Below, piece by piece: positions 1 through 64,000 of a stretch of 64,000 bases of DNA (its first letter is position 1; each line of letters starts with the position of its first letter). Where the stretch lies: NCBI RefSeq assembly GCF_001679665.1, contig NZ_CP013244.1, positions 1,558,980-1,622,979 on the forward strand, given 5' to 3'. Origin of the DNA: Candidatus Viadribacter manganicus (GTDB lineage: Bacteria > Pseudomonadota > Alphaproteobacteria > Caulobacterales > Aquidulcibacteraceae). The translations under genes were made by a program, and so were the position numbers. The notes below the pieces were generated by a model. The model ran no database searches and was not told the origin of the DNA. It was given only the letters and a program-made list of their open reading frames with translations.

Positions 1-446
1 CGCCAATCGTGGAATTTCTGGTCTTCAACTCTCACCAAGGTCGAAGTTTAGTAGCATCGCCGCCGCTCGCCAATCCGTCCGCAATTGGCCAGCGGCGTCG
101 CGGCCGCGACCGGCCTACTCTCTCGGCGGTCTCAATTGGTGAGCGCAACACGTACCTTAGTAGGCCTCCTGCCATCCAGAACTATAGCCCAATTTCAGAA
201 TGCCTGTTTCCGGGCCAGACCCGCGCCAACAGCGAATATTTCAGAACGGCTGACGCGCTCCAAACAAGCCGCTCGCGCCCTGCCCGTCAATTCGGCGTGC
301 TCTCGCCGAGAATGGACGTTCCCTGGCAAGCCACGCCCCATCCTCACCGGGCGCTTGAGACAACGTCATCCCATGCTCATGTGCTTCGCTGCAATATTGC
401 AGAAACACAATCGCTGCAGCCTTCGGTCGATCACGGGAGGCTAGTC
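1..446. other. No confident gene; leader of the S41 gene
   Basis: The reading frame of the next gene stays open back to position 9, but the extra residues have no protein-like character and precede a clear lipoprotein signal. I see no other gene. The last bases hold a ribosome binding site, GGGAGG at 435-440. Confidence 0.5.
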
Positions 447-1874
447 TTGCGCTGGATCATCGTTCTTCTGCTCGCTGGTTGTGCAAGCACGTCGCCGCCA
501 CTTAGTCCGAGTGAGCCAGCTTTCGACCGCGAGTTTGAGCGTCTGTTTCAGTACGGCCCGCCCGAACCGCGCCCCCAAGAACTTCAGGAGCCAAGCGCCG
601 GTCAGGCTGCCGATGCCGGCTACTTCGCACGTTTTCCTGACTTCGATCGTTCCTACTCACACGCCGCCCGCGCGGAGGCGCGGCGTTTGATCGAGCGACT
701 GCGCGCCGACGCAGGCTCCATCAATCATGAACAATTCGTACTTCGGGTCGCTGAAATTGTCGCGCTCGCGGACAATGGGCACACAGCCCTACATGCGAAT
801 GCTTTCTTGAAAAACACGCCACGACTGCCGGTGCGAACCTACCTCTTTGCCGACGGCCTTCATGTTCTCTACGCCGACGAACAGAACGCGGATCTTCTGG
901 GCGCCCGGATCGACACCATAGACGGACGCTCAGTGGACGACGTTTTTAACGCTCTACGCCGATATCGCGGCGGCACGGAAGCGTTCCGACGAATGATGCT
1001 CATCCCACTATTGGAATCTCCGGCGATGCTCCAGGCAGCGGGCGTCGCGCGTGAGAGAGGCGCGCTCACCTATGCCGGAGTACTCGCCGACGAAAGACCC
1101 TTCGAACGGCGGATCGACGCGCAGGAACGCGATCGCGCCGCGTGGGTGTCCAGTACCGCACGCTTACTTTTTCCTGATCAGTTTGCGCGGCAGGGATTCC
1201 GCAGCTTTTTGGCGGCGGATGCAACCCTTCCTGTTTATCTCCACAGCCCACAAAATCTGTTTTGGACGGAGGGGCTTCCAGGAGGCGGATACTATATCGG
1301 CCTCGCGCACAACGCGGACGCCGACGAAGGACCCATCTCGGCATTTCTCGGAAGCACTCTCGAGGCGGTCCGCGGCGATCAACCCGCTTACATCGTGCTC
1401 GACATGCGCATGAATGGTGGCGGCGATCTTACAACGACCTATGATTTCGCGCGGGCACTGCCGAGTGCCGCGGCGGGCGCGCCGATCTATGTGTTGACTT
1501 CGCGCTGGACATTCTCAGCGGCGATTCATGCTACGGCGGCGCTTGAGCAAGCGGGCGGCGATCAAGTCACCATCGTCGGCGAACCGGTCGGCGACCGGCT
1601 GGACTTCTGGGCTGCGGAAGGGGGCGCGTTCGATCTCCCTAATGCGTTCATCACTGCGTACTATTCAACCGGCCGTCACAAGTATGATGGTCCTTGTCGC
1701 GATTGGGAGACCTGCATCTGGTTCGGCTCCACACATCCGGTTCGGGTGCGGACGCTGGAGCCTGATGTTGCCGCGGCGCTCACGTTTGCCGCGTACCGCG
1801 AACGGCGCGATCCCGCCATGGAGGCGATCTTGGACCGGGAACACAGGAGCCGTGCATCCGCGCGCACTCCATGA
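447..1874 (+). CDS. S41-family peptidase-like lipoprotein
   Basis: The predicted 475-residue protein starts at a TTG with GGGAGG seven bases upstream, which places a lipobox (LLLAGC) within the first 15 residues. It should be exported and lipidated. The C-terminal half resembles tail-specific (S41) peptidases: a strand LDMRMNGGGD near residue 320, then YVLTSRWTFSAA with the likely nucleophile Ser357. The middle (ADNGHTALHAN, then a PDZ-like stretch with GARIDTIDGRSVDDV) matches S41 proteins that bind substrate C termini. The Lys of the classic Ser-Lys pair is not obvious, as in several periplasmic S41 subfamilies. Substrate unknown. It stands alone, with 164 bp to the next gene. Confidence 0.75.
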   Translation: MRWIIVLLLAGCASTSPPLSPSEPAFDREFERLFQYGPPEPRPQELQEPSAGQAADAGYFARFPDFDRSYSHAARAEARRLIERLRADAGSINHEQFVLRVAEIVALADNGHTALHANAFLKNTPRLPVRTYLFADGLHVLYADEQNADLLGARIDTIDGRSVDDVFNALRRYRGGTEAFRRMMLIPLLESPAMLQAAGVARERGALTYAGVLADERPFERRIDAQERDRAAWVSSTARLLFPDQFARQGFRSFLAADATLPVYLHSPQNLFWTEGLPGGGYYIGLAHNADADEGPISAFLGSTLEAVRGDQPAYIVLDMRMNGGGDLTTTYDFARALPSAAAGAPIYVLTSRWTFSAAIHATAALEQAGGDQVTIVGEPVGDRLDFWAAEGGAFDLPNAFITAYYSTGRHKYDGPCRDWETCIWFGSTHPVRVRTLEPDVAAALTFAAYRERRDPAMEAILDREHRSRASARTP

Positions 1875-2038
1875 GCGCCGCCCTCTTCATGCTCTTGGCC
1901 GTGATCATGGCCACGACTTTCCTGAGTGACCTACTCTCCCAATTGCGGCCGATCGCTTAGCGCCCGCAGCAACGACCTCAGTTCGCCGAAAGCTGACATT
2001 CAATCGCTGAGAGTCTATGCCGACCCGACGAGGGCGGA

Positions 2039-2452
2039 ATGATACGTTTCCAGGCGATCGCCATTGTTGGTTTGATGTTGACGGGCTGTGCCGAGCAGCG
2101 ACCGGATCAACCAGCGCTCGCCGCAACTGACGAATGCTATCTCAATGTGACGTATGTTAGCGACAACGAACTCTCGCGCCGAATTTGGGACCATATTCAA
2201 ACCGCGCAATATGATCTCATCGACTCCCGTGACAGGGATTTCGGCGCGGCTCAGTGGTATGACCGGGGCGGTGGTCGTGCCGCGTTTGTTTATAATACAG
2301 ATTGCGGACTCGCCCGTGTCAAAGTTCAAGCCGTTCTTGAACATTTCGCGGAGCAGGCCACGAGTCCGGATGTCGCTCAGGCTCTCCGCGAAGCCAAACC
2401 TTCAGTCCGAGAGATCACACAGGGCCAGTTCGAGAACTCCGAACCGCTATAA
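2039..2452 (+). CDS. Small hypothetical lipoprotein
   Basis: The 137-residue product begins with a short lipoprotein signal (IVGLMLTGC, Cys near residue 17). The mature part is acidic and polar with two cysteines (DECYLN and NTDCGL) that could form a disulfide. I do not recognise the family. The gene lies between the S41 gene and an insertion sequence and appears intact. Confidence 0.6.
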   Translation: MIRFQAIAIVGLMLTGCAEQRPDQPALAATDECYLNVTYVSDNELSRRIWDHIQTAQYDLIDSRDRDFGAAQWYDRGGGRAAFVYNTDCGLARVKVQAVLEHFAEQATSPDVAQALREAKPSVREITQGQFENSEPL

Positions 2453-2744
2453 CCTGCAATGTCCCGTTTGGGCCAGCGATACCCGGCTCGCCATTTCTTA
2501 CGAAGGGCTGGGTCGATTCAATCGTGTCGCCGGTAATGCTGCGGACGCTTCGGCTCAATCTCGCCGTGTGTGGACGGCTCTCCGTTGGCAAGGGATTTCT
2601 TTGAAGCGCTGCGATGTTTGGTCGGTGCGGCCGTGTGTTCGACCTGTTGATGCGGCACACGAGGGCCGCTGGCCATAATGCCTTCCGCGAAGACTGGTCC
2701 CGACCGAAAGGACGCGCTCGAAGCGCACCGGCGAAATTGGGTTT
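2453..2744. other. Intergenic stretch, no gene seen
   Basis: Only short overlapping open frames without recognisable protein character are present between the small lipoprotein gene and the estimated edge of the insertion sequence. Confidence 0.5.
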
Positions 2745-2750
2745 TCCTGT

Positions 2751-2767
2751 CTTCCGGTTCGACCGGC
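2751..2767. repeat. Subterminal inverted repeat, transposase 3' side
   Basis: CTTCCGGTTCGACCGGC pairs with 3865-3881. It lies 66 bp beyond the transposase stop codon, leaving a short non-coding end between. Confidence 0.6.
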
Positions 2768-2832
2768 TGTCGCATTACTTCATGTCCGCCCTTCCCAATC
2801 TCTTTCGTCCGGCGCTGGGACCCGACCGATCA

Positions 2833-3855
2833 CTACACCGCGAGCGGCTCTCGATAGCGCTCGCCGCTGGTCATGATTGCCCACACCACGCGTGCGTTCT
2901 TGTTTGCTAACGCCACCGCGGCGACCTTCGGGGTGCGCCGCGCCAGCAATTGCACTAGCCAGGGCCTGCGCGCGCCATTGCGCTGCGCGTAACGGATCAC
3001 AGCAACCGCGCCCACGACCAGCAATTGACGGAGGTATCGATCACCTTGCTTGGTGATGCCACTCAATCGTTCTTTGCCTCCGCTAGAGTTCTGACGCGGC
3101 ACGAGCCCGATCCATGCCGCGAGATTGCGACCCGAACTGAACGATTTCGGATCAGCGATGGTCGCAACCAGGGCGCTGGCAAGCACGGGACCTACACCGG
3201 GAACGCCCATTAGCCGCCTGCCGACTTCAGTGCTGCGTGCGCTCGCGATGATGCATCGATCGGACTCCAATATCTGCTCGTTCACGAGCCGCAGCTGCGT
3301 GACCAACATCAGAAGAGACGTGCGCGCGGCGCTAGGTACGCGTTCATCAGCGGCATCACTGATGACGCGGATCAGGCTCTCGAGCCCGTTGCGCCCGACT
3401 GGCGCCACCAATCCGAACTCTGACATGTGGCCGCGAATGGCATTGGACAACTGAGTGCGCTGGCGCGTTAAAATCGATCGCGTTCGATGCGCGACCATCA
3501 TGCTTTGCTGTTCGGGCGCTTTTATTGGCACAAATCGCATGCTCGGCCGTGCCACCGCTTCGCAAATCGCTTCCGCGTCGGCTGCATCGTTCTTTTGCCG
3601 CTTAACGTACGGCTTCACGTAGCTCGGCGGGATCAAGCGCACCTCGTGACCCAACCGGCTCAACTCTCGGCCCCAATAATGCGCCGAGCCGCACGCTTCG
3701 ATACCGATTAGGCAAGGCGCCTGCTTCTCAAAAAACGCTAGCATCCGAGATCTCGGCAGACGTTTGCGCAACAGCACCGCGCCGACCGCATCAACACCGT
3801 GAAGCTGAAACACCGACTTCGCGATGTCCAATCCGATTGTAACAACCTGGTTCAT
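2833..3855 (-). CDS. IS110/IS1111-family transposase (DEDD recombinase)
   Basis: The 340-residue protein moves the element through an RNA-guided RuvC-like recombinase mechanism known for this family. The N-terminal DEDD domain shows IGLDIAK (Asp near 10), GIEACGSAHYWG (Glu near 55) and KNDAADAEAI (Asp pair near 100). The C-terminal Transposase_20 region has GVPGVGPVLASAL and LAAWIGLVPRQNSSGGK, which supplies the conserved serine. I start at the ATG at 3855 because GGAGGAGAG lies directly upstream; an upstream in-frame start would add six residues inside that ribosome binding site. No frameshift is seen. Confidence 0.92.
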   Translation of the reverse strand: MNQVVTIGLDIAKSVFQLHGVDAVGAVLLRKRLPRSRMLAFFEKQAPCLIGIEACGSAHYWGRELSRLGHEVRLIPPSYVKPYVKRQKNDAADAEAICEAVARPSMRFVPIKAPEQQSMMVAHRTRSILTRQRTQLSNAIRGHMSEFGLVAPVGRNGLESLIRVISDAADERVPSAARTSLLMLVTQLRLVNEQILESDRCIIASARSTEVGRRLMGVPGVGPVLASALVATIADPKSFSSGRNLAAWIGLVPRQNSSGGKERLSGITKQGDRYLRQLLVVGAVAVIRYAQRNGARRPWLVQLLARRTPKVAAVALANKNARVVWAIMTSGERYREPLAV

Positions 3856-3864
3856 GGCTCTCCT

Positions 3865-3881
3865 CCGGCTCAAACCGGAAG
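3865..3881. repeat. Subterminal inverted repeat, transposase 5' side
   Basis: Partner of 2751-2767. It overlaps the transposase ribosome binding site, so the start codon sits only about 10 bp inside the repeat. Confidence 0.6.
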
Positions 3882-3945
3882 CTTACGCTGCCGGCTGGGG
3901 TGGAGAGCCGTCCACCGCATCGAGAGGCGACATTCAGCAATCCTA

Positions 3946-4236
3946 TCAGCCCCAGGCGATGACACTCGGCACACGCCGCTGGGCCTCGGCCTTTGCCTCT
4001 TCAATGCTGGCATATCCGGGACTGTCTACACGTCGCGCACCGAAACTGACGTAGTAGAGATGGCCGTCAGGACCAATCGGCGTTGGTTCAACGGGGGCGT
4101 CCTCGTAGTCTGCGGGACCGACCTCAAGCCAGTAGTCGAATGGAAAAGCGACAATCGAAACTGGAAATGGCACGGCACTATCGTAGAGCCACGTTCCATT
4201 CGCTATCACGCGCGCGGCTTCGTCCGGATCGTCCAT
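3946..4236 (-). CDS. Hypothetical 96-residue protein
   Basis: The product is acidic and rich in Pro and Tyr, with no signal peptide or membrane segment. The C-terminal part (HLYYVSFGARRV, then a helix SIEEAKAEAQRR) looks like a small alpha-beta fold of the kind found in many uncharacterised proteins. The ATG at 4236 has GGAG six bases upstream; a TTG two codons earlier is less likely. Family not recognised. It lies just beyond the insertion sequence. Confidence 0.55.
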   Translation of the reverse strand: MDDPDEAARVIANGTWLYDSAVPFPVSIVAFPFDYWLEVGPADYEDAPVEPTPIGPDGHLYYVSFGARRVDSPGYASIEEAKAEAQRRVPSVIAWG

Positions 4237-4462
4237 GCGCAACTCCGACGCCGCTCATTACTCGCCATCGGCGTTATTACCAACGTCGCGTTTGGGCCAG
4301 CACCGCGCCGTCCGTCATTTTTCTCGAACGACTGGCGCGCTCAAGACCCGCCGTTGACACAGATCTCCATGCTACGGCCTGATGTCGCCGATCGACCCGT
4401 TGAGGTCGCCCTCAAAACCAGTCGGTCGCAGAGCCGCATGGTCGACGGCGTGTTGTCGCCGC

Positions 4463-5407
4463 TCAAGGCTTCACACCAAACTGCGAGAACATGATAGCCA
4501 CATTAGGATCCTTCGCCCTTGCGGCGGCGATGTCGGCTTGAGCCTCCCCGATCTGCGCGAGACGCAGCCGCGCGATGCCGCGACCGTATAGGGAGCTGAT
4601 CAGCTTGGCGTCTCTGCGCAACGCGGCGTCGTAATCCGCGAGCGCGGCGTGGAATGCACCACTGCGCAAGTACACGAGACCGCGGGTATCGAGTGTATGG
4701 GGATCGTTCGACCGGATGCGCAGCGAAGAATTGCAGTCCGCGAGCGCCAGATCAAGTTGCCGCCCCCACAGGGCGCGAGTCCAACAGCGAGTGTTGAAGG
4801 CTTCCGCATCCTGTGGATTGAGCAGAATCACCTGGTCGTAGTCAGCGATAGCTCGGGCGTAGTTGCCCTGAGCGCTATAGGCATTGCCGCGATTGTAGAA
4901 GGCGTCCGCATTCTGCGGATTGAGCCGGATCGCCTGGTCGTAATCGGCGATGGCGCGGGCGTTATCTCCCTGAGCGCCATGGGCGATGCCGCGATTGTAG
5001 AAGGCGTCCACATCCTGCGGATTGAGCCCGATCGCCTGGTCGTAATCGGCGATGGCGCGGGCGTTATCTCCCTGCTCGCTGTGGGCGTTGCCGCGATTGT
5101 AGAAGGCGTCCGCATCCTTCGGATTGAGCCGGATCGCCTTGTCGTAATCGGCGATAGCGCGGGCGTTGTCGCCTTGAGCAGCATAAACGTTGCCGCGATT
5201 GATTAACGCGATCGCCAGATCGGTCTGCGTTTCCTGGCGCGACTGAATGATTGCGGTGCAACCGCCAACCGCAAGGTCTCGCGAATAGGCTCCGCCCCAG
5301 TTCAGGCAGTAGGTCCACTGCTGCTTAAACGCCGGCGTCTGCGCCACAGCCGGCGTCGAACTGACCAGCAGCATCGCCACAATCGCTCCACCGAACAACA
5401 ACTGCAT
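4463..5407 (-). CDS. Secreted TPR-repeat protein
   Basis: The 314-residue protein has a signal peptide (MQLLFGGAIVAMLLVSS, cleavage after AVAQ) and at least six tetratricopeptide repeats. Four consecutive 34-residue units share the motif AFYNRGNA..GDNARAIADYDQAIRLNPQDAD and are near-identical at the DNA level (102-bp period, about 4830-5190), which points to recent repeat expansion. Two cysteines in the mature N-terminus (WTYCLNWGG, VGGCTAI) may pair. TPR solenoids bind protein partners, so a periplasmic scaffold role is likely. The start at 5407 was chosen for the signal peptide; the frame continues upstream without sense. Confidence 0.8.
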   Translation of the reverse strand: MQLLFGGAIVAMLLVSSTPAVAQTPAFKQQWTYCLNWGGAYSRDLAVGGCTAIIQSRQETQTDLAIALINRGNVYAAQGDNARAIADYDKAIRLNPKDADAFYNRGNAHSEQGDNARAIADYDQAIGLNPQDVDAFYNRGIAHGAQGDNARAIADYDQAIRLNPQNADAFYNRGNAYSAQGNYARAIADYDQVILLNPQDAEAFNTRCWTRALWGRQLDLALADCNSSLRIRSNDPHTLDTRGLVYLRSGAFHAALADYDAALRRDAKLISSLYGRGIARLRLAQIGEAQADIAAARAKDPNVAIMFSQFGVKP

Positions 5408-5608
5408 CGCCCATCTTCCGTGAGCCCAAGAAAACACACGCGTTGCGATCACGCCAGCCAGACCGATTGAGCAGCCTCCGCCACATCGCGGACTGGATGT
5501 AGCGCCAGCTACGACAGCCGCGTACAAAAACACGAATGGCTTGGTCGATCGAAACCTGACGCTGGCGTCAGCAGCCGGTGACCGGCCTAAGTTCGCCGGT
5601 TGCGGACG

Positions 5609-6265
5609 TTAGTCTTGCGTCTCTCGCGGCTGAACCGACCCCTCCACGAAATCACGAGCTTGATCCCGCCCATGTCCTCGATCGGCGTGTACCGCCTCGC
5701 AGCCATACATCGGAGTCTCCCATCCGGTCTGAGTGAACTCGGTACCGTGAGCAACCACCGCGCGATCGACTAGATCGACGAGTTCAAAGTTCCACACGTC
5801 GATGCCATGCGAGTTCGTGTCGGTGATAAATAGATGGAGAGCATACTGAGCCGAGCGCGCAACGTCGCGTTCCACAGCCAAGCACTTACCCGTCGGAGGC
5901 TGGTCGAATTGCGACACGTTGAATTCGCAACGCGGGTCACCGGCATCAGCAAGGCTATAACGCCAAACGCGATCCAGAGACGTTGACGACGTAGGCAGAT
6001 ATTCGATTGTCGGAAAACCCGCTTCTAGCAACCGAATGCAACTTGTACAGGGATTGAAGCCAGGCTGAACACCTCGGCCACTGTCGTGCGTCCAAGTCAG
6101 ACGCGGTTCCAGCAAATTCACAAAATCCGCCGTGAGAACGGTGTCCGCCATAACAACCTGACGGCGCCAATTGGCGGGCTCGTCGCGGCAGGCCTGGGCC
6201 AAATGCTCATTCGGGACGCAGGCCGACAAGAATACCGTCAGCGAGACTATTAGCAGCCGTGCCAT
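5609..6265 (-). CDS. Hypothetical lipoprotein
   Basis: The 218-residue product opens with a lipoprotein signal (MARLLIVSLTVFLSAC, lipobox LSAC). The mature part has several cysteines (CRDEP, CTSCIRL, CEFN, GKCL, YGCEA), consistent with a disulfide-bonded periplasmic or outer-membrane protein. Family not recognised. It is the last gene before the left end of the integrated island. Confidence 0.6.
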   Translation of the reverse strand: MARLLIVSLTVFLSACVPNEHLAQACRDEPANWRRQVVMADTVLTADFVNLLEPRLTWTHDSGRGVQPGFNPCTSCIRLLEAGFPTIEYLPTSSTSLDRVWRYSLADAGDPRCEFNVSQFDQPPTGKCLAVERDVARSAQYALHLFITDTNSHGIDVWNFELVDLVDRAVVAHGTEFTQTGWETPMYGCEAVHADRGHGRDQARDFVEGSVQPRETQD

Positions 6266-6568
6266 GGCATGTTCGCTCCCGTCTCCGCGTGTAGCAGCGC
6301 AACCGGCGGCGTTGTGTCAATGTCCGTTTAGGGCCATACACTGTCGCCTCGTCACATGATTACCAATGCCCCGAACGCAAGCGTCATCAGACAATCTGCT
6401 ACAAATTGCAGTTGCCGGCTCGCAATTGCCAGCGACACCGAATGGGCTCTCAGTTTGAGCCACACTGCAACGCCTTGAGACGCCCCGAGCCGCGTTGGCA
6501 CACCGTGATCCGGCTGATCCTTCGCCAAAACTGGCGTCCTTCCCTGTCTCGTTGTGCGCCGAGCAGAA
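6266..6568. other. Intergenic, no gene seen
   Basis: No reading frame here has a convincing start, ribosome binding site or protein character. The stretch is chromosomal flank immediately left of the island attachment repeat. Confidence 0.5.
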
Positions 6569-6586
6569 GGCGGACAGAGAGGGATT
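6569..6586. repeat. Left attachment repeat of the island
   Basis: GGCGGACAGAGAGGGATT is identical over 18 bp to the 3' end of tRNA-Ser at 29487-29504. The match stops at the next base. No tRNA surrounds this copy, so it is the displaced 3' end expected after site-specific integration. Confidence 0.82.
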
Positions 6587-6641
6587 TGCGGCAGAGAAAA
6601 AGCTTCAATTGATCAGTGCGTTAGTTGTTCGCGACAGCCAA

Positions 6642-6665
6642 TGTACCCCAGTGCATACCCCAGTG
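6642..6665. repeat. Candidate integrase arm sites, left end
   Basis: Two tandem 12-bp units, TGTACCCCAGTG and CATACCCCAGTG, lie about 55 bp inside the left attachment repeat. They share TACCCCA with the three sites upstream of the integrase gene (29333-29384), as expected for arm sites bound by the integrase N-terminal domain. Confidence 0.5.
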
Positions 6666-6799
6666 AGCCTATCGAAGATTTTAGACTGACGTTGATACGG
6701 GAACTAGTTGAACAGCGTCGGGCGCAAAGAATTCGATGGCCACGAGCGTTCTGAGGCGGCGACGTTCGCGTTACGCGGGATAGAGTTCCACCTCTCTTA

Positions 6800-7010
6800 A
6801 GATCTTCCCACACGCGCTCATGCGCTTTGCCTTCGCAACGCAGCGCGACCGCGGCGCTGACGAGGCTTTTCGATCGTGCCACGTCCCGAACTCCCCATCG
6901 CAAAACTCGCAGGCCGACGCGCTTTGCGCGCCTCCTGTTGCAATAGCTTCAATGCAACACGACGGACGCAGAGCGTCCGCGATGGTTTAGTTGAAATCCG
7001 CATCTCGCAG
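6800..7010 (-). pseudogene. Decayed hipB-like gene fused to a hipA tail
   Basis: Minus-strand translation in two frames recovers a HipB-like sequence: LCVRRVALKLLQQEARKA.. and SSGRGTIEK, then after a frameshift SLVSAAVALRCEGK. These align with the intact HipB at 8499-8816 (LRARRVALNLSQEEAARRA, GQGTIESLVNVAVAMRCEEK). The fragment then runs into AHERVW, the C-terminus of HipA; 16 bp at 6812-6827 are identical to 7271-7286 in hipA. This suggests a deletion that joined hipB to the end of hipA in an old duplicate. Borders are approximate. Confidence 0.65.
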
Positions 7011-7128
7011 CGCGCGCATCGCCGCCCCCGCCCGCGCAAGCCGCCTTTTCGCGAGGCGCAGACTCGAACTTCCCGTGCGGCCTGTGCTCGTACGTTATCT
7101 GCGCTACGCGCCTTACTCTCGCGCACAA

Positions 7129-7209
7129 CGCAGCAACAATAGCAGCCAACGCATCTGCACGCGATCAAGCCGACGGATGGCGGAGTCTTCGAGAACACTG
7201 GCGCCAATC
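7129..7209 (-). pseudogene. 3' remnant of a duplicate of the 8943-9494 gene
   Basis: These 81 bp match 8962-9042 at 76 of 81 positions. In translation they keep IGASVLEDSAIRR.DRVQMRWLLL, the C-terminus of the HTH-like protein encoded upstream of hipB. Nothing of its N-terminal part is found. With the hipB remnant just downstream it forms a decayed second copy of the same module. Confidence 0.75.
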
Positions 7210-7254
7210 TGAGGCGCGACCGTCAAATTACGCAATTCACGCTTGAGACTTTTC

Positions 7255-8502
7255 TCAGAAATTTGCCCAAACGCGCTCATGCGCTTCAGCGACTAACTTT
7301 CTCGTGGCCGCACTTACCCCTACACTCTTTGCTATCGCGTTCCATCCGGATACCGCGGATCGAACATCGTCAATAGCGGCCGCCGTCTGCTTATCAGAGA
7401 GCCCATGGCGGCTCGCGAGCGCCTCCACATGACCACGCGTGGGCGTGCGCCCTTCACCTTCCACATCAAGATAATGCTCGCCGCCTGGACCGGCGGCATA
7501 AGTTAGATCGTATGCAGGCGACAAGCGCCAATCGCCCCTATCATCCATTAAGAACGCATGCTGTCGCGTGTGGTCGTCACGATTGTGCGCAAGAACATTA
7601 AACAGCATGCGCCGCACGATCATCGCTACATCTTCGGCGCGGCGCGTCATAGCGCGCGTGGCGCGCAGCAACGTGTCGTAGCTTGAAGGGGTCTGAGGTG
7701 GCGACTCAATAGCACCCGACAATGAGAGCATGTGCAGCCGTACGCCTGGCTCAGGGCGATCAAAACGACGGGCCGCGAAGTACCCTGGCCTTTTCGCGGA
7801 TTCAATAAGCCGGTGGTCCGGCACGTCGATATGCGCCGAACGCGCCATAGACGCGTAGGCATATTCAAGCGGGCCGATGTCGACCGGGTCTTCTGGCGCG
7901 CGAAATTTCACGATCCACGCTGAATGCCCTGGTGCAATCTCGCCTGAACCGACCGAGATGTGGCCTTCATCGTCAAAACCAACATGTACCTTCGGCCGTG
8001 CGCCACCAGAGCCGCCAGCGAGCCTCGCAAGTGTTTCAGCGAGTTCGCCGTCATCACCACTCAGAATCGCCGCGGCGTCATCGGCCAGCGCATCGAGATC
8101 CAGCGTTTCGACCTCGTCGCTAGGCGCAGTCGCCGGTTCGAACACCAGCGCGCCTCTTCCAGCGTCGCCCACCAACGCAAGCTGTTCAACCGCAGTCAGT
8201 GAAGCAATGTCCACACCGAGCTTAGCGAGGCGCTTGCGCATAACCAAATGCCCCCAACCTTCGGGCAATGCGTCAGCCAAAAAACCGTGCAGCCCATTAA
8301 AGCTGTGTGTGCGCGCAGCGTGCAAACCCGGCGCCGGCGGATAATTAAGTCCCGCAAGATTAAGCGCGCTGGCTATGAGTTCCGGCGACCACTCAAGTTG
8401 TGCAACACCTTTATCCATTGCCAAACGTGCAGCGCGCAAACGCGGGCGCGATGAACTGAACTCCAGCGAAACTCGCAACGGAGCGCCAAGGGGCAATTTC
8501 AT
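7255..8502 (-). CDS. hipA: HipA-family serine/threonine kinase toxin
   Basis: The 415-residue protein should phosphorylate a cellular target (glutamyl-tRNA synthetase in classical HipA), halting growth unless held by HipB. Seen here: an N-terminal HipA domain (SFNGLHGFLADALPEGWG), GGSGGARPKV near residue 170 as the nucleotide-binding loop, FNVLAHNRDDHTRQHAFL near 305 as the catalytic loop (N-x-D-D-H), and LSPAYDLT as the metal-binding Asp. Length is normal for the family. The ATG overlaps the hipB stop by 4 bp, giving translational coupling. It sits at the left end of the island, where it could stabilise the element. Confidence 0.9.
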   Translation of the reverse strand: MKLPLGAPLRVSLEFSSSRPRLRAARLAMDKGVAQLEWSPELIASALNLAGLNYPPAPGLHAARTHSFNGLHGFLADALPEGWGHLVMRKRLAKLGVDIASLTAVEQLALVGDAGRGALVFEPATAPSDEVETLDLDALADDAAAILSGDDGELAETLARLAGGSGGARPKVHVGFDDEGHISVGSGEIAPGHSAWIVKFRAPEDPVDIGPLEYAYASMARSAHIDVPDHRLIESAKRPGYFAARRFDRPEPGVRLHMLSLSGAIESPPQTPSSYDTLLRATRAMTRRAEDVAMIVRRMLFNVLAHNRDDHTRQHAFLMDDRGDWRLSPAYDLTYAAGPGGEHYLDVEGEGRTPTRGHVEALASRHGLSDKQTAAAIDDVRSAVSGWNAIAKSVGVSAATRKLVAEAHERVWANF

Positions 8503-8816
8503 CGTGGCGTCATTCTACGCGCCCGCTGGGGTCGCTTAAGTTCTGCAGCTTGGCGCTGCTGCTGCATGAGCTCATCCATGCTGCGCGCCGGCGGCAATGG
8601 AAAAATATCGCCTAGCTTTTCTTCGCAACGCATCGCCACAGCTACATTGACCAAACTTTCGATCGTGCCCTGTCCTGCACTTTCTATCCGTCGCAACGTT
8701 CGCACGCCTATGCCCGCGCGCCGGGCGGCCTCCTCTTGCGACAGATTCAGGGCGACGCGACGGGCGCGGAGAGCTTCCCCTAGAGCCACAAGAATCTCGG
8801 TCGACGTCTTAATCAT
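8499..8816 (-). CDS. hipB: HipB-like antitoxin, XRE-type repressor
   Basis: The 105-residue protein carries a helix-turn-helix (LRARRVALNLSQEEAARRAGIGVRTLRRIESA) and a basic tail (MDELMQQQRQ..). It should bind DNA at the promoter and neutralise HipA. I start at 8816 rather than at an in-frame start at 8876, because the 60 bp between hold the promoter and two palindromic operators. No Shine-Dalgarno sequence precedes the ATG, and the predicted transcription start falls on it, so the mRNA may be leaderless. It overlaps hipA. Confidence 0.88.
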   Translation of the reverse strand: MIKTSTEILVALGEALRARRVALNLSQEEAARRAGIGVRTLRRIESAGQGTIESLVNVAVAMRCEEKLGDIFPLPPARSMDELMQQQRQAAELKRPQRARRMTPR

Positions 8817-8873
8817 CGGCCATATATGGCCGATTAACGCGCGAATGTCAATATAACCGGCCATTCGTGGCCG
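8817..8873 (-). promoter_or_regulatory. hipBA promoter with two palindromic operators
   Basis: Two palindromes with the half site CGGCCA/TGGCCG are present: CGGCCATATATGGCCG at 8817-8832 and CGGCCATTCGTGGCCG at 8858-8873, centres 41 bp apart. Between them, on the minus strand, lies TTGACA (8851-8846), then 17 bp, then CATATA (8828-8823), a sigma-70 promoter whose -10 box is inside the first palindrome. HipB binding would block it directly. Confidence 0.75.
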
Positions 8874-8942
8874 CAAAATCCACCCCAGCGAGGCGGCGCG
8901 CTCTACATGATCACTGGCTCCTCAACAGCCACCCTAGCCCGG

Positions 8943-9494
8943 CTACGACTCTCGCCTACACCGCAGCGACAACAGCAGCCAACGCATCTGCACGCGATCA
9001 AACCGACGGATGGCGGAGTCTTCAAGAACACTAGCGCCAATCATCCTGACGCCCGGCACCAAACGCTTTTGTAGTCGACGCATCACGGTCGCGCGCGAGA
9101 CGCCGAAATAGTACTGGATATCTTTGTAGGTGAACCAAAGCTGCGTCGCCGGTAATTGCTTCATCGACTCCAAAGCGGATTCAATTGCGTCTTCCGAATA
9201 GAGCGGCATGTCCGCAACTTTGACGATATCAGACGGAGCAAGCGTAAGCTTCTTGCGCTTGGCGCTCGGCGCGCAGGCCTTCGCCTTGGCGCGCCCAGGC
9301 GCCTCCGGTGGCTGCAAGGCGGGAACATCCGCTGCATCGTCATCTGGCTTGCTGTCGATGGGTTGCGGCTTGAGCGGCGCCACATCCTTGATCGGATCCG
9401 ACTTCAGTGCTTCAGGTTCCCCGTCAAAAAGCGACATTTGCTCTGGTTGATCACGGTACGCCGGCGGCCGACGCAAAGGTTTAGGGCTCGCCAT
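8943..9494 (-). CDS. Putative HTH DNA-binding protein
   Basis: The 183-residue product has a charged, Pro- and Ala-rich N-terminal half and a C-terminal region that looks like a helix-turn-helix (FTYKDIQYYFGVSRATVMRRLQKR), followed by VRMIGASVLEDSAIRRFDR. It may be a regulator or replication-associated DNA-binding protein; the family is not recognised. The ATG at 9494 has GGGAGG six bases upstream. It lies upstream of hipB in the same orientation, and an 81-bp duplicate of its 3' end survives at 7129-7209. Confidence 0.6.
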   Translation of the reverse strand: MASPKPLRRPPAYRDQPEQMSLFDGEPEALKSDPIKDVAPLKPQPIDSKPDDDAADVPALQPPEAPGRAKAKACAPSAKRKKLTLAPSDIVKVADMPLYSEDAIESALESMKQLPATQLWFTYKDIQYYFGVSRATVMRRLQKRLVPGVRMIGASVLEDSAIRRFDRVQMRWLLLSLRCRRES

Positions 9495-9650
9495 CGCGCG
9501 CCTCCCGATGCAATCGCCGCGCAACATCACGCACCAATGGTTCGTCACGCCCCCAAATAAACGCCGGCTAGCGTCTCGTCCCTTTCGCGGGCGACCAAAA
9601 CCGTCTCACCGATTGCTGCTGAAAAGCAAAACCATAACGTGACGCGATTC

Positions 9651-9672
9651 AATGGGTCCCGTTGGACCTATT
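9651..9672. promoter_or_regulatory. lux-box-like palindrome upstream of fecR
   Basis: AATGGGTCC-CGTT-GGACCTATT is a 22-bp inverted repeat with one mismatched arm position. It matches the palindrome upstream of luxI (21091-21112) at 19 of 22 positions, and the next three bases (GAC) are also the same. It ends 32 bp before the fecR start. Size and symmetry fit LuxR-type operators, and a luxR gene lies in the same island. Binding is inferred. Confidence 0.7.
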
Positions 9673-9704
9673 GACAATGACAAAGATTGTGATCCGCCCT
9701 ATCA

Positions 9705-10823
9705 ATGAGCATTAGAGCCGAACGTGCGGTTCGCGACTGGCGCTCGGCCCCGACCTGCACCCCTAGATCATCTCAACAGAGTTCAGCTAGTTTCACCACC
9801 GCGGCCTCGCCGAGATCGCATGCTGGAGCCACAGCCCTGAAAGAAAGCGCTAAACCGACGCGCGCCGAGCGAGAAGCCAGCGCCTGGGTTGTGCTCTTTG
9901 ACGGCGCTGACTGGGACCAAAACAATGTCCGACGATTTCATGCCTGGCTCGCTCGCAGAGCCGATCATCGACCAGCGTTCGAAGCCGTTGCAAAAACTTG
10001 GAACAAGCTCGACCTCCTCGCGACGCTTGAGAGCCGCGGCGTGCTCGAGGGCAGCGCCGCAATTGATCACGCGCGGCCCTCGCGCCGCTCCCTGATCGCC
10101 GGCGCAGGCATCGGCGCTGCCGCAGCTTTAGGCGCAGGCGCCTATTTGATTTGGGCTAAACCGCCCTCACCCGCCTATCAAACCGGAACCGGTGAACAAC
10201 GCGACATCACGCTCGGTGACGGCACAACCATTGCGATGAATGCACAAACCCAATTTAGCGTGCGCTCGAGCGCCCGCTTGCAAGAGGTTTCACTGAGCGC
10301 TGGCGAGGCTCTCTTCACCATCGCCGCCAACACCGCCCGGCGCTTTATCATCCGCACCCGATTTGGAGAGCTGGACGCCGATAATTCCAAGGTCCTGGTC
10401 AAAGTCTTAGCGCAAGGCGCCCGGATCACGCTGATTTCGGGAACAGTGCGAGCCACACAACGCCAATTCCTCTCCACCGGCATGGAAATCCAAGCGGGCC
10501 CCGAGACAGAACTCGTGATCAGTCCCCAAACCCTGTCCTTGGCCGCAATCAGCGCGCCGGTGGTCGAACGCCGTACGCTCTGGCGCGAAGGCATGCTGGC
10601 GTTCGACGGCGAGCCTCTTGAAGAAGCGACCAACGATGTGGCGCGTCAAAACGGGGTCAGCTTCCGGTTTGCAGATCCAGCTTTGGCCGGCCTTCGCGTC
10701 GGCGGACTTGTCCGCGCCAACGATGTAGAGGCATTTTTGGTATTGCTCCGCGACAATCTCGCCATTCAGTCTGAACGCCAAGAAGACGGCGCCATCCTCT
10801 TAAGTTCGACTGCAACCTTCTAA
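9705..10823 (+). CDS. fecR: FecR-family transmembrane sensor
   Basis: The predicted 372-residue inner-membrane protein would relay the state of the neighbouring TonB receptor across the periplasm to a sigma factor. Order of parts: a cytoplasmic DUF4880-like domain (AEREASAWVVLFDGADWDQNNVRRFHAWLA), one membrane helix near residues 130-147 (GAGIGAAAALGAGAYLIWA), and the FecR domain (GEQRDITLGDGTTIAMNAQTQF). The first 50 residues look unstructured and no strong ribosome binding site precedes 9705, so the true start may be downstream. No ECF sigma gene is seen in the window. It is transcribed toward the receptor and isopeptidase and lies behind the lux-box-like site. Confidence 0.85.
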   Translation: MSIRAERAVRDWRSAPTCTPRSSQQSSASFTTAASPRSHAGATALKESAKPTRAEREASAWVVLFDGADWDQNNVRRFHAWLARRADHRPAFEAVAKTWNKLDLLATLESRGVLEGSAAIDHARPSRRSLIAGAGIGAAAALGAGAYLIWAKPPSPAYQTGTGEQRDITLGDGTTIAMNAQTQFSVRSSARLQEVSLSAGEALFTIAANTARRFIIRTRFGELDADNSKVLVKVLAQGARITLISGTVRATQRQFLSTGMEIQAGPETELVISPQTLSLAAISAPVVERRTLWREGMLAFDGEPLEEATNDVARQNGVSFRFADPALAGLRVGGLVRANDVEAFLVLLRDNLAIQSERQEDGAILLSSTATF

Positions 10824-10962
10824 AGACCAGCTCCGCGCCGGCCAGAGCTTCCGGTCAGGTAAAATTATTTCGCCATAGCGCGCCTTCGCCTGCGTAATCC
10901 AAGGCGCTCATTTGTCTCTCTCTTCAGAAGCCGCCGATCCGAGCGGTGCTGGGGAGTGAAAC

Positions 10963-13923
10963 ATGGGAAAAGAACTGGCGCGTACGCGCCGTCACGGCCT
11001 GCGCTCAATTTTGGCATTGGCGCTGAGCTCGGTCTCACATCTTGCATTGAGTGCGCCAGCGCACGCGCAGATCGCCCCGAGTGAAGCTGCCGCCACAATT
11101 GAATACGATATCCCTGCTCAAGACTTGAGCGCTGCCCTGATCGCGTTTGCGGCGCGCTCAGATATGCAAATTCTGTTCTCACAAGCTGACGTTGAAGGCC
11201 TGAGATCCAGCTCGGTGCGCGGCCGCTTCACCCCCAGGAATGCGCTTGCCGAAATTGTTGCTGGATCTGGCCTTCGCGCGCGCGCCGATGTCGATGGCGT
11301 CATTCGCATCGAGCGCGCGCGCCCCCAGTCCACCGCCAACGGCGATGACGCGTCCGTCGCCGACGACCTCGTCGTTACCGGCACGCGCATTCGCGGCGAA
11401 GGCCCGATTGGCGCAAACGTTATAGTTCTCGACCGCGCCGCGATCGAAGACACCGGACGCACCAGCGTTCAGGACGTCGTGCAAACGCTGCCGCAAAATT
11501 TTGCCGGCAGTCAAAACGAAGCGACCCAAGAAGGAACACTCAACGCGCGATCGAACTTCACTTTTGGCTCAACTGTCGATCTGCGCGGGTTGGGCGCCGA
11601 CGCCACGCTGACGCTCGTCAATGGCCGACGCCTCGCGCCAGCCGGCGCCGGCAATTTCATAGATATCTCCACAATTCCCTTGAGCGCTGTCGAACGGATC
11701 GAAGTTCTCGCCGACGGCGCCTCGGCCACGTATGGCGCAGACGCTGTCGGCGGTGTCGTCAATATCATTTTGAACGGCAATTTCGAGGGCGCCGAAAGCG
11801 CATTGAGATATGGCGGCGCGACACAGGGCGGGGCCGAAGATTTCGGCGCTTCCCACCTCACCGGCTTTAACTGGTCCAGCGGACATCTGACCGCCGGCTA
11901 TGATTATCGCCGCCGCGGCGAAGTTGATATTTTGGAACGCGACTTCACTGCGACTGCGGACTTTCGGCCTTGGGGCGGCTCCAATTTCGAACGCATAAAC
12001 TCCAACCCCGGCAACATCACACGCATTGGTGCAACGACTGTAAGTCTTGCCATTCCACGCGGCCAAGATGGCACCTCGCTATCTGAAGCAAATCTCATCA
12101 GTGGCGCGCCGAATTTTGGAAATATCAACCGCGACGCTTGGTTGCTGCCGCGCCAGGAGAGCCACGCAATCTTTCTGAGTGCAGCGCAGGAGTTTTCACC
12201 TCACTTTGAAATGTTCGCCGACCTCGTCGCTGCAGACCGGCGTTCCTATTCTGAACGCGAGAACCTCGGGGCGAATTTGATCGTGCCTGAATCGAACGCC
12301 TATCGCCAACTCAACAACCTCTTCCTCGGCCAAGGCGATCTCACGATCGCCTATCACTTTGGCGCCGATCTCGGCCCAGTCATTACGACTACCAAAACGC
12401 AAGCCTTCTCGCTTATCACTGGCGGCGCGTTCAATTTCGACAATGATTGGCGCCTAGAAGGGTCCATCTCCCTCGCACGCAGCGAAGAAACCGTCGACAC
12501 GCTCAACTATTTTGACTCGCCGACGATTGCGCCATTCCTCGCCAGCAACAATTTGGCCACCGCCTTCAATCCATTTGCCGACGGTTCCAACACCAATGCC
12601 GCGGTGCTCGAAGCTATCGCGTTCGATCAAACCTCGTTCTCGCGTGGGATTACCACGAACTTCACCCTGAAAGCGGACGGCCCGCTTTGGCGCATCTGGG
12701 GCGGCCTCATCCGCGCCGCCGTCGGCGCTGAGCGCCGCGAAGAAACCTTCCGCTTCAGCCGCTTTGAAATTCATAATTCCGGTACGACCGTCAGCCCGAC
12801 AGCTGCGCCAGGCGAGCGCGTCGTTGAAGCGCTATTTGCCGAACTTAGCCTGCCGCTCATCAGTGAAGACAATCACGTCCCGTTGGTTCGCAATTTCGAT
12901 CTCTCGCTCTCTGCCCGCCGAGAAAGCGCAAGTGATTATGGCGACGAGATCACCCCGCGCGTGGGCATGCTCTGGGAACTCACCCAAGGCCTCGCCCTGC
13001 GCGCATCGTGGGGGCGCTCCTTCAAGGGACCACTCTTCCAGGACATGTTGGGCGGCGTCGGGCTTTCATATTTGACCGCGACGGCAGCCCAAGATCCCCT
13101 CGCCGATAACGGCTCGACCGGCGTTCTCGCCATTGCCGGCTCCAATCGTGATCTTAAACCAGAGCGCGCGGAATCTTGGACGGCAGGTATTGAGGTGCAA
13201 CCTTCGTGGGCGCCGGGACTGCGCGCCAGCGCCACCTATTTCAACATTGCATTCGAAGACCGCGTCGCCGCACCCGGTTCACCCTTTGTCATCCTCGCCA
13301 ACCCGGCAGGGTTTGAGAGCATCGTCTTTCGCGATCCAGACCTTGCGTTCATCAATTCGTATCTCGCCTTGGGCACACCGACCGGCACGCTTCCAGCAGA
13401 TGGCATCGAAGTCATCATTGATCGCCGGCGCGTCAATCTCTCCAGTCAAAACGTGACCGGACTCGATCTGTCTGCTGTCTACGCACACGATCTACCTTTG
13501 GGTGAACTCACCTGGAGCGGCGCTGTCAGCATCTTATTCGATCACGAGCTCACGATCACCCCTGGCGGGGTCCCCGTTCGGGCGCTCAATACACTAAACG
13601 GCCCGGTCGATCTTCGTGGCCGCGTCGGCGCCAATTGGCGCAACGGGATCTGGAACATCGGACTGAGCGCAAATTATCTCGACAATTACACCGACAATGT
13701 CTCCATCCCGGCGCGTCCCATCGACGAGTTCATCACCTATGACATGCGCGCTGCACTCGATTGGCGCGGTGAAGACGGCGGCGCCCAGATCGCATTGAGC
13801 GTGCAAAACCTCTTGGACGAAGATCCGCCGTTCGTAAATAATTCCACCGGCTACGCCTATGACGCCTCTAACGCGTCCCCCTTGGGCCGAGTCATCACGC
13901 TCGAACTGCGCCAACGTTGGTAA
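10963..13923 (+). CDS. TonB-dependent receptor with STN domain, probable lasso-peptide importer
   Basis: This 986-residue outer-membrane transporter has a signal peptide (cleavage near HAQIAPSE), an N-terminal STN signalling domain (IPAQDLSAALIAFAARSDMQ), a TonB box (DDLVVTGTR), a plug (LRGLGADATLTLVNGRR, GASATYGADAVGGVVNI) and a beta-barrel ending in an aromatic residue (LELRQRW). An STN domain fits signalling to the FecR-like neighbour. In characterised isopeptidase-type lasso clusters the adjacent receptor is thought to import the lasso peptide; that role is inferred here from position. The ATG has GGGGAG upstream, and the isopeptidase gene starts 4 bp after the stop. Confidence 0.92.
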   Translation: MGKELARTRRHGLRSILALALSSVSHLALSAPAHAQIAPSEAAATIEYDIPAQDLSAALIAFAARSDMQILFSQADVEGLRSSSVRGRFTPRNALAEIVAGSGLRARADVDGVIRIERARPQSTANGDDASVADDLVVTGTRIRGEGPIGANVIVLDRAAIEDTGRTSVQDVVQTLPQNFAGSQNEATQEGTLNARSNFTFGSTVDLRGLGADATLTLVNGRRLAPAGAGNFIDISTIPLSAVERIEVLADGASATYGADAVGGVVNIILNGNFEGAESALRYGGATQGGAEDFGASHLTGFNWSSGHLTAGYDYRRRGEVDILERDFTATADFRPWGGSNFERINSNPGNITRIGATTVSLAIPRGQDGTSLSEANLISGAPNFGNINRDAWLLPRQESHAIFLSAAQEFSPHFEMFADLVAADRRSYSERENLGANLIVPESNAYRQLNNLFLGQGDLTIAYHFGADLGPVITTTKTQAFSLITGGAFNFDNDWRLEGSISLARSEETVDTLNYFDSPTIAPFLASNNLATAFNPFADGSNTNAAVLEAIAFDQTSFSRGITTNFTLKADGPLWRIWGGLIRAAVGAERREETFRFSRFEIHNSGTTVSPTAAPGERVVEALFAELSLPLISEDNHVPLVRNFDLSLSARRESASDYGDEITPRVGMLWELTQGLALRASWGRSFKGPLFQDMLGGVGLSYLTATAAQDPLADNGSTGVLAIAGSNRDLKPERAESWTAGIEVQPSWAPGLRASATYFNIAFEDRVAAPGSPFVILANPAGFESIVFRDPDLAFINSYLALGTPTGTLPADGIEVIIDRRRVNLSSQNVTGLDLSAVYAHDLPLGELTWSGAVSILFDHELTITPGGVPVRALNTLNGPVDLRGRVGANWRNGIWNIGLSANYLDNYTDNVSIPARPIDEFITYDMRAALDWRGEDGGAQIALSVQNLLDEDPPFVNNSTGYAYDASNASPLGRVITLELRQRW

Positions 13924-13927
13924 GACG

Positions 13928-16009
13928 ATGAAGCGCCTCATCGCCTTAGGCGCCGCGTTGGGCGCCATTTTGTTGTCGCCGCCGGCAGATGCCGAGCGGC
14001 GCACAACCCGCGCTCATGAAGCGCGCTCTGAAGATCTTTTCGATCTCCACGAAATCGGCGGCCTCATTGAGGCAAACGTCGTGGCCGCGCCTAATGGCGA
14101 AGAACTGGCGTTCTTTGAACGCCGCATCGATCTTGGTCAAAACCAATACCAGCACCTCCTTGTCGTCGTCGACATAAGCACGGGCGCCCATCGCATCATC
14201 GCAGAAGCTGGCGATATCATTCTGGCATCGAGTCGCGGGCGGCGCTCCGGCGCACCTTTTGATCGGCGCCCGATCTGGTCGGCCGATAGCCAATGGGTCT
14301 ATTATACGGCGCTGACCGCACGAGGCGCCGAGATTTGGCGCGTGCGCAGAGACGGCGCCGAGAACAGACAAATTTTCGCACCACCGGGCGATGTTCGCCG
14401 CTTTACACTCAGCGCAGATGGCGATGCGCTCATCGTAGAGACGCAAACCTCACGCCAAGCGATAGAAGCGCAGCGTGACCGCGACGAACGAGACGGCTTC
14501 AGGGTCGATGAAGCCTTCGCGCCGCTTTACGCCTTGCGTCCTCTCCCCGATGAAGACAGTGGCGGTGAAATCAGCCGGCTCTCGCTCATCGACGGACATG
14601 TGCGCCCCGCAAGCGCCGATGAGCGCGCCCGCCTCAACACGCCGGCAGACCTTCACGTGCGCCAACGAGACCGACAATCACGCGCTTACGCACCGGCGCT
14701 TGGCGTCTTTTCTGAGAGCGGCGAGGGCGAATTGATCTGCCTAGCCGCGGCATGTAGCGGCGCACTCAAAGAGAGCTGGCGTCTTGCTTCTGGAAACAGC
14801 GAACGCATCGTCTTTCGACGCTTGGAAGGACACGCCGGATTTTGGACGGCGCTCTACGAATGGCGTCCCGACAGGACCGCAAGCGAGCGCGAGATGAACG
14901 CTAGTGAAGCGACATCGGCGGGGGACAATATCAGACGCATTCGCCGAAGCGCCGATCGGCTGGAGGGGTGCATCCTCGTCGAGAACGGGCTCGCTTGTCT
15001 GCAGGACTTCGCCACCCAACCTCGTCGGCTTGTCCGCATCGATATCGAAACCGGCGCCGAGCGCGTCCTCTATGATCCCAATCCAGCATGGAGAGCAGTT
15101 AGAACGCCGCGGATCGAGCGCTTGGACTATACCGACTCTGAGGGCAATCAATCGTTCGCGCAGCTCATCTACCCTTTGAACTATCGCCGAGGCACAACCT
15201 ATCCGGCGGTCATTGTCCAATATCGCGCCCGCGGTTTTCTCAACGCTGGCACCGGCGCGGATACGCCGATTTTTCCACTCTCGGCACGCGGCTATTTTGT
15301 CCTCAATGTCGACCGGCCCGAATTCGACATCCGCGGGGCTCGGCTGAGCTATCATGAACTCGCGCGCGAAACCGAACTCGACGACAGCGAAAACACAATC
15401 AAACGCCAAGCGATCCTATGGTTCCTTTCGGAGCTCCAGCGCCGACATCTCGTTGATCAAAGTCGAATCGCGATCACAGGCATGAGCGATGGCGCCGAAA
15501 CCTTGTTTGACATGCTGCTCGACGGACCAAGCTTCCGCGCCGCGGTCGCCAGCTCTCCACCGGGCGATCCCATCGCCTATGTGCTGCAATCGCGCCAGTT
15601 TCGCCAATCGCGCCGCAACGACATCGGCTTTAGTCCGCCGTGGGATCAAACCGGCGCGTTCTATGCATGGTGGCGCGAAAATAGTCCGACGCTGCGCAAT
15701 GCCCCCATCAACACAGCCTTGATGTTGAACTTGTCGGAGACCGAGGCGCTGCGCGCCTTCCCCCTCCTCGCGCACCAGGAAGGCTCTTCAGCGCCAATAG
15801 AGAGCTACCTCTATCCCGGCGCCTACCACATCAAATGGCGTCCCGCGCAGATTTGGGCGACGAGAGAACGCACCCTCGCATGGCTCGACTTTTGGTTACG
15901 CGACGTCTCGCCAAGCGATAACGACACACGCAGTCGCTGGCAGGCGATGCGTCAGGCTTGGGGCGCCTCCGACGACGCGGACGAGCCATCCGGCGGTTCC
16001 GGCCGATGA
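13928..16009 (+). CDS. S9-family lasso-peptide isopeptidase (AtxE-like)
   Basis: This 693-residue exported protein has a signal peptide (MKRLIALGAALGAILLSPPADA), a beta-propeller region and a C-terminal alpha/beta-hydrolase domain of the prolyl oligopeptidase family. Ser520 in GMSDGA is the likely nucleophile and His634 in YPGAYHIKWRP the likely His. AtxE-type enzymes of this family cut the isopeptide bond of lasso peptides and linearise them. The assignment rests on fold plus position beside a cyclase, a B protein and two precursors. The start lies 4 bp after the receptor stop. The 3' end overlaps the convergent cyclase gene by 58 bp. Confidence 0.88.
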   Translation: MKRLIALGAALGAILLSPPADAERRTTRAHEARSEDLFDLHEIGGLIEANVVAAPNGEELAFFERRIDLGQNQYQHLLVVVDISTGAHRIIAEAGDIILASSRGRRSGAPFDRRPIWSADSQWVYYTALTARGAEIWRVRRDGAENRQIFAPPGDVRRFTLSADGDALIVETQTSRQAIEAQRDRDERDGFRVDEAFAPLYALRPLPDEDSGGEISRLSLIDGHVRPASADERARLNTPADLHVRQRDRQSRAYAPALGVFSESGEGELICLAAACSGALKESWRLASGNSERIVFRRLEGHAGFWTALYEWRPDRTASEREMNASEATSAGDNIRRIRRSADRLEGCILVENGLACLQDFATQPRRLVRIDIETGAERVLYDPNPAWRAVRTPRIERLDYTDSEGNQSFAQLIYPLNYRRGTTYPAVIVQYRARGFLNAGTGADTPIFPLSARGYFVLNVDRPEFDIRGARLSYHELARETELDDSENTIKRQAILWFLSELQRRHLVDQSRIAITGMSDGAETLFDMLLDGPSFRAAVASSPPGDPIAYVLQSRQFRQSRRNDIGFSPPWDQTGAFYAWWRENSPTLRNAPINTALMLNLSETEALRAFPLLAHQEGSSAPIESYLYPGAYHIKWRPAQIWATRERTLAWLDFWLRDVSPSDNDTRSRWQAMRQAWGASDDADEPSGGSGR

Positions 16010-17823
16010 CCAGGTTCGACGAAGCGTCGCTGCAATGCGTAAAATCTGCGTAGCCAGATTTCTGCAAGCAAGGCGCTGGATAAAAATCCGCTTCGTGATC
16101 CTTCTGACATCACATCCCGAGAGAGCGCCTCTCGCAACTCCACGCCATCTATGATCTCTGCGCGCTCGAGTTCGCCCCCGATCAGCATCTCACGCATGAA
16201 TGGCAATTGTCGCGCCAATGCGGCAACATGATATCGCGTCGTGTCACCCTTACCGGTTCGCGCCAACACCTCGCCCGGAATGACGTCTTGAAACGCGGCG
16301 CGCGCAAGAGCGCGTTCACGCCCGCCCCAAGTCATCACATAAGGTGGCACACGTAGACAAAACTCAATAATCGGTTGCGAAGCCAAGATCGGATGGGTGG
16401 CAAACTGCGCATTCAGACCATTGGGCTGATGATAATATTGTAGATCCATGATGTGCGCGATGCGCATCGCGCGCGCCGGAGACGCCGCCGCCCGCACCCG
16501 CGCCCAGGCATGCTCGTTCAAAAGCGTCTTTATCGCGTCAGGCTCGCAACCCCGAGCTCGCGAGCCAAATGGACCAGACGCCAACGGCTGACGTAGCAAG
16601 CCATATTTCAACACTGCGCCAAACACGTCCCAAATTGGACGCCGCGCCAGTCGCGCAGTGTCGACCATAATCCGCTGCAGCTCGGCCAAATCACATCCGT
16701 CGCACCAAGCATCAGCGGCAATAAGCGGAGTGCGCAAGCGATGAAAAACCTGATCGCCGCCCTGGCCCGACGTGACCAAAGGCGAGTTCATCTCTGCTGC
16801 TATGGCGCGCCCCATCGTCGGATCGGTAAAGCTCATCGCGGCGCGCGATGGTTTGGCGCTGAAATATGCATCTAGCAACCGCTCATAGGAGATGTGCGCG
16901 GGCGACATCGCGACTTCGATCAATCGCGTGTCCGAAGCGTCCGCCGCTGCCCGTGCGTAGCGTCGTTCATCACCTTCTGCCACATCGGCTGGAAATGCAT
17001 TGACGGCGAGAAGCTCGCCTGTCGTCGCCCGCTTCAGCGCGCCAAGCACAATGCTCGAATCCAAGCCGCCAGAAAGACGGTGGACGATCTCAGAGGAGGT
17101 TTGCGACCATGATCGCGCAACCGCGAAGACAGTTTCGCGTAACCCGCCGGCGGCGGCATCAAACTCCTCCGAGGTAAAGCTACGGGCGTTGGCAATGGGC
17201 GCCCAAACCACGCATTTCGCTACGGCGCCGGGCGCACGACCAAGGCAGAGCTCCTCGCCAGCCATAAGTTCACGAACGTCTTTGATGGCTGTGCGCGGCG
17301 TCACCAGCCGAGATTGCGCGCAGAAGGCAGAGAGAAATTCAAAATCCGGCTGCGCTTCGTCCGCCAGCGCTAGAAAATCCTCCGCATGCGAGAACACCGC
17401 CATGCTCTTGCCCAAGCGACCGTAATAGATCGGATGGGCGCCGGCGGCCTCGCGGACAATAACCAATTCGTCCTGGCCGGTGTCATGCAGCACCGCCAAA
17501 TAGGCTCCCCAGTAGTCGCGCGACAATTCTGCGCCGCGTCCACTCTCCACCAAACGCGATGTCTGCGATGGAGTAATATCGCCAAGCGGCGCAGCGCCCA
17601 GCCGCTGACGCTGAAACAACGAACCAAATATCGCCCCTTGTGCGCCGTGCAAAAGCATTGGCGCGCGATCCGAACCCGCAAGGGCGTAATGACCCAAGAC
17701 GCCGCGTCGATCTAGAAACTTGGTCCAGGCACGCTCGCCTGCAATCTCTGCCCAAAGGGCCCGGCGACGACGCTCCTCATCCCAATCACACGGCGTCCAT
17801 CGGAGGATAAATACCCGGGCCAT
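15952..17823 (-). CDS. Lasso-peptide macrolactam synthetase (C protein)
   Basis: The 623-residue protein resembles class B asparagine synthetase, with a glutaminase-like N-terminal domain lacking the catalytic Cys2 (it starts MARVFIL) and an ATP-pyrophosphatase loop LSGGLDSS at 250-257. In lasso pathways this enzyme adenylates the side chain of residue 8 or 9 and joins it to the N-terminal amine of Gly1. It is called a cyclase, not AsnB, because its ATG directly follows the stop codon of a lasso B protein, and two lasso precursors lie upstream. SGQGGDQVF near residue 360 is the second family motif. Confidence 0.93.
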   Translation of the reverse strand: MARVFILRWTPCDWDEERRRRALWAEIAGERAWTKFLDRRGVLGHYALAGSDRAPMLLHGAQGAIFGSLFQRQRLGAAPLGDITPSQTSRLVESGRGAELSRDYWGAYLAVLHDTGQDELVIVREAAGAHPIYYGRLGKSMAVFSHAEDFLALADEAQPDFEFLSAFCAQSRLVTPRTAIKDVRELMAGEELCLGRAPGAVAKCVVWAPIANARSFTSEEFDAAAGGLRETVFAVARSWSQTSSEIVHRLSGGLDSSIVLGALKRATTGELLAVNAFPADVAEGDERRYARAAADASDTRLIEVAMSPAHISYERLLDAYFSAKPSRAAMSFTDPTMGRAIAAEMNSPLVTSGQGGDQVFHRLRTPLIAADAWCDGCDLAELQRIMVDTARLARRPIWDVFGAVLKYGLLRQPLASGPFGSRARGCEPDAIKTLLNEHAWARVRAAASPARAMRIAHIMDLQYYHQPNGLNAQFATHPILASQPIIEFCLRVPPYVMTWGGRERALARAAFQDVIPGEVLARTGKGDTTRYHVAALARQLPFMREMLIGGELERAEIIDGVELREALSRDVMSEGSRSGFLSSALLAEIWLRRFYALQRRFVEPGHRPEPPDGSSASSEAPQA

Positions 17824-18459
17824 TCAAAGGCGCACGATCTCGGAAAACGAAGCACAATCTTCCTCTCCCGCATCAAGGATGCGGCCATCGACCACCACCC
17901 AGCAATGGGCGGCAAACGGCATGGCGCGCACGCCAAAGACCAAACTCGCCCTGACCCGCTTGCGCAAAAGAAACCGGATAAGCGTCAGTGCATTGAAGAG
18001 ACAGACATAGCGCTTTGGGATCCAAACGCGCGCCCGCTCGAAGACACTGTGTGCCCCAATAGCCGATACATTCAATGATGCGCTGGCGTCTAAGGCGCGC
18101 TTTTGAACTTCGATCCAATCAAACGCAAAAGCCAAGCGCCGATCTTTTATGATCCAATGGGCCCAACAAGCCGCTTCGATTACAAGAACCATATCGGGCA
18201 GCCGGGCCAAAGCACGCTCCCCTATTGATCTTGCCTTTTCGTTTGGTGCGAGCCGACTTATCGCGTGCGGCGAAGCGCCATCTCTCACACCGCGTTCAGC
18301 AATATTTGCGCGAACGTGGCCAAGGTCAGTATCTGCGGGCATGGCGAAATAGCGATCTTGAACGGCGTCCAAGAACACAATCCAATCACCGGCGATGCAT
18401 GCATAAACACGCCGGGGCAAGAAGAGCCTTATAAGCTCGATGCGTGATGCATCGTCCAT
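17824..18459 (-). CDS. Lasso-peptide leader peptidase (fused B1-B2 protein)
   Basis: The 211-residue protein combines an N-terminal recognition-element-like region (GDWIVFLDAVQDRYFAM, residues 24-40) with a C-terminal transglutaminase-like cysteine protease domain. The catalytic set is visible: Cys153 in RYVCLFNAL, His185 in FAAHCWVVV, and an Asp in DGRILDA. In this family it binds the precursor leader and removes it so that the core can be cyclised. The ATG has GGGAGGG four bases upstream. It starts 28 bp after precursor A2, and its stop abuts the cyclase start, so the processing genes form a tight unit. Confidence 0.93.
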   Translation of the reverse strand: MDDASRIELIRLFLPRRVYACIAGDWIVFLDAVQDRYFAMPADTDLGHVRANIAERGVRDGASPHAISRLAPNEKARSIGERALARLPDMVLVIEAACWAHWIIKDRRLAFAFDWIEVQKRALDASASLNVSAIGAHSVFERARVWIPKRYVCLFNALTLIRFLLRKRVRASLVFGVRAMPFAAHCWVVVDGRILDAGEEDCASFSEIVRL

Positions 18460-18487
18460 GCGACCCTCCCTGCCCCGACGCGGATCA

Positions 18488-18607
18488 TTAGTCGCGATAG
18501 TCTTCGCCCATCAGCTCCTCAAAGGCGGGCGCCCAAGGGATGCCAAGAGTGAGCACAGAAGCCTCGCCCAGATCGATCACATGATCGGTTTGCAAATGCT
18601 CTTGCAT
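18488..18607 (-). CDS. Lasso-peptide precursor A2 (39 residues)
   Basis: Translation gives a 21-residue leader ending in ASVLTL and an 18-residue core, GIPWAPAFEELMGEDYRD. The leader has Thr at position -2, the hallmark recognised by lasso maturation enzymes. The core starts with Gly1 and has Glu9, so a nine-residue Gly1-Glu9 ring is predicted, with loop and tail from residue 10. Pro3, Trp4 and Pro6 lie in the ring; Tyr16 and Arg17 are candidate steric plugs. It shares Gly1-Ile2, Ala7, Glu9, Leu11 and the tail GEDYRD with precursor A1. The gene is the nearest to the B gene. No classical ribosome binding site is seen. Confidence 0.9.
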   Translation of the reverse strand: MQEHLQTDHVIDLGEASVLTLGIPWAPAFEELMGEDYRD

Positions 18608-18643
18608 GACACTGTCTTTCAGCTTGAGTGGATCTTTCAAAGA

Positions 18644-18671
18644 ATGTGGCGCGGGCAGCGCCGCGCCACAT
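18644..18671 (-). terminator. Strong hairpin between precursors A1 and A2
   Basis: ATGTGGCGCGG at 644-654 pairs perfectly with CCGCGCCACAT at 661-671 around the loop GCAGCG: 11 bp, mostly GC. On the minus-strand transcript it is followed by TCTTTG, a weak U-run. It could partly terminate transcription after A1 or protect its 3' end, setting different amounts of A1 and of A2-B-C. Confidence 0.6.
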
Positions 18672-18683
18672 CAGCCGTTGGCG

Positions 18684-18797
18684 TCAGTCGCGATAATCCT
18701 CGCCATTGAGATCTTCGACCGCGTCGGTCTCTTTGATGCCCAACGTGAGTTCACTGGCCGCGCCCAGTTCGACGAGATCAATTGCTTGTTCAAGCAT
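18684..18797 (-). CDS. Lasso-peptide precursor A1 (37 residues)
   Basis: The start has GGAGG six bases upstream. The product is a 19-residue leader ending in ASELTL and an 18-residue core, GIKETDAVEDLNGEDYRD. Thr at leader position -2, core Gly1 and Glu9 follow the lasso pattern, with a Gly1-Glu9 ring predicted. The tail LNGEDYRD parallels LMGEDYRD of A2, whereas ring positions 3-8 differ except Ala7, so the two products should share topology and differ on the ring face. The core is very acidic. It lies 104 bp after the GntR gene and 76 bp before A2. Confidence 0.9.
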   Translation of the reverse strand: MLEQAIDLVELGAASELTLGIKETDAVEDLNGEDYRD

Positions 18798-18802
18798 GTT
18801 TT

Positions 18803-18880
18803 CCTCCATCGGGCCTTATCGCCCGATGTCATCTTCCCGCCGAAAACACCGATCACCGATCTGATAATCGTGAAGATCAG
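18803..18880 (-). promoter_or_regulatory. Leader and candidate operator region of the precursors
   Basis: An 8-bp perfect stem (CATCGGGC at 807-814, GCCCGATG at 821-828, loop CTTATC) ends on the A1 ribosome binding site GGAGG. Further upstream lie two tandem heptamers ACCGATC (18848-18861) and a CTGAT/ATCAG inverted repeat (18861-18865, 18876-18880). These could be sites for the adjacent GntR protein, or a 5' structure controlling A1 translation. No convincing -35/-10 pair was found. Confidence 0.4.
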
Positions 18881-18901
18881 TTTGCCGATCGTGCGTTTGG
18901 C

Positions 18902-19522
18902 TCAACCAGGCGCGCCATTGTTGGGTAGCGCACGCAAGACAACATGCTGGCGGAGCAGACGCACGCTTTGGACGCGGCGTCGAGTATGGGCCTTGAGCAG
19001 AACCGACGTGCGTTTCGACCGGTGCGCAAGCGCGTCAATCAAAGTCTGAAGCTCACCCTGCACATCGCCCAGAACCTCAATCTCGGCTTTGCGAGCAAGG
19101 TAAAGTCGCTCGTCCGCATTAGCGCCCGCGCGGCGCAATTCAGGATTGGCGCTGGCCTCAATAAGTCGCATCACCGCAAACATCGATTCCGGATAGGGCA
19201 ATATCCTCGTCGCGCGCTGCAGCTCTGCGCCGTCTGCTGAATTGGGCAAAGCCAGAGCGAACAAAACGCCACGCCACTCGTAAAGATAAGCGAGCTCAGC
19301 TTCTGACCATAAACTGACTTCATAGCCAGATCGCTGGCCAGCCTTGACGAGGCCCTCCCAGACAAGAATAGCCAGCGCTTGGCGGACCGGCATTGAACTT
19401 AAAGCGAGATCTTCGGCCAGCGCCTCCACATCGATGTGAGAGCGCACCGGCAATCGCCCATCGCGTATGCGCGCCTTGATCTCCTCAAAGGCCCGGCGCG
19501 CTGCTGTGCGTTCAACCGGCAT
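18902..19522 (-). CDS. GntR-family transcriptional regulator
   Basis: The 206-residue protein has an N-terminal winged helix (IDVEALAEDLALSSMPVRQALAILVWEGLVKAGQRSGYEV, residues about 30-70). The mostly helical C-terminal domain resembles the FCD class, although metal ligands are not obvious. The ATG begins one base after the stop of the dioxygenase gene, so the two are co-translated. Its position just ahead of the precursor genes suggests local control of the lasso operon. Effector unknown; the mature peptide or a pathway metabolite is possible. Confidence 0.8.
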   Translation of the reverse strand: MPVERTAARRAFEEIKARIRDGRLPVRSHIDVEALAEDLALSSMPVRQALAILVWEGLVKAGQRSGYEVSLWSEAELAYLYEWRGVLFALALPNSADGAELQRATRILPYPESMFAVMRLIEASANPELRRAGANADERLYLARKAEIEVLGDVQGELQTLIDALAHRSKRTSVLLKAHTRRRVQSVRLLRQHVVLRALPNNGAPG

Positions 19523-19523
19523 G

Positions 19524-20393
19524 TTAGAGCTTGCCGGCGTCTACGAGGGCCTTGAGCTCAGCTTCTATCGCCGGCGGCAAGGCATCGCGATGCGCAGCGC
19601 AGCTTTGACCATTTTGCAACACGGCAATCGGATCTTGCCCTTCCCAATTGCCGAGATTGGGTCTGTGCCACTGATAGCCGATAAGCCGCTGCAAGGGCTC
19701 AGGAAAGGCGCGCGCAATGTTGGGCGGATAAGCCAAAAATTGTTCTTCGTAGGTGCGCAGCCAGCCAGCGCAATACCCGACGACAATTCCTGTGCGATCA
19801 ACCAGCGAGCAATTGGCGCCGCCGCTATGCATAAGAGTACCCAGATAGACGAGCGCTGAGCCTGCCGTCATCTGCGCTTGAACGGCGCGACCAGGATCAA
19901 TGTCACGGGCTACGGCCTGGCGATGGCTACCCGGCCAAAGTCGCGTGGCGCCGTTCGCGACCGTAAAGTCGCTGACCGCCCACATCACGTTCAGCGACCA
20001 GATTTGTCCCTTGGAGTCGGCGGGCCACATCTCCTGATCTCGGTGCGGCGCCTGCGCCCTCTGGCCAGGATGGATACGAATGGCTTGGGTAAGATTTAGC
20101 CTTATGCAGTCGCACGCCGGCGCCAAAGCAGCTTCAGCAAGCGCCAACAAACGTGGATGAAGCGCCAATCGCTGCACCGTCGGCGACTTTGACAAAAGGC
20201 CGTTGACGCGCGTTGTCGACCAGCCATGAAAATCACCCTCACAACGGGGCGTGCGCTGCAGCCAAGGCTCCAACTCATCTTTTAGCGCCGCAAGCTCGTC
20301 GACCGCCATCGCGTCTTCGAGAATGACAAACCCATCACGCTCCAGCGCAGCCAAATCAGGGCAAAGCGCAAACTCGTGCACAGACTGAGACAT
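19524..20393 (-). CDS. Phytanoyl-CoA dioxygenase (PhyH)-like Fe(II)/2-oxoglutarate enzyme
   Basis: The 289-residue protein shows the 2-His-1-Asp facial triad: His117 and Asp119 in APHRDQEMW, and a distal His in GTLMHSGGANCS. A following DRTGIVVGY supplies the Arg that would hold 2-oxoglutarate. Such enzymes hydroxylate small molecules or peptides. The gene lies between luxI and gntR: luxI ends 15 bp before the chosen ATG, and an upstream TTG would overlap luxI. luxI-phyH neighbours are known in sphingomonads, so it may act on the acyl-homoserine lactone; hydroxylation of the lasso peptide is an alternative. Substrate not determined. Confidence 0.82.
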   Translation of the reverse strand: MSQSVHEFALCPDLAALERDGFVILEDAMAVDELAALKDELEPWLQRTPRCEGDFHGWSTTRVNGLLSKSPTVQRLALHPRLLALAEAALAPACDCIRLNLTQAIRIHPGQRAQAPHRDQEMWPADSKGQIWSLNVMWAVSDFTVANGATRLWPGSHRQAVARDIDPGRAVQAQMTAGSALVYLGTLMHSGGANCSLVDRTGIVVGYCAGWLRTYEEQFLAYPPNIARAFPEPLQRLIGYQWHRPNLGNWEGQDPIAVLQNGQSCAAHRDALPPAIEAELKALVDAGKL

Positions 20394-20407
20394 TGTCTTC
20401 GCTTCCC

Positions 20408-21037
20408 TCAAGCTGCTTTGGCCAAGTCGGCAGGTACAAAACGGATTAACGGCGCGCCGATGCCGTAGCTTTGACGGACACGCCGCAGACCCTCGCTATT
20501 GATGTCGGCAACGAAGGCCTGAATCTTGTGACGGCCGCGACCGCGACCAGGACCCAAGGCGCGCGCATTCCAACCCGCGCGCAACGCCAAAGGTGCGAGC
20601 GCCGCATCGGTGACGTAAGTCACTTGCTCGATACCAAAAATAAAGGCGGTCTCGATGATCCCTGCGATCATGCGTCCGAGAAGTGCGCGGCGCGGCGCGC
20701 CGATGGGCGTCGCCGGCGCCGGACAAAAGCGCGTAGCTTCCCAAACATGAGAGCCACGCGGCGCGGGCGTGTCGCACAGATCTGAAAAATGCTCGCTCAA
20801 AAGATGAGGAACATGCGTCGGCAACAGCCGCACCGACGACGTTATCGATGCCGTCGCCGGATCCGTCTCAATCAAGTAGATCGCTTCAGCGCTGTCGTAA
20901 CAATCAATCTCAAGTCCAGCGCTATGGTCCAAACGCCACTTCAATTTGTCGATGAACACCGCTTTGCGCTGACGGTGCATCTCAGTCAGCAGGTGATGAA
21001 ACCGGCGCCGATTTTCTGCGGAAACAATGTAGATCAT
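20408..21037 (-). CDS. luxI: LuxI-family acyl-homoserine-lactone synthase
   Basis: The 209-residue protein makes an acyl-homoserine lactone from S-adenosylmethionine and an acyl donor. Conserved LuxI features are visible: RKAVFIDKLKW (Arg, Phe, Trp), the acidic residues in GLEIDCYDSAEAIYL, SVRLLPT with the conserved Arg, and HVWEATRFC with Glu and Arg. Length is normal. The ATG has GGAG five bases upstream. It lies downstream of luxR on the same strand and 53 bp after the 22-bp palindrome, and leads a tandem run to the lasso cyclase with gaps of at most about 100 bp. Confidence 0.92.
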   Translation of the reverse strand: MIYIVSAENRRRFHHLLTEMHRQRKAVFIDKLKWRLDHSAGLEIDCYDSAEAIYLIETDPATASITSSVRLLPTHVPHLLSEHFSDLCDTPAPRGSHVWEATRFCPAPATPIGAPRRALLGRMIAGIIETAFIFGIEQVTYVTDAALAPLALRAGWNARALGPGRGRGRHKIQAFVADINSEGLRRVRQSYGIGAPLIRFVPADLAKAA

Positions 21038-21090
21038 GTGCGCTCCAACCTCTGGGGGTCAGAACGATGCGGGGTTTTTTAGATCGCCGA

Positions 21091-21112
21091 AATAGGTCCC
21101 ACTGGACCTATT
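21091..21112. promoter_or_regulatory. lux box upstream of luxI
   Basis: AATAGGTCC-CACT-GGACCTATT is a perfect 9-bp inverted repeat with a 4-bp centre. It lies 53 bp upstream of the luxI start and recurs nearly unchanged upstream of fecR (9651-9672). A terminator for luxR was considered, but the second copy without a T-run argues for a protein-binding site. Confidence 0.78.
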
Positions 21113-21127
21113 GACTCCGAAAAAGAC

Positions 21128-21868
21128 TCAGCCATCGGACAAATCGTCGACCATGATTTGCCCATCGAAAACAGCCCGCATCACCGCTTGGACACGACCG
21201 GAAACGCCGTAGCGTCTCTTCGCGCGTTCGATTGCGTTGTGGGCTGTCCGCGCACTCAAACCCAAAACCTCGCCAATCACCCAATCGCTTTTGCCGCGCC
21301 CGACCAGCGCTAAACATTCGCGCTCGCGCCGCGCCAGAACAACAGGCTCTCTGATCGCGTTTGGATTTAAACACCGATGCATCGCGCCATGCCCAAAGAC
21401 CACGATCATCAGGGTCTCAGCCAAATATAAGGGGTCGACACCATCAGGACCGGCAACGAGCGAGCAAGAAGCCGGCACGATATCAGGCGAGCGCAACGGA
21501 ATTGTCAGCCCAGCCGACAAGCCAAAGGACGCGCCCTCGGCGAGCACGCGCTTTTGCTGGCGATTGAGGCGCATATGGCCAAGCGCGTCCGCCCAATTAA
21601 ATGGCGCGGGCATCACCCGCGCCGCCAAGAGCACCGGATCGATCAAGGCAAAATTGCCTGACGAATATTGCTCCAGCCAAGGGGTGGGATAATTGACGAT
21701 GCTGACGCCGCCCGGCCGCGGTCGCAGCGGATCAACGTGCGACGCGCAAGCGATATAGCGATAGCCGAGCCCCTCTAACGTCGACACGAACCGCTTTTCA
21801 ATTAAAGCCGCGTCGGTCTGTCTTTCGCAAAACTCGAGGAAGTCCAGCGCGACTTTGCTCTTTGGCAT
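21128..21868 (-). CDS. luxR: LuxR-family quorum-sensing regulator
   Basis: The 246-residue protein has an N-terminal autoinducer-binding domain, with the signature PTPWLEQYSSGNFALIDPVLL (Trp, Tyr, Asp, Pro) and FNWADAL. A C-terminal LuxR-type helix-turn-helix follows (LARRERECLALVGRGKSDWVIGEVLGLSARTAHNAIERAKRRYGV). It should bind the signal made by LuxI and act at the two palindromes. The ATG and its ribosome binding site lie inside a hairpin (21864-21888). It is upstream of luxI in the same direction, 90 bp apart. Confidence 0.92.
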   Translation of the reverse strand: MPKSKVALDFLEFCERQTDAALIEKRFVSTLEGLGYRYIACASHVDPLRPRPGGVSIVNYPTPWLEQYSSGNFALIDPVLLAARVMPAPFNWADALGHMRLNRQQKRVLAEGASFGLSAGLTIPLRSPDIVPASCSLVAGPDGVDPLYLAETLMIVVFGHGAMHRCLNPNAIREPVVLARRERECLALVGRGKSDWVIGEVLGLSARTAHNAIERAKRRYGVSGRVQAVMRAVFDGQIMVDDLSDG

Positions 21869-21888
21869 TTCAACCTCCGTTGAATGCC
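21864..21888 (-). promoter_or_regulatory. Hairpin enclosing the luxR start codon
   Basis: On the mRNA, GGCATTCAAC pairs with GTTGAAATGCC, with one bulged base, around the tetraloop GGAG. The loop is the Shine-Dalgarno sequence and the ATG lies in the 3' arm. This could throttle luxR translation or make it depend on a factor or temperature. Confidence 0.55.
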
Positions 21889-22176
21889 CTTGCAGTAAAG
21901 ATCATAGCCTCGCCGCCTTGCAAGCCAATGCGCGGAAGATCGGCTGATCTGTCTCTCACACGCGTGTGCTGGCGCACGCCGGCAAGGCCGAAACCCGCGA
22001 GTTCGCTTACGCAATGGGGAATCTTGCCCGCGTCGGCGCACCGCATCGAGGGACGCTAACGCTCTCTTTGAGCCCTCGACCCGGCGCGCCTGAAGACGCG
22101 GGCCTCAGCCCACCGCGTCGCGCAAGCGATCTCGCGCAGCACGTTCGCGCGCGAGCCCTCTTCGAGAGCTGGCACC

Positions 22177-23166
22177 ATGTCGTCATCATCACCCAATCAC
22201 GCACCGCGCGACCTCGGCGCAGAAATCACTTCCAAGATACTGGCCGCGCTCGACCAAGGCGTCATGCCTTGGCGCAAGCCCTGGGATGGGGCCAGAACCA
22301 GCCCCGCGCTGCCGCGCCGTGCGACCGGCGAATGCTATCGGGGTGTCAACACAATCATCCTTTGGCATGCTGCGGCCACGCAAGGTTACACATCGCCGTA
22401 CTGGATGAGCTTTAAACAAGCGGTCAAACTCGGCGCGCGCGTGCGTAAAGGTGAACACGGCGAACGGATTGTCTATTATGGCGCAGCCGAGCGTACACGC
22501 ACCACAAGCGACGGCCACGAATGCAAAGAAGCCTTTCGCTTCTTGAAGTCCTACGTCGCCTTCAACGCAGACCAGATTGATGGTTTGCCAAATCTCTTTC
22601 ACCCTGCGCCCTGTGCGGCGGCGGCCCTTCCTCTGAACGCGCACGAATGCTGGTTCAACGGCCTTGGCATCACGCGGATCTTATCGCGCGACATCGCCTG
22701 CTACGTACCAAGCCGCGATGTCATCGCTATGCCACCGCTTGGCGCCTTCGACAGTGCAGAAGCCTATGCTGCGACGCTGAACCATGAGGCTGTGCACGCG
22801 ACAGCTGCGCCCCACCGGGTCGGGCGCCAATTGCCGCCCCGCGCCGACATCGAAAAGCTCGCCGCCGAAGAGCTCGTTGCCGAGATCGGCGCGGCTATCC
22901 TCGGCGCACATCTCAATCTGCCGCCGGCTCACATCTTCGATCACGCCGCCTATATTGAGCATTGGATGAACTTGTTGCGATCCGACAAACGCGCCTTCTT
23001 GCACGCCGCCGCCCAGGCGCAAGCAGCCGTCGATTGGCTGCTGATGAAGAGCCCTCCAGTTGGCCGCGTAAGTGACGCGCAATGCGAGCACGATACAGGC
23101 GGCGGCGAAATCAGTTTCGCCTCCTGTCTCCAGCACCTCAAGGGATTTTCATATGTCGCAACTTAA
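22177..23166 (+). CDS. ArdC-like anti-restriction protein (zincin)
   Basis: The 329-residue protein has the ArdC N-terminal ssDNA-binding domain (DUF1738: GVMPWRKPWDG, YRGVNTIILW, KGEHGERIVYYG). Its C-terminal zincin-like peptidase domain has NHEAVHATAAPHR (HExxH) and the downstream Glu in AEELVAEIGAAIL. ArdC proteins protect entering plasmid DNA from restriction. It reads toward the Toprim gene with a 14-bp overlap and is divergent from luxR across about 310 bp in which I see no gene. It starts the plasmid-like block of the island. Confidence 0.88.
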   Translation: MSSSSPNHAPRDLGAEITSKILAALDQGVMPWRKPWDGARTSPALPRRATGECYRGVNTIILWHAAATQGYTSPYWMSFKQAVKLGARVRKGEHGERIVYYGAAERTRTTSDGHECKEAFRFLKSYVAFNADQIDGLPNLFHPAPCAAAALPLNAHECWFNGLGITRILSRDIACYVPSRDVIAMPPLGAFDSAEAYAATLNHEAVHATAAPHRVGRQLPPRADIEKLAAEELVAEIGAAILGAHLNLPPAHIFDHAAYIEHWMNLLRSDKRAFLHAAAQAQAAVDWLLMKSPPVGRVSDAQCEHDTGGGEISFASCLQHLKGFSYVAT

Positions 23167-24040
23167 ACGCATCGTCGACGTCATGGGCGGCGCCCTGCTG
23201 GACGGCGGACGACGCGCGTTGATACGAGGTCCAGGGCACGGGCCCGCCGATCGCTCAGTATCACTCTTTGAAAACGCCGACGGGCGCGTGCTCATTCACT
23301 GCTTTAGTCCCCGCGATAATTGGCGCCAGGTGCGCGCCGAGCTCGCAGAACTAGGTTTGCTCGAAGAAGAACAAGCAGAGCGATCAAACACGCATGAAGC
23401 ACTCGTGCGCGTGCGATCGGAGCAGAACCAAGAAGATCGCCGCACCCGCATGCTTCGCCTTTGGGACGAAGCGCAACCAATCCAGACGACGATCGCAGAG
23501 CGATATCTACGCGGGCGCGCGATCGAAGGCGAACTGCCAAGCTCAGAGGTGCTGCGCTTTCATCCCAATATGACAAGTCTCGAGGACCGCGAGCGACGCG
23601 GCGCATTAATGGCGGCGCTGGTCGACGGCAATGGCGATTTGCAAGGCGTACAAGTCACCTTGCTCTCTTCACATGGCGCCGCCAAAGCTGCACTTACAAC
23701 CCCGCGACGGACGATTGGCCGATTGATGGGGTGCTACGTCCGCATCGATGCGCCCGGAGAAACATTGATTGTTGCTGAGGGACTTGAGACCGCGCTCTCA
23801 GCCAGACGGGCGCTGGGCGCCGGCGCATGGGCCTTCTTGGGCTCTGAAAACCTAGCCCGCTTCGAACCACCGCCGGTCGTTGATAAGCTCATCATCGCCG
23901 CCGACAACGACCCAGCGGGCCTTGCCGCCGCCGAGCGATTGGCCGATCGGATGAAGGGCGAACTGAGCTCTACGATCGCGCCGCCGCCGAAAGGCTTTTC
24001 AGACTGGAACGATTTTGCGCGAGCCGCGCGCACTGAGTGA
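23153..24040 (+). CDS. Toprim-domain primase-like protein
   Basis: The 295-residue protein carries an N-terminal region found in plasmid primase/helicase relatives (RIVDVMGGALLDGGRRALIRGPGHGPADRS) and a C-terminal Toprim domain: LIVAEGLETALSA (Glu) and LIIAADNDPAGLAAAERLA (DxD). It lacks a helicase domain. It may support DNA processing during transfer or establishment. The ATG at 23153 overlaps the ardC stop by 14 bp, indicating coupled translation. Confidence 0.85.
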   Translation: MSQLKRIVDVMGGALLDGGRRALIRGPGHGPADRSVSLFENADGRVLIHCFSPRDNWRQVRAELAELGLLEEEQAERSNTHEALVRVRSEQNQEDRRTRMLRLWDEAQPIQTTIAERYLRGRAIEGELPSSEVLRFHPNMTSLEDRERRGALMAALVDGNGDLQGVQVTLLSSHGAAKAALTTPRRTIGRLMGCYVRIDAPGETLIVAEGLETALSARRALGAGAWAFLGSENLARFEPPPVVDKLIIAADNDPAGLAAAERLADRMKGELSSTIAPPPKGFSDWNDFARAARTE

Positions 24041-24344
24041 GCCGAGCTAGGTTCTAAGCGGCGTTTTCCAAGGAGCGCGCAGCCGTCACTTGCGGCTCCC
24101 CTCCTCCTCACCGGAACCGGCGCCACAGAAGCTCGCCCACGCCGTCGCCATTCAGCCCAGCCGTCAACGTCCTGCAAGTACAAAACCGTTACCCCGCGCG
24201 GCGTTGCGCGCCGCCATCGGCCCTGAAGGGCGCGGGCCCCACCCTTTTGTACCTGCACGCCGCCGCCCCATGGCCGGGCTCTAAAACGCCGTCGCGGGCG
24301 AGCTCCCGCGGCCCCGCTTTAAGCGGGCGATCAAGGAGCAAGTC
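24041..24344. other. Structured non-coding region upstream of ssb
   Basis: No gene is seen. Three inverted repeats follow one another: TGCAAGTACAAAA (24173-24185) with TTTTGTACCTGCA (24245-24257), one mismatch and a 59-nt spacer; CGCGGG/CCCGCG (24293-24310); and CCCGCTT-T-AAGCGGG (24313-24327). GGAG precedes the ssb start. Folding could matter in single-stranded transferred DNA. Confidence 0.6.
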
Positions 24345-24680
24345 ATGAACAGCAACCGTGTCACACTTATTGGAAAGCTTTTGGACGATCCAAAGGTTCG
24401 AACGATCGAACTGCGCGGCGGCTCAAGCGACATCGTCTCGCTCTGGCTTGAAGTTCGCAACGGCGAACGCGTCGATCGCTTCACCGTTGAGATCTACTGC
24501 CCAGCTCAGCAAGAAGCCGCAAAAGCCATGCGTCAAGGCGTTCGAGCGGAAGTCACCGGTGCGCTTCGCCACGATCGCTGGAAAGACAAGACCACTTCAA
24601 AATGGATTGGCAAAGTTTTCGTCGCCATCGACCCCGCCGAAGGCAAGATCAAATCCCTAGGTCTTGCAGACAATCTCTGA
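24345..24680 (+). CDS. ssb: Single-stranded DNA-binding protein, plasmid type
   Basis: The 111-residue protein has the OB-fold pattern of SSB: NRVTLIGKLLDDPKVR, then IVSLWLEVRNGERVDRFTVEIYCPAQQEAAKAMRQGVRAEVTGALRHDRWKD. It lacks the long Gly/Pro-rich acidic tail of chromosomal SSB, ending in IKSLGLADNL. It should coat single-stranded DNA of the element. It follows the Toprim gene after a structured 300-bp gap. Confidence 0.85.
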   Translation: MNSNRVTLIGKLLDDPKVRTIELRGGSSDIVSLWLEVRNGERVDRFTVEIYCPAQQEAAKAMRQGVRAEVTGALRHDRWKDKTTSKWIGKVFVAIDPAEGKIKSLGLADNL

Positions 24681-24822
24681 TCCGACGAACAGCGCCGCTT
24701 GCCACGAACCAAGCGGCGCTTGGCGCCCTGGTCGCGATGCGCAGCCGCAATTCATCGCCCAAATACCACTGACGGCGTGCATCCTGCCAGCGTCCAAGCC
24801 ATACTCGCTAAACGAGCTCAGC

Positions 24823-25317
24823 ATGCGATGCAGAATTCTCGCCTTCGCCGCCGCCAGCGTCGCAACGCTTTGCGCGTTGACGGCGCTTACGCTGCCGGCG
24901 ACCAAGGATATCGTCCTCTACAATCACTCAGATTCAATACCGCGCGGCTTTTACCTCAGAAGCAACGCGCCTATTGCCATTGACGCCTTCGTTACCGTGC
25001 GCGCCGGCGACGTTGCGCCGGCGGCTGCACGCCAGCGCCGGTTCGATGGCGCAGATGACCGTTTCATCAAGCGTGTGGCCGCCCTCGAAGGCGATCATAT
25101 TTGCCTGACAGGCGATGTCCTGATCATCAATGGCGGCCCACCCATCAGGCGACGCAGCCATGATAACCAAAATGCGCCACTGCCACGATGGACCGGTTGT
25201 CGTGCGCTCGCTCAGGGCGAAGTCTTACTTCTCGGAGACAGCCCTGACTCTTTTGACGGTCGCTATTGGGGACCAACACAGCGCCACAGCATCGAAGGCG
25301 TGTGGCGACAACTTTGA
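24823..25317 (+). CDS. traF: TraF-like conjugal signal peptidase (S26)
   Basis: The 164-residue membrane protein has an N-terminal anchor (RILAFAAASVATLCALTALTLP). The S26 catalytic dyad is visible: Ser in YNHSDSIPRGFYL and Lys in DRFIKRVAALEGD, followed by LGDSPDSFDGRYWGP. TraF peptidases process the conjugative pilin of IncP-type systems, but no pilin or Trb genes are in the window. The frame is open 159 bp further upstream into ssb; I start at the ATG before the membrane anchor, although its ribosome binding site is weak. Confidence 0.82.
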   Translation: MRCRILAFAAASVATLCALTALTLPATKDIVLYNHSDSIPRGFYLRSNAPIAIDAFVTVRAGDVAPAAARQRRFDGADDRFIKRVAALEGDHICLTGDVLIINGGPPIRRRSHDNQNAPLPRWTGCRALAQGEVLLLGDSPDSFDGRYWGPTQRHSIEGVWRQL

Positions 25318-25360
25318 GCGCTGCAAGACGCGTTTCGACCCAGACACAAAAGTCTACCGC

Positions 25361-26497
25361 CTAGATCATATCGCTCGTCACCGGCGCTATCGAGCGTGGC
25401 TCCACGGCCAGATGATAGCGCGTCGACTTCAAATCACCGGTACGCGTAAGCGCGCCAAGTGTGACAAGTTCTGCAAGATCACGCGTTGCCGTGGCCGTCG
25501 CAGCGCCAGTAATCGTCATATAATTCTTTGCGCTCAAACCGCCAGCAAAGCCCTCTGGCCCCGCTTCGAACATACGCAAAAGAGCACGCTCTTGACGGGT
25601 ATTGATCGCACCGCTGACACGCGCCATTAAACGCGCCTTGTCGATGACAAACGAGAGTTGCGCTTCAGTGCGTCGCTGCGCTTCGATCACGGCGCTCGCG
25701 AACCAGACAAGCCAGTCGGTGATGTCGAGAGTCCGGCTCGCATCCTCCAGCGCTTGATAATACTCTTTTTGTCGACGCAAGAACGTGCCAGCTGCGCCTG
25801 TAAGCACTGGTCTCGCCAAACCTTGTGCAAGCATCGTCTCTAATAACGCGCGTCCTATGCGGCCATTGCCATCCTCGAATGGGTGGATGCTCTCAAACCA
25901 AAGGTGCCCCACTCCCGCACGAGTGAGTGCGCTTAAAGGTGAGGTTCCGCTTGGAGCGCTCTCCTCCAACCAGGAAAAGAACGCGCGCATTTCGGCGCCG
26001 ACGGCGCTGCTTGGCGGCGCTTCAAAGTGCACCCGCTGATTTTGAAACGGACCTGACACGATCTGCATCGGTTCGGCATGAGTGCGATAGCCGCCCACGA
26101 CAGTGAGGTCTCTTCGGCCATGCATCACCATCGCGTGCCAGCTGAAGAGACGCGTCTCGTCGACGGGCGCTGCGATATTCCGATAAACGTCGACCATGAG
26201 TTCGGCGATACCCGCCTCCGCCGGCCCGGCTCTACGCTCTGACTTCAAACCCAGCTGGCGTTGAATCGAAGATTGGACGCTGTCGCGATCGAGCATCTCT
26301 CCTTCGATGGCCGAGGTGTCGTACGCCTCGCCAGTCATCCATTGGATCGCAAATCCATCTCGAACCACTGGCTCAAGATGCTGGACCGACCCCACCAGGA
26401 CACCTGCCTGCTGGGCGAAAAGCACCTCCGCCCTGGCCAAACGGCCAGCATCCCATCGAAAACGCGGCCAGTCGGGGGCTTCCCAATTCCATGACAT
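25361..26497 (-). CDS. Fic-domain AMP-transferase
   Basis: The 378-residue protein has an N-terminal DUF4172-like region, the Fic core motif HPFEDGNGRIGRALLE near residue 210, and a C-terminal winged-helix segment (LSAKNYMTITGAATATATRDLAELVTLGALTRTG). The self-inhibitory motif TSAIEGE (T-x-x-x-E-G) precedes the core, so it is a class II Fic protein, normally kept inactive. It transfers AMP to target proteins; the target is unknown. It converges with traF and is divergent from the relaxase. A 13-bp inverted repeat covers its start codon, and no Shine-Dalgarno sequence is seen. Confidence 0.88.
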   Translation of the reverse strand: MSWNWEAPDWPRFRWDAGRLARAEVLFAQQAGVLVGSVQHLEPVVRDGFAIQWMTGEAYDTSAIEGEMLDRDSVQSSIQRQLGLKSERRAGPAEAGIAELMVDVYRNIAAPVDETRLFSWHAMVMHGRRDLTVVGGYRTHAEPMQIVSGPFQNQRVHFEAPPSSAVGAEMRAFFSWLEESAPSGTSPLSALTRAGVGHLWFESIHPFEDGNGRIGRALLETMLAQGLARPVLTGAAGTFLRRQKEYYQALEDASRTLDITDWLVWFASAVIEAQRRTEAQLSFVIDKARLMARVSGAINTRQERALLRMFEAGPEGFAGGLSAKNYMTITGAATATATRDLAELVTLGALTRTGDLKSTRYHLAVEPRSIAPVTSDMI

Positions 26498-26527
26498 GAT
26501 CGATAAAAATCCGATTTATCGATCATG
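26495..26527 (-). promoter_or_regulatory. Perfect 13-bp inverted repeat at the fic start
   Basis: CATGATCGATAAA (26495-26507) and TTTATCGATCATG (26515-26527) form a perfect inverted repeat with a 7-bp centre; the first three bases are the fic start codon. It may be an operator for the winged-helix tail of the Fic protein itself. Confidence 0.6.
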
Positions 26528-26891
26528 ATATAGGCTTTTTCTGATTAATAAAGACCTTCTTATCGATCGGCTCTGCGCAGCGCATGAAGGCGCCGGAGGC
26601 CACGCTGTACGCAGCTCATGATGGCGGCGCTCGCAGCGCTAACCAGTTCAACGGACCGGCTCTCGCCTTCAAAGCAAGCGAACACCGCCCCAGCCCGCAA
26701 AAGCTCAGAAGGCGAAGGGCAAGACAATTGGCCCGAACATCGAAAGGAGCGTGGGCTAGATAAAGCCCCGAGTCTTTCATGACGCCAGAAATCTGAAATT
26801 GCTCGCTCAATCACGAAGTGTGAGTCATCATACGTAGTGAGACGCAGTGCGCGTCCACCCTACTCGCACCCTATGCTTCGGACCTCCGCGC
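26528..26891. other. Divergent intergenic region, no gene seen
   Basis: Only weak open frames without protein-like character are present between fic and the relaxase gene. By position it is a candidate place for the origin of transfer, but no nic-like sequence was recognised. Confidence 0.45.
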
Positions 26892-28046
26892 ATGTCGCAG
26901 CCTCCGATCACAAGGCGCGTGTTCCGCACCAGTAAGCTGACGCGCAACCGCGCCGACCAAGATCAAATTTCGCCCGGTTCGCCGCTCGGAATAATGCGGA
27001 CGCTTGAAATAGAAATTTTGATCGGACGCCACGAAGGCGGAAGCGGACTTGCCCGATCCGTAGACAGCTTATCGTCGCGCTTGCAAACACGCATTGGCAG
27101 TTCAAGCAGACTCGCGTTTGCAGCGATGCGTAAGCGCGGCAAGGCTCGTTCCGGTCGGCTAGACAAACGACAATTTGCAGTCGTCAAAGTGCGCTTCTTC
27201 AACCACAACAACGGTAGCGCCCGCGCACTGAAGCAACATGAACGTTACCTTGCTCGCGATGCTGCGTCGAAGTCGCCGACAGCGTGGCTCGAACCAGAAC
27301 AACATGAGCACCGGCCCGGCTTGTGCTTTGACGCCACCAAGGACCACCTTCATGGAGCACCGCTCGCGGAACAATGGAGCAAGGCCGACGCCCGCCACTT
27401 TCGCATCATTTTATCTCCCGAAAACGCTGGTCAGCTGGGTGATCTCCAAAGCTACACGCGCCAAGTCATGGCGCGCTGTGAAATCACGCTCGGGCGGCGG
27501 CTTGAATGGTTCGGCGTAACTCATTGGGACGGCGCCAATCCGCACGCTCATGTCGTTCTGCGTGGCCGATGCTCCGAGGGACACGACCTCAGACTTCCGC
27601 GAGCTTTTGTAACCGAGGGATTGCGGGACGCTGCACGTGACGTCGCCACAAGCTGGCTCGGCCCTCGCACCCTGGATACGGAACAAAACACACTGCAACG
27701 AGAAGCGATGGTGCATGCGCCCTCGAAACTCGATATGATGATTGAGGCTCATCGAGCAAAAAACGGCGAGCTCCGGGTCTCCCATCTTGAGGCGCCAAAC
27801 GGCTCGCCTGAACTAGCGGACGCTCTAAAGACGCGTGCGCGCGAATTAAAGCACTTGGGAATGGCGCACGAAGTGCGGCGGGGCATTCTCCACTTTGAGC
27901 CTCAATGGCAGGCGATGCTCGCCAAATTGAGCCACGATCTTCGCACGCAAAAGTCCCTCACGCTCAACAGAATGCGCGACGTTGAACGAGCCTTGGATCT
28001 GCCATCACATCGGGCTGGTAAGTTTCCGCTGGGGTTGAGTTTGTAG
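26892..28046 (+). CDS. VirD2-like relaxase, probably shortened
   Basis: The 384-residue protein resembles MobP/VirD2-type relaxases with a DUF3363 tail. It contains the region that precedes the metal site (VVKVRFFNHNNGSARALKQHERYLARD), EQWSKADARHFRIILSPE and the histidine motif THWDGANPHAHVVLRG that binds the metal for DNA nicking. Family members are usually well above 500 residues, and the tail here ends early (HRAGKFPLGLSL), so the C-terminal domain may be lost. The start is uncertain; a frame-opening start lies 45 bp upstream. It converges on the integrase gene. Confidence 0.78.
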   Translation: MSQPPITRRVFRTSKLTRNRADQDQISPGSPLGIMRTLEIEILIGRHEGGSGLARSVDSLSSRLQTRIGSSSRLAFAAMRKRGKARSGRLDKRQFAVVKVRFFNHNNGSARALKQHERYLARDAASKSPTAWLEPEQHEHRPGLCFDATKDHLHGAPLAEQWSKADARHFRIILSPENAGQLGDLQSYTRQVMARCEITLGRRLEWFGVTHWDGANPHAHVVLRGRCSEGHDLRLPRAFVTEGLRDAARDVATSWLGPRTLDTEQNTLQREAMVHAPSKLDMMIEAHRAKNGELRVSHLEAPNGSPELADALKTRARELKHLGMAHEVRRGILHFEPQWQAMLAKLSHDLRTQKSLTLNRMRDVERALDLPSHRAGKFPLGLSL

Positions 28047-28080
28047 GAAGTGAGATCGCACCACCCCAATTGATGATCCG

Positions 28081-29325
28081 TCACCGCCGCTGTGAGCCGT
28101 CATCACCATCAGAAGTCAGCCCGCGTTTTGCGATCTCTTCCGCTTTCCAAGCGTCCAGTCGATCAGCCCACCACTGCATCAGCTCCCGGCGTTGAGGCAG
28201 GTATTGAGCGGCATTGTAAGCTGCGCGTACCCGATCCCGCTCATCATGCGCCAGTTGCCGTTCCACCCAATCTTCGTTCCAACCCTGCTCGTTGGCCTCG
28301 GTAGAAAACAAGCGACGAAACCCATGTGTTGTCAGGCGACCATGGTAACCCATGCGATAGAGCCCAAACAGCATCGTGTTGTTCGACATTACGCCTTCGC
28401 GCGTGCCGCTCGGAAACAAAAATTTCGACCTGCCCGTACGCTCTCGCAGCACAGAGAGAAGTGTGCGCGCCTGACGCGATAGCGGCACAAGATGCTGCTC
28501 ACCCATCTTCATGCGCGCCTCGGGAATTCGCCAAAGCGCTCGCTCGGCATCATGAAACTGCTCGAACTCGGTCCATTGCGCTGCTCGCAATTCAGTCGTG
28601 CGCGGCGCCATAAGCAACGCCAAGTTGATGGCGATACGCGTTTCGATATCGCCATCATAAGCATCGAGCTTAAGAAGAAACGCGCCGACCTCTGATCTGG
28701 GTATCGTACTATGGTGCTTCGGCCGACCGGGCGACTTTAGTGCGCCCTTAAGCGGCGCGGCCGGATCATGCTCGCAATATTGGCTCGCAATGCCGTACCG
28801 AAAGATCGCCGAGCAGTACTGCTTTAGACGCCGATTGGTTTCGAGCACGCCGCGCGCTTCAACCGCCTTCAGCACTTCCAACATCTGCGCCGGCTTGATC
28901 TCCGCCACCGCCTTGTCACCGAGCGCCGGGAACACGTCTGCTTCAAGGCGACTAAGAACTTGGCGCGCATAATCTGGCGTCCATTCGTCCTCACGCATCG
29001 CGTGCCATTCAAGCGCAACGGATTTGAACGTGTGTTTGCGCGCCTGCATCCGCGCCAGCTTGAGTTGGCGACGCTCTTCAGCGGGGTCGACGCCGTCTTG
29101 TAGTTTCTCAATCGCGGCGTTGCGCTTCTTGCGCGCAGCGCTGAGCCCGACGATTGGATAAGTCCCCAATGAGAGCAATTTCTCTTTGCCGTCGCGCTTG
29201 AAACGAAAGCGCCAAATCTTGCCGCCACTTGGCGTGACCAGCAAAAACAGCCCGCCAGAATCGTAGAGTTTGTAAGCGCGCTCGTCAGGCTTGGCGGTGC
29301 GGACTTGTGGTTCTGTAAGGGGCAT
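28081..29325 (-). CDS. int: P4-type tyrosine integrase
   Basis: The 414-residue recombinase has an N-terminal DUF4102-type arm-binding domain (PLTEPQVRTAKPDERAYKLYDSGGLFLLVTPSGGKIWRFRF). Its C-terminal catalytic domain shows Arg in LLMAPRTTELRAAQW, the HxxR box THGFRR, and the nucleophile Tyr in YNAAQYLPQRRELMQWW. It should integrate the element at the adjacent tRNA-Ser. The ATG at 29325 is preferred over a TTG at 29334. Repeats upstream (29333-29384) may serve both as arm sites and in its own regulation. Confidence 0.93.
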   Translation of the reverse strand: MPLTEPQVRTAKPDERAYKLYDSGGLFLLVTPSGGKIWRFRFKRDGKEKLLSLGTYPIVGLSAARKKRNAAIEKLQDGVDPAEERRQLKLARMQARKHTFKSVALEWHAMREDEWTPDYARQVLSRLEADVFPALGDKAVAEIKPAQMLEVLKAVEARGVLETNRRLKQYCSAIFRYGIASQYCEHDPAAPLKGALKSPGRPKHHSTIPRSEVGAFLLKLDAYDGDIETRIAINLALLMAPRTTELRAAQWTEFEQFHDAERALWRIPEARMKMGEQHLVPLSRQARTLLSVLRERTGRSKFLFPSGTREGVMSNNTMLFGLYRMGYHGRLTTHGFRRLFSTEANEQGWNEDWVERQLAHDERDRVRAAYNAAQYLPQRRELMQWWADRLDAWKAEEIAKRGLTSDGDDGSQRR

Positions 29326-29332
29326 TAGCGCC

Positions 29333-29384
29333 AAGTGGGGTATGTTGGCGCAAAAGTGGGGTATGTGCCCTAAACATACCCCAC
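29333..29384. repeat. Candidate integrase arm sites, right end
   Basis: AAGTGGGGTATGT occurs at 29333-29345 and 29354-29366, 21 bp apart. The inverted copy ACATACCCCAC is at 29374-29384, forming an 11-bp inverted repeat with the second copy. The core TACCCCA is shared with 6642-6665 at the other end of the island. Confidence 0.55.
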
Positions 29385-29485
29385 CTCTTGCGCGACGGGT
29401 TGATATCGGGCGCCGTTACCCGATCAAAAAATCTGAATGAGATCAATCAAGTTGGCGGCTCAGCCTGGATCACCAAAGAGCCTTC

Positions 29486-29575
29486 TGGCGGACAGAGAGG
29501 GATTCGAACCCTCGTTAGGCTTGCACCTAAACACGCTTTCCAAGCGTGCGCCTTCAGCCACTCGGCCACCTGTCC
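29486..29575 (-). tRNA. tRNA-Ser(GGA)
   Basis: The minus strand reads GGACAGGTGGCCGAGTGGCT at the 5' end, an anticodon loop CTTGGAAAG with anticodon GGA, a long variable arm (GTTTAGGTGCAAGCCTAAC), a T loop GGTTCGAATCC, and ends TGTCCG-CCA with encoded CCA. The acceptor stem pairs over seven positions. Its 3' end is the integration site of the island. Confidence 0.95.
29487..29504. repeat. Right attachment repeat within tRNA-Ser
   Basis: This 18-bp segment covers the tRNA-Ser 3' end (acceptor strand and part of the T arm) and is identical to 6569-6586. Integration here keeps the tRNA functional. Confidence 0.82.
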
Positions 29576-29772
29576 GGCGCGCGGTTTATGACTGCCGCCG
29601 CCGCGCCGCGCAACGGCCAGAAGGTGTAACCATCCGACCCATCGCCGCGTATTGAACGGTCCCACCGCAATTTTCGCCGCAATCGACACTCTTCCCGCTA
29701 GCGCCCATCGCCTCGCAGGGTGCGAAACCCGCGACAGCGACCTATCATTGCGCCAACAGCAACGAGGTTCTC

Positions 29773-30414
29773 ATGGCCCGATCCACCGTCATGCCCGCCC
29801 CCGAGCACATCTTGCCGGGACGGCCCGACCCCATCGCCACCGCCGCCACCCATTTCGTGAACGGCAACGCCCTAAAGCCGCCCTTCCCGTCAGGCCTCGA
29901 AGAGGCCGTGCTCGGTCTTGGCTGCTTCTGGGGCGCCGAGCGCAAATTCTGGCAGACGCCGGGCGTATGGAGCACGTCGGCAGGCTATGCCGGCGGGACA
30001 ACGCCGAACCCGACCTATGAAGAAGTCTGCTCAGGCCGCACCGGCCACACGGAAGTTGTGCGTGTGATCTTCGACCCCAAGCAGATCAGCTACGAGCAAT
30101 TGCTCAAGGTCTTCTTCGAAAGCCACGACCCGACCCAGGGCATGCGCCAGGGCGGCGACATCGGCACGCAGTATCGTTCCGCCATCTACACGACTTCCAA
30201 CGTGCAAAAGCGCACAGCCGAAGCGGCGCTGAAGGCATACGATGAGAAGCTGCGTGCGGCCGGCTACGGCGCAGTCACCACCGAGCTTCGTGACGCGCCC
30301 GAATATTTCTATGCCGAAGACTATCATCAACAATACCTGGCCAAGAACCCAAACGGTTACTGCGGCATCGGAGGAACCGGCATCACTTGTCCCATCGGAC
30401 TGAGCATCCCGTAG
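29773..30414 (+). CDS. msrA: Peptide-methionine (S)-S-oxide reductase
   Basis: The 213-residue cytoplasmic enzyme repairs oxidised methionine. It carries the catalytic [10 protein letters not shown] motif near residue 58, the substrate-pocket sequence [27 protein letters not shown], and [10 protein letters not shown]-terminal Cys in [13 protein letters not shown] provides the resolving cysteines. The gene is chromosomal and lies just right of tRNA-Ser. GAGG precedes the ATG. Confidence 0.95.
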
Positions 30415-30513
30415 CGTCATTGCCTCAACTTCCTTTGCGTAAATTAAGTGAAGACGAAGAGATCGGCCCTGTGGTAGCAGTCACTACATTGTAGTTTGAC
30501 TCGCCACAGGCCG

Positions 30514-30906
30514 ATGAGTTCACACGCCCGTATTTGCTTGATCGACGATGATATCTTCGTCCGTGATGCGATGGCGCTCGGACTTGGCGATGCCGGCTTT
30601 GATGTGATTACGGCACCGGGCGCCGCAGCTGGTTTCGACATCCTCACTCGCGAGAGCATTGAAGCTGTCATCACAGACATGAACATGCCCGGAACCGACG
30701 GCGCGCGATTCATCGCAGAGGCACGCGGTCGCTGGCCGAACATTCCGATCATCGCAATCTCCGGCGCTGCCGTGATCAACGGACGCAATACCGCTGACGT
30801 TGCGCGGGAACTCGGCGCGAACGCCACTCTCATAAAGCCGTTTCGAGCACGCGAGCTTGCGGCCTTGATTGAACGTGTGCTCGCCGCTGCCGGGCCGCCC
30901 GGCTGA
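30514..30906 (+). CDS. CheY-like response-regulator receiver protein
   Basis: The 130-residue protein is a stand-alone receiver domain: acidic pocket LIDDDIF, phospho-acceptor Asp in VITDMNMPG near residue 53, Ser in AISGAA and Lys in LIKPFRA. It has no output domain. The ATG at 30514 is preferred to an upstream TTG. The hybrid kinase gene starts 2 bp after its stop, so it is probably part of the same phosphorelay. Confidence 0.88.
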   Translation: MSSHARICLIDDDIFVRDAMALGLGDAGFDVITAPGAAAGFDILTRESIEAVITDMNMPGTDGARFIAEARGRWPNIPIIAISGAAVINGRNTADVARELGANATLIKPFRARELAALIERVLAAAGPPG

Positions 30907-30908
30907 CA

Positions 30909-32819
30909 ATGCAGGCGAGCCATGAGCAGTCGCGATTGCGCGCCGTGGTCGATACCGCAATCGACGGCGTCATTCTGATCAACGCCCATGGCGTGATCCT
31001 CATGTTCAACCCTGCGTGCGAGCGGCTTTTTGGATACGCGCCTTACGAGGTCATGGGCCGCAACGTTAAAATCCTGATGCCTGAGCCGTATCAAGGCGCT
31101 CACGACGAATTCTTGCGCAATTATCTAGAAACAGGTGAGCGCAAGATCATTGGCATCGGACGCGAAGTGCTTGGCCGCCGACGCAACGGCGCGACGTTTC
31201 CGATGGACCTCTCGGTCGCCCAAGCAGAGGAAGACGGTCAGCCAATCTTCGTTGGCATTATTCGCGACCTCAGCGAGCGTAAGGCCGCCGAAACAGCGCT
31301 GCGAGAGGGCGCTGCGCAATTACGCGCTGTCGTAGAAACCGCCGTCGACGGCGTCATTCTCATCGACGCGCGCGGTCTTGTCCTCATGTTCAACCCCGCA
31401 TGCGAGCGCCTCTTCGGCTACACCGCTGCCGACGTGATCGGCCAAAACGTGCGCATGCTAATGCCTTCGCCCTATCGTGGCGAACACGACAGTTACATCG
31501 CCAACTACAATCACGGCGGAATTGCCAAGATCATTGGCATTGGCCGCGAAGTCACGGGCCTACGTAAGGATGGCACGAGCTTCCCGATGGATCTTTCCGT
31601 CGGTGAAGCAAAGCAGGAAGGCGAATCCATCTTCGTCGGCATCATCCACGACCTCACCGGCCGCAAACGCACCGAAGAGCAATTGGTGCAAGCACAGAAG
31701 ATGGAAACAGTCGGCCAACTTTCCGGCGGCATCGCGCACGACTTCAACAATCTGCTGACCGTCATCCTTGGCAATGCCGAAGCCCTGGGCCTCCGCCTCA
31801 AGGCGCGCAACGATCTTCGTCAACTCTCAGACACTATCATTCTCGCCGCCGAACGCGGCGCAGAGCTTACACGGGGTCTATTGGCGTTCAGCCGCAGACA
31901 GGTGCTGCAGCCCACCGTCATCGACTGCAACCTTCTGATTGAAAGCATGCGCATGCTCCTGCGCCGCACGCTGCGAGAGGATATTGCGCTCAACATCGCT
32001 GCATCTCCCACAGCCGTGAATGCGTTGGCGGATCCCGCACAAATTGAATCGGCATTGCTCAATCTCTCTTTGAATGCGCAAGACGCCATGCCAGACGGCG
32101 GCACGCTAACCTTTGCAACGGCAGAGGTGGCGCTTGATGAAACCTCGTTCCCGCGCGAACCGGTGCAACCAGGCAATTACGTCGCCATCACAGTTACGGA
32201 CAACGGCTCCGGCATGCCGCCTGAGATTGTAGAGCGCGCGTTCGAACCATTCTTTACAACCAAGGAAGTCGGCAAAGGCTCGGGCCTTGGCCTCTCGATG
32301 GTCTATGGCTTCGCCAAGCAATCGAACGGACACGTGAACATCTATTCAGAGCCGGGCCTGGGCACGAGCATCCGTCTCTACCTACCTCTCGTCGGCCAAG
32401 GCGCTGCGCCCCAAAGAAGCCACGCCGAGGAGCGCACAGTCGGAGGCAATGAGCGCGTTCTCGTCGTTGAGGACGATGCTCTGGTGCGCAGCCACGCAAT
32501 CTCGTCGCTCGAAGGTATCGGCTATCGCGTCATCGTCGCGCGCGATGGGCCAGAGGCGCTCGCGCTACTGCGCGGCGGCGTCGAAATCGATCTTCTGTTC
32601 ACCGACGTGGTCATGCCAGGCGGGATGAATGGTTGGGAGGTCGCCGCCCTCGCGCGCGAACTCAGCCCGCGCCTTAAAGTGCTCTTCACCTCGGGCTATC
32701 CACTTGAGACGCTCTCAAGCCGCGGACAATCCGACCCGGCAGCGCGCATTTTGAGCAAGCCGTATCGTATCGCGGAACTGGCGAAACAAGTTCGTGAAGT
32801 GTTGGACGGACCGGCTTAG
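30909..32819 (+). CDS. Hybrid histidine kinase with two FixL-like PAS domains
   Basis: The 636-residue protein has, in order: PAS1 (about 8-125), PAS2 (about 135-250), a HisKA domain with [11 protein letters not shown] near residue 275, an ATPase domain ([23 protein letters not shown]) and a C-terminal receiver ([20 protein letters not shown]). No membrane segment is seen, so it is a soluble sensor. Both PAS domains resemble the heme PAS of FixL, including HDEF/HDSY at the position of the heme His and IIGIGREV. Oxygen sensing is possible but inferred. Its last 4 bp overlap the convergent next gene. Confidence 0.9.
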
Positions 32820-33931
32820 CCCGGCCAGCGCAGGCCGACACGGCGGCGTTGCTGCAGCGTTTGCTCAGCGCGTTGCAGCGCGCGAAGCGCCACTTCAGCT
32901 TGCTGCAGCGAATCCGTTGAGCGCAACGCATCCATCGCCAGACGCAGGCGCGATGCGCCCTCTTCCAACTTGTCGCGCGCGCCTTCACGTTCGCCGAGCG
33001 CCGTCAGCGCACGGCCGATTTCTTGTTGCGCCGCGCCCCATGAGATCGGATCGGTCGTGCGATCGACCGCATCGAGATAACGTTGACGAGCGTCGAGCGC
33101 CTTCGACAGCCATTTGATGTGACCGCCGCGTTCGCCGAGGCTCAGTGCGCCAGAAGCGAAATCCGATAGAATATCGAGTTGCAGATTCTCGCTGATCTCA
33201 GCCGGGCGAACTTCGACCAGCTTGTCCAACGCCTCGACGATCGGCTGCAGACGCTCAGGCTTATAATCTTGCGGACGGTGCAGAACCGGACGCGCCTTGC
33301 GGGCGAGCGCAAAACCAAGCGCGCGCTGCACCGCTTCATCGGGACGCCCGACTTTCCAGCCGAGAGAAAAATCCTGCACGTCGTGGGTGCGGCCATATCC
33401 CGGCAGCGTCGTGATGCGCAGATCGATTTTGCCGAGCATGTTGCGCTTGCCCCAGACGATGACGTCCGCGGCTGAGCGCTCAAGCGCTTCACCAGCTTCA
33501 ACAGCAATGCGGCGGCGCGTTTCAGGATGCGCGCGCGGCGAAACGGTTTTCAGTTTGATCGGGAAGAGATCGACCTGCACGTCCTGCTCGAACGAGAACA
33601 TGCCGAAATTGTCTTCGATCGCTTCTTTCATTTCCTGGCGGAGCAGCCCGCCGCCGCCTTCGATCTCGGCAATGAGCACAAGCGCGCGGTGATCCTTGGT
33701 CCGCTTCAGCGCTTGGCCACGCAGCGCCATGCGCGCCATCGTGCTGGCCTTGCCCATGCCGGTGAGCATCCAAAACGCAGCGACCACCACGGCGGCGAGG
33801 AAGATCGAGGAGAAGAACATGAACACGTCGGGCTGGTGCACGAACGCGTCCTGGAACTCGCGGGGCAGCAAGCGCATGACGCGAGACGCCAACTCGGGCG
33901 CAACCGCTGCAGATGCTGCAAAATTAACCAT
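32816..33931 (-). CDS. Membrane-anchored protein with a helical repeat tail
   Basis: The 371-residue product has one membrane helix near residues 38-58 (VFMFFSSIFLAAVVVAAFWML). A soluble domain follows with a nucleotide-binding-like strand pattern (RALVLIAEIEGGGG, ADVIVWGKRN) and then a helical C-terminal region rich in Leu, Glu and Arg that looks TPR-like (WGAAQQEIGRALTALGEREGARDKLEEGASRLRLAMDAL). The family is not certain. It converges on the hybrid kinase gene. Confidence 0.65.
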   Translation of the reverse strand: MVNFAASAAVAPELASRVMRLLPREFQDAFVHQPDVFMFFSSIFLAAVVVAAFWMLTGMGKASTMARMALRGQALKRTKDHRALVLIAEIEGGGGLLRQEMKEAIEDNFGMFSFEQDVQVDLFPIKLKTVSPRAHPETRRRIAVEAGEALERSAADVIVWGKRNMLGKIDLRITTLPGYGRTHDVQDFSLGWKVGRPDEAVQRALGFALARKARPVLHRPQDYKPERLQPIVEALDKLVEVRPAEISENLQLDILSDFASGALSLGERGGHIKWLSKALDARQRYLDAVDRTTDPISWGAAQQEIGRALTALGEREGARDKLEEGASRLRLAMDALRSTDSLQQAEVALRALQRAEQTLQQRRRVGLRWPG

Positions 33932-34050
33932 TTAGCGTCCGTCAGTCCCTGCCCTAACCCATGAGCCATAGCGTGCCGCAAGGCGGTGCACAACGGCCTG
34001 CGGCGCCTTAAGGCGCCACACTCCCTGCCTCACCGCCCGCAGGAAAAGGC

Positions 34051-34716
34051 CTAATTGCCCCGCTGCTTAGCGGCCTCCAGAGCCTGGCTCATGGCGGCAC
34101 CCATGTTGCCCAAATCCATCGCCTCAACCCCCGCCGGCAATGTGAACAACTCGGCGCTTTGCGGGCCGCGCTGAACGCTGGTGGTTTCCCACACAACCGC
34201 GCCATCATCTGTCGCCCGCAGGATGATGCCGTCCTCGGTCACGCACACCGTGTCGGTGCCGTCTTCCGGCGTGGTTTTGGTCCATTCCGCGCCGTTCTCC
34301 CCAGCCACCGAGCAATTGCCGGTGCGCGTGGAGTTTTGCGCGAGTTCGCCCTGCCAGTTTGCCGTCGGATCGGTAATGCCATCGCTCATGCCACTGGCGC
34401 GGATCGCCATCGTGCGTCCGCCCTGGGTGGTGATGATGTAGCTTTCGCCCGTCGTTCCGTTGGCAATGAAGGTCGAAGGCGAATCTTCGGAGCTGAATTC
34501 CATCCGGATGTTGCTGCCATCGCGGATCATCACGACCGGCATCGAGCCGTGTTGCGCGCTCGAGAGCGTCGCTTCAGCGCGATAGGCGGCATGACTTACA
34601 TCGGGGAACAAGCCACCGCCATTTGCGCCATTGCCGGCGCTATCACTAGCCGGAGCCGCAGGATTGCACGCCGCCAGCGCACACACAGAAACCACGGCCA
34701 AAATCGCGCGACGCAT
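34051..34716 (-). CDS. Hypothetical lipoprotein
   Basis: The 221-residue product starts with a lipoprotein signal (MRRAILAVVSVCALAAC). The mature part is beta-rich (HAAYRAEATLSSAQHGSMPVVMIRDGSNIRMEFSS), resembling DUF4412-like periplasmic proteins, with two cysteines (GNCSVAG, DTVCVTED) likely paired. The ATG at 34716 has GGAG upstream; the open frame 126 bp further upstream is not protein-like. Confidence 0.65.
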   Translation of the reverse strand: MRRAILAVVSVCALAACNPAAPASDSAGNGANGGGLFPDVSHAAYRAEATLSSAQHGSMPVVMIRDGSNIRMEFSSEDSPSTFIANGTTGESYIITTQGGRTMAIRASGMSDGITDPTANWQGELAQNSTRTGNCSVAGENGAEWTKTTPEDGTDTVCVTEDGIILRATDDGAVVWETTSVQRGPQSAELFTLPAGVEAMDLGNMGAAMSQALEAAKQRGN

Positions 34717-34920
34717 CTCGTTTCTCCTGAATCCAATGAGCGCCTTGGTAGCAGCAGCGCCGCGCCCCCGAAACCCCGCCCCGCCGTTCGTCGCAAAAGA
34801 ACGTCGCCTCGTCAGCGTGGCGCCAGCCGCACTTGCTACCACACGGCCTAAGCGGCCAAAATCGCCCCAACGCCATCGCGAGCGCCCAAGCGCCCGCGGC
34901 GCATCCTTTTTGGGGGTCCC

Positions 34921-37149
34921 ATGAAAAAGCAGCTTTTGGCCATTTGCCTTGCCGCGAGCGTTCCGATGCTAGCCGCGTGCGCCACGACCGGTGCAGATTC
35001 CGCCGCCACTTTCGGCAACGCCACCGCTTATCAACAGGCTCAAACCGACGTGCAACGCCTCACAGCCCAAGCCAACCAAGACCCGCTCCTGAAGCCTTGG
35101 ACCGGTCAATACGGCGGTGTGCCGCCGTGGGATCAAGCCCGCGCCGAACTGGTGCCGCCGGCGCTCGAACTCGGCATCCAGCTCCAAGAAGCTGAAGTGC
35201 AAGTGATCGCCAACAATCCAGAGCGCCCGACCTTCGACAACACCATCGGCGCGATGCAGAATTCCGGCCGTCACCTCGACCGCGCCACCACCATCTTCGG
35301 CGTCATGACCGACAACATCAGCAACGAAGCTATTCAAGGCGTCGAAGCTGAATGGTCACCGCGCCTCACCGCCGCCTACAACGCTATCACCTTCAACCGC
35401 GCGCTGTTCAACCGCATCCACGATCTCTACGAGCGCCGTGAATCGCTTGGCCTCAATGCGCACCAATTGCGTCTGCTTGAGCGCACCCACGATCAGTTCG
35501 TGCGCGCGGGCGCGGCCGCAACGCCGGAGCAGCAAGCACGCCTCGGCGCCATCAACGAAGAACTCTCCACCAAGTACGCGGATTTCGGTCGCCGCCTGCT
35601 CGCGGACGAAAACACCGCCATCTTCATCACCAACCGCCGCGATCTCGCCGGCTTACCGCCGAACATCGTCGAAGCGCTCGCCGCCGCCGCAACAGAGCGT
35701 GGTCACGCGGGCCAATGGGCGGTCGTCAACACGCGTTCGAGCGTCGATCCGTTCCTGACCTTCTCCTCGAACCGCCCGCTGCGTCAGCGCGTCTACACCG
35801 CCTTCAAAAATCGCGGTGACAACGGCGACGCCAACGACACCAACGCCGTCATCGCCGACATTCTGCGTCTCCGCGCCGAGCGTGCGCAGATCCTCGGCTT
35901 CCAGAACCACGCTTACCTGCGCATGGCCGACACGATGGCCGGCACGCCGGAGCGCGCTCAGGACCTGATGATGCGCGTGTGGCCGGCCGCCGTGGCTCGC
36001 GTCCACGAGGAAGTCGCCGACATGCAGGCAATCGCCAACCGTCAGCGCGCCAACATCACGATCGAACCGTGGGACTACAATTACTACGCCGAACAAGTCC
36101 GCCGCGATCGCTACAACCTCGATCAGAACGAGCTCCGCCCGTACTTCGAGCTCAACAACATGATCAACGCGTCTATGTACATGGCCAACCAACTCTATGG
36201 CCTGTCGTTCCGCGAGATCACCGGCACGGTGCCGGTGTTCGAGCCGAACGTGCGCGTGTGGGAAGTCACCGATCGTGACGGCTCGTTCCGCGGCCTCTTC
36301 TACGGCGACTATTTCGCACGCGCTGGCAAACGCTCAGGCGCCTGGATGAACACCTATCGTTCGCACGAAACGTTCAACGGCCCGACCATCACGACGCTCG
36401 CCTCGAACAACAACAACTTCGTGCGCGGCGGCGAAGGCCAACCGGTCCTCATCTCGCTGGACGACGCCGAGACGCTCTTCCACGAGTTCGGCCACGCCAT
36501 TCACTACCTCGTCTCCGAAGTGGACTATCCGGGTCTCGGCAACGTGCCGCGCGACTACGTCGAATATCCGAGTCAGGTGCACGAACATTGGGTGCTGTCG
36601 CGCCCGATCCTCGATCAATTCGCGCGCCACTATCAAACCAACCAGCCGATGCCGCAGGCGCTGGTCGATCGCGTCCACAACGCTTCGACCTTCAACCAAG
36701 GCTACGCCACGGTGGAGTATCTTTCCTCCGCGCTGGTTGACATGGCGCTCCACAACCGCGCAACGCCGGTGACGGATGTCGACGCGTTCGAGCGTGAAAC
36801 GCTCGCCTCGCTCAACATGCCGCGCGAAATGTCGATGCGTCACCGCCTGCCACAGTTCGGTCACTTGTTCTCGAGCGACGCCTACTCGGCCGGCTATTAT
36901 TCGTACCTCTGGTCCGAGACGATGGACGCCGACACCTGGGAAATGTTCGAAGCCACCGGCAACGTGTTCGATCCGACCGTCGCCGCGGGCATGCGCAACA
37001 TCATCCTCGCGCCCGGCAACATGACCGACCGCGCCGAGGCGTATCGTCAATTCCGCGGTCGCGATCCGGACGTGAACGCGCTGCTGCGCACGCGCGGCTT
37101 CCCAACCGACGCGCCGGCCACGACCGGCGGCTCGACCGGCAACGAATAA
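34921..37149 (+). CDS. M3-family zinc peptidase lipoprotein (Dcp-like)
   Basis: The 742-residue lipoprotein (signal MKKQLLAICLAASVPMLAAC) belongs to the M3 family, like peptidyl-dipeptidase Dcp or oligopeptidase A. The zinc site is HEFGHAIHYL near residue 521, and the downstream Glu lies in the helix around YVEYPSQVHEHW. The substrate-closing segment near FSSDAYSAGYYSYLWSE is typical. It should cut short peptides in the periplasm or at the outer membrane. A strong terminator follows. Confidence 0.92.
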   Translation: MKKQLLAICLAASVPMLAACATTGADSAATFGNATAYQQAQTDVQRLTAQANQDPLLKPWTGQYGGVPPWDQARAELVPPALELGIQLQEAEVQVIANNPERPTFDNTIGAMQNSGRHLDRATTIFGVMTDNISNEAIQGVEAEWSPRLTAAYNAITFNRALFNRIHDLYERRESLGLNAHQLRLLERTHDQFVRAGAAATPEQQARLGAINEELSTKYADFGRRLLADENTAIFITNRRDLAGLPPNIVEALAAAATERGHAGQWAVVNTRSSVDPFLTFSSNRPLRQRVYTAFKNRGDNGDANDTNAVIADILRLRAERAQILGFQNHAYLRMADTMAGTPERAQDLMMRVWPAAVARVHEEVADMQAIANRQRANITIEPWDYNYYAEQVRRDRYNLDQNELRPYFELNNMINASMYMANQLYGLSFREITGTVPVFEPNVRVWEVTDRDGSFRGLFYGDYFARAGKRSGAWMNTYRSHETFNGPTITTLASNNNNFVRGGEGQPVLISLDDAETLFHEFGHAIHYLVSEVDYPGLGNVPRDYVEYPSQVHEHWVLSRPILDQFARHYQTNQPMPQALVDRVHNASTFNQGYATVEYLSSALVDMALHNRATPVTDVDAFERETLASLNMPREMSMRHRLPQFGHLFSSDAYSAGYYSYLWSETMDADTWEMFEATGNVFDPTVAAGMRNIILAPGNMTDRAEAYRQFRGRDPDVNALLRTRGFPTDAPATTGGSTGNE

Positions 37150-37170
37150 GCCGAGCGCTAGACACAACGA

Positions 37171-37203
37171 AGGGCGCGGACTGCAACGTCCGCGCCCTTT
37201 TTG
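37171..37203 (+). terminator. Rho-independent terminator
   Basis: AGGGCGCGGAC, loop TGCAAC, GTCCGCGCCCT, then TTTTTG: an 11-bp GC-rich stem followed by a T-run, 21 bp after the M3 peptidase stop. Confidence 0.9.
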
Positions 37204-37306
37204 TTTGCCGCCCGCCTCCAAAAACTCAGGCCGCGCGCCGGCGCTCAAGAGGGATTCAGCCGCCATTCAGCCGCCCGGCGCGAGTGTCGGGACGGGAGCA
37301 CTGACA

Positions 37307-37798
37307 ATGATGCGCAAATTCATCGCCACGGTCGCGACAATAGCGTTCGCGATGGCCACCTTCACCGCCACGCCCGCCAGCGCCCAGCATTGGCGCGACC
37401 GCGACCGCGGCGACTATGCCGGCTGCCGCAATGACAACAACTACGGCTGCGAACGCGACCGAGACCGCCGTGAAGCCCGGAACGGCTATCGCCGCGAATA
37501 CGGCTACGACCGCGGCTATTACAACCGCCCCGAATGCTACGACCGCCAGGGCCGCAACCATTGCTATGACCGCCACGACGACAACGACGACGCCGTCGCC
37601 GCCGGCGTCATCGGCCTCGTGCTCGGCGCGGTGATCGCGTCAGCCGTCACCAACAGCAACAACAACCGCCAGGACGACAGCTATTATCGCGGCAGCGATG
37701 GCTACGATGACGGCTATTCCGAACCGCAATGCACGCAGCAAGTGCGCCGCTGGGACCGCACCCAAGATCGCTACGTGCTGGTCGAAGTCCCCTGCTGA
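37307..37798 (+). CDS. Secreted Asp/Arg/Tyr-rich protein with a glycine zipper
   Basis: The 163-residue product has a signal peptide (FIATVATIAFAMATFTATPASAQ). A low-complexity region of D, R, Y and N follows (DRDRRE, GYRREYGYDRGYY), then a hydrophobic glycine-zipper-like helix (VAAGVIGLVLGAVIASAV) and a C-terminal region with two Cys. Such proteins often sit in the outer membrane or envelope. Family not recognised. GGAG precedes the ATG at 37307. Confidence 0.65.
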   Translation: MMRKFIATVATIAFAMATFTATPASAQHWRDRDRGDYAGCRNDNNYGCERDRDRREARNGYRREYGYDRGYYNRPECYDRQGRNHCYDRHDDNDDAVAAGVIGLVLGAVIASAVTNSNNNRQDDSYYRGSDGYDDGYSEPQCTQQVRRWDRTQDRYVLVEVPC

Positions 37799-37910
37799 AC
37801 TCATCCACGCAAAGTGAAGGCGTGCCTTGTGGACCACAGGGCGCGCTTTCGCGCATCGGTGTGCAGCTCTCTCCATAATTTGTTCCGCGTCATGCCTTAC
37901 ACTGTGCGGC

Positions 37911-38333
37911 ATGCGGTACGTATGTGACGCGCCGAACGGCGCGACCTGGTTCAGATTTGAAACCGAAGCCGAGGCGGAAGCCGAAGCGGCGCTGATGCGC
38001 CATGTCGTCGATAAATACTTCCGCCGCTATGAGGGCGCAGCGCGTGAAACCTACCGGGCGCCCCAAACCGCCGCCTCATTCGAGCAAGCGATCGGCCTCA
38101 AGGACCATATCGCCAAGGCCATGCCACTGTTTTTGACATTGCGCGCCGCCGATGGCGAAGGCTTAGCGACGGCTATGCTGCCGCCGGGCGGACGCAACCA
38201 AGCCAACTTCCGCATCGTGATCGTGGGGCCGGCCAACGCCGACCCCTACGAAAACCACGAGGCGGCGATCGAAGCCCTCGCACAGCATTTCAATATCGAA
38301 CTGCCGCGCGAGGAATGCTTCCCTTACGCCTGA
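37911..38333 (+). CDS. Hypothetical cytoplasmic protein
   Basis: The 140-residue acidic product starts MRYVCDAPNGATWFRFETEAEAEAEA and has no signal peptide. It ends in a compact alpha-beta region (NFRIVIVGPANADPYENHEAAIEALAQHFNIEL). I do not recognise the family. No Shine-Dalgarno sequence precedes the ATG, although a TACACT hexamer lies seven bases upstream, which would fit a leaderless mRNA. Confidence 0.55.
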   Translation: MRYVCDAPNGATWFRFETEAEAEAEAALMRHVVDKYFRRYEGAARETYRAPQTAASFEQAIGLKDHIAKAMPLFLTLRAADGEGLATAMLPPGGRNQANFRIVIVGPANADPYENHEAAIEALAQHFNIELPREECFPYA

Positions 38334-38342
38334 GGCTAGCGC

Positions 38343-38957
38343 TTACGGCTTGCCCGGCGTTGCGCCACCGGTCGTCGCGCCGCCCGTTTGCTGTTGCGGG
38401 ACCTGCGGCGGCGCAGCATTGGCGCCGTTGCTGACGATGCGCACACCTGCATAGCAAGGCGAAGTCGTGCACGCCTGCATCAGCAAGCGAACCATGTACT
38501 GGCCGTTCGCAGTCGGCGTGTACGGGAAGATCGGATAGTCGTCCGGCAGCATGTCATTGGCGACGACGCCGCCGGTTTCCATGCTGATCAGCTCCAGATC
38601 GACATTGCTGCAATCGCCGTCGCACGAACCGATGAAGCCATACTCGGTGCCGGCCGTCAGATCGACGATGAAGCGGTGATCATGACCCGGCTGCATCGGC
38701 ACGATCGTGTCGCTGCCGACTTGCGTGTAATTGCCGGCATTGGCGCCCTGCAGCTGACCCAGCTGCGTGCCGATCTGCGCGATCAGCTGCTGGCGCACTT
38801 CGTCGGTGACCTGCGCCTGTTGCGTCGGTGAACCCGGCGATTGCGTGGAAGGCGGCGTAGCGCCGGCCTGTACCCGCGGCAGCGGCGGCCCATCTGCGCC
38901 CGCGCCGCACGCGGCAAGCATGCAAGCCGCTGCAGCGGCGATCAGAAACTGACGCAT
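38343..38957 (-). CDS. Hypothetical lipoprotein
   Basis: The 204-residue product has a lipoprotein signal (FLIAAAAACMLAAC), a Pro-, Gln- and Ser-rich linker, and a folded domain (HDHRFIVDLTAGTEYGFIGSCDGDCSNVDLELISME) with paired cysteines resembling a small beta-sandwich that binds a ligand or the cell surface. A Gly/Thr/Gln-rich tail ends the protein. Family not recognised. It converges with the preceding gene. Confidence 0.65.
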   Translation of the reverse strand: MRQFLIAAAAACMLAACGAGADGPPLPRVQAGATPPSTQSPGSPTQQAQVTDEVRQQLIAQIGTQLGQLQGANAGNYTQVGSDTIVPMQPGHDHRFIVDLTAGTEYGFIGSCDGDCSNVDLELISMETGGVVANDMLPDDYPIFPYTPTANGQYMVRLLMQACTTSPCYAGVRIVSNGANAAPPQVPQQQTGGATTGGATPGKP

Positions 38958-39176
38958 GGAAATTCCCTCCTCCGTTCGCGAAACCGCCTAACCCCGGCGG
39001 ACGTCACTGTCCACGTCTGCCCCACCCGCAAACGGGGGGCTGTGCCCCCAGTCACGAGTCAGATGACGCCCGAGCCAGATCAGGCCGATTACCGCGCCTT
39101 CCAAGCACAACGCCACGCACCCAACGTCACATCAGCGTCACCGGCATCACCTACCCACCGCGCGGGAGACGCCGCC

Positions 39177-39350
39177 ATGTCCGCATCCGCCAATCACGTC
39201 CTCACGCTCGCCGAGCAACTGCGCGAAACCTTCGCCGCCCAAACCGTCGATCGCAACGCCGTGAACCTCCTCGTCCATGACGCCCTCCTGAAAGCCCTCG
39301 ACATCAAGCCAGTCGACATGCGCGCCGAGAGCACGAAGAAGGTAACGTAA
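39177..39350 (+). CDS. Small hypothetical protein, 57 residues
   Basis: MSASANHVLTLAEQLRETFA.. is helical and acidic at first, then basic at the end (ESTKKVT). The ATG at 39177 has GGGAG nine bases upstream. A longer open frame upstream is not protein-like. Family not recognised. Confidence 0.5.
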   Translation: MSASANHVLTLAEQLRETFAAQTVDRNAVNLLVHDALLKALDIKPVDMRAESTKKVT

Positions 39351-39629
39351 CAAAGGTCCTGCCTTCTCGTCCGCAAGGGGAGCCCCTGGATCGGCGCTAG
39401 ACTTTCGACTGATCGACGGCGCTCCCCAGTTCATGGTCGTGGATGCGGAGAAGAGCGCGACTTCTAAAAGCCCACTCGTCGGAACGATGCTCAAACGATC
39501 CGACGTGATCGGAACTCCTATCGCGGCGCAGGTCTTCGCCGTGATCGACGCCGTCTAGATGTCCAATAGCGGCAGCGAGGTGCGGAGTTGGAGCGAACGC
39601 TAAGGTCCGTTCAGGGCCAAAAGCCACGA
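39351..39629. other. No confident gene; possible gene fragment
   Basis: A plus-strand frame ending at about 39558 encodes LIDGAPQFMVVDAEKSATSK.. and VIGTPIAAQVFAVIDAV, which looks protein-like, but it has no start codon with a ribosome binding site. It may be a remnant of a degraded gene. No RNA gene is seen. Confidence 0.4.
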
Positions 39630-41435
39630 CTAATCGCTATCCATCTTCAGCGCGGCGATGAACGCTTCCTGAGGAATATCGACCTTGCCGAACTGGCGCA
39701 TCTTTTTCTTACCGGCCTTCTGCTTATCCAGCAGCTTGCGCTTACGGCTGGCGTCACCGCCGTAGCACTTCGCAGTCACGTCTTTGCGCAGCGCTGAGAG
39801 CGTTTCGCGAGCGATGATGCGGCCGCCGATGGCAGCTTGGATCGGGATCTTGAACATGTGCTGCGGGATCAGCTCTTTGAGCTTTTCCACCATCGAGCGG
39901 CCGCGGCTTTCGGCGCGGCCCGCGTGCACGAGCATCGAGAGCGCATCGACCGGATCGTCGTTCACCAGGATCGACATCTTCACCAGATCGCCGACGCGGT
40001 GATCGATGATGGCGTAGTCGAAGCTGGCATAGCCCTTCGAGACGCTCTTCAAGCGATCGTAGAAATCGAACACGACTTCGTTGAGCGGTAGCTCATAAAC
40101 CAGCATCGCGCGCGAGCCGACATAGTTCAGCTCTTTCTGAATGCCACGCCGATCCTGGCAGAGCTTGATGATGGAGCCCAGATATTCATCCGGCGTCAGC
40201 AGCGTGGCTTTGATCCACGGCTCTTCGATCTCTTTGATGTAAACGACGTCCGGCAGATCGGCCGGATTGTGCAGCTCCTTGATCTCGCCGTCGTTCATGT
40301 GGACTTTGTAGACGACGCTCGGCGCCGTCGCGATGAGATCGAGATCGAACTCGCGGCTGAGGCGCTCCTGGATAATTTCCAAGTGCAAAAGCCCAAGAAA
40401 GCCGCAGCGGAAGCCGAAGCCGAGCGCGGCTGAGGTTTCCATTTCATAGGAGAAGCTCGCGTCGTTGAGGCGGAGCTTCGACATGGCGGCGCGCAGATCT
40501 TCAAAGTCCGCCGCGTCGGTCGGGAAGAGGCCGCAGAATACGACAGGCTGCGCCGGCTTAAAGCCTGGCAGCGCTTCTTTCGTCTCGCGGCGATAATCCG
40601 TGATCGTGTCGCCGACGCGCGCGTCCGCGACTTCCTTGATCGAGCCGGTGAGGATGCCGATCTCGCCGGGGCCAAGCTCTGCGACGTCTTCGCGCTTCGG
40701 GCGCAGCACGCCGAGCGTATCGACGTTATAGTCGGCGCCGGTCTGCATGAGCTTCACGCGCATCCCCTTTTTCACGACGCCATCGATGACGCGGAAGAGC
40801 ACGACGACGCCGAGATAGGCATCGTACCAAGCGTCAACCAGCATCGCCTTTAGCGGCGCATCGCGGTCGCCGGTTTTCGGTGGCGGCAGGCGCGTCACGA
40901 TCGCTTCAAGCAGATCCGTGATGCCCTCGCCGGTTTTCCCGGAGGCGAGCACCGCCTGGCTGGCGTCGAGGCCGATCACGTCCTCGATCTGTTGCTTCAC
41001 GCGATCAGGCTCGGCCGCGGGCAGATCGATCTTGTTGATCACCGGCACGATCTCGAGATCGAGATCAAGCGCCTGATAAACGTTCGCCAGGGTCTGCGCT
41101 TCGACGCCCTGGCTCGCATCCACGATCAGCAGCGCGCCTTCGCAGGCCGCCAGCGAGCGCGAAACCTCGTAGGCGAAGTCCACGTGCCCAGGCGTGTCCA
41201 TCAGATTGAGAACGTAGCTCTCGCCGTCTTTCGCTTTGTAGTCCAAGCGAACGGTCTGGGCCTTGATCGTGATGCCGCGTTCTTTTTCGATATCCATCGA
41301 ATCAAGAACCTGCTCAGTCATCTCCCGCGCCGACAACGCCCCCGTCTCTTGGATAAGACGATCGGACAAAGTGCTCTTGCCGTGGTCAATGTGTGCCACG
41401 ATTGAAAAGTTTCGAATGCGGTCGCGCGGTGTCAT
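39630..41435 (-). CDS. lepA: Elongation factor 4 (back-translocating GTPase LepA)
   Basis: The 601-residue GTPase has G1 [10 protein letters not shown]3 DTPGHVDF, G4 NKIDLP, EF-G-like domains and the LepA-specific C-terminus ([29 protein letters not shown]). It acts on stalled ribosomes. Length is normal and the gene stands alone. Confidence 0.98.
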
Positions 41436-41488
41436 TTAAGAGCGTGACGTATAGGCGTCCGGCCGAAACGCCAAGGCTCTGGGCTGCG

Positions 41489-42049
41489 TCAGTTCGGCAT
41501 TAGGGCGAAAAATACGGCGTAGAATAAGAGCCATGCGCCGATGAGGACCCAGAGAAGCTGACGCTCGCTCAGCCAGCGCCCGAGGATGCGCCCGATCAGA
41601 GAAACGCCGATCGAGACGATCAAGAAGCGCGGCAAGCGCGCGGCGACGCTGGCCAACGCGAACGCCGGAAGCGGCGCGCCAGCTGCTGGCGCGAGGATGG
41701 CGAACACCTTGAACGGCGTTGAGCTAAGTGGTCCGAGCACGGTTGCGAGGAACCAATTTTCAGCCATCGTCACGTGCGCGCGTTGCTCCATCGCTTCGCT
41801 GATCGATGGCACCGCAAGCACCGCCTCACGCGCCGCGGCGGCATCGCTCGTACTCCAAAGGTACATGATGACGCCGCCGGCGGCCGCACCGACAGCGGCG
41901 ATGACCGACGCGCGCACCGCCGCCTTCACGCCGCGCTTGAGGGCGACATAGCTCAGCAACACGTCCGGGACGAAGAAGAACAACGTCGCCTCCGCCACGC
42001 CCCAAATGAAGGCGGCGACGTCGAGCACGTGTCTGCGGAAAGCGTCCAT
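41489..42049 (-). CDS. Multi-pass inner-membrane protein (YqaA-like)
   Basis: The 186-residue product has about four membrane helices (AAFIWGVAEATLFFFVPDVLLSYVAL, ASVIAAVGAAAGGVIMYLW, FKVFAILAPAAGAPLPAFALA, LLWVLIGAWLLFYAVFFAL). The layout resembles YqaA/SNARE-associated membrane proteins of unknown function. The start at 42049 was chosen because upstream residues are not hydrophobic in a useful way. Confidence 0.65.
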   Translation of the reverse strand: MDAFRRHVLDVAAFIWGVAEATLFFFVPDVLLSYVALKRGVKAAVRASVIAAVGAAAGGVIMYLWSTSDAAAAREAVLAVPSISEAMEQRAHVTMAENWFLATVLGPLSSTPFKVFAILAPAAGAPLPAFALASVAARLPRFLIVSIGVSLIGRILGRWLSERQLLWVLIGAWLLFYAVFFALMPN

Positions 42050-42183
42050 CACATCATTCTGGCAGGTCAGGGCACATGTCGAAATGGCCACGGCCTTACC
42101 CAGAACGAGGGAGACGCCTCGGACGTGTTGACGCCCCAACCGGGCTCCCTTAAACCCCGCCGTCTTCTACCGAACTAGACTGT

Positions 42184-42270
42184 GCCCGGATGGCGGAATT
42201 GGTAGACGCACCAGCTTCAGGTGCTGGCGCTCGCAAGGGCGTGGAGGTTCGAGTCCTCTTCCGGGCACCA
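42184..42270 (+). tRNA. tRNA-Leu(CAG)
   Basis: The sequence starts GCCCGGATGGCGGAATTGGT, has anticodon loop CTTCAGGTG (anticodon CAG), a class II variable arm (TGGCGCTCGCAAGGGCGT), a T loop GGTTCGAGTCC and ends TCCGGGCA-CCA with encoded CCA. The acceptor stem pairs over seven positions. Confidence 0.95.
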
Positions 42271-42341
42271 TTACCCTCTTGAAATAGCGAGTTGGTCGCC
42301 GCGGCCTTTGGCGCGCGCGGACCGTGTGCTAGCCCGGCCTC

Positions 42342-44120
42342 ATGAAAAACCTGAGCTTTGCCCTGGCCTTGGGCCTAATGGCGTGCGCCACCGCCCCAGC
42401 CGCTGAACATCACGGCCCACCTTCGACCGCCGGTATCGCGCCCAGCTGGGACGCCGCACGCGCCGACGCGGTCCTCCAGCGCACGCAACGCCTCCACCTT
42501 GCGCCGGATCTTTCGGGGCTCAGCGAGGGCGAACGCACCGCGGTCGGCGAGTTGCTGCAAGCCGGCGAGCGCATCCATCAGCTCTATATGGTCCAGCGGC
42601 ATCCGCAGGCGCTGAACGCGGCCGCGTATCTGGCGCAGCACCCGGAGCTAACGCGCGAGAACGATCTCTTCCGCATGAACTCCGGACCGATTGCTTCGAC
42701 GTTGGACAACACGCGCGAGGCATTCCTCACCGTTTCGCCCGAGAGCCCTGCGCGAAACATGTATCCACCCGGCACGACGCGCGACGCGATGGATGCATTC
42801 CTGACAGCACATCCCGAACGGCGCGCCACGCTCCTCGGGGACCGCACCGTCATCGTTGAAGCAACACCGGAGAACCGCGCACACGCGCTCATGGTCCTCG
42901 ATCATCATAGCGTCCTCGATACACTCCATCCCGGCCTACGCGCTCGCCTGCAAACCGAGGAAACCTATCTGGCGCTGCCCTATTCAGTGGCGTACGCGCA
43001 CGACATTCTCTTCATCAACGAGCGGCTCAACGCCGCCGCCGACGCGGTGCAAGGCGGCGATCCGGCTTTTGCGCGCTATTTGCGCTTGCGCGCACGCGAT
43101 TTGCTCGCTGACGACTACGAAGGTAGCGACGCCGCTTGGGTCACGGGAAGCTTCACCGGCAATCTAAACGCCCAAATCGGCTCGTACGAAACCTATGACG
43201 ATGCGCTCTACGGCGTGAAAACGTTTTTCTCGCTGTCACTTCTCGTTCGCGACCGCGCGCGAAGCGATGAATTGCAAGCCGGCCTCGCGGATATCCAACG
43301 CGTTGAAGACGCGCTGCCTTACAACAACCACCGGCAAGTACGCACCCATATTCCCGTCGGCGTTTACAACATCATCGCGGACTTCGGCCAGGCGCGCGGC
43401 ACGAACACCGCAACGATCCTTCCGAACGAAGCCTATCTCGCGCGCCAGTATGGCCGCACCATTCTGATGCGCGGCAATATCCTGCTAGACGACAGCATCT
43501 TCGCTGAGAACCAGCGCGCTTTCGGCGCGGCGGTTATTGCCAGCCAAGCCAATGATCTGACCGCCGAGGGCGGTTTCTACCGAACGCTTTGGCATGAGAT
43601 CGGTCACTATCTTGGCGTCGATCAAACCTCAGACGGCCGCGGCCTCGATGAATCGCTCGAAGACACGGCAGACTTGCTTGAAGAGATGAAAGCCGATCTG
43701 GTGTCGCTCACCTCGGCGCGGATTCTGCAACAACGCGGCTTGCTGACCGAAGCACAATTGCGCGGCATATATGCCTCCGGCATTCGCCGCGTCCTTCAGA
43801 AGAACCGCCCGCGGCGTGAGCAAGCCTACCAGACCATGCAGCTCATCCAATGGAATTGGTTCATGGATCGCGGTGCGTTGCACTTCGAAAATGGGCGCCT
43901 GCGCATAGATTACCGCCGCTACCCCGAAGCCGTGACGAGCCTGCTTCGAGAAGTACTGGCGATCCAACGCGCCGGTGACCGCAACGCCGCCAACGCCTTC
44001 GTGGAACGCTGGACGACATGGCGGCCCGAACTCCATGAAGTGATCGCGCAACGCATGCGCGAAAGCGAACGCACACGGTTTACCATTGTGTCGTATGAAG
44101 CATTGGACGGCGCGCACTGA
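42342..44120 (+). CDS. M49-like zinc peptidase (DPP III family), lipoprotein
   Basis: The 592-residue protein has a lipoprotein-like signal (MKNLSFALALGLMAC). It resembles dipeptidyl-peptidase III: the zinc motif is WHEIGHYLG (HExxH rather than the usual HExxxGH), with the second metal motif EEMKADLVSL about 50 residues later. Pentapeptide variants are known in some bacterial M49 enzymes. It should remove dipeptides from oligopeptides in the periplasm. A TonB receptor gene follows after 11 bp, which suggests joint uptake and use of peptides. Confidence 0.85.
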   Translation: MKNLSFALALGLMACATAPAAEHHGPPSTAGIAPSWDAARADAVLQRTQRLHLAPDLSGLSEGERTAVGELLQAGERIHQLYMVQRHPQALNAAAYLAQHPELTRENDLFRMNSGPIASTLDNTREAFLTVSPESPARNMYPPGTTRDAMDAFLTAHPERRATLLGDRTVIVEATPENRAHALMVLDHHSVLDTLHPGLRARLQTEETYLALPYSVAYAHDILFINERLNAAADAVQGGDPAFARYLRLRARDLLADDYEGSDAAWVTGSFTGNLNAQIGSYETYDDALYGVKTFFSLSLLVRDRARSDELQAGLADIQRVEDALPYNNHRQVRTHIPVGVYNIIADFGQARGTNTATILPNEAYLARQYGRTILMRGNILLDDSIFAENQRAFGAAVIASQANDLTAEGGFYRTLWHEIGHYLGVDQTSDGRGLDESLEDTADLLEEMKADLVSLTSARILQQRGLLTEAQLRGIYASGIRRVLQKNRPRREQAYQTMQLIQWNWFMDRGALHFENGRLRIDYRRYPEAVTSLLREVLAIQRAGDRNAANAFVERWTTWRPELHEVIAQRMRESERTRFTIVSYEALDGAH

Positions 44121-44131
44121 CGGGGGCGGAA

Positions 44132-46105
44132 TTGGACTGCAAAGCGGCAAACGAAGACATCGTCATCGTTGCGCCGCGTCTGCCCGAGGCGGCTGGCGAA
44201 GCCGCCTACTCTGCCTATGAGATCGATACGGTCGTCCTAGAAACCGCAACGCGCTTGGATGAAGCGCTGCGTACCGCGCCAGGCGTCTCGACATTTCGCC
44301 GTAACGATAGCGCCGCCGCCAACCCGACGATCCAAGGACTTTCCATTCGGGCCTCGGCGCCGTCAGGCGCGGGCCGCGCACTAGTGACTGTGGATGGTCA
44401 GCCGCTGAACGATCCGTTTGGCGGCTGGGTGATCTGGGGCGCCGTGCTGACTGAGACAGTTTCTGGCGCAACCATCCTTCGAGGCGCCGGCGCCGGTCCC
44501 TACGGCGCGGGCGCGTTAACGGGCACAGTGCAGCTCGATGAACGGCGCGGCCAAGGCGCAACGCTCTCACTCGAATCCGGTGATCGCGGCTACGTGCGCG
44601 CTGCCGGCGTCGGTGAAGCACAGGGCGATGCGTGGTCGTTCATGCTGGCTGCAGCCGCACAGCAAGACGATGGTTGGACGCCGGTTCGCGACGGACGCGG
44701 CGCGGCCGATACCCACCTGTGGTCAAACTCCATCGCCGGCGTCGCGCGTACCGAGTGGCGCGATGGCGGGCGCGTCTTCTCAGCGCGGCTCAGTGGGTAT
44801 TCGGAAAGTCGCAGCGCCGGATTGGTCGGCGCGAAATCTGCTTCGGATGGCGCCAGCCTCAGCATGACGCTCGCAGCGCCGCAAGGCGATGTTGCGTGGC
44901 GGGTCCAGGCGTGGGCGATGGTTTCCGATCTCTACAATGGCTCCGTCGCAACCGCGCCGGATCGAAGCGCAACCACACCCGCAAACGAACAATACGAAAC
45001 ACCTGCCTTCGGATGGGGCGGCAACGCTGCGCTGCGCTGGAGCAATGAAGGCCAAGGTCTCGAAATCGGCGCGGACCTGCGGGCGGCTGACGGTGAAACA
45101 CATGAGCGCTTCTCGTTCAGCGGCGGTCAATTCACGCGCACGCGCGTCGCCGGCGGCCAGACGCTCACCGCCGGCGCCTATGCCGAAGGATGGCGCGAGC
45201 TTGGCGACTGGCTGTTCACCGGCGGCGCCCGCGCCGACATCTACCGCGCGTGGGACGGCGCGCGCGTCGAGCGCTTGATCGCAACCGGCGCGCCGCTTCT
45301 GCAATTCGCCCCCGAGGACAGCGAAACCATAGCGCCAACCGCGCGTGTCGGCGTTCGGCGTGAGCTTGGCCCGCTATTCGTGCGCAGCGCGGCATACGCC
45401 GGTTTTCGCCCGCCAACACTCAATGAACTCCACCGCCCCTTCCGCGTCGGCAATGACGTCACCGAAGCAAACGCCGCGCTTGAGCCAGAGCGGATTGCGG
45501 GCGTTGATATCGCCATTGGCGCCTCGCAGCGCGCTTGGTCCTGGGAAGCAGGCGCGTTCGCCACGCGGCTTGAGGACGCGATCGTGAACGTGACGTTGGG
45601 CGCAGGCCCGGGCACATTTCCTCCGGGCGTCTTCATCCCAACCGGCGGCGCCTATCGCCAACGCCAAAACGCCGGCGCCATCGAAGCGATCGGGCTCGAA
45701 GCGGAGGCACACGGCGACTGGCGCGAACGCTTCGCGTGGCGCGCCGCCCTCAACTATACCGACGCCGCCTTCGCAAACGGCCCACTCTCGCGATTACGCC
45801 CCGCGCAATCTCCCGAATGGAGCGCAAGTGCGGGGCTGGAGTGGCGCGTCACCGACGCAAGCTCAATTTCAGCGGCGTTGATCTATGAAAGCATCCGCTT
45901 CGAGGACGACCTCAACACCCGCACCCTCGACTCCGCGGTCACCCTCGATCTCCGTGCCGAGCAGGAACTAGCGCGAGGCGTCAGCCTCTACGCCGCGCTC
46001 GACAACGCCCTGGATAGCGAAATCGAAACCGCCGAAACAGCGGACGGGATCGAGAGTTTCGGACCGCCGCGCGCGCTGCGATTTGGCGTGGTGCTGCGGC
46101 GATAA
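44132..46105 (+). CDS. TonB-dependent receptor
   Basis: The 657-residue protein shows a TonB box (NEDIVIVAPR), a plug (LDEALRTAPGVSTFRRND, IQGLSIRASAPSGAGRALVTVDGQPLNDPFGGW) and a beta-barrel ending RFGVVLRR. No signal peptide is visible after the TTG at 44132, and the frame is closed by a stop 36 bp upstream, so secretion is hard to explain; a start-region mutation or sequencing error is possible. It lies 11 bp after the peptidase gene. Substrate unknown. Confidence 0.8.
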   Translation: MDCKAANEDIVIVAPRLPEAAGEAAYSAYEIDTVVLETATRLDEALRTAPGVSTFRRNDSAAANPTIQGLSIRASAPSGAGRALVTVDGQPLNDPFGGWVIWGAVLTETVSGATILRGAGAGPYGAGALTGTVQLDERRGQGATLSLESGDRGYVRAAGVGEAQGDAWSFMLAAAAQQDDGWTPVRDGRGAADTHLWSNSIAGVARTEWRDGGRVFSARLSGYSESRSAGLVGAKSASDGASLSMTLAAPQGDVAWRVQAWAMVSDLYNGSVATAPDRSATTPANEQYETPAFGWGGNAALRWSNEGQGLEIGADLRAADGETHERFSFSGGQFTRTRVAGGQTLTAGAYAEGWRELGDWLFTGGARADIYRAWDGARVERLIATGAPLLQFAPEDSETIAPTARVGVRRELGPLFVRSAAYAGFRPPTLNELHRPFRVGNDVTEANAALEPERIAGVDIAIGASQRAWSWEAGAFATRLEDAIVNVTLGAGPGTFPPGVFIPTGGAYRQRQNAGAIEAIGLEAEAHGDWRERFAWRAALNYTDAAFANGPLSRLRPAQSPEWSASAGLEWRVTDASSISAALIYESIRFEDDLNTRTLDSAVTLDLRAEQELARGVSLYAALDNALDSEIETAETADGIESFGPPRALRFGVVLRR

Positions 46106-46164
46106 GGCAGAGTCCGCCAAGGCAGACTGGCGTGACGCGGAGAATTGCCCTAAGCCCGCGCCCC

Positions 46165-46818
46165 ATGACACGGAAACTCTCCCTGACCGTCGATGGCAAG
46201 AACATCTCGGTCTATCTGCACAAGGGCGACTTGCCCGACAGCGTAACCTTCAATGGCCCGGTCGCGGTCGATAGCGAAACGCTCGGCCTTTCGCTCATTC
46301 GTGACCCGCTGTGCTTGGTTCAACTCTCAGATGGCGGACCCGAAGCGCACTTGGTGCAACTCGATCGCTCCAGCTACGATGCGCCAAACCTGAAGCGCGT
46401 GTTGACTGATCCGGCGCATCTCAAGCTCTTCCACTTCGCACGCTTCGACATCGCCATGTTCATGCGCGATCTCTCGATCGTCACCACCCCGCTCTATTGC
46501 ACAAAAGTTGCTTCCAAGCTGGTGCGAACCTACACGGATCGTCACGGCCTGAAGGACCTCACAAAGGAAGTTCTCGGTCGCGACATTTCCAAGGAGCAGC
46601 AGTCCAGCGATTGGGGCGCGCCCGAGCTTTCAGACGCGCAGCTCGCTTACGCGGCCTCGGACGTCTTGCACTTACACGCTCTGAAGGAGCGACTGGACGC
46701 GATGCTGGCGCGCGAAGGCCGCACCGAGATCGCGCAATCGTGCTTCGACTTCCTGCCGACGCGCGCCGCGCTCGATCTCGCCGGCTGGGAAGATACGGAC
46801 ATCTTCGCGCACTCATGA
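46165..46818 (+). CDS. RNase D-like 3'-5' exonuclease
   Basis: The 217-residue protein has the DEDD exonuclease signature: DSETLGL (Asp, Glu), HFARFDIAMF (Asp) and YAASDVLHLHALKERL (Tyr and Asp). It lacks the HRDC domain of full-length RNase D, like the short Rnd-related proteins of alphaproteobacteria. It probably trims RNA 3' ends. The ATG at 46165 is preferred over a GTG 33 bp upstream, although no ribosome binding site is clear. Confidence 0.88.
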   Translation: MTRKLSLTVDGKNISVYLHKGDLPDSVTFNGPVAVDSETLGLSLIRDPLCLVQLSDGGPEAHLVQLDRSSYDAPNLKRVLTDPAHLKLFHFARFDIAMFMRDLSIVTTPLYCTKVASKLVRTYTDRHGLKDLTKEVLGRDISKEQQSSDWGAPELSDAQLAYAASDVLHLHALKERLDAMLAREGRTEIAQSCFDFLPTRAALDLAGWEDTDIFAHS

Positions 46819-46882
46819 GGGCGAGGCGCCAATCGCACCGAACGCCGCTGGCAAACTAAAACGACGGCGCTACGGTGGGCGC

Positions 46883-47233
46883 ATGAGCAAGATCAATCTC
46901 GCCGACAAGCTTTCGCAGTTCGAAGGCCACTGGCAGCCGCGTGTCGTCGGCGCTTTCAACGATCACGATCTGATGGTGGTGAAGTTTCAGGGGCAATTCT
47001 CCTGGCATTCCCACACCGACAACGATGACTTTTTCCTCGTTCTGAAAGGCGAGATGATCATGCGTCTGCGCGATGGTGATGTGAAGGTTGGCGCAGGCGA
47101 AATCTTCGTGGTGCCCAAAGGCGTTGAACACGCGCCGTTCGCGGAAGAAGAAACGCATGTGCTGCTGATCGAACCCAAAGGTACCCCGAACACCGGCGAT
47201 CCCGCCACAGCCGCGCCACGCCGAGAGATTTGA
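46883..47233 (+). CDS. Cupin-domain protein
   Basis: The 116-residue protein is a single conserved beta-barrel of the cupin_2 class, with metal-binding histidines in FSWHSHTDNDDFFLVLKGE and the second motif in FVVPKGVEHAPFAEEE. Function unknown; such proteins often bind metal or small molecules. The acyl-CoA synthetase gene begins one base after its stop. Confidence 0.85.
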   Translation: MSKINLADKLSQFEGHWQPRVVGAFNDHDLMVVKFQGQFSWHSHTDNDDFFLVLKGEMIMRLRDGDVKVGAGEIFVVPKGVEHAPFAEEETHVLLIEPKGTPNTGDPATAAPRREI

Positions 47234-47234
47234 G

Positions 47235-48758
47235 ATGAGCGCCGAAACCTTCAAACCCCTGCCCGAAATGGTCCACGCGCATGCTGAAAGAGCGCCCAGC
47301 AAGATCGCCCTGATTCAAGACGAGCAGCAACTGTCGTACGGCGCGCTCGATACACTCATGGATCGCGTCGCTGCGGCCTTGCAGCGCGACGGACTGGCGC
47401 CGCGCGATAGCGTCGCCATCTGCGCCGGGACATCGAGCGAGTATGCCGCCGCATTCCTGGGCGCCTTACGCGCAGGCGTCGCGGTCGCGCCAATCGCGCC
47501 ATCCTCCACGGCGGACAGCATCGTCGACATGATCGCCGATTGCGGCGCCAAGGTTTTCTTCGTTGATCGCAGCGTCGCCGAAGCTTTGGGCGACAGACTG
47601 AATACCCTGAAGGCCAAGGTTGTAGGCTTGGACGATGGCGCGCCGGGTACGCCTTTTTCCGCATTCCTGGCGCGTGTAGGCTCCCGGCCGGCGCCGGTGG
47701 CGATCCACGAGGATATGCCCTTCAACATAATATATTCATCGGGCACCACTGGCACGCCCAAAGGCATCGTGCAGAGCCACGGCATGCGCTTTGGCCACGT
47801 GATGCGCGCGGCGCCTATGGGTTACGGCGAAAACACCGTCGCACTGCTCTCGACACCGCTCTATTCGAACACGACTTTGGTGAGCTTCTTCCCCGCAATT
47901 GGCTGGGGCGGCGCTGTCGTGCTGATGAAGAAATTCGACGCCGCACACTACCTTGAGCTGGCGCAGAGACACCGCGCAACGCACACGATGCTGGTGCCGG
48001 TACAATATTCGCGGCTGATGGCGCGCGAAGATTTCGATTCCTTCGATCTCTCCGCGTTTCAAATGAAGTTCTGCACCTCGGCGCCCTTCTCAGCGGCGCT
48101 GAAGGCCGACGTCCTGAAGCGTTGGCCTGGCGGACTGGTTGAATATTTCGGCATGACCGAAGGCGGCGGCACATGCGTGTTGATCGCGCACGTCTATCCC
48201 GACAAACTGCACACGGTCGGCACGCCCGCGCCTGGGCACGACATTCGCATCATAGATGAAGATGGGCGCGAACTTCCACGCGGCGAGGTCGGTGAGTTGG
48301 TAGGCCGCTCGGAATTGGTGATGAGCGGCTATCACAACCGCAAAGATCAGACCGATGCCGCGACATGGGTTTCACCCGACGGCCTCGCCTTCATTCGCAC
48401 CGGTGATGTCGGCCGCTTTGACGCGGATGGCTTTGTAGAACTCATGGACCGCAAGAAGGACATGATCATCTCTGGTGGTTTCAACATCTATCCAAGCGAT
48501 CTCGAAGCGGTGCTGCGCCAGCATCCGGATGTGGCCGATGTCGCCGTCGTCGGGGTGCCAAGCGCAGATTGGGGCGAAACCCCGGTGGCGTTCGTGGTAT
48601 CGCGCGGCGCGGATGCGGCGGCGCTAAAGGCCTTCGCAAACGAGCGCGTCGGCAAGACCCAACGCATCAGCGACGTCCGTCTGATCGACGAACTTCCGCG
48701 CAGCCACATCGGCAAGATTCTGAAGCGCGAACTGCGCGACGCCTTCGCGAAGAGCTAA
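47235..48758 (+). CDS. AMP-dependent acyl-CoA synthetase/ligase
   Basis: The 507-residue enzyme activates a carboxylic acid with ATP and CoA. It has the AMP-binding motif YSSGTTGTPKG, the A5 motif EYFGMTEGG, RTGDVGRFDADGF, and the catalytic Lys near the end in RSHIGKILKRELRD. The acid substrate cannot be read from sequence. It is coupled to the cupin gene upstream; its stop overlaps the convergent DUF2256 gene by 4 bp. Confidence 0.93.
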   Translation: MSAETFKPLPEMVHAHAERAPSKIALIQDEQQLSYGALDTLMDRVAAALQRDGLAPRDSVAICAGTSSEYAAAFLGALRAGVAVAPIAPSSTADSIVDMIADCGAKVFFVDRSVAEALGDRLNTLKAKVVGLDDGAPGTPFSAFLARVGSRPAPVAIHEDMPFNIIYSSGTTGTPKGIVQSHGMRFGHVMRAAPMGYGENTVALLSTPLYSNTTLVSFFPAIGWGGAVVLMKKFDAAHYLELAQRHRATHTMLVPVQYSRLMAREDFDSFDLSAFQMKFCTSAPFSAALKADVLKRWPGGLVEYFGMTEGGGTCVLIAHVYPDKLHTVGTPAPGHDIRIIDEDGRELPRGEVGELVGRSELVMSGYHNRKDQTDAATWVSPDGLAFIRTGDVGRFDADGFVELMDRKKDMIISGGFNIYPSDLEAVLRQHPDVADVAVVGVPSADWGETPVAFVVSRGADAAALKAFANERVGKTQRISDVRLIDELPRSHIGKILKRELRDAFAKS

Positions 48759-48913
48759 GGGCGCTTTGCTCTGCACTTGTAGGAGCAGTATCGCACGACC
48801 TCCCATTCGCGCGCCCATTTCTTGCGCCACGAAAATGGGCGTCCACACGCAGCGCAGATTTTGGCGGGCAGATTCGTCTTCTCTCGCCGCTCGCCATTCG
48901 CGTTCTTGACCAT
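48755..48913 (-). CDS. DUF2256 family small zinc-ribbon-like protein
   Basis: The 52-residue protein reads MVKNANGERREK, then LPAKICAACGRPFSWRKKW and WEVVRYCSYKCRAK. The four cysteines in CxxC pairs and the aromatic pattern match DUF2256. Genes of this family commonly sit beside iron-sulfur photolyases, and a broken photolyase gene lies 60 bp away, divergent. The frame is intact. Confidence 0.85.
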   Translation of the reverse strand: MVKNANGERREKTNLPAKICAACGRPFSWRKKWAREWEVVRYCSYKCRAKRP

Positions 48914-48975
48914 AGATCGACGCTAACCGCGCAGCGGCGACCGATCCAGAGCAACCTCTGCCGCGTAGCTAGAAA

Positions 48976-50456
48976 ATGACGCACGCGCTGAGACTTGTAT
49001 TGGACGACCAGCTCAGCCTGCACATCGAGCACTGCGCGACCTCGCCCCCGCCAATGACGTGGTCCTGATGGCGGAGGTCGCGGATGAAACGACATACGTT
49101 CGTCATCACAAAAAGAAGATCGCGTTCGTGTTTGCAGCCATGCGCGCGTTCGCGCAGCGGTTGGAACGCAACGGCATACGGGTCCACTACATCACGCTCG
49201 ACGCACCCGGCAATTCAGGCTCACTCACCGGCGAACTAAAGCGCGGAGTCGCTGCGTTGCAGCCAACAGAAATTGTCGCCACCGAGCTGGCGAACACCGC
49301 CTCTCTTAGCGGAGATGGAAAGCTGGGAAGGACAGCTCGGTCTGCCTGTCGAGATCCGGCAGGACACCCGCTTTATTTGCTCCGACGCCGCGTTTCGGGA
49401 CTGGGCGAACGGCCGCCAACAACTGCGGATGGAGTACTTCTACCGCCGCATGCGTGAAGCAACCGGTCTGTTGATGGAGGGTGACACGCCGGTCGGCGGG
49501 CGTTGGAATTTTGACGCCGAGAACCGCAAACCCGCCAAGGCCGATCTCTTCATGCCGAGGCCGCCGCGTTTCGCGCCAAATGCCACCACGCGCGCCGTAC
49601 TGGACCTCGTGTCGGCTCAGTTTGCGGACCACTTCGGCGATCTTGAGCCATTTTGGTTCGCGGTTACGCACGAACAAGCCGAAGCGGCGCACGGCCACTT
49701 CTTGAGCGAGGCATTGCCGCGCTTTGGAGACTATCAAGACGCTATGCTGCGGGACGAATCGTTCCTCTATCACGCCGTCATTTCAATCTATCTCAACGTG
49801 GGATTACTAGACGCGCTCGATATCTGCCGCCGGGCGGAAGCGGAGTATCGCACGGGCCGCGCGCCATTGAACGCCGTCGAAGGGTTCATCCGCCAAATCC
49901 TTGGGTGGCGAGAATATGTACGCGGGATCTATTGGCGCGAAGGGCCAAGCTATCTGAAGGGCAATGCCCCGGCGCCTCACGGGAGCTGCCGTGGTTCTAT
50001 TGGTCTGGCAACACCGAAATGGCCTGCATGCGGGCAGCCATCCAACAGACCAGACAAGAAGCCTACGCACACCACATTCAGCGACTGATGGTGACAGGCA
50101 ACTCGCCGTCTACGCGGATGCTTATGAGTGGGTGGAGGCGCCCAACACGTTGGGCATGAGCCAGTTCGCTGATCGCGGCCTGCTTGCTTCAAAGCCCTAC
50201 GCAGCGCAGCGGCGCCTACATTGACCGCATGTCGTACTATTGCAGGGGCTGGACGTTTGACGTGAACGCAAAGGCGGACGCAACCGCCTGCCCTTTCAAC
50301 TTCCTCTATTGGGACTTTCTTGCACGCAACCGGACGGCGCTCGAAGGTAACCCGCGCATCGCTCCAATGTATCGGACGTTGGACAAGATGAGTGAGGAAC
50401 GACGCACTGAGATTGCAGCAGATGCATCGAGGTTTCTGAGCACCCTTGAGAGTTGA
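48976..50456 (+). pseudogene. Frameshifted FeS-type photolyase (PhrB-like) pseudogene
   Basis: Six overlapping frames together follow an iron-sulfur bacterial photolyase: MTHALRLVLDDQLSL, then LRDLAPANDVVLMAEVADETTYVRHHKKKI, ESWEGQLGLPVEIRQD, RMEYFYRRMREATGLLMEGD, ELPWFYWSGNTEM, QRLMVTGN, LAVYADAYEWVEAPNTLGM and YIDRMSYYCRG..ACPFNFLYWDFL. At least four shifts lie near 49030, 49295, 49970 and 50100, with a further one near 50190. About 15 residues after MVTGN are missing, and the expected CxxC is CRGW, so an iron-sulfur ligand is lost. The gene should not make a working enzyme. Confidence 0.88.
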
Positions 50457-50507
50457 TCCACGACGAGCCTGCGTACGTACCACCGGAAACCCATAGGGCC
50501 CGATCGC

Positions 50508-51224
50508 ATGCGCATTGCCTTGTTCGGCGTCTCCGGCGGCATAGGCGGGGCGCTGCTCCGCCTCTTAGCGTCCGATGAATCCGTTAGCGCGATATATGCC
50601 GGCGCCCGCACTCCACCTGGAGAGATCGCCCCTAAAGTAACGCCGTTTCATTTTGACTTGCTTAAAGAAGACACAATCGCGAACGCAGCGGCGCGGGTCA
50701 GTGTTGAAGGCTCACTTGATCTTATCCTCGTCTCGACTGGCGTTTTGAACGATGGCGAAGAATTGGTCCCCGAAAAGACATGGCGCGATTTCACACCAGA
50801 AGCATTTTCTCGCGCATTTGCGGTCAATGCGACTGGCCCCGCTCTGGTCGCCAAACACTTCCTGCCTCTGTTGGCGCGCGATCGCCGCGCTCTATTCGCC
50901 GCTCTCTCCGCGCGAGTCGGATCGATTGACGATAATAAGTTGGGCGGATGGGCGGCCTACCGCGCCTCGAAGGCGGCGCTTCACCAGATCATCCGTACAT
51001 GCGCGATCGAACTCTCTCGGAAAAACCGGAATGCCATTTGCGTAGCGATACACCCCGGCACAGTCGACACGCCGCTTTCAAGGCCTTTTCAGCGCCGAGT
51101 CACGCCGGAAAAACTATTCGCACCGGAGCAGAGCGCGCGACACATTATAGCCGTTCTCAGCGATCTGAAGCCCCAAGACAGCGGCTATGCCTTCGCTTGG
51201 GATGGCGCACGCATCCCATTCTAA
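50508..51224 (+). CDS. Short-chain dehydrogenase/reductase
   Basis: The 238-residue protein has the NAD(P)-binding motif GVSGGIGGALLR and the active-site YRASKAALHQ (Tyr-x3-Lys). NATGPALV and IHPGTVDTPLS are further SDR marks. Substrate unknown. It starts 51 bp after the photolyase pseudogene and meets the fumarylacetoacetase gene end to end. Confidence 0.88.
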   Translation: MRIALFGVSGGIGGALLRLLASDESVSAIYAGARTPPGEIAPKVTPFHFDLLKEDTIANAAARVSVEGSLDLILVSTGVLNDGEELVPEKTWRDFTPEAFSRAFAVNATGPALVAKHFLPLLARDRRALFAALSARVGSIDDNKLGGWAAYRASKAALHQIIRTCAIELSRKNRNAICVAIHPGTVDTPLSRPFQRRVTPEKLFAPEQSARHIIAVLSDLKPQDSGYAFAWDGARIPF

Positions 51225-51226
51225 AG

Positions 51227-52234
51227 CTAAACCTTCACCACTTGCTGATCGATGCGGCCGAAGATCGAGTGCTTTTTTGCGTCAAACATTTCGATCTCGA
51301 CGCGGTCGCCGTGCCTTAAAAAAGGCGTCGATGGTTTCCCGGCCTGGATCGTCTCGATCATGCGTTGCTCGGCAATGCAGGAATAGCCCAGACCACCCTC
51401 ATTGATGGATTTGCCCGGCCCGCCATCGGCGCCGCGGTTCGATACCGTGCCAGAGCCAATGATCGTGCCGGCGGCGAGGTCACGAGTTTTGGCGGCGTGA
51501 GCGATGAGCCGACCGAAATCGAAGGTCATGTCTTCGCCCGCGTTTGCGGCGCCGAAAAACTTACCGTTCAGCGTCACGTGCATCGGCAGATACAGCTTGC
51601 CATCGCGCCAAGCATCGCCGAGCGCATCCGGCGTCACCGCGACCGGTGAAAACGCCGACGATGGCTTCGATTGGAAAAAGCCAAAGCCCTTCTCCAACTC
51701 ACCCGGAATAAGATTGCGCAAGCTGACGTCGTTCACCAGCATCACCAGGCGGATGCGCCTTTTTGCATCGTCGGCGCTGATGCCCGCTTCGCAATCATCG
51801 ACAATGACCGCAACTTCCGCCTCGAAGTCGCAGCCCCAAGCTTCATCCTTCAGCGGAATAGCGTCGCGCGGGCCAAGGAACGCGTCGCTGCCGCCCTGGT
51901 ACATCAGCGGATCGGTCCAGAACGTTTCCGGCATCTTTGCGCCGCGCGCTTGGCGCACGAGCGCGACGTGATTGACGTAGGCTGAGCCATCCGCCCACTG
52001 ATACGCGCGCGGCAACGGCGATGCCGCTTCGCGCTCGTGGAAGCGCTCACGCAAAATCGTGCCGTTGTTGACACCCTCCGCAACCGCACGCAGGCGCGGC
52101 TCCGCATGCTCCCAATCATCGAGCGCGGCCTGCAGCGTCGGCACTTCCGGACCCGAGTGCGCATACCAAGCCAGATCATCAGAAACGACGACAAGCCGGC
52201 CATCGCGGCCATGACGCAGAGAAGCCAGTTTCAT
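51227..52234 (-). CDS. Fumarylacetoacetate hydrolase family protein
   Basis: The 335-residue enzyme resembles fumarylacetoacetase, the last step of tyrosine breakdown, giving fumarate and acetoacetate. Metal and active-site features are visible: an acidic stretch CDFEAEVAVIVDD, GFGFFQSKPSSAFSPVAVTPD, SGTVSNRG and GYSCIAEQR. The ATG overlaps the maiA stop by 4 bp, fixing its place in the pathway. Confidence 0.9.
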   Translation of the reverse strand: MKLASLRHGRDGRLVVVSDDLAWYAHSGPEVPTLQAALDDWEHAEPRLRAVAEGVNNGTILRERFHEREAASPLPRAYQWADGSAYVNHVALVRQARGAKMPETFWTDPLMYQGGSDAFLGPRDAIPLKDEAWGCDFEAEVAVIVDDCEAGISADDAKRRIRLVMLVNDVSLRNLIPGELEKGFGFFQSKPSSAFSPVAVTPDALGDAWRDGKLYLPMHVTLNGKFFGAANAGEDMTFDFGRLIAHAAKTRDLAAGTIIGSGTVSNRGADGGPGKSINEGGLGYSCIAEQRMIETIQAGKPSTPFLRHGDRVEIEMFDAKKHSIFGRIDQQVVKV

Positions 52235-52881
52235 TGTTTCACCGCGTCCTTCTGGTTTTCGGGGGCCGCCTTTATGAAGGCAGGATGCTGCCGCGCGCTT
52301 TCATCCCACGCAACAAGACGCGGGAATGGCGCAAGATCAGTCTTGAAGCGGCGCGCATTCGCCATCTGCGGCACCAGCATGACATCGGCAAGCGTCGGTT
52401 CGTCACCAAAAACGTGTTTCGTGTCCGGATGCTTGGCGACCTGATGTTCAAGCGCGTTGAATCCAAGCTTGATCCAGTGGCGATACCATTCGCCGACATG
52501 ATCTTCGCTGGCGCCGAACTCGAGCCTGATGCGCGTCAGCACGCTGGTGTTGTTGAGCGGGTGAATGTCGGTCGCAATCGTCGTTGCAAAGGAGCGCACC
52601 TGCGCGCCCAGCCAAGGATCAGCCGGCATCAGGCGCGGATTGGGATACATCTGATCCAGCCAAACCAGGATCGACAGCGATTGCGTGATGATGCCTTGCT
52701 CGGTTTCGAGCGCAGGCACGCGCATCTGCGGATTCTTCGAGCGATAAGGCTCGCGCATCTGCTCATCGACGCCCGGTATAATGTTCACCGGAATGCTTTC
52801 GTACTCCACGCCCTTTAGCGCGAGGCCGATGCGGACACGATACGCCGCCGACGAGCGCCAATAATCGTAGAGCTTCAGCAT
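52231..52881 (-). CDS. maiA: Maleylacetoacetate isomerase (zeta-class GST)
   Basis: The 216-residue enzyme converts maleylacetoacetate to fumarylacetoacetate with glutathione. The zeta-class motif SSAAYRVRIGLALKGVEYE is at residues 10-28, with the GST fold following (QSLSILVWLDQMYP). It overlaps the lipoprotein gene upstream by one base and the hydrolase gene downstream by four. Confidence 0.93.
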   Translation of the reverse strand: MLKLYDYWRSSAAYRVRIGLALKGVEYESIPVNIIPGVDEQMREPYRSKNPQMRVPALETEQGIITQSLSILVWLDQMYPNPRLMPADPWLGAQVRSFATTIATDIHPLNNTSVLTRIRLEFGASEDHVGEWYRHWIKLGFNALEHQVAKHPDTKHVFGDEPTLADVMLVPQMANARRFKTDLAPFPRLVAWDESARQHPAFIKAAPENQKDAVKQ

Positions 52882-53195
52882 CAGCGCGCTCCCTCGTTCA
52901 GTGCGATGTTACGCACGTGCCAGGCGCCATTCGGCGCATGGACGATCCAGATCATCGTGGCGACCCTACCCTGCTCCGTTGTGAAGATCACCGGACAAGT
53001 GAAGATGCCCCCACGCGGCTGGCATCCTTCGTACTCCGCGATAGTCGCATTTGCGAGAGCGGGTGCAGCAGGATTTTCACCGCGCGCATAGAATTCGTGG
53101 ACCGCGTTTTCGAGATCCGCCTTCGTCGGGCCGAGAATGCCAGCGCACGCGCCAAGGACACACAGCGCCGCCAGTGCGGCCAAGTCGCGGATCAT
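52881..53195 (-). CDS. Small lipoprotein in the tyrosine operon
   Basis: The 104-residue product has a lipoprotein signal (ALAALCVLGAC) and a mature part with two cysteines (EYEGCQ, FTCPVIFTTEQGR) ending in WHVRNIALNEGAR. Family not recognised. It overlaps its neighbours on both sides, so it is co-translated with the VOC and maiA genes. Confidence 0.6.
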   Translation of the reverse strand: MIRDLAALAALCVLGACAGILGPTKADLENAVHEFYARGENPAAPALANATIAEYEGCQPRGGIFTCPVIFTTEQGRVATMIWIVHAPNGAWHVRNIALNEGAR

Positions 53196-53755
53196 TCGCC
53201 GATCCGCGACTTGGCGTGCGCGGCGCGCGCCTTTTCGTGAAGCCAAGCAGCGTGCTGCGGCGCCTTCTTGGTCCGGCTCCACTCTTCCAGCATCTCCGGC
53301 GCGACACGCTTCAGTTCGGCGTACTCCTCAGCCGTACCGGTATCGGCCGTAAGTTCAAGGCGGTGACCATTCGGATCGAAAAAGTAAATCGATTTGAAGA
53401 TACCGTGGTCCGTGGGCCCCAGAACATCGAGACCTTTGGCTTCAGCGCGCGCCTTGGCGGCCATTAGCGCATCCAGGCTCTCAACCTTGAAGGCAATGTG
53501 TTGGACCCAGATCGGTGTGTTCTCGTCGCGGCCCATATCCTTCTGGTTCGGCAATTCGAAGAAGGCGAGCACGTTGCCGTTTCCAGCATCGAGGAAGACG
53601 TGCATGTACGGATCGTATTCGCCTGTGGACGGCACGTGGTCCTCGGCGAACGCGGTCGTGTAATCCATGTCGAGCACGTCGCGATAAAACTCGACCGTCT
53701 GCTTAGCATCTTTGCAGCGGTACGCGACGTGATGGATGCCTGAGGTTATTGCCAT
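53192..53755 (-). CDS. VOC-superfamily (glyoxalase/dioxygenase-like) protein
   Basis: The 187-residue protein has a vicinal-oxygen-chelate fold: HHVAYRCKDAKQTVEFYRDVLDM and YFFDPNGHRLELT supply the likely metal ligands (His, Glu). It may act on a pathway intermediate or repair a by-product of tyrosine breakdown; the function is not known. It heads the four-gene overlapping run to the fumarylacetoacetase. Confidence 0.78.
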   Translation of the reverse strand: MAITSGIHHVAYRCKDAKQTVEFYRDVLDMDYTTAFAEDHVPSTGEYDPYMHVFLDAGNGNVLAFFELPNQKDMGRDENTPIWVQHIAFKVESLDALMAAKARAEAKGLDVLGPTDHGIFKSIYFFDPNGHRLELTADTGTAEEYAELKRVAPEMLEEWSRTKKAPQHAAWLHEKARAAHAKSRIGE

Positions 53756-53798
53756 GACGGGCGCTCCTGCGTGGCTGCAGGTACCGCGCCCGCAGCTT

Positions 53799-53984
53799 CT
53801 AGTGTTGATCGGTCGAGACGTCCTTGGTGCGCGTCTTGCCGACGCCCATTGCGATGCCGAGGCCCAGCATCACAAGCCCGCCCACGATAATCCATTGCGT
53901 AGCGATGCCGAGCAGTACGGCGCCGTAGATGAGACCGGCGAGAAGAATGAGATAGCCGATCGCGTAAATCACGAACGTAGACAT
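53799..53984 (-). CDS. Small two-helix membrane protein
   Basis: The 61-residue product consists of two membrane helices (VIYAIGYLILLAGLIYGAVLLG and WIIVGGLVMLGLGIAMGV) and a short charged tail. Family not recognised. It lies between the VOC and asparaginase genes on the same strand. Confidence 0.65.
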   Translation of the reverse strand: MSTFVIYAIGYLILLAGLIYGAVLLGIATQWIIVGGLVMLGLGIAMGVGKTRTKDVSTDQH

Positions 53985-54065
53985 GAGGTGCTCCCGTAAG
54001 ACCGAAAAGTTCCGGCCTATAAACGGGCGACACCGCGATTAGTGCCAACGACGCGGCGTTGTTCC

Positions 54066-55121
54066 TCATTCCTCGTCCGCGAAAATCTGAACGACAGGCG
54101 CGCCGCCGGCAGATTGCGAGGCGCGATACATGCCCGGCGAATTCATCGCCCAAGCGACGTTGCCGCGCCCGTCAAGCACGATAACGCCGCCATCACCGGC
54201 CACTCCATCGGTTCCCGTTGTGGCGCCAACTTCCGCGATAACGTGATCGGCGGCTTCCTGGGCGCTCTCGCGATTGAACTGCATGCGGGCGCAGATATCA
54301 CGCGCGACGCCAACGCGAATGAAGAACTCCCCCGTCCCGGTGGCGCTAACACCGCACACACCGTTCTGCGCGTAAGTGCCCGCGCCAATGATCGGCGCGT
54401 CGCCGACGCGGCCCCAGCGCTTGGCCGTCGTGCCGCCAGTGGAAGTGCCTGCCGCGATATTTCCGTGCGTGTCCAGCGCAACAACGCCGACCGTGCCGAA
54501 TTGGTGATCGTCAGGGTAACTAAGTTCCGCGCGCGGCGCCGGCGGCGCGCCCGCTGGACGCGGCGGCACCGGCAGATTGCTGGCGCGCAAATTCTGTTCG
54601 AGCTGCTGCCAACGGCGCTCGGTGAAGAAGTAAGACGGATCAACCGTCTCGAGATTGTGAGATCGGGCGAACGTCTCAGCCCCCTCGCCGATCAGCATCA
54701 CATGGCGCGAGCGCTCCATCACAGCGCGCGCGGCGCTGATGGGATGGCGAATAGTCGTAAGGCCGGCGACCGCGCCCGCAGCGCGCGTACGGCCATCCAT
54801 GATCGAGGCATCAAGCTCGTTGCGGCCCTGCGCCGTGAACACGGCCCCGCGGCCCGCATTGAAGAGCGGATCGTCTTCCATCTCATGGATGATGGCCTCA
54901 ACCGCATCCAGCGAAGAGCCGCCGCGATCGAGAATAGCGCCACCGGTCGTCAGTGCGCGCTGCATGGCCGCCCGGTATTGGGCTTCAAGCTCCGGCGTAA
55001 GGCTCGCACGCTCGATGACGCCAGCACCGCCGTGAACAACGAGCGACCAACGCGGCGCAGGCTCTGGCGCAGTAGCACAGGCGGCGAGGGCGAGCAGCGC
55101 CAGCGCGAGGAGGGAGCGCAT
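54066..55121 (-). CDS. Isoaspartyl peptidase/L-asparaginase, exported
   Basis: The 351-residue Ntn hydrolase has a lipoprotein signal (LLALALLALAAC) and HGGAGVIERA at the mature N-terminus. The autocleavage site is FGTVGVVALD, where the Thr becomes the nucleophile, followed by TSTGGTTAKRWGRVGDAPIIGAGTYA. It should release Asp or Asn from isoaspartyl peptides. It overlaps the hpd stop by one base, so it shares the tyrosine operon transcript. Confidence 0.92.
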   Translation of the reverse strand: MRSLLALALLALAACATAPEPAPRWSLVVHGGAGVIERASLTPELEAQYRAAMQRALTTGGAILDRGGSSLDAVEAIIHEMEDDPLFNAGRGAVFTAQGRNELDASIMDGRTRAAGAVAGLTTIRHPISAARAVMERSRHVMLIGEGAETFARSHNLETVDPSYFFTERRWQQLEQNLRASNLPVPPRPAGAPPAPRAELSYPDDHQFGTVGVVALDTHGNIAAGTSTGGTTAKRWGRVGDAPIIGAGTYAQNGVCGVSATGTGEFFIRVGVARDICARMQFNRESAQEAADHVIAEVGATTGTDGVAGDGGVIVLDGRGNVAWAMNSPGMYRASQSAGGAPVVQIFADEE

Positions 55122-56194
55122 CAGCTCGCCTTCAACACGCCGCGTTTGATCTGGTCTAGCTCGATACTCTCGAACAAGGCTTTGAAATTGCCCTCGCCGA
55201 AACCTTCATTGCCCTTGCGCTGAATGAACTCGAAGAAAATCGGACCAATCGCGTCCTTGCCGAAGATTTGCAGCAAGAGGCCCTGCCCTTCGCTCGGCGC
55301 GCCATCGATGAGAATGCGACGCTTGCGAAGCTCCTCGACCGGCTCGCCATGCCCTGGCAGGCGCTTATCGATGAGATCGAAATATGTCTCGATGGTGTCT
55401 TGCAGCTCGACGTTGCGCGCCTTCAGCCGATCGACGACGTCGTAAAGATTGTTCGTGCCGAAGGCCAAGTGCTGGATGCCTTCGCCCTTATAGCGCTGCA
55501 GATATTCCTCGATCTGATCGACTTTCTCGGGATCGCCTTTGCTCTCGTTGAGAGGAATGCGAATCTTGCCGTCCGGGCTCGTCATCGCCTTGGAGAACAG
55601 ACCGCTGACTTTGCCTTCGATGTCAAAATAGCGAATTTCGCGGAAGTTGAAGATCTTCTCGTAATAGTCCGCCCACGTCTTCATGTTGCCGCGGAAGACG
55701 TTGTGCGTGAGGTGATCGAGATAGGTGAGGCCAAGCGAATTCTTCGACTCGTCAGCCCCTTCAATCGGTTTGAAATCGATGTCGTAGATCGACTGCGCAC
55801 CGTAACGATCGACAAGATAGATGTAGGCGCCGCCAATGCCCTTGATGGCGGGAATGTTGAGCTCCATCGGCCCAACTTTGCCTTCGACAGGCTCGGCGCC
55901 GCGTTTCACGGCTTCGCGCAACGCGTGCTGAGCATCTTTCACACGGAAAGCCATCGCGTTCGCTGAGGGTCCGTGCGCCTCGCGGAAATCAGCGGCTTGG
56001 CCCGCCGGCTCCATGTTGAGAATAAAATTGATGTCGTTCTGCTTGTAACGAATGACATTCTTGCTGCGATGCATGGCCACCGCGGTGAAGCCGATTTGTT
56101 CGAAATACGCGGCAAGCTTTTCTGGTTCGGGCGAGGTGAATTCGACGAACTCAAATCCATCGGTCCCAATCGGATTCTCGAACAAATCGGCCAT
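55121..56194 (-). CDS. hpd: 4-Hydroxyphenylpyruvate dioxygenase
   Basis: The 357-residue iron enzyme turns 4-hydroxyphenylpyruvate into homogentisate. Two VOC domains are visible, with ligands in YLDHLTHNV (His), GIQHLAFGTNN (His) and FFEFIQRKG (Glu). The C-terminal region GLLLQIFGKDAIGPIFFEF is typical. The ATG at 56194 has GAGGAAACG upstream; an earlier in-frame start adds nine residues. A MarR gene is divergent across 52 bp. Confidence 0.95.
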   Translation of the reverse strand: MADLFENPIGTDGFEFVEFTSPEPEKLAAYFEQIGFTAVAMHRSKNVIRYKQNDINFILNMEPAGQAADFREAHGPSANAMAFRVKDAQHALREAVKRGAEPVEGKVGPMELNIPAIKGIGGAYIYLVDRYGAQSIYDIDFKPIEGADESKNSLGLTYLDHLTHNVFRGNMKTWADYYEKIFNFREIRYFDIEGKVSGLFSKAMTSPDGKIRIPLNESKGDPEKVDQIEEYLQRYKGEGIQHLAFGTNNLYDVVDRLKARNVELQDTIETYFDLIDKRLPGHGEPVEELRKRRILIDGAPSEGQGLLLQIFGKDAIGPIFFEFIQRKGNEGFGEGNFKALFESIELDQIKRGVLKAS

Positions 56195-56230
56195 GGCGTT
56201 TCCTCGAAGCTTGCGTTTCATTGGGATTTA

Positions 56231-56244
56231 GTTTCATCTGAAAC
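56231..56244. promoter_or_regulatory. Palindrome between hpd and the marR gene
   Basis: GTTTCA-TC-TGAAAC is a perfect 14-bp inverted repeat, 3 bp before the MarR start and in the hpd leader. Flanking TTGG and CCAA extend the symmetry loosely. It is a likely MarR operator controlling both genes. Confidence 0.7.
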
Positions 56245-56246
56245 CA

Positions 56247-56723
56247 ATGGCAAGCGCAAAGCGAAAACCAACGGCTGGATCGTCCGGGGAATTGCTGGTT
56301 CTGGAGGAATTCCTTCCCTACCGGCTCTCTATCCTCTCAAACCGCGTCAGCCGCGCCATCGCGGCGCGCTATGCGAAGACTTTCGACCTCACCATCCCCG
56401 AATGGCGGATCATCGCCGTGTTGGGGCGTCGCCCTGGATTGACTGCCAAGGAAGTCGCCGAAGCAACGGAGATGGATAAGGTCGCCGTCTCGCGCGCCGT
56501 GGGGAAGCTGGTCGAATCAAGACGCGTTGCGGCGCGCGCAGATCGTGACGATGCGCGCCGGCAAATCCTGTCACTCACGGCGCAAGGCGAAAGCGTGCAC
56601 GCGCGCATTGCGCCGATCGCGTTGGAGAGCGAGCAACGATTGGTAGCAGCGCTCGACAAGCGCGAACGCGAACAGCTCGATGACCTGCTGGACCGATTGC
56701 TCGACACAGCGAAAGGCCTCTGA
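56247..56723 (+). CDS. MarR-family repressor
   Basis: The 158-residue protein has a winged helix (TIPEWRIIAVLGRRPGLTAKEVAEATEMDKVAVSRAVGKLVESRRVAARADRDDARRQILSLT) flanked by dimerisation helices. Divergent from hpd with a palindrome in between, it probably represses tyrosine catabolism and responds to homogentisate or a related acid. Confidence 0.9.
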   Translation: MASAKRKPTAGSSGELLVLEEFLPYRLSILSNRVSRAIAARYAKTFDLTIPEWRIIAVLGRRPGLTAKEVAEATEMDKVAVSRAVGKLVESRRVAARADRDDARRQILSLTAQGESVHARIAPIALESEQRLVAALDKREREQLDDLLDRLLDTAKGL

Positions 56724-56810
56724 AGTTCCCGCGGGAGTTCCGCCCAGGAACGAAGTTCGTGCTGATACGTAGCCTTGGTGGCTCTGTGGCAACGCCAAGG
56801 AGCACAACAC

Positions 56811-57257
56811 ATGACAAAGTTCCAAATGCTTGCCGCAGCAGCGGTCGCGGCTCTGACGGCGGCGTGCGCCCTCACTCAAACCACGCAAGCTGAAACACAA
56901 TCGCTGACGGCGACAAGTTCGACGGCAACACCGGCGCCCGCCGCGCAGCCCGCACCGCCAGCGCAAATAGCGCAAGCTACACCAGCGCCAACCACGCCCG
57001 TCGCGCCGACGAATTTTACTGACGACCAATTGCGCTCGTTCGCGCGCGCTGCGATCGAGATCGATCCGATCAGCCGCACGCTTTCAGCAGCAACGCCCGA
57101 GCAGCAAACCGCCGCCGCCGAGCAGATCCGCCAAATTCTGGCGCGCAACGGCATCGATAGCGCCACATACAACGCCATCGCCGCTCAAGCGCAGCGCGAC
57201 CCGGCGTTTGCTTCACGCATCGCCTCGCTCAATCGCACCGACCCAAGCAACGGCTAA
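56811..57257 (+). CDS. DUF4168-like exported protein
   Basis: The 148-residue product has a signal of lipoprotein type (AAAAVAALTAAC), a Thr/Ala/Pro-rich linker, and a DUF4168-like helical domain (FTDDQLRSFARAAIEIDPI..AAEQIRQILARNGIDSATYNAIAAQAQRDPAFASRI). Function unknown. AAGGAG precedes the ATG at 56811. It ends one base before the convergent dehydrogenase gene. Confidence 0.78.
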   Translation: MTKFQMLAAAAVAALTAACALTQTTQAETQSLTATSSTATPAPAAQPAPPAQIAQATPAPTTPVAPTNFTDDQLRSFARAAIEIDPISRTLSAATPEQQTAAAEQIRQILARNGIDSATYNAIAAQAQRDPAFASRIASLNRTDPSNG

Positions 57258-58463
57258 CTACGATTGAGGAGTCAGCCTCAGGATGCGGCCGTTGTCTTCA
57301 TCGGTGACGATCCATATTGCGCCGTCTTCGCTTTCGGCAAGGTCGCGAATGCGGCCAACACCGAGAGCGAAGCGCTCCTCGCCTGTGACCCGCTCGCCGT
57401 CGATATCGAGCCGCACGAGCGCCTGCGTATCCAAGCCCGCAATCAACACATCACCGCGCCACGGAAAGAGCCCGCCGCGATAAAAATCCATATCGCCAGG
57501 CGCTATCACCGGATCCCAATAATAGATCGGTTGTTCCATGCCTTCGCGCGCCGATGTCTCGTGCTGCGGCGCACCGTTGTAGTCGATGCCATAGCCGATG
57601 ATCGGCCAACCATAATTCAGGCCGGCACGCGGAATATTAAGTTCATCGCCGCCGCGCGGACCATGCTCGACGATCCACAACTTGCCAGTGTCCGGGTTGA
57701 GGTCGGCGCCCTGCACATTGCGATGACCGTACGACCAGTTTTGTGGCAAGGCGTCCGCGCGTCCTACGAACGGATTGTCGGGAGGCACACTTCCGTCGGC
57801 ATTAATGCGTACGATCTTACCGAGATGCGTTGAAAGATCCTGCGCCAGAACGCGCGATGCCGGGCGCTGACGTTCGCCGAGTGTGATGTAGAGATGCCCC
57901 GCACGATCGAACACGAGCCGCGAACCGTAGTGACCGCCTGTATCGCGAGCCGGTAGCTGACGGAAAATCACCTGCACCTGCTCAACGCGCCGCAAATCAT
58001 CGGTGAGACGGCCGCGCGCGACACTGGTGCCGCGCCCACCATCACGCGGCTCCGCGTAGCTCCAATAGATCATGCGATCTGTCGCGAAGTCCAGCCCAAG
58101 CACAACGTCGAGTAAACCGCCCTGACCTTGCACATGCACGCGCGGCAATCCCTGCACCGGATTTGAGATCGCGCCCTCGCGGGTCACCACACGCAGCCGC
58201 CCGGCGCGTTCAGTCACGAGCATACGGCCATCAGGCAGGAACACGATCGCCCACGGATGATCCAAGCCACTGGCGATTTCCTCAGCATTGATACGCACGC
58301 CGCTCAGTGCTTCTGGCGCGCGGGTCTGCCCCTCAAACGCCGGCGTGAAACTCGAGTGCGGCGCACCTTGCGCAACAGGATGCACAGCTTGCTGCTGGCC
58401 ATTGCTCGGCGAGCCCGTGCATGCGGCGAAAATGACAATCGTTGCAAAAATCAAGGCGCGCAT
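57258..58463 (-). CDS. PQQ-type sugar dehydrogenase (YliI/Gdh-like) lipoprotein
   Basis: The 401-residue protein has a lipoprotein signal (FATIVIFAAC) and a six-bladed propeller of the glucose/sorbosone dehydrogenase family. Marks: GLDHPWAIVFLPDGRMLVTER, QGQGGLLDVVLG, GGHYGSRLVFDRAGHLYITLGER, WSYGHRNVQGADLNPDTGKLWIVEHGPRGGDELN. It should oxidise aldose sugars in the periplasm with PQQ; no PQQ synthesis genes are in the window. Confidence 0.93.
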   Translation of the reverse strand: MRALIFATIVIFAACTGSPSNGQQQAVHPVAQGAPHSSFTPAFEGQTRAPEALSGVRINAEEIASGLDHPWAIVFLPDGRMLVTERAGRLRVVTREGAISNPVQGLPRVHVQGQGGLLDVVLGLDFATDRMIYWSYAEPRDGGRGTSVARGRLTDDLRRVEQVQVIFRQLPARDTGGHYGSRLVFDRAGHLYITLGERQRPASRVLAQDLSTHLGKIVRINADGSVPPDNPFVGRADALPQNWSYGHRNVQGADLNPDTGKLWIVEHGPRGGDELNIPRAGLNYGWPIIGYGIDYNGAPQHETSAREGMEQPIYYWDPVIAPGDMDFYRGGLFPWRGDVLIAGLDTQALVRLDIDGERVTGEERFALGVGRIRDLAESEDGAIWIVTDEDNGRILRLTPQS

Positions 58464-58596
58464 GGTGTGCTTCCATTACCCTTACTGAGCGAAAGAAAGT
58501 TAGCGCGCGCGCTTTGCCTTGCCAGCGCCGTTTTCTCTCGCCACCTCACCTTTCCTGGCGTTAACATGGACCTGCTGGGGACAGCGGGACGGCAAT

Positions 58597-59220
58597 TTGG
58601 CGGACGTTTTCATTTCCTGTTCGCGACTGGATCGCGATCGCGTTAAGCCCATTGCTGAGCGGCTAAGCTCGCTTGGCTATTCTGTGTGGTGGGGACCACG
58701 CGACGAGCACACCCGCGCTGACGAAATCGAACGGCAATTTGCCGAGGCGCGCGCGGTCGTGACGGTGTGGAGCGAAAACGCGCAGAATTCGTCCTGGGTG
58801 CTGGCGCAATCAGCGCGCGCCCTCGACGAGGAAAAACTACTGCAGATGCGGCTCGACAATTTCCGCCTTCCCGCTCCGTTCGAGACACTGAAGGTCGCGG
58901 AACTTCATAGCGGCAAGAGTGAGTGGGGCATGCTGGAAGCGGCGCTTGCCGGCCTCGTGCGCGAACAACGCCCGCTTGACCCGATCGACCACCGCGCGTT
59001 GCAGAATGCGCAGCCAAATCTTGTCGCCGCGCCACGGCTTTTGCTTACGGCCGCCACGATCGCGCTCGTCGCTTTTTCCGGCGCGGTGACGGCCGCCTAT
59101 AACGGCGTCATGCGGACCGACCAATTGCAGCTCGCGATGCTCGGCGTTCTCGTTGTCGGCGCACTCGGCACGATCGTGGCCGGGCAGCGGTTATTCTCCA
59201 TTCGGCGCGCGGGAGGTTAA
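58597..59220 (+). CDS. TIR-domain membrane protein, catalytic Glu missing
   Basis: The protein (207 residues from the TTG at 58597) starts at once with a TIR domain: ADVFISCSRLDRDRVKPIAERLSSLGYSVWWGP, then EARAVVTVWSENAQNSSWVLAQSARAL. The NAD-cleaving TIR glutamate normally follows SxWVxxE; here the sequence is SSWVLAQ, so Gln replaces it. Two membrane helices end the protein (LLLTAATIALVAFSGAVTAAY, LAMLGVLVVGALGTIVAG). A longer open frame starts at 58519, but its extra residues look unlike protein. The next gene lies 6 bp away. Confidence 0.78.
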   Translation: MADVFISCSRLDRDRVKPIAERLSSLGYSVWWGPRDEHTRADEIERQFAEARAVVTVWSENAQNSSWVLAQSARALDEEKLLQMRLDNFRLPAPFETLKVAELHSGKSEWGMLEAALAGLVREQRPLDPIDHRALQNAQPNLVAAPRLLLTAATIALVAFSGAVTAAYNGVMRTDQLQLAMLGVLVVGALGTIVAGQRLFSIRRAGG

Positions 59221-59226
59221 GCGCGC

Positions 59227-59985
59227 ATGCCGAAATCCGTTCTCAGCGGCTTCGTCACCAGCACGCGCGCTTTGCTCGTGGCGCAATTGGTTGTGTGCGT
59301 CGGCGCAATCGCGCTTGCCGGCTGGACATTGAGCGTCACCGGCCAGGTGCTGCGCGAACGCAATCGCTTGCAGGAGCGCGTCATCCAGCTGGAAGAAGCG
59401 ATGGCGGCAAGCGGCGTCATCGCACCGCCGCCAACGGCAGTCGTCGCCGCGCCGACGCCAAGCGACGCCGCCTATCCCGGCTCAATCGCCAACGCGCGTC
59501 CGCCGACCAGCGACGCCGCGCCGAACACTGCCTCCGCCGAAGCGGACCCGCGCAACATTGGCAGTGTCATCAACAGCCTCTTCGGACCGGCGCCGCCACT
59601 CAGCACAGTTGTGATCCACGTGCGTTCGCAAGCCGATCTTGCCGCCGCCGAAGCCATCGCGAGGGCTTTGCAATCCGAAAGCGTGCGCGCGCTGATCAAC
59701 GTCATGACCGCCAGCGATCAGCGTCCCTCCGGCTATGCTTATTTCGACGGCCGCCAAAGCCGCGCCGCGGCTGACATCGTTGCGCGTTTCCACGACCTCG
59801 CGCGCGAGCAACAGGTCGCGCAATGGTCAGCGCAGTTGCGCGGGACGGCGCTCCCGGCAGTCGGCGAATACACAGCGGACCGGCTCGACATCGTACTGCC
59901 GCCGCTGCCGCTGCCGCTGCCGCCGCCACCACCGCCGCCGGTTGAGACGCCCGCCACCACCGTCGCCATTACCCCCCAGCCGTAG
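59227..59985 (+). CDS. Membrane-anchored coiled-coil protein, Pro-rich tail
   Basis: The 252-residue product has one membrane helix (ALLVAQLVVCVGAIALAGWTLSV), a short coiled coil (QVLRERNRLQERVIQLEEAMA) and a small alpha-beta domain (STVVIHVRSQADLAAAEAIARALQSESVRALINVMTA). A proline-rich tail (LPLPPPPPPPVETP) ends the protein. Family not recognised. It lies 6 bp after the TIR gene and is likely its partner. Confidence 0.6.
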   Translation: MPKSVLSGFVTSTRALLVAQLVVCVGAIALAGWTLSVTGQVLRERNRLQERVIQLEEAMAASGVIAPPPTAVVAAPTPSDAAYPGSIANARPPTSDAAPNTASAEADPRNIGSVINSLFGPAPPLSTVVIHVRSQADLAAAEAIARALQSESVRALINVMTASDQRPSGYAYFDGRQSRAAADIVARFHDLAREQQVAQWSAQLRGTALPAVGEYTADRLDIVLPPLPLPLPPPPPPPVETPATTVAITPQP

Positions 59986-60033
59986 CGGTTGAGCTGCCTT
60001 GCTTCCGCCAACAGAGCGGGTGAAAAGCCGGGT

Positions 60034-60687
60034 GTGACAACCGCCGCCGGTTCAGCCTTCGATCTCGCCTGGGAGCCCAAACGGGCGCTCACGCTCAAGG
60101 CCGCGCGCCGCCGCTCGCGCCTGATCGCGGCGTTGCGCCGGTTTTTCGTGGCCGGCGCGGGCGCCTCATTCGCCGCTGTCTTCGTTTTCATGGCGCTTCA
60201 CGCCATCCAGGGCGGCTTTAACGCAGGCCAGTACGCCGCCGCCGAGCCGCTGCGGATGATCAACCCCCGCTTCATCGGCCGGACCGAAAACGGCGGCCCC
60301 TACCAGCTTTCGGCTGAAATGGCCGAGCGGGCCGTCGGCGAGAACCAGCCGATTGAGCTCGTCGCCCCAGTTTATCGGACCGAAGCCGGAACGATTATGC
60401 TGGCCCCGCGCGGCATCTACGACGAGCGCGCCCAGACCGTGATTTTCGACGGCGAGGTCCTGTTCTCGGACAGAAACGGAAACCGGTTCACGACCCCCAA
60501 CATGGTCGTCGACCTGGAAAAAGGCACACTGACCGGCCGAGGTGGGGTCACCGGCGCCGGGCCACTTGGCGTGCTCCAGGCCGGAAGTTATGAATTACGC
60601 GACAGCGACCGTGCTTTGGTGCTGGGCGGCGGGGTCCGGGGACAGATCCCGGACCGTGAACAACAGAATGGGGAGACGCCGCAATGA
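60034..60687 (+). CDS. lptC: LptC, lipopolysaccharide transport bridge protein
   Basis: The 217-residue inner-membrane protein has one membrane helix (FFVAGAGASFAAVFVFMALHAI) and the beta-jellyroll of LptC (YDERAQTVIFDGEVLFSDRNGNRFTTPNMVVDLEKGTLTGRGGVTGAG). It hands LPS from LptB2FG to LptA. The GTG start is a choice between it and a TTG 45 bp upstream. The lptA start overlaps its stop by 4 bp. Confidence 0.88.
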   Translation: MTTAAGSAFDLAWEPKRALTLKAARRRSRLIAALRRFFVAGAGASFAAVFVFMALHAIQGGFNAGQYAAAEPLRMINPRFIGRTENGGPYQLSAEMAERAVGENQPIELVAPVYRTEAGTIMLAPRGIYDERAQTVIFDGEVLFSDRNGNRFTTPNMVVDLEKGTLTGRGGVTGAGPLGVLQAGSYELRDSDRALVLGGGVRGQIPDREQQNGETPQ

Positions 60688-61247
60688 GGCCCGTGAGCTT
60701 TTTCGTCGCCGCTGGCGCCTTCGTGCTCGCGGCCTTCGCGGCCGCACCTGCCCACGCTCAGCTGAGCGAAGGCGGCGGCCCGGTTTCGTACTCCGCCAAC
60801 AATCTCGAATACTTCGATAGCGAACGCCGCCTCGTGCTCGTGGGCGACGTCGATATCGTTCAAAACGATGCGCGCCTGCGGGCCGATCGCATCACGCTTT
60901 TCTTCAGCGGCAGCAGCGGCGCGTCCAGCAATGGCGGCCCCTCGCAGCAAGGTCTCGCCTCCGGCGACATCGAGCGCATGATCGCTGAAGGCGAGGTCTA
61001 TTATATCCGCCCGTCACAAGACGCCCGCGGCGATCGCGCCGAATACAATGTCGCCCAAGACAGCGTGACCTTCACCGGAAACGTCATAGTGATGTCCGAC
61101 GAGAACGTCATTCGCGGCAACACTCTGGTGCTGCAAATCGGCTCGCGCCGGACCACGATCCGTCCAGGCGCCGGCCAGCGGGTCCGCGGCGTGTTCGTCC
61201 CCAGCGAGGGCGGCCAGCAACCGGCACAGGGCAATCGTCCACAGTGA
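60684..61247 (+). CDS. lptA: LptA, periplasmic LPS transport protein
   Basis: The 187-residue protein has a signal peptide (cleavage after AAPAHAQ) and an OstA/LptA jellyroll (VSYSANNLEYFDSERRLVLVGDVDIVQNDARLRADRITLFF, VTFTGNVIVMSDENVIRGNTLVLQI). It carries LPS across the periplasm. An Arg/Gln-rich tail follows the fold. Confidence 0.93.
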   Translation: MRPVSFFVAAGAFVLAAFAAAPAHAQLSEGGGPVSYSANNLEYFDSERRLVLVGDVDIVQNDARLRADRITLFFSGSSGASSNGGPSQQGLASGDIERMIAEGEVYYIRPSQDARGDRAEYNVAQDSVTFTGNVIVMSDENVIRGNTLVLQIGSRRTTIRPGAGQRVRGVFVPSEGGQQPAQGNRPQ

Positions 61248-61299
61248 CGGCCCCTTTCACCCCCAAGGGTTCACTAATTCTTAGCGCCGGCGGGTCGAA

Positions 61300-62067
61300 A
61301 TGAGCCCCGAGGGCACGGCACGCCGTTCGGCTCAGCCCGAGACCACCCAAGGTGGTCTTGGCGCGGTTCGGATCGCCAAAGCGTATCGCGGCCGCCAGGT
61401 GGTGAAGGACGTTTCGCTCTTCCTCCGCCGTGGCGAGGTCGTCGGTCTGTTGGGCCCCAACGGAGCAGGCAAAACCACCTGCTTCTATATGATCACGGGG
61501 CTCGTACGCGTGGACCAGGGGCAAATCTTGTTGGACGGCCAAGACGTCACAACACTGCCTATGTACCAGCGCGCCCGGCTTGGCGTGGGCTACCTCCCAC
61601 AAGAGCCGTCGATTTTCCGTGGTCTGACCGTCGAACAGAACGTGATGTCTGTCGTCGAGTTGAGTGAGCGCTCTCACTCAAAGCGCCGGGAGATCGTAAA
61701 CGGTCTGCTCGCCGAACTGCGCGTCGACCACTTGAAAGACGCGCCGGCCTCCGCCCTCTCGGGCGGCGAACGGCGCCGGGTTGAAATTGCGCGGGCTCTG
61801 GCGACCAGGCCGTCCTTCATGCTGTTGGACGAGCCTTTCGCCGGTATCGACCCGCTCGCCATCAACGACATCCGAGAGCTGATCACGTTCCTGAAGGATC
61901 GCGGCCTCGGCATTTTGATCACCGACCACAATGTGCGCGAAACGCTGCAGATCGTGGATCGGGCTTCGATCATGTTCGACGGTGAAGTGATGTTCGAGGG
62001 CACGCCCAACGAGGTGCTCTCGGATCGGACCGTGCGCGAAAGGTATCTCGGCAAAGATTTCAACTAA
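61300..62067 (+). CDS. lptB: LptB, LPS export ATPase
   Basis: The 255-residue ABC ATPase has Walker A GPNGAGKTT, the signature LSGGERRRVEIARAL, Walker B SFMLLDEPFAGIDP and the switch ITDHNVRETL. It powers LPS extraction with LptF and LptG, which are not in the window. It lies in the usual alphaproteobacterial order before rpoN. Confidence 0.97.
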   Translation: MSPEGTARRSAQPETTQGGLGAVRIAKAYRGRQVVKDVSLFLRRGEVVGLLGPNGAGKTTCFYMITGLVRVDQGQILLDGQDVTTLPMYQRARLGVGYLPQEPSIFRGLTVEQNVMSVVELSERSHSKRREIVNGLLAELRVDHLKDAPASALSGGERRRVEIARALATRPSFMLLDEPFAGIDPLAINDIRELITFLKDRGLGILITDHNVRETLQIVDRASIMFDGEVMFEGTPNEVLSDRTVRERYLGKDFN

Positions 62068-62080
62068 CGGTGGCCCGCCC

Positions 62081-63559
62081 ATGGCGATGACCCCCCGTTT
62101 AGAGATGCGCCAGGGCCAAGCCCTGGTGATGACGCCGCAGCTCCAGCAAGCGATCAAACTGCTGCAGCTTTCAAACGTCGAGCTTCAAGAATTCGTCGAA
62201 GGCGAGCTCGAGCGCAACCCGCTACTTGAGCGCGAAGAAGGTTCGGCCGAAGCCAAGAAGAACGAAGACGGCGGCGATGCTCAAGCGCTTGAGTTCGATA
62301 GCGGCATGGCGCCGGCGGAAGCGGCGCTCGATGTCAGCGTCGCCGATATCGCACCGGATTTGAGCGCCGGCGAACTCGCTGAAGCCGGCGCAGCCCCGTT
62401 ACAAGATTGGTCCAAAGCCTCGTCGGGCAAGAGCTTCGACGACATGCCGGGCCTGGAAGAAACCCTCGCTAGCGACAAGACGCTGGCCGAGCACCTCGAC
62501 GCCCAACTCACCGAAGCCGGCCTCACCCCGATCGAGCGCATGATCGGCGGCGTGTTGATCGATGCGGTCGACGATTGGGGCTACATGCGCGCCGACGTTC
62601 TCGATATCGCGCATCGCATCGGCGCCGACGACGCCGCGGTGCTGAAGGTCCTGCAGGTCATGCAGGGTTTCGAGCCCACGGGCGTGATGGCGCGCGATAT
62701 TCCCGAGTGCCTGACGCTGCAGCTGAAGGAGCGTGGCCGCTTCGATCCGGCGATGGAAGCTTTGGTCACCAACCTCGATCTGCTCGCCAAAGGTCATTTC
62801 GAACGTCTGATGACGCTGTGCGGCGTCGACCGCGAAGATCTTTCGGACATGATCGCCGAAGTACGCGCGCTGACGCCAAAGCCCGGCGCCGGTTTTGGCG
62901 GCGGCGCCGTGCACTCAGTCGCGCCCGACGTTTACGTAAAGCAAACGCCGGACGGCATGTGGCTGGTTGAACTCAACACCGACACCATGCCGCGCGTGCT
63001 GATGAACCAGCGTTATTACGCGACGGTCTCGAAAACCGCCAAGCGTGAGGAAGACAAACAATTCCTCACCGAATGCGCAGCGAACGCGTCATGGCTGGTG
63101 AAGAGTCTCGACCAACGCGCCAAGACCATCCTCAAAGTCGCGCGCGAAATCGTACGCCAACAGGACGGCTTCTTCGCTCACGGCGTTGCGCACTTGCGAC
63201 CGCTCAATCTCAAAACCGTCGCCGCCGCGATCGAGATGCATGAATCGACCGTGAGCCGCGTCACCTCGAACAAGTATCTCTCCTGCGCGCGCGGCGTGTT
63301 CGAGCTGAAATACTTCTTCACCGCCTCGATCAACGCAGCCGACGGCGGCGAGAGCCACTCCGCCGAAGCCGTACGCTACCAGATCAAAGGCCTCATCGAC
63401 GGCGAAACGCCGGTCGAAATCCTGAGCGACGATCGCATCGTCGAAATCCTGCGCGAGAAAGGCATCGACATCGCCCGCCGCACCGTTGCGAAATATCGCG
63501 AAAGCCTGCGCATCCCAAGCTCAGTAGAGCGCAAACGGAAACTGGCGCACGGCCTTTAA
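62081..63559 (+). CDS. rpoN: RNA polymerase sigma-54 factor
   Basis: The 492-residue protein shows the activator-interacting region I (RLEMRQGQALVMTPQLQQAIKLLQLSNVELQEFVEGELERNPLLE), the core-binding domain, and the RpoN box ARRTVAKYRESLRIPSS near the end. It directs transcription from -24/-12 promoters with enhancer-binding ATPases. It starts 13 bp after lptB. Confidence 0.98.
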   Translation: MAMTPRLEMRQGQALVMTPQLQQAIKLLQLSNVELQEFVEGELERNPLLEREEGSAEAKKNEDGGDAQALEFDSGMAPAEAALDVSVADIAPDLSAGELAEAGAAPLQDWSKASSGKSFDDMPGLEETLASDKTLAEHLDAQLTEAGLTPIERMIGGVLIDAVDDWGYMRADVLDIAHRIGADDAAVLKVLQVMQGFEPTGVMARDIPECLTLQLKERGRFDPAMEALVTNLDLLAKGHFERLMTLCGVDREDLSDMIAEVRALTPKPGAGFGGGAVHSVAPDVYVKQTPDGMWLVELNTDTMPRVLMNQRYYATVSKTAKREEDKQFLTECAANASWLVKSLDQRAKTILKVAREIVRQQDGFFAHGVAHLRPLNLKTVAAAIEMHESTVSRVTSNKYLSCARGVFELKYFFTASINAADGGESHSAEAVRYQIKGLIDGETPVEILSDDRIVEILREKGIDIARRTVAKYRESLRIPSSVERKRKLAHGL

Positions 63560-64000
63560 CAGGCCCGTTCCGCCAGCAGCACCTTCGACGCGCTCATCCA
63601 GACAGGACATTGGTAGTAATTTGTCCAAGCGGCTATAGTTGGCCCACTGCGATCATTGGCTAGGATCGACGGGCGTGCGCGTGCCCGCCTCCGTCGCGAA
63701 GCAAACGTAGGGCAGTTTTCAACCAACGTCCGCCCGGCGAAATTCCAGCCGCATGCCGTAGAATTTGCCGAACGTCCGCTCCGGGGCCGGCGGCAGCCGC
63801 CTGCGCTCTATCCCACACCAATTCCCGCTCGCGCCCAACAAAATCAACGCCCACGCAGAAATCTATCCAACACCTCCACACTTCAAATATCCTGCACGCA
63901 TCCCTCGCACGGGAGGCTCACCGGCTAGCCGAGCCAAGCGAGCGCGGGGGGATGCGATTGAGCGTGATGCGCGGCGAGACCATCCGCCAAGCAGAAGCCC
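63560..64000. other. No confident gene at the window edge
   Basis: A plus-strand frame at 63656-63928 has low protein character, and no ribosome binding site was found. In related genomes a ribosome-hibernation factor gene often follows rpoN; it is not recognisable here. Confidence 0.4.

Follow-up and report, generated by a model that had tools for sequence, protein, structure and literature searches.

A genomic island with lasso peptide synthesis and recapture genes under probable shared quorum-sensing control in Candidatus Viadribacter manganicus

The window, a stretch of 64,000 nucleotides from Candidatus Viadribacter manganicus (contig NZ_CP013244.1), carries a genomic island that includes a predicted lasso peptide production arm and a predicted recapture arm. 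From the sequence, both arms are probably switched on together by a LuxR-lactone complex acting at operators before luxI and fecR. Since nearly the same palindrome precedes luxI and the recapture genes, crowding is likely to turn on the two arms at the same time. The features of the island are collected in Table 1. The gene content, order and strands that the original prediction had given for positions 9651-21868 were reproduced by Pfam and NCBIfam matches. These include the lasso cluster with its isopeptidase and receptor, recognized at the sequence level from NF033523, NF033537, PF00733 and the precursors, as well as the domains of the quorum-sensing proteins LuxR and LuxI. The accompanying proposal that population density controls both arms agrees with the sequence insofar as a single operator type is found before each of them.

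Table 1. Features of the island and its boundaries (positions in the window)
Feature	Position	Strand	Matches and remarks
Left att-like repeat	6569..6586	.	18-bp exact copy of the tRNA-Ser 3' end
HipA-like kinase	7255..8502	-	PF07804, 149.5 bits
HTH partner of HipA-like kinase	8499..8876		HTH_3
Lux-type box before fecR	9651..9672	+	AATGGGTCCCGTTGGACCTATT
fecR, anti-sigma-like	9705..10823	+	PF04773
TonB-dependent receptor	10963..13923	+	TonB barrel, plug and STN (Pfam)
Lasso-peptide isopeptidase, AtxE2 family	13928..16009	+	Peptidase_S9; NF033523, 562.7 bits (cut-off 400)
C, lasso cyclase, Asn-synthase family	15952..17823	-	PF00733, 76.8 bits
B, leader protease	17824..18459	-	PF13471 (Transglut_core3), NF033537
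Precursor A1	18488..18607	-	Leader MQEHLQTDHVIDLGEASVLTL, predicted core GIPWAPAFEELMGEDYRD
Precursor A2	18684..18797	-	Leader MLEQAIDLVELGAASELTL, predicted core GIKETDAVEDLNGEDYRD
gntR regulator	18902..19522	-	PF00392
phyH, 2-oxoglutarate/Fe(II) oxygenase-like	19524..20411	-	PF05721
luxI, acyl-homoserine-lactone synthase	20408..21037	-	PF00765 (Autoind_synth)
Lux-type box before luxI	21091..21112	.	AATAGGTCCCACTGGACCTATT
luxR	21128..21868	-	PF03472 (Autoind_bind), PF00196 (GerE)
ArdC-like antirestriction protein	22177..23166	+	PF08401, PF18818
Toprim/TraI-helicase-like protein	23072..24040	+	
Single-strand-binding protein (SSB)	24345..24680	+	PF00436
RlxS-like relaxase, short form	26847..28046	+	NF041267, 131 bits, E 4.9e-38
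Tyrosine integrase	28081..29334	-	PF00589 and arm domain
tRNA-Ser(GGA)	29486..29575	-	Right 18-bp repeat within, 29487-29504

The two boxes are 22-bp palindromes that share 19 of 22 bases, in agreement with the near-identity that had been noted originally. Two matches were observed in the window where 100 shuffles gave an expectation of 0.00, and a search of the 3.73-Mb genome allowing up to 3 mismatches returned three sites, compared to one with the reversed pattern. From both counts, an origin as chance palindromes was rejected. The third genomic site has the same sequence as the luxI box; it is 247 kb away from the fecR box, and 104 nt separate it from the inferred start of a truncated traG gene downstream. 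Neither of the two boxes in the window precedes a transfer gene. The center of the fecR box is 43.5 nt upstream of the fecR ATG, a distance that is near the usual position of a LuxR site. The 22-bp box is most likely the LuxR operator.

LuxR resembles CviR, RhlR and LasR, and the assignment of LuxI is supported by an alignment and by comparison with solved AHL synthases. The PhyH protein retains an HxD motif and a distal His that are invariant in all 18 aligned sequences. A role for PhyH as a lasso-tailoring enzyme was considered and lowered in rank because the LuxI-PhyH pair also occurs in fetched stretches that showed no lasso genes (L102, L103 and L199-L204, several of the L199-L204 contigs being short).

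The production strand runs leftward through luxR, luxI, phyH, gntR, A2, A1, B and C, ending at position 15952, and since the receptor genes run rightward, the two arms converge. Lasso precursors as a rule have Thr at position -2, Gly as residue 1 and an acidic residue at position 8 or 9. Both A1 and A2 present Thr at -2, Gly1 and Glu9, and their predicted cores end alike in GEDYRD; an alternative in-frame ATG 12 nt upstream is possible for A2. The calculated monoisotopic masses of the predicted macrolactams are 2076.93 Da for A1 and 2019.90 Da for A2, and opening by the isopeptidase would add 18.01 Da. The B protein scored 60.3 bits against NF033537 (cut-off 33). The C protein was below the cut-offs of the NCBIfam lasso cyclase models (111 vs 300) and above that of PF00733. 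The gap between gntR and A2 is 92-104 nt and partly conserved in sequence among the loci with a precursor call, the gap lengths being approximate because the script's choice of start codon or frame is doubtful in several of them. Given this gap, lasso expression may have a control of its own.

On the opposite strand, the isopeptidase was predicted correctly and only its start had to be corrected, to approximately 13928. It aligns with AtxE2 (5txc) over most of its length (E 1.4e-58), and the nucleophile Ser of its GxSDGA motif and a C-terminal His line up with those of AtxE2. The fecR, tonB and isopeptidase genes are all intact open frames. A sigma/anti-sigma pair beside the receptor is usual for isopeptidase-type lasso clusters, if not defining. 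In this case FecR is present and the FecI half is without a match anywhere in the window. The genome contains 18 sigma r4_2 matches, 12 of which were fetched and compared with FecI of the relatives; the best reached 33% over 144 residues (E 9e-13). FecI adjoins FecR in 22 relative loci. Loci without a FecI match by FecR also include L092 and L274, as well as L073, where FecR is in fragments; in some others FecR itself was not reached. Since no FecI was found here, signaling from the receptor through FecR, on which the original prediction had drawn, is probably incomplete, and a complete circuit of this kind is not supported. From the box placed directly before fecR and the missing FecI, quorum control probably substitutes for the usual FecI switch in the window's island. 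We infer a deletion that brought the receptor arm directly under quorum control.

To place the island among its relatives, 60 genomes of the family were searched for isopeptidases above the cut-off, and 32 matches were found in 20 of them. For 24 of these loci (that of the window among them), a LuxI gene is found on the expected side at a distance of 4.35-6.1 kb. Of the remaining eight, six have less than 6.2 kb of contig on the LuxI side, and the other two have no LuxI in open sequence. These two are G034:C7, a lasso cluster without quorum-sensing genes beside it, and the partial copy that G033:C3 holds as its second. A search for the luxI-phyH-gntR-A-A-B-C arrangement had been proposed originally, and a like order recurs: in 25 mapped loci (the window and 24 others), luxR, luxI, phyH, gntR, B and C face the isopeptidase and TonB genes, with luxI-phyH-gntR head to tail towards B-C in all 25. 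A pattern search placed a precursor-like frame between gntR and B in 24 of these, L083 being the one without. One or more cluster genes are broken or split in L073, L075, L081 and L089. Several genomes contain two or three copies of the cluster.

Of the 25 full loci, 24 have a palindrome whose start is 71-83 nt upstream of luxI, weak in L070 and L088, and no recognizable box was found by luxI in L089, L102 and L103. The luxI boxes fall into four main sequence classes. Box similarity correlates with similarity of the LuxR HTH region with a Mantel r of 0.75, a value reached in 0 of 2000 permutations (32 pairs, three of them lacking a clear box). A correlation nearly as strong (r 0.71) is obtained with the half of LuxR that binds the ligand, so shared descent accounts for part of the effect. 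Six lasso contigs without luxI (L090, L092, L093, L094, L096 and L098) were searched with the box from another, luxI-bearing contig of the same genome; no copy was found at up to 6 mismatches, and L096 and L098 each gave one match at 7.

To survey the putative regulon, three of the four box classes were searched for in the 60 genomes, each site being counted once even if hit by two patterns or on both strands of a palindrome. The census comprises 38 distinct box sites: 17 before luxI, seven before traG, five at the head of the receptor arm and nine others. The nine include two before the gene for a 145-aa membrane protein, one near a ParA gene, four without an evident partner and two near a small possible regulator gene facing a relaxase, with a weak HTH match in one. 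The fourth class (GGGCC...GGCCC) covers six luxI sites together with scattered matches at 2-3 mismatches. The traG boxes, six in relatives and one in the window's genome, are found 76-84 nt before the inferred start in six cases and farther out for the truncated copy; the traG product of L150 matched T4SS-DNA_transf with 259.5 bits. Since like box classes precede traG in relatives, DNA transfer is likely a third output of the quorum regulon, and the earlier interpretation, which considered only the two arms, is too narrow.

Boxes at the head of the receptor arm are known from five loci, window included, which is a minority of the box sites. A box adjacent to fecR is not conserved in relatives, as only the window's island has one directly at fecR. 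In G010 and G053 the box is followed, in this order, by the genes for a membrane protein of 142 aa, a small protein, FecI and FecR, and in G053 the box is about 24 kb from tonB. In G034:C16 and G048:C462 (L281, L282) the box precedes FecI by 1.3 and 1.1 kb and is also beside a divergent Lrp-like gene.

Linkage between LuxI and the isopeptidase was followed into 398 sampled genomes of the order, in which LuxI was called only at E <= 1e-30 and the isopeptidase at E <= 1e-100. LuxI was found in 40 of these genomes and the isopeptidase in 36. Outside the family there are 21 isopeptidase matches in 16 genomes, four of them with a LuxI within approximately 7 kb; near the other 17 there was no LuxI hit at E <= 1e-30. 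Two further families of the order show other coupled layouts. One genus contributes three genomes in which luxR-luxI and gntR-A-B-C diverge; phyH comes after luxI in two of them, and in the third the contig stops at that point. In G339 (L287), the receptor arm is headed by luxR-luxI-phyH together with a weak GntR match and is faced by B-C. With different layouts in separate families, coupling is better supported than a single frozen arrangement. A palindrome precedes luxI in L284-L286 from these other families, where no second copy of the box was found; L287 showed no palindrome near luxI. A LuxI-profile scan of named genomes, covering the best 80 of 146 relatives and 79 loci, recovered loci of the family such as records of Hyphomonadaceae bacterium. 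In the gammaproteobacterium Povalibacter uvarum DSM 26723, luxR-luxI-phyH, a precursor-like frame, B and C face an isopeptidase (25% identity, 70 bits) and a TonB gene; in this locus (L205) neither a GntR match nor a clear palindrome near luxI was found. A like palindrome stands 78 nt before luxI in a Steroidobacter MAG (L203) whose stretch includes luxI-phyH and shows no lasso genes.

The island measures 22.9 kb (6569-29504) and is bounded by 18-bp repeats, with the integrase just inside the tRNA-Ser end. Integrase, tRNA target and flanking repeats are thus all present. With these, the predicted mobility of the island is supported on sequence grounds; its extent goes beyond 9651-21868, reaching the integrase and tRNA-Ser. 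A domain scan of the island proteins also placed a Fic gene between the repeats. The relaxase match is well below the NF041267 cut-off (131 vs 850 bits) and spans positions 49-308 of the 654 in the model; against the Pfam Relaxase family the protein reached only E 0.14. With the L157 relaxase it shares 32% identity over 231 positions, and the short RlxS-like form is also present in relatives. ArdC matches were found in 16 distinct loci (25 entries, nine of which are second views). No coupling protein, T4SS or virB gene was identified among the island proteins scanned, a set covering all but the frame of 217 aa at 24664-25317 and a few short ones. Since neither a coupling protein nor a T4SS gene was seen, "mobilisable" is the best label, and the island is probably an integrase-bearing, mobilisable element. 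Elsewhere in the 3.73-Mb genome there are the truncated traG and one distant coupling-protein-like match (28%). The window's genome and G053 belong to one genus.

The architecture of isopeptidase-type lasso clusters, as set out in the available part of a review (PMC9266682), comprises GntR, precursor, isopeptidase, TonB and sigma/anti-sigma genes without luxI; the same part calls the function of isopeptidase-linked lasso peptides enigmatic, and the word "quorum" is absent from the main text. Like the island, the astexin, benenodin and sphingopyxin clusters (AtxE2, SpI-IsoP) have A, B, C, a GntR gene before the precursor, isopeptidase, TonB and FecR. Compared to them, the production strand of the island begins with luxR-luxI-phyH, and the island has the lux-type boxes, an integrase and a relaxase-like gene, and no FecI that was found. 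It may be considered the union of two known modules, lasso/isopeptidase and quorum sensing, in a new combination.

Ti plasmids have their transfer under TraR/TraI control. In contrast to TraR/TraI systems, the regulon here would include lasso synthesis and recapture, and no coupling protein is among the island proteins scanned. For the Mesorhizobium ICE, the accessible sections of PMC8627217 name RlxS and describe transfer activated by quorum sensing; ICEMlSym TraR/TraI has in common with the present system the LuxI/LuxR pair, boxes before transfer genes (here in relatives) and an RlxS-family match. In sphingomonads, luxI-phyH is known, and luxR-luxR-luxI-phyH lies beside virB genes in "topology T", according to the portion of PMC4288048 available. 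A phyH gene after luxI and a tie to T4SS genes are shared with that module, whereas here gntR and the lasso genes come next and no virB is among the island proteins scanned. The metanodin cluster of the Steroidobacteraceae, the family of Povalibacter, is a lasso cluster with an isopeptidase in the part of PMC12670498 available, and "homoserine" and "autoinducer" are absent from its main text, as are "quorum" and "luxr" from that of PMC13352647. No linkage of LuxI to lasso genes was found in the available parts of PMC11006600, PMC12670498, PMC6771000, PMC9728324 and PMC8776678. Among the literature matches listed, judged by title or the start of the abstract and with subscription papers outside the scope, none concerns such a linkage, and the parts of them available held no proposal that lasso peptides are tied to horizontal transfer.

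From these data the following course may be envisaged. LuxI would make an acyl-homoserine lactone, which PhyH perhaps modifies. LuxR with its lactone would bind the 22-bp box and activate luxI-phyH-gntR, with A2-A1-B-C reached by read-through, by a GntR-controlled promoter, or both. The same complex would also activate fecR-tonB-isopeptidase. With both arms activated together, producers would re-import and linearize their own peptide. In relatives, the regulon likely also times DNA transfer by way of the traG boxes.

The observations on transfer genes lend some weight to another explanation, in which the quorum-sensing genes serve transfer of the mobile element and the lasso genes are passenger cargo, mainly under GntR and, in relatives, FecI/FecR. 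Consistent with it are the like box classes at seven traG sites, the LuxI-PhyH pairs in the L102, L103 and L199-L204 stretches without lasso genes, the luxR-luxI-phyH genes adjoining virB in sphingomonads (PMC4288048, available part), the relaxase and ArdC close by, and the partly conserved gap ahead of A. A passenger role does not readily explain why the linkage recurs in other gene orders, other families and another class, why luxI-phyH-gntR form a tandem oriented towards B-C in 25 loci, 24 of them with a precursor-like frame, or why a box heads the receptor arm in five loci; it is the less likely alternative. Chance proximity of unrelated quorum-sensing genes to an ordinary isopeptidase-type cluster would agree with the usual architecture, which lacks luxI in the available part of the review (PMC9266682). 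Such an accident is highly improbable given the near-constant LuxI distance in 24 of 32 loci, the shared boxes, and the recurrence of the linkage in other families and in Povalibacter.

It may also be asked if the fecR box is a relic, a deletion having removed fecI and the intervening genes and left the arm poorly expressed or dead. The FecI genes that adjoin fecR in 22 relative loci, with none found here, and the order of box, membrane-protein gene, small protein, fecI and fecR in G010 and G053 fit such a history. Against decay, the fecR, tonB and isopeptidase frames are intact, and the box retains 19 of 22 bases of its luxI counterpart with its center at 43.5 nt before the fecR ATG; a relic is thus quite unlikely.

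Under joint control of both arms by LuxR, making and recapturing the peptide appear to share a lactone-responsive operator, which offers a direct handle on the purpose of the lasso peptide. The box class that traG shares ties the peptide to horizontal transfer as well. A further, speculative and rather unlikely reading is that the lasso peptide is a population marker of the mobile element, released by carriers at quorum, that only carriers import and destroy because they alone possess the matching receptor and isopeptidase, with the same LuxR switch opening DNA transfer. If true, peptide exchange would separate carriers from non-carriers, or burden the latter, while the element moves, and these would be the first lasso peptides, among the literature matches listed, to be tied to lactone quorum sensing and conjugation.

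The third lux box (predicted LuxR operator) in the genome of Candidatus Viadribacter manganicus has the same sequence as the luxI box and is followed by traG, a DNA-transfer gene of which just the N-terminal ~115 residues are left. At loci L149, L152, L156 and L162, from four genomes, a gene for a 142–145-aa membrane protein starts no more than about 30 nt from a lux box; this protein had no family matches above the cut-off. A second luxR-like gene lies 5′ of luxR at L073–L076, L079 and L099.

In genome G034, the lasso arm and the receptor arm are both present on contig C7 (L092), where LuxI, PhyH and GntR were not found beside them. A different contig of this genome carries luxR-luxI-phyH-gntR, with no lasso genes within the stretch (L091).

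The gap between gntR and precursor A is often about 80–115 nt long. A TCTTCA...TCGGTGATC-like sequence, common to the gaps of the window and its closest relatives, is possibly a GntR operator or A's own promoter. The Fic-domain protein and HipA/HTH pair of the island may represent toxin-antitoxin or maintenance genes.

Coordinates of the features discussed (G000:C1, contig of the window's genome)
Feature	Coordinates	Location
IS110-family transposase	window 2836–3873	beyond left repeat, a few kb off island
HipA/HTH pair	window 7255–8876	on island
gntR-to-A gap	window 18798–18901	
Fic-domain protein	window 25361–26497	on island
traG remnant and third lux box	L065 9093–9470 and 9545–9566	G000:C1, about 1321092–1321565
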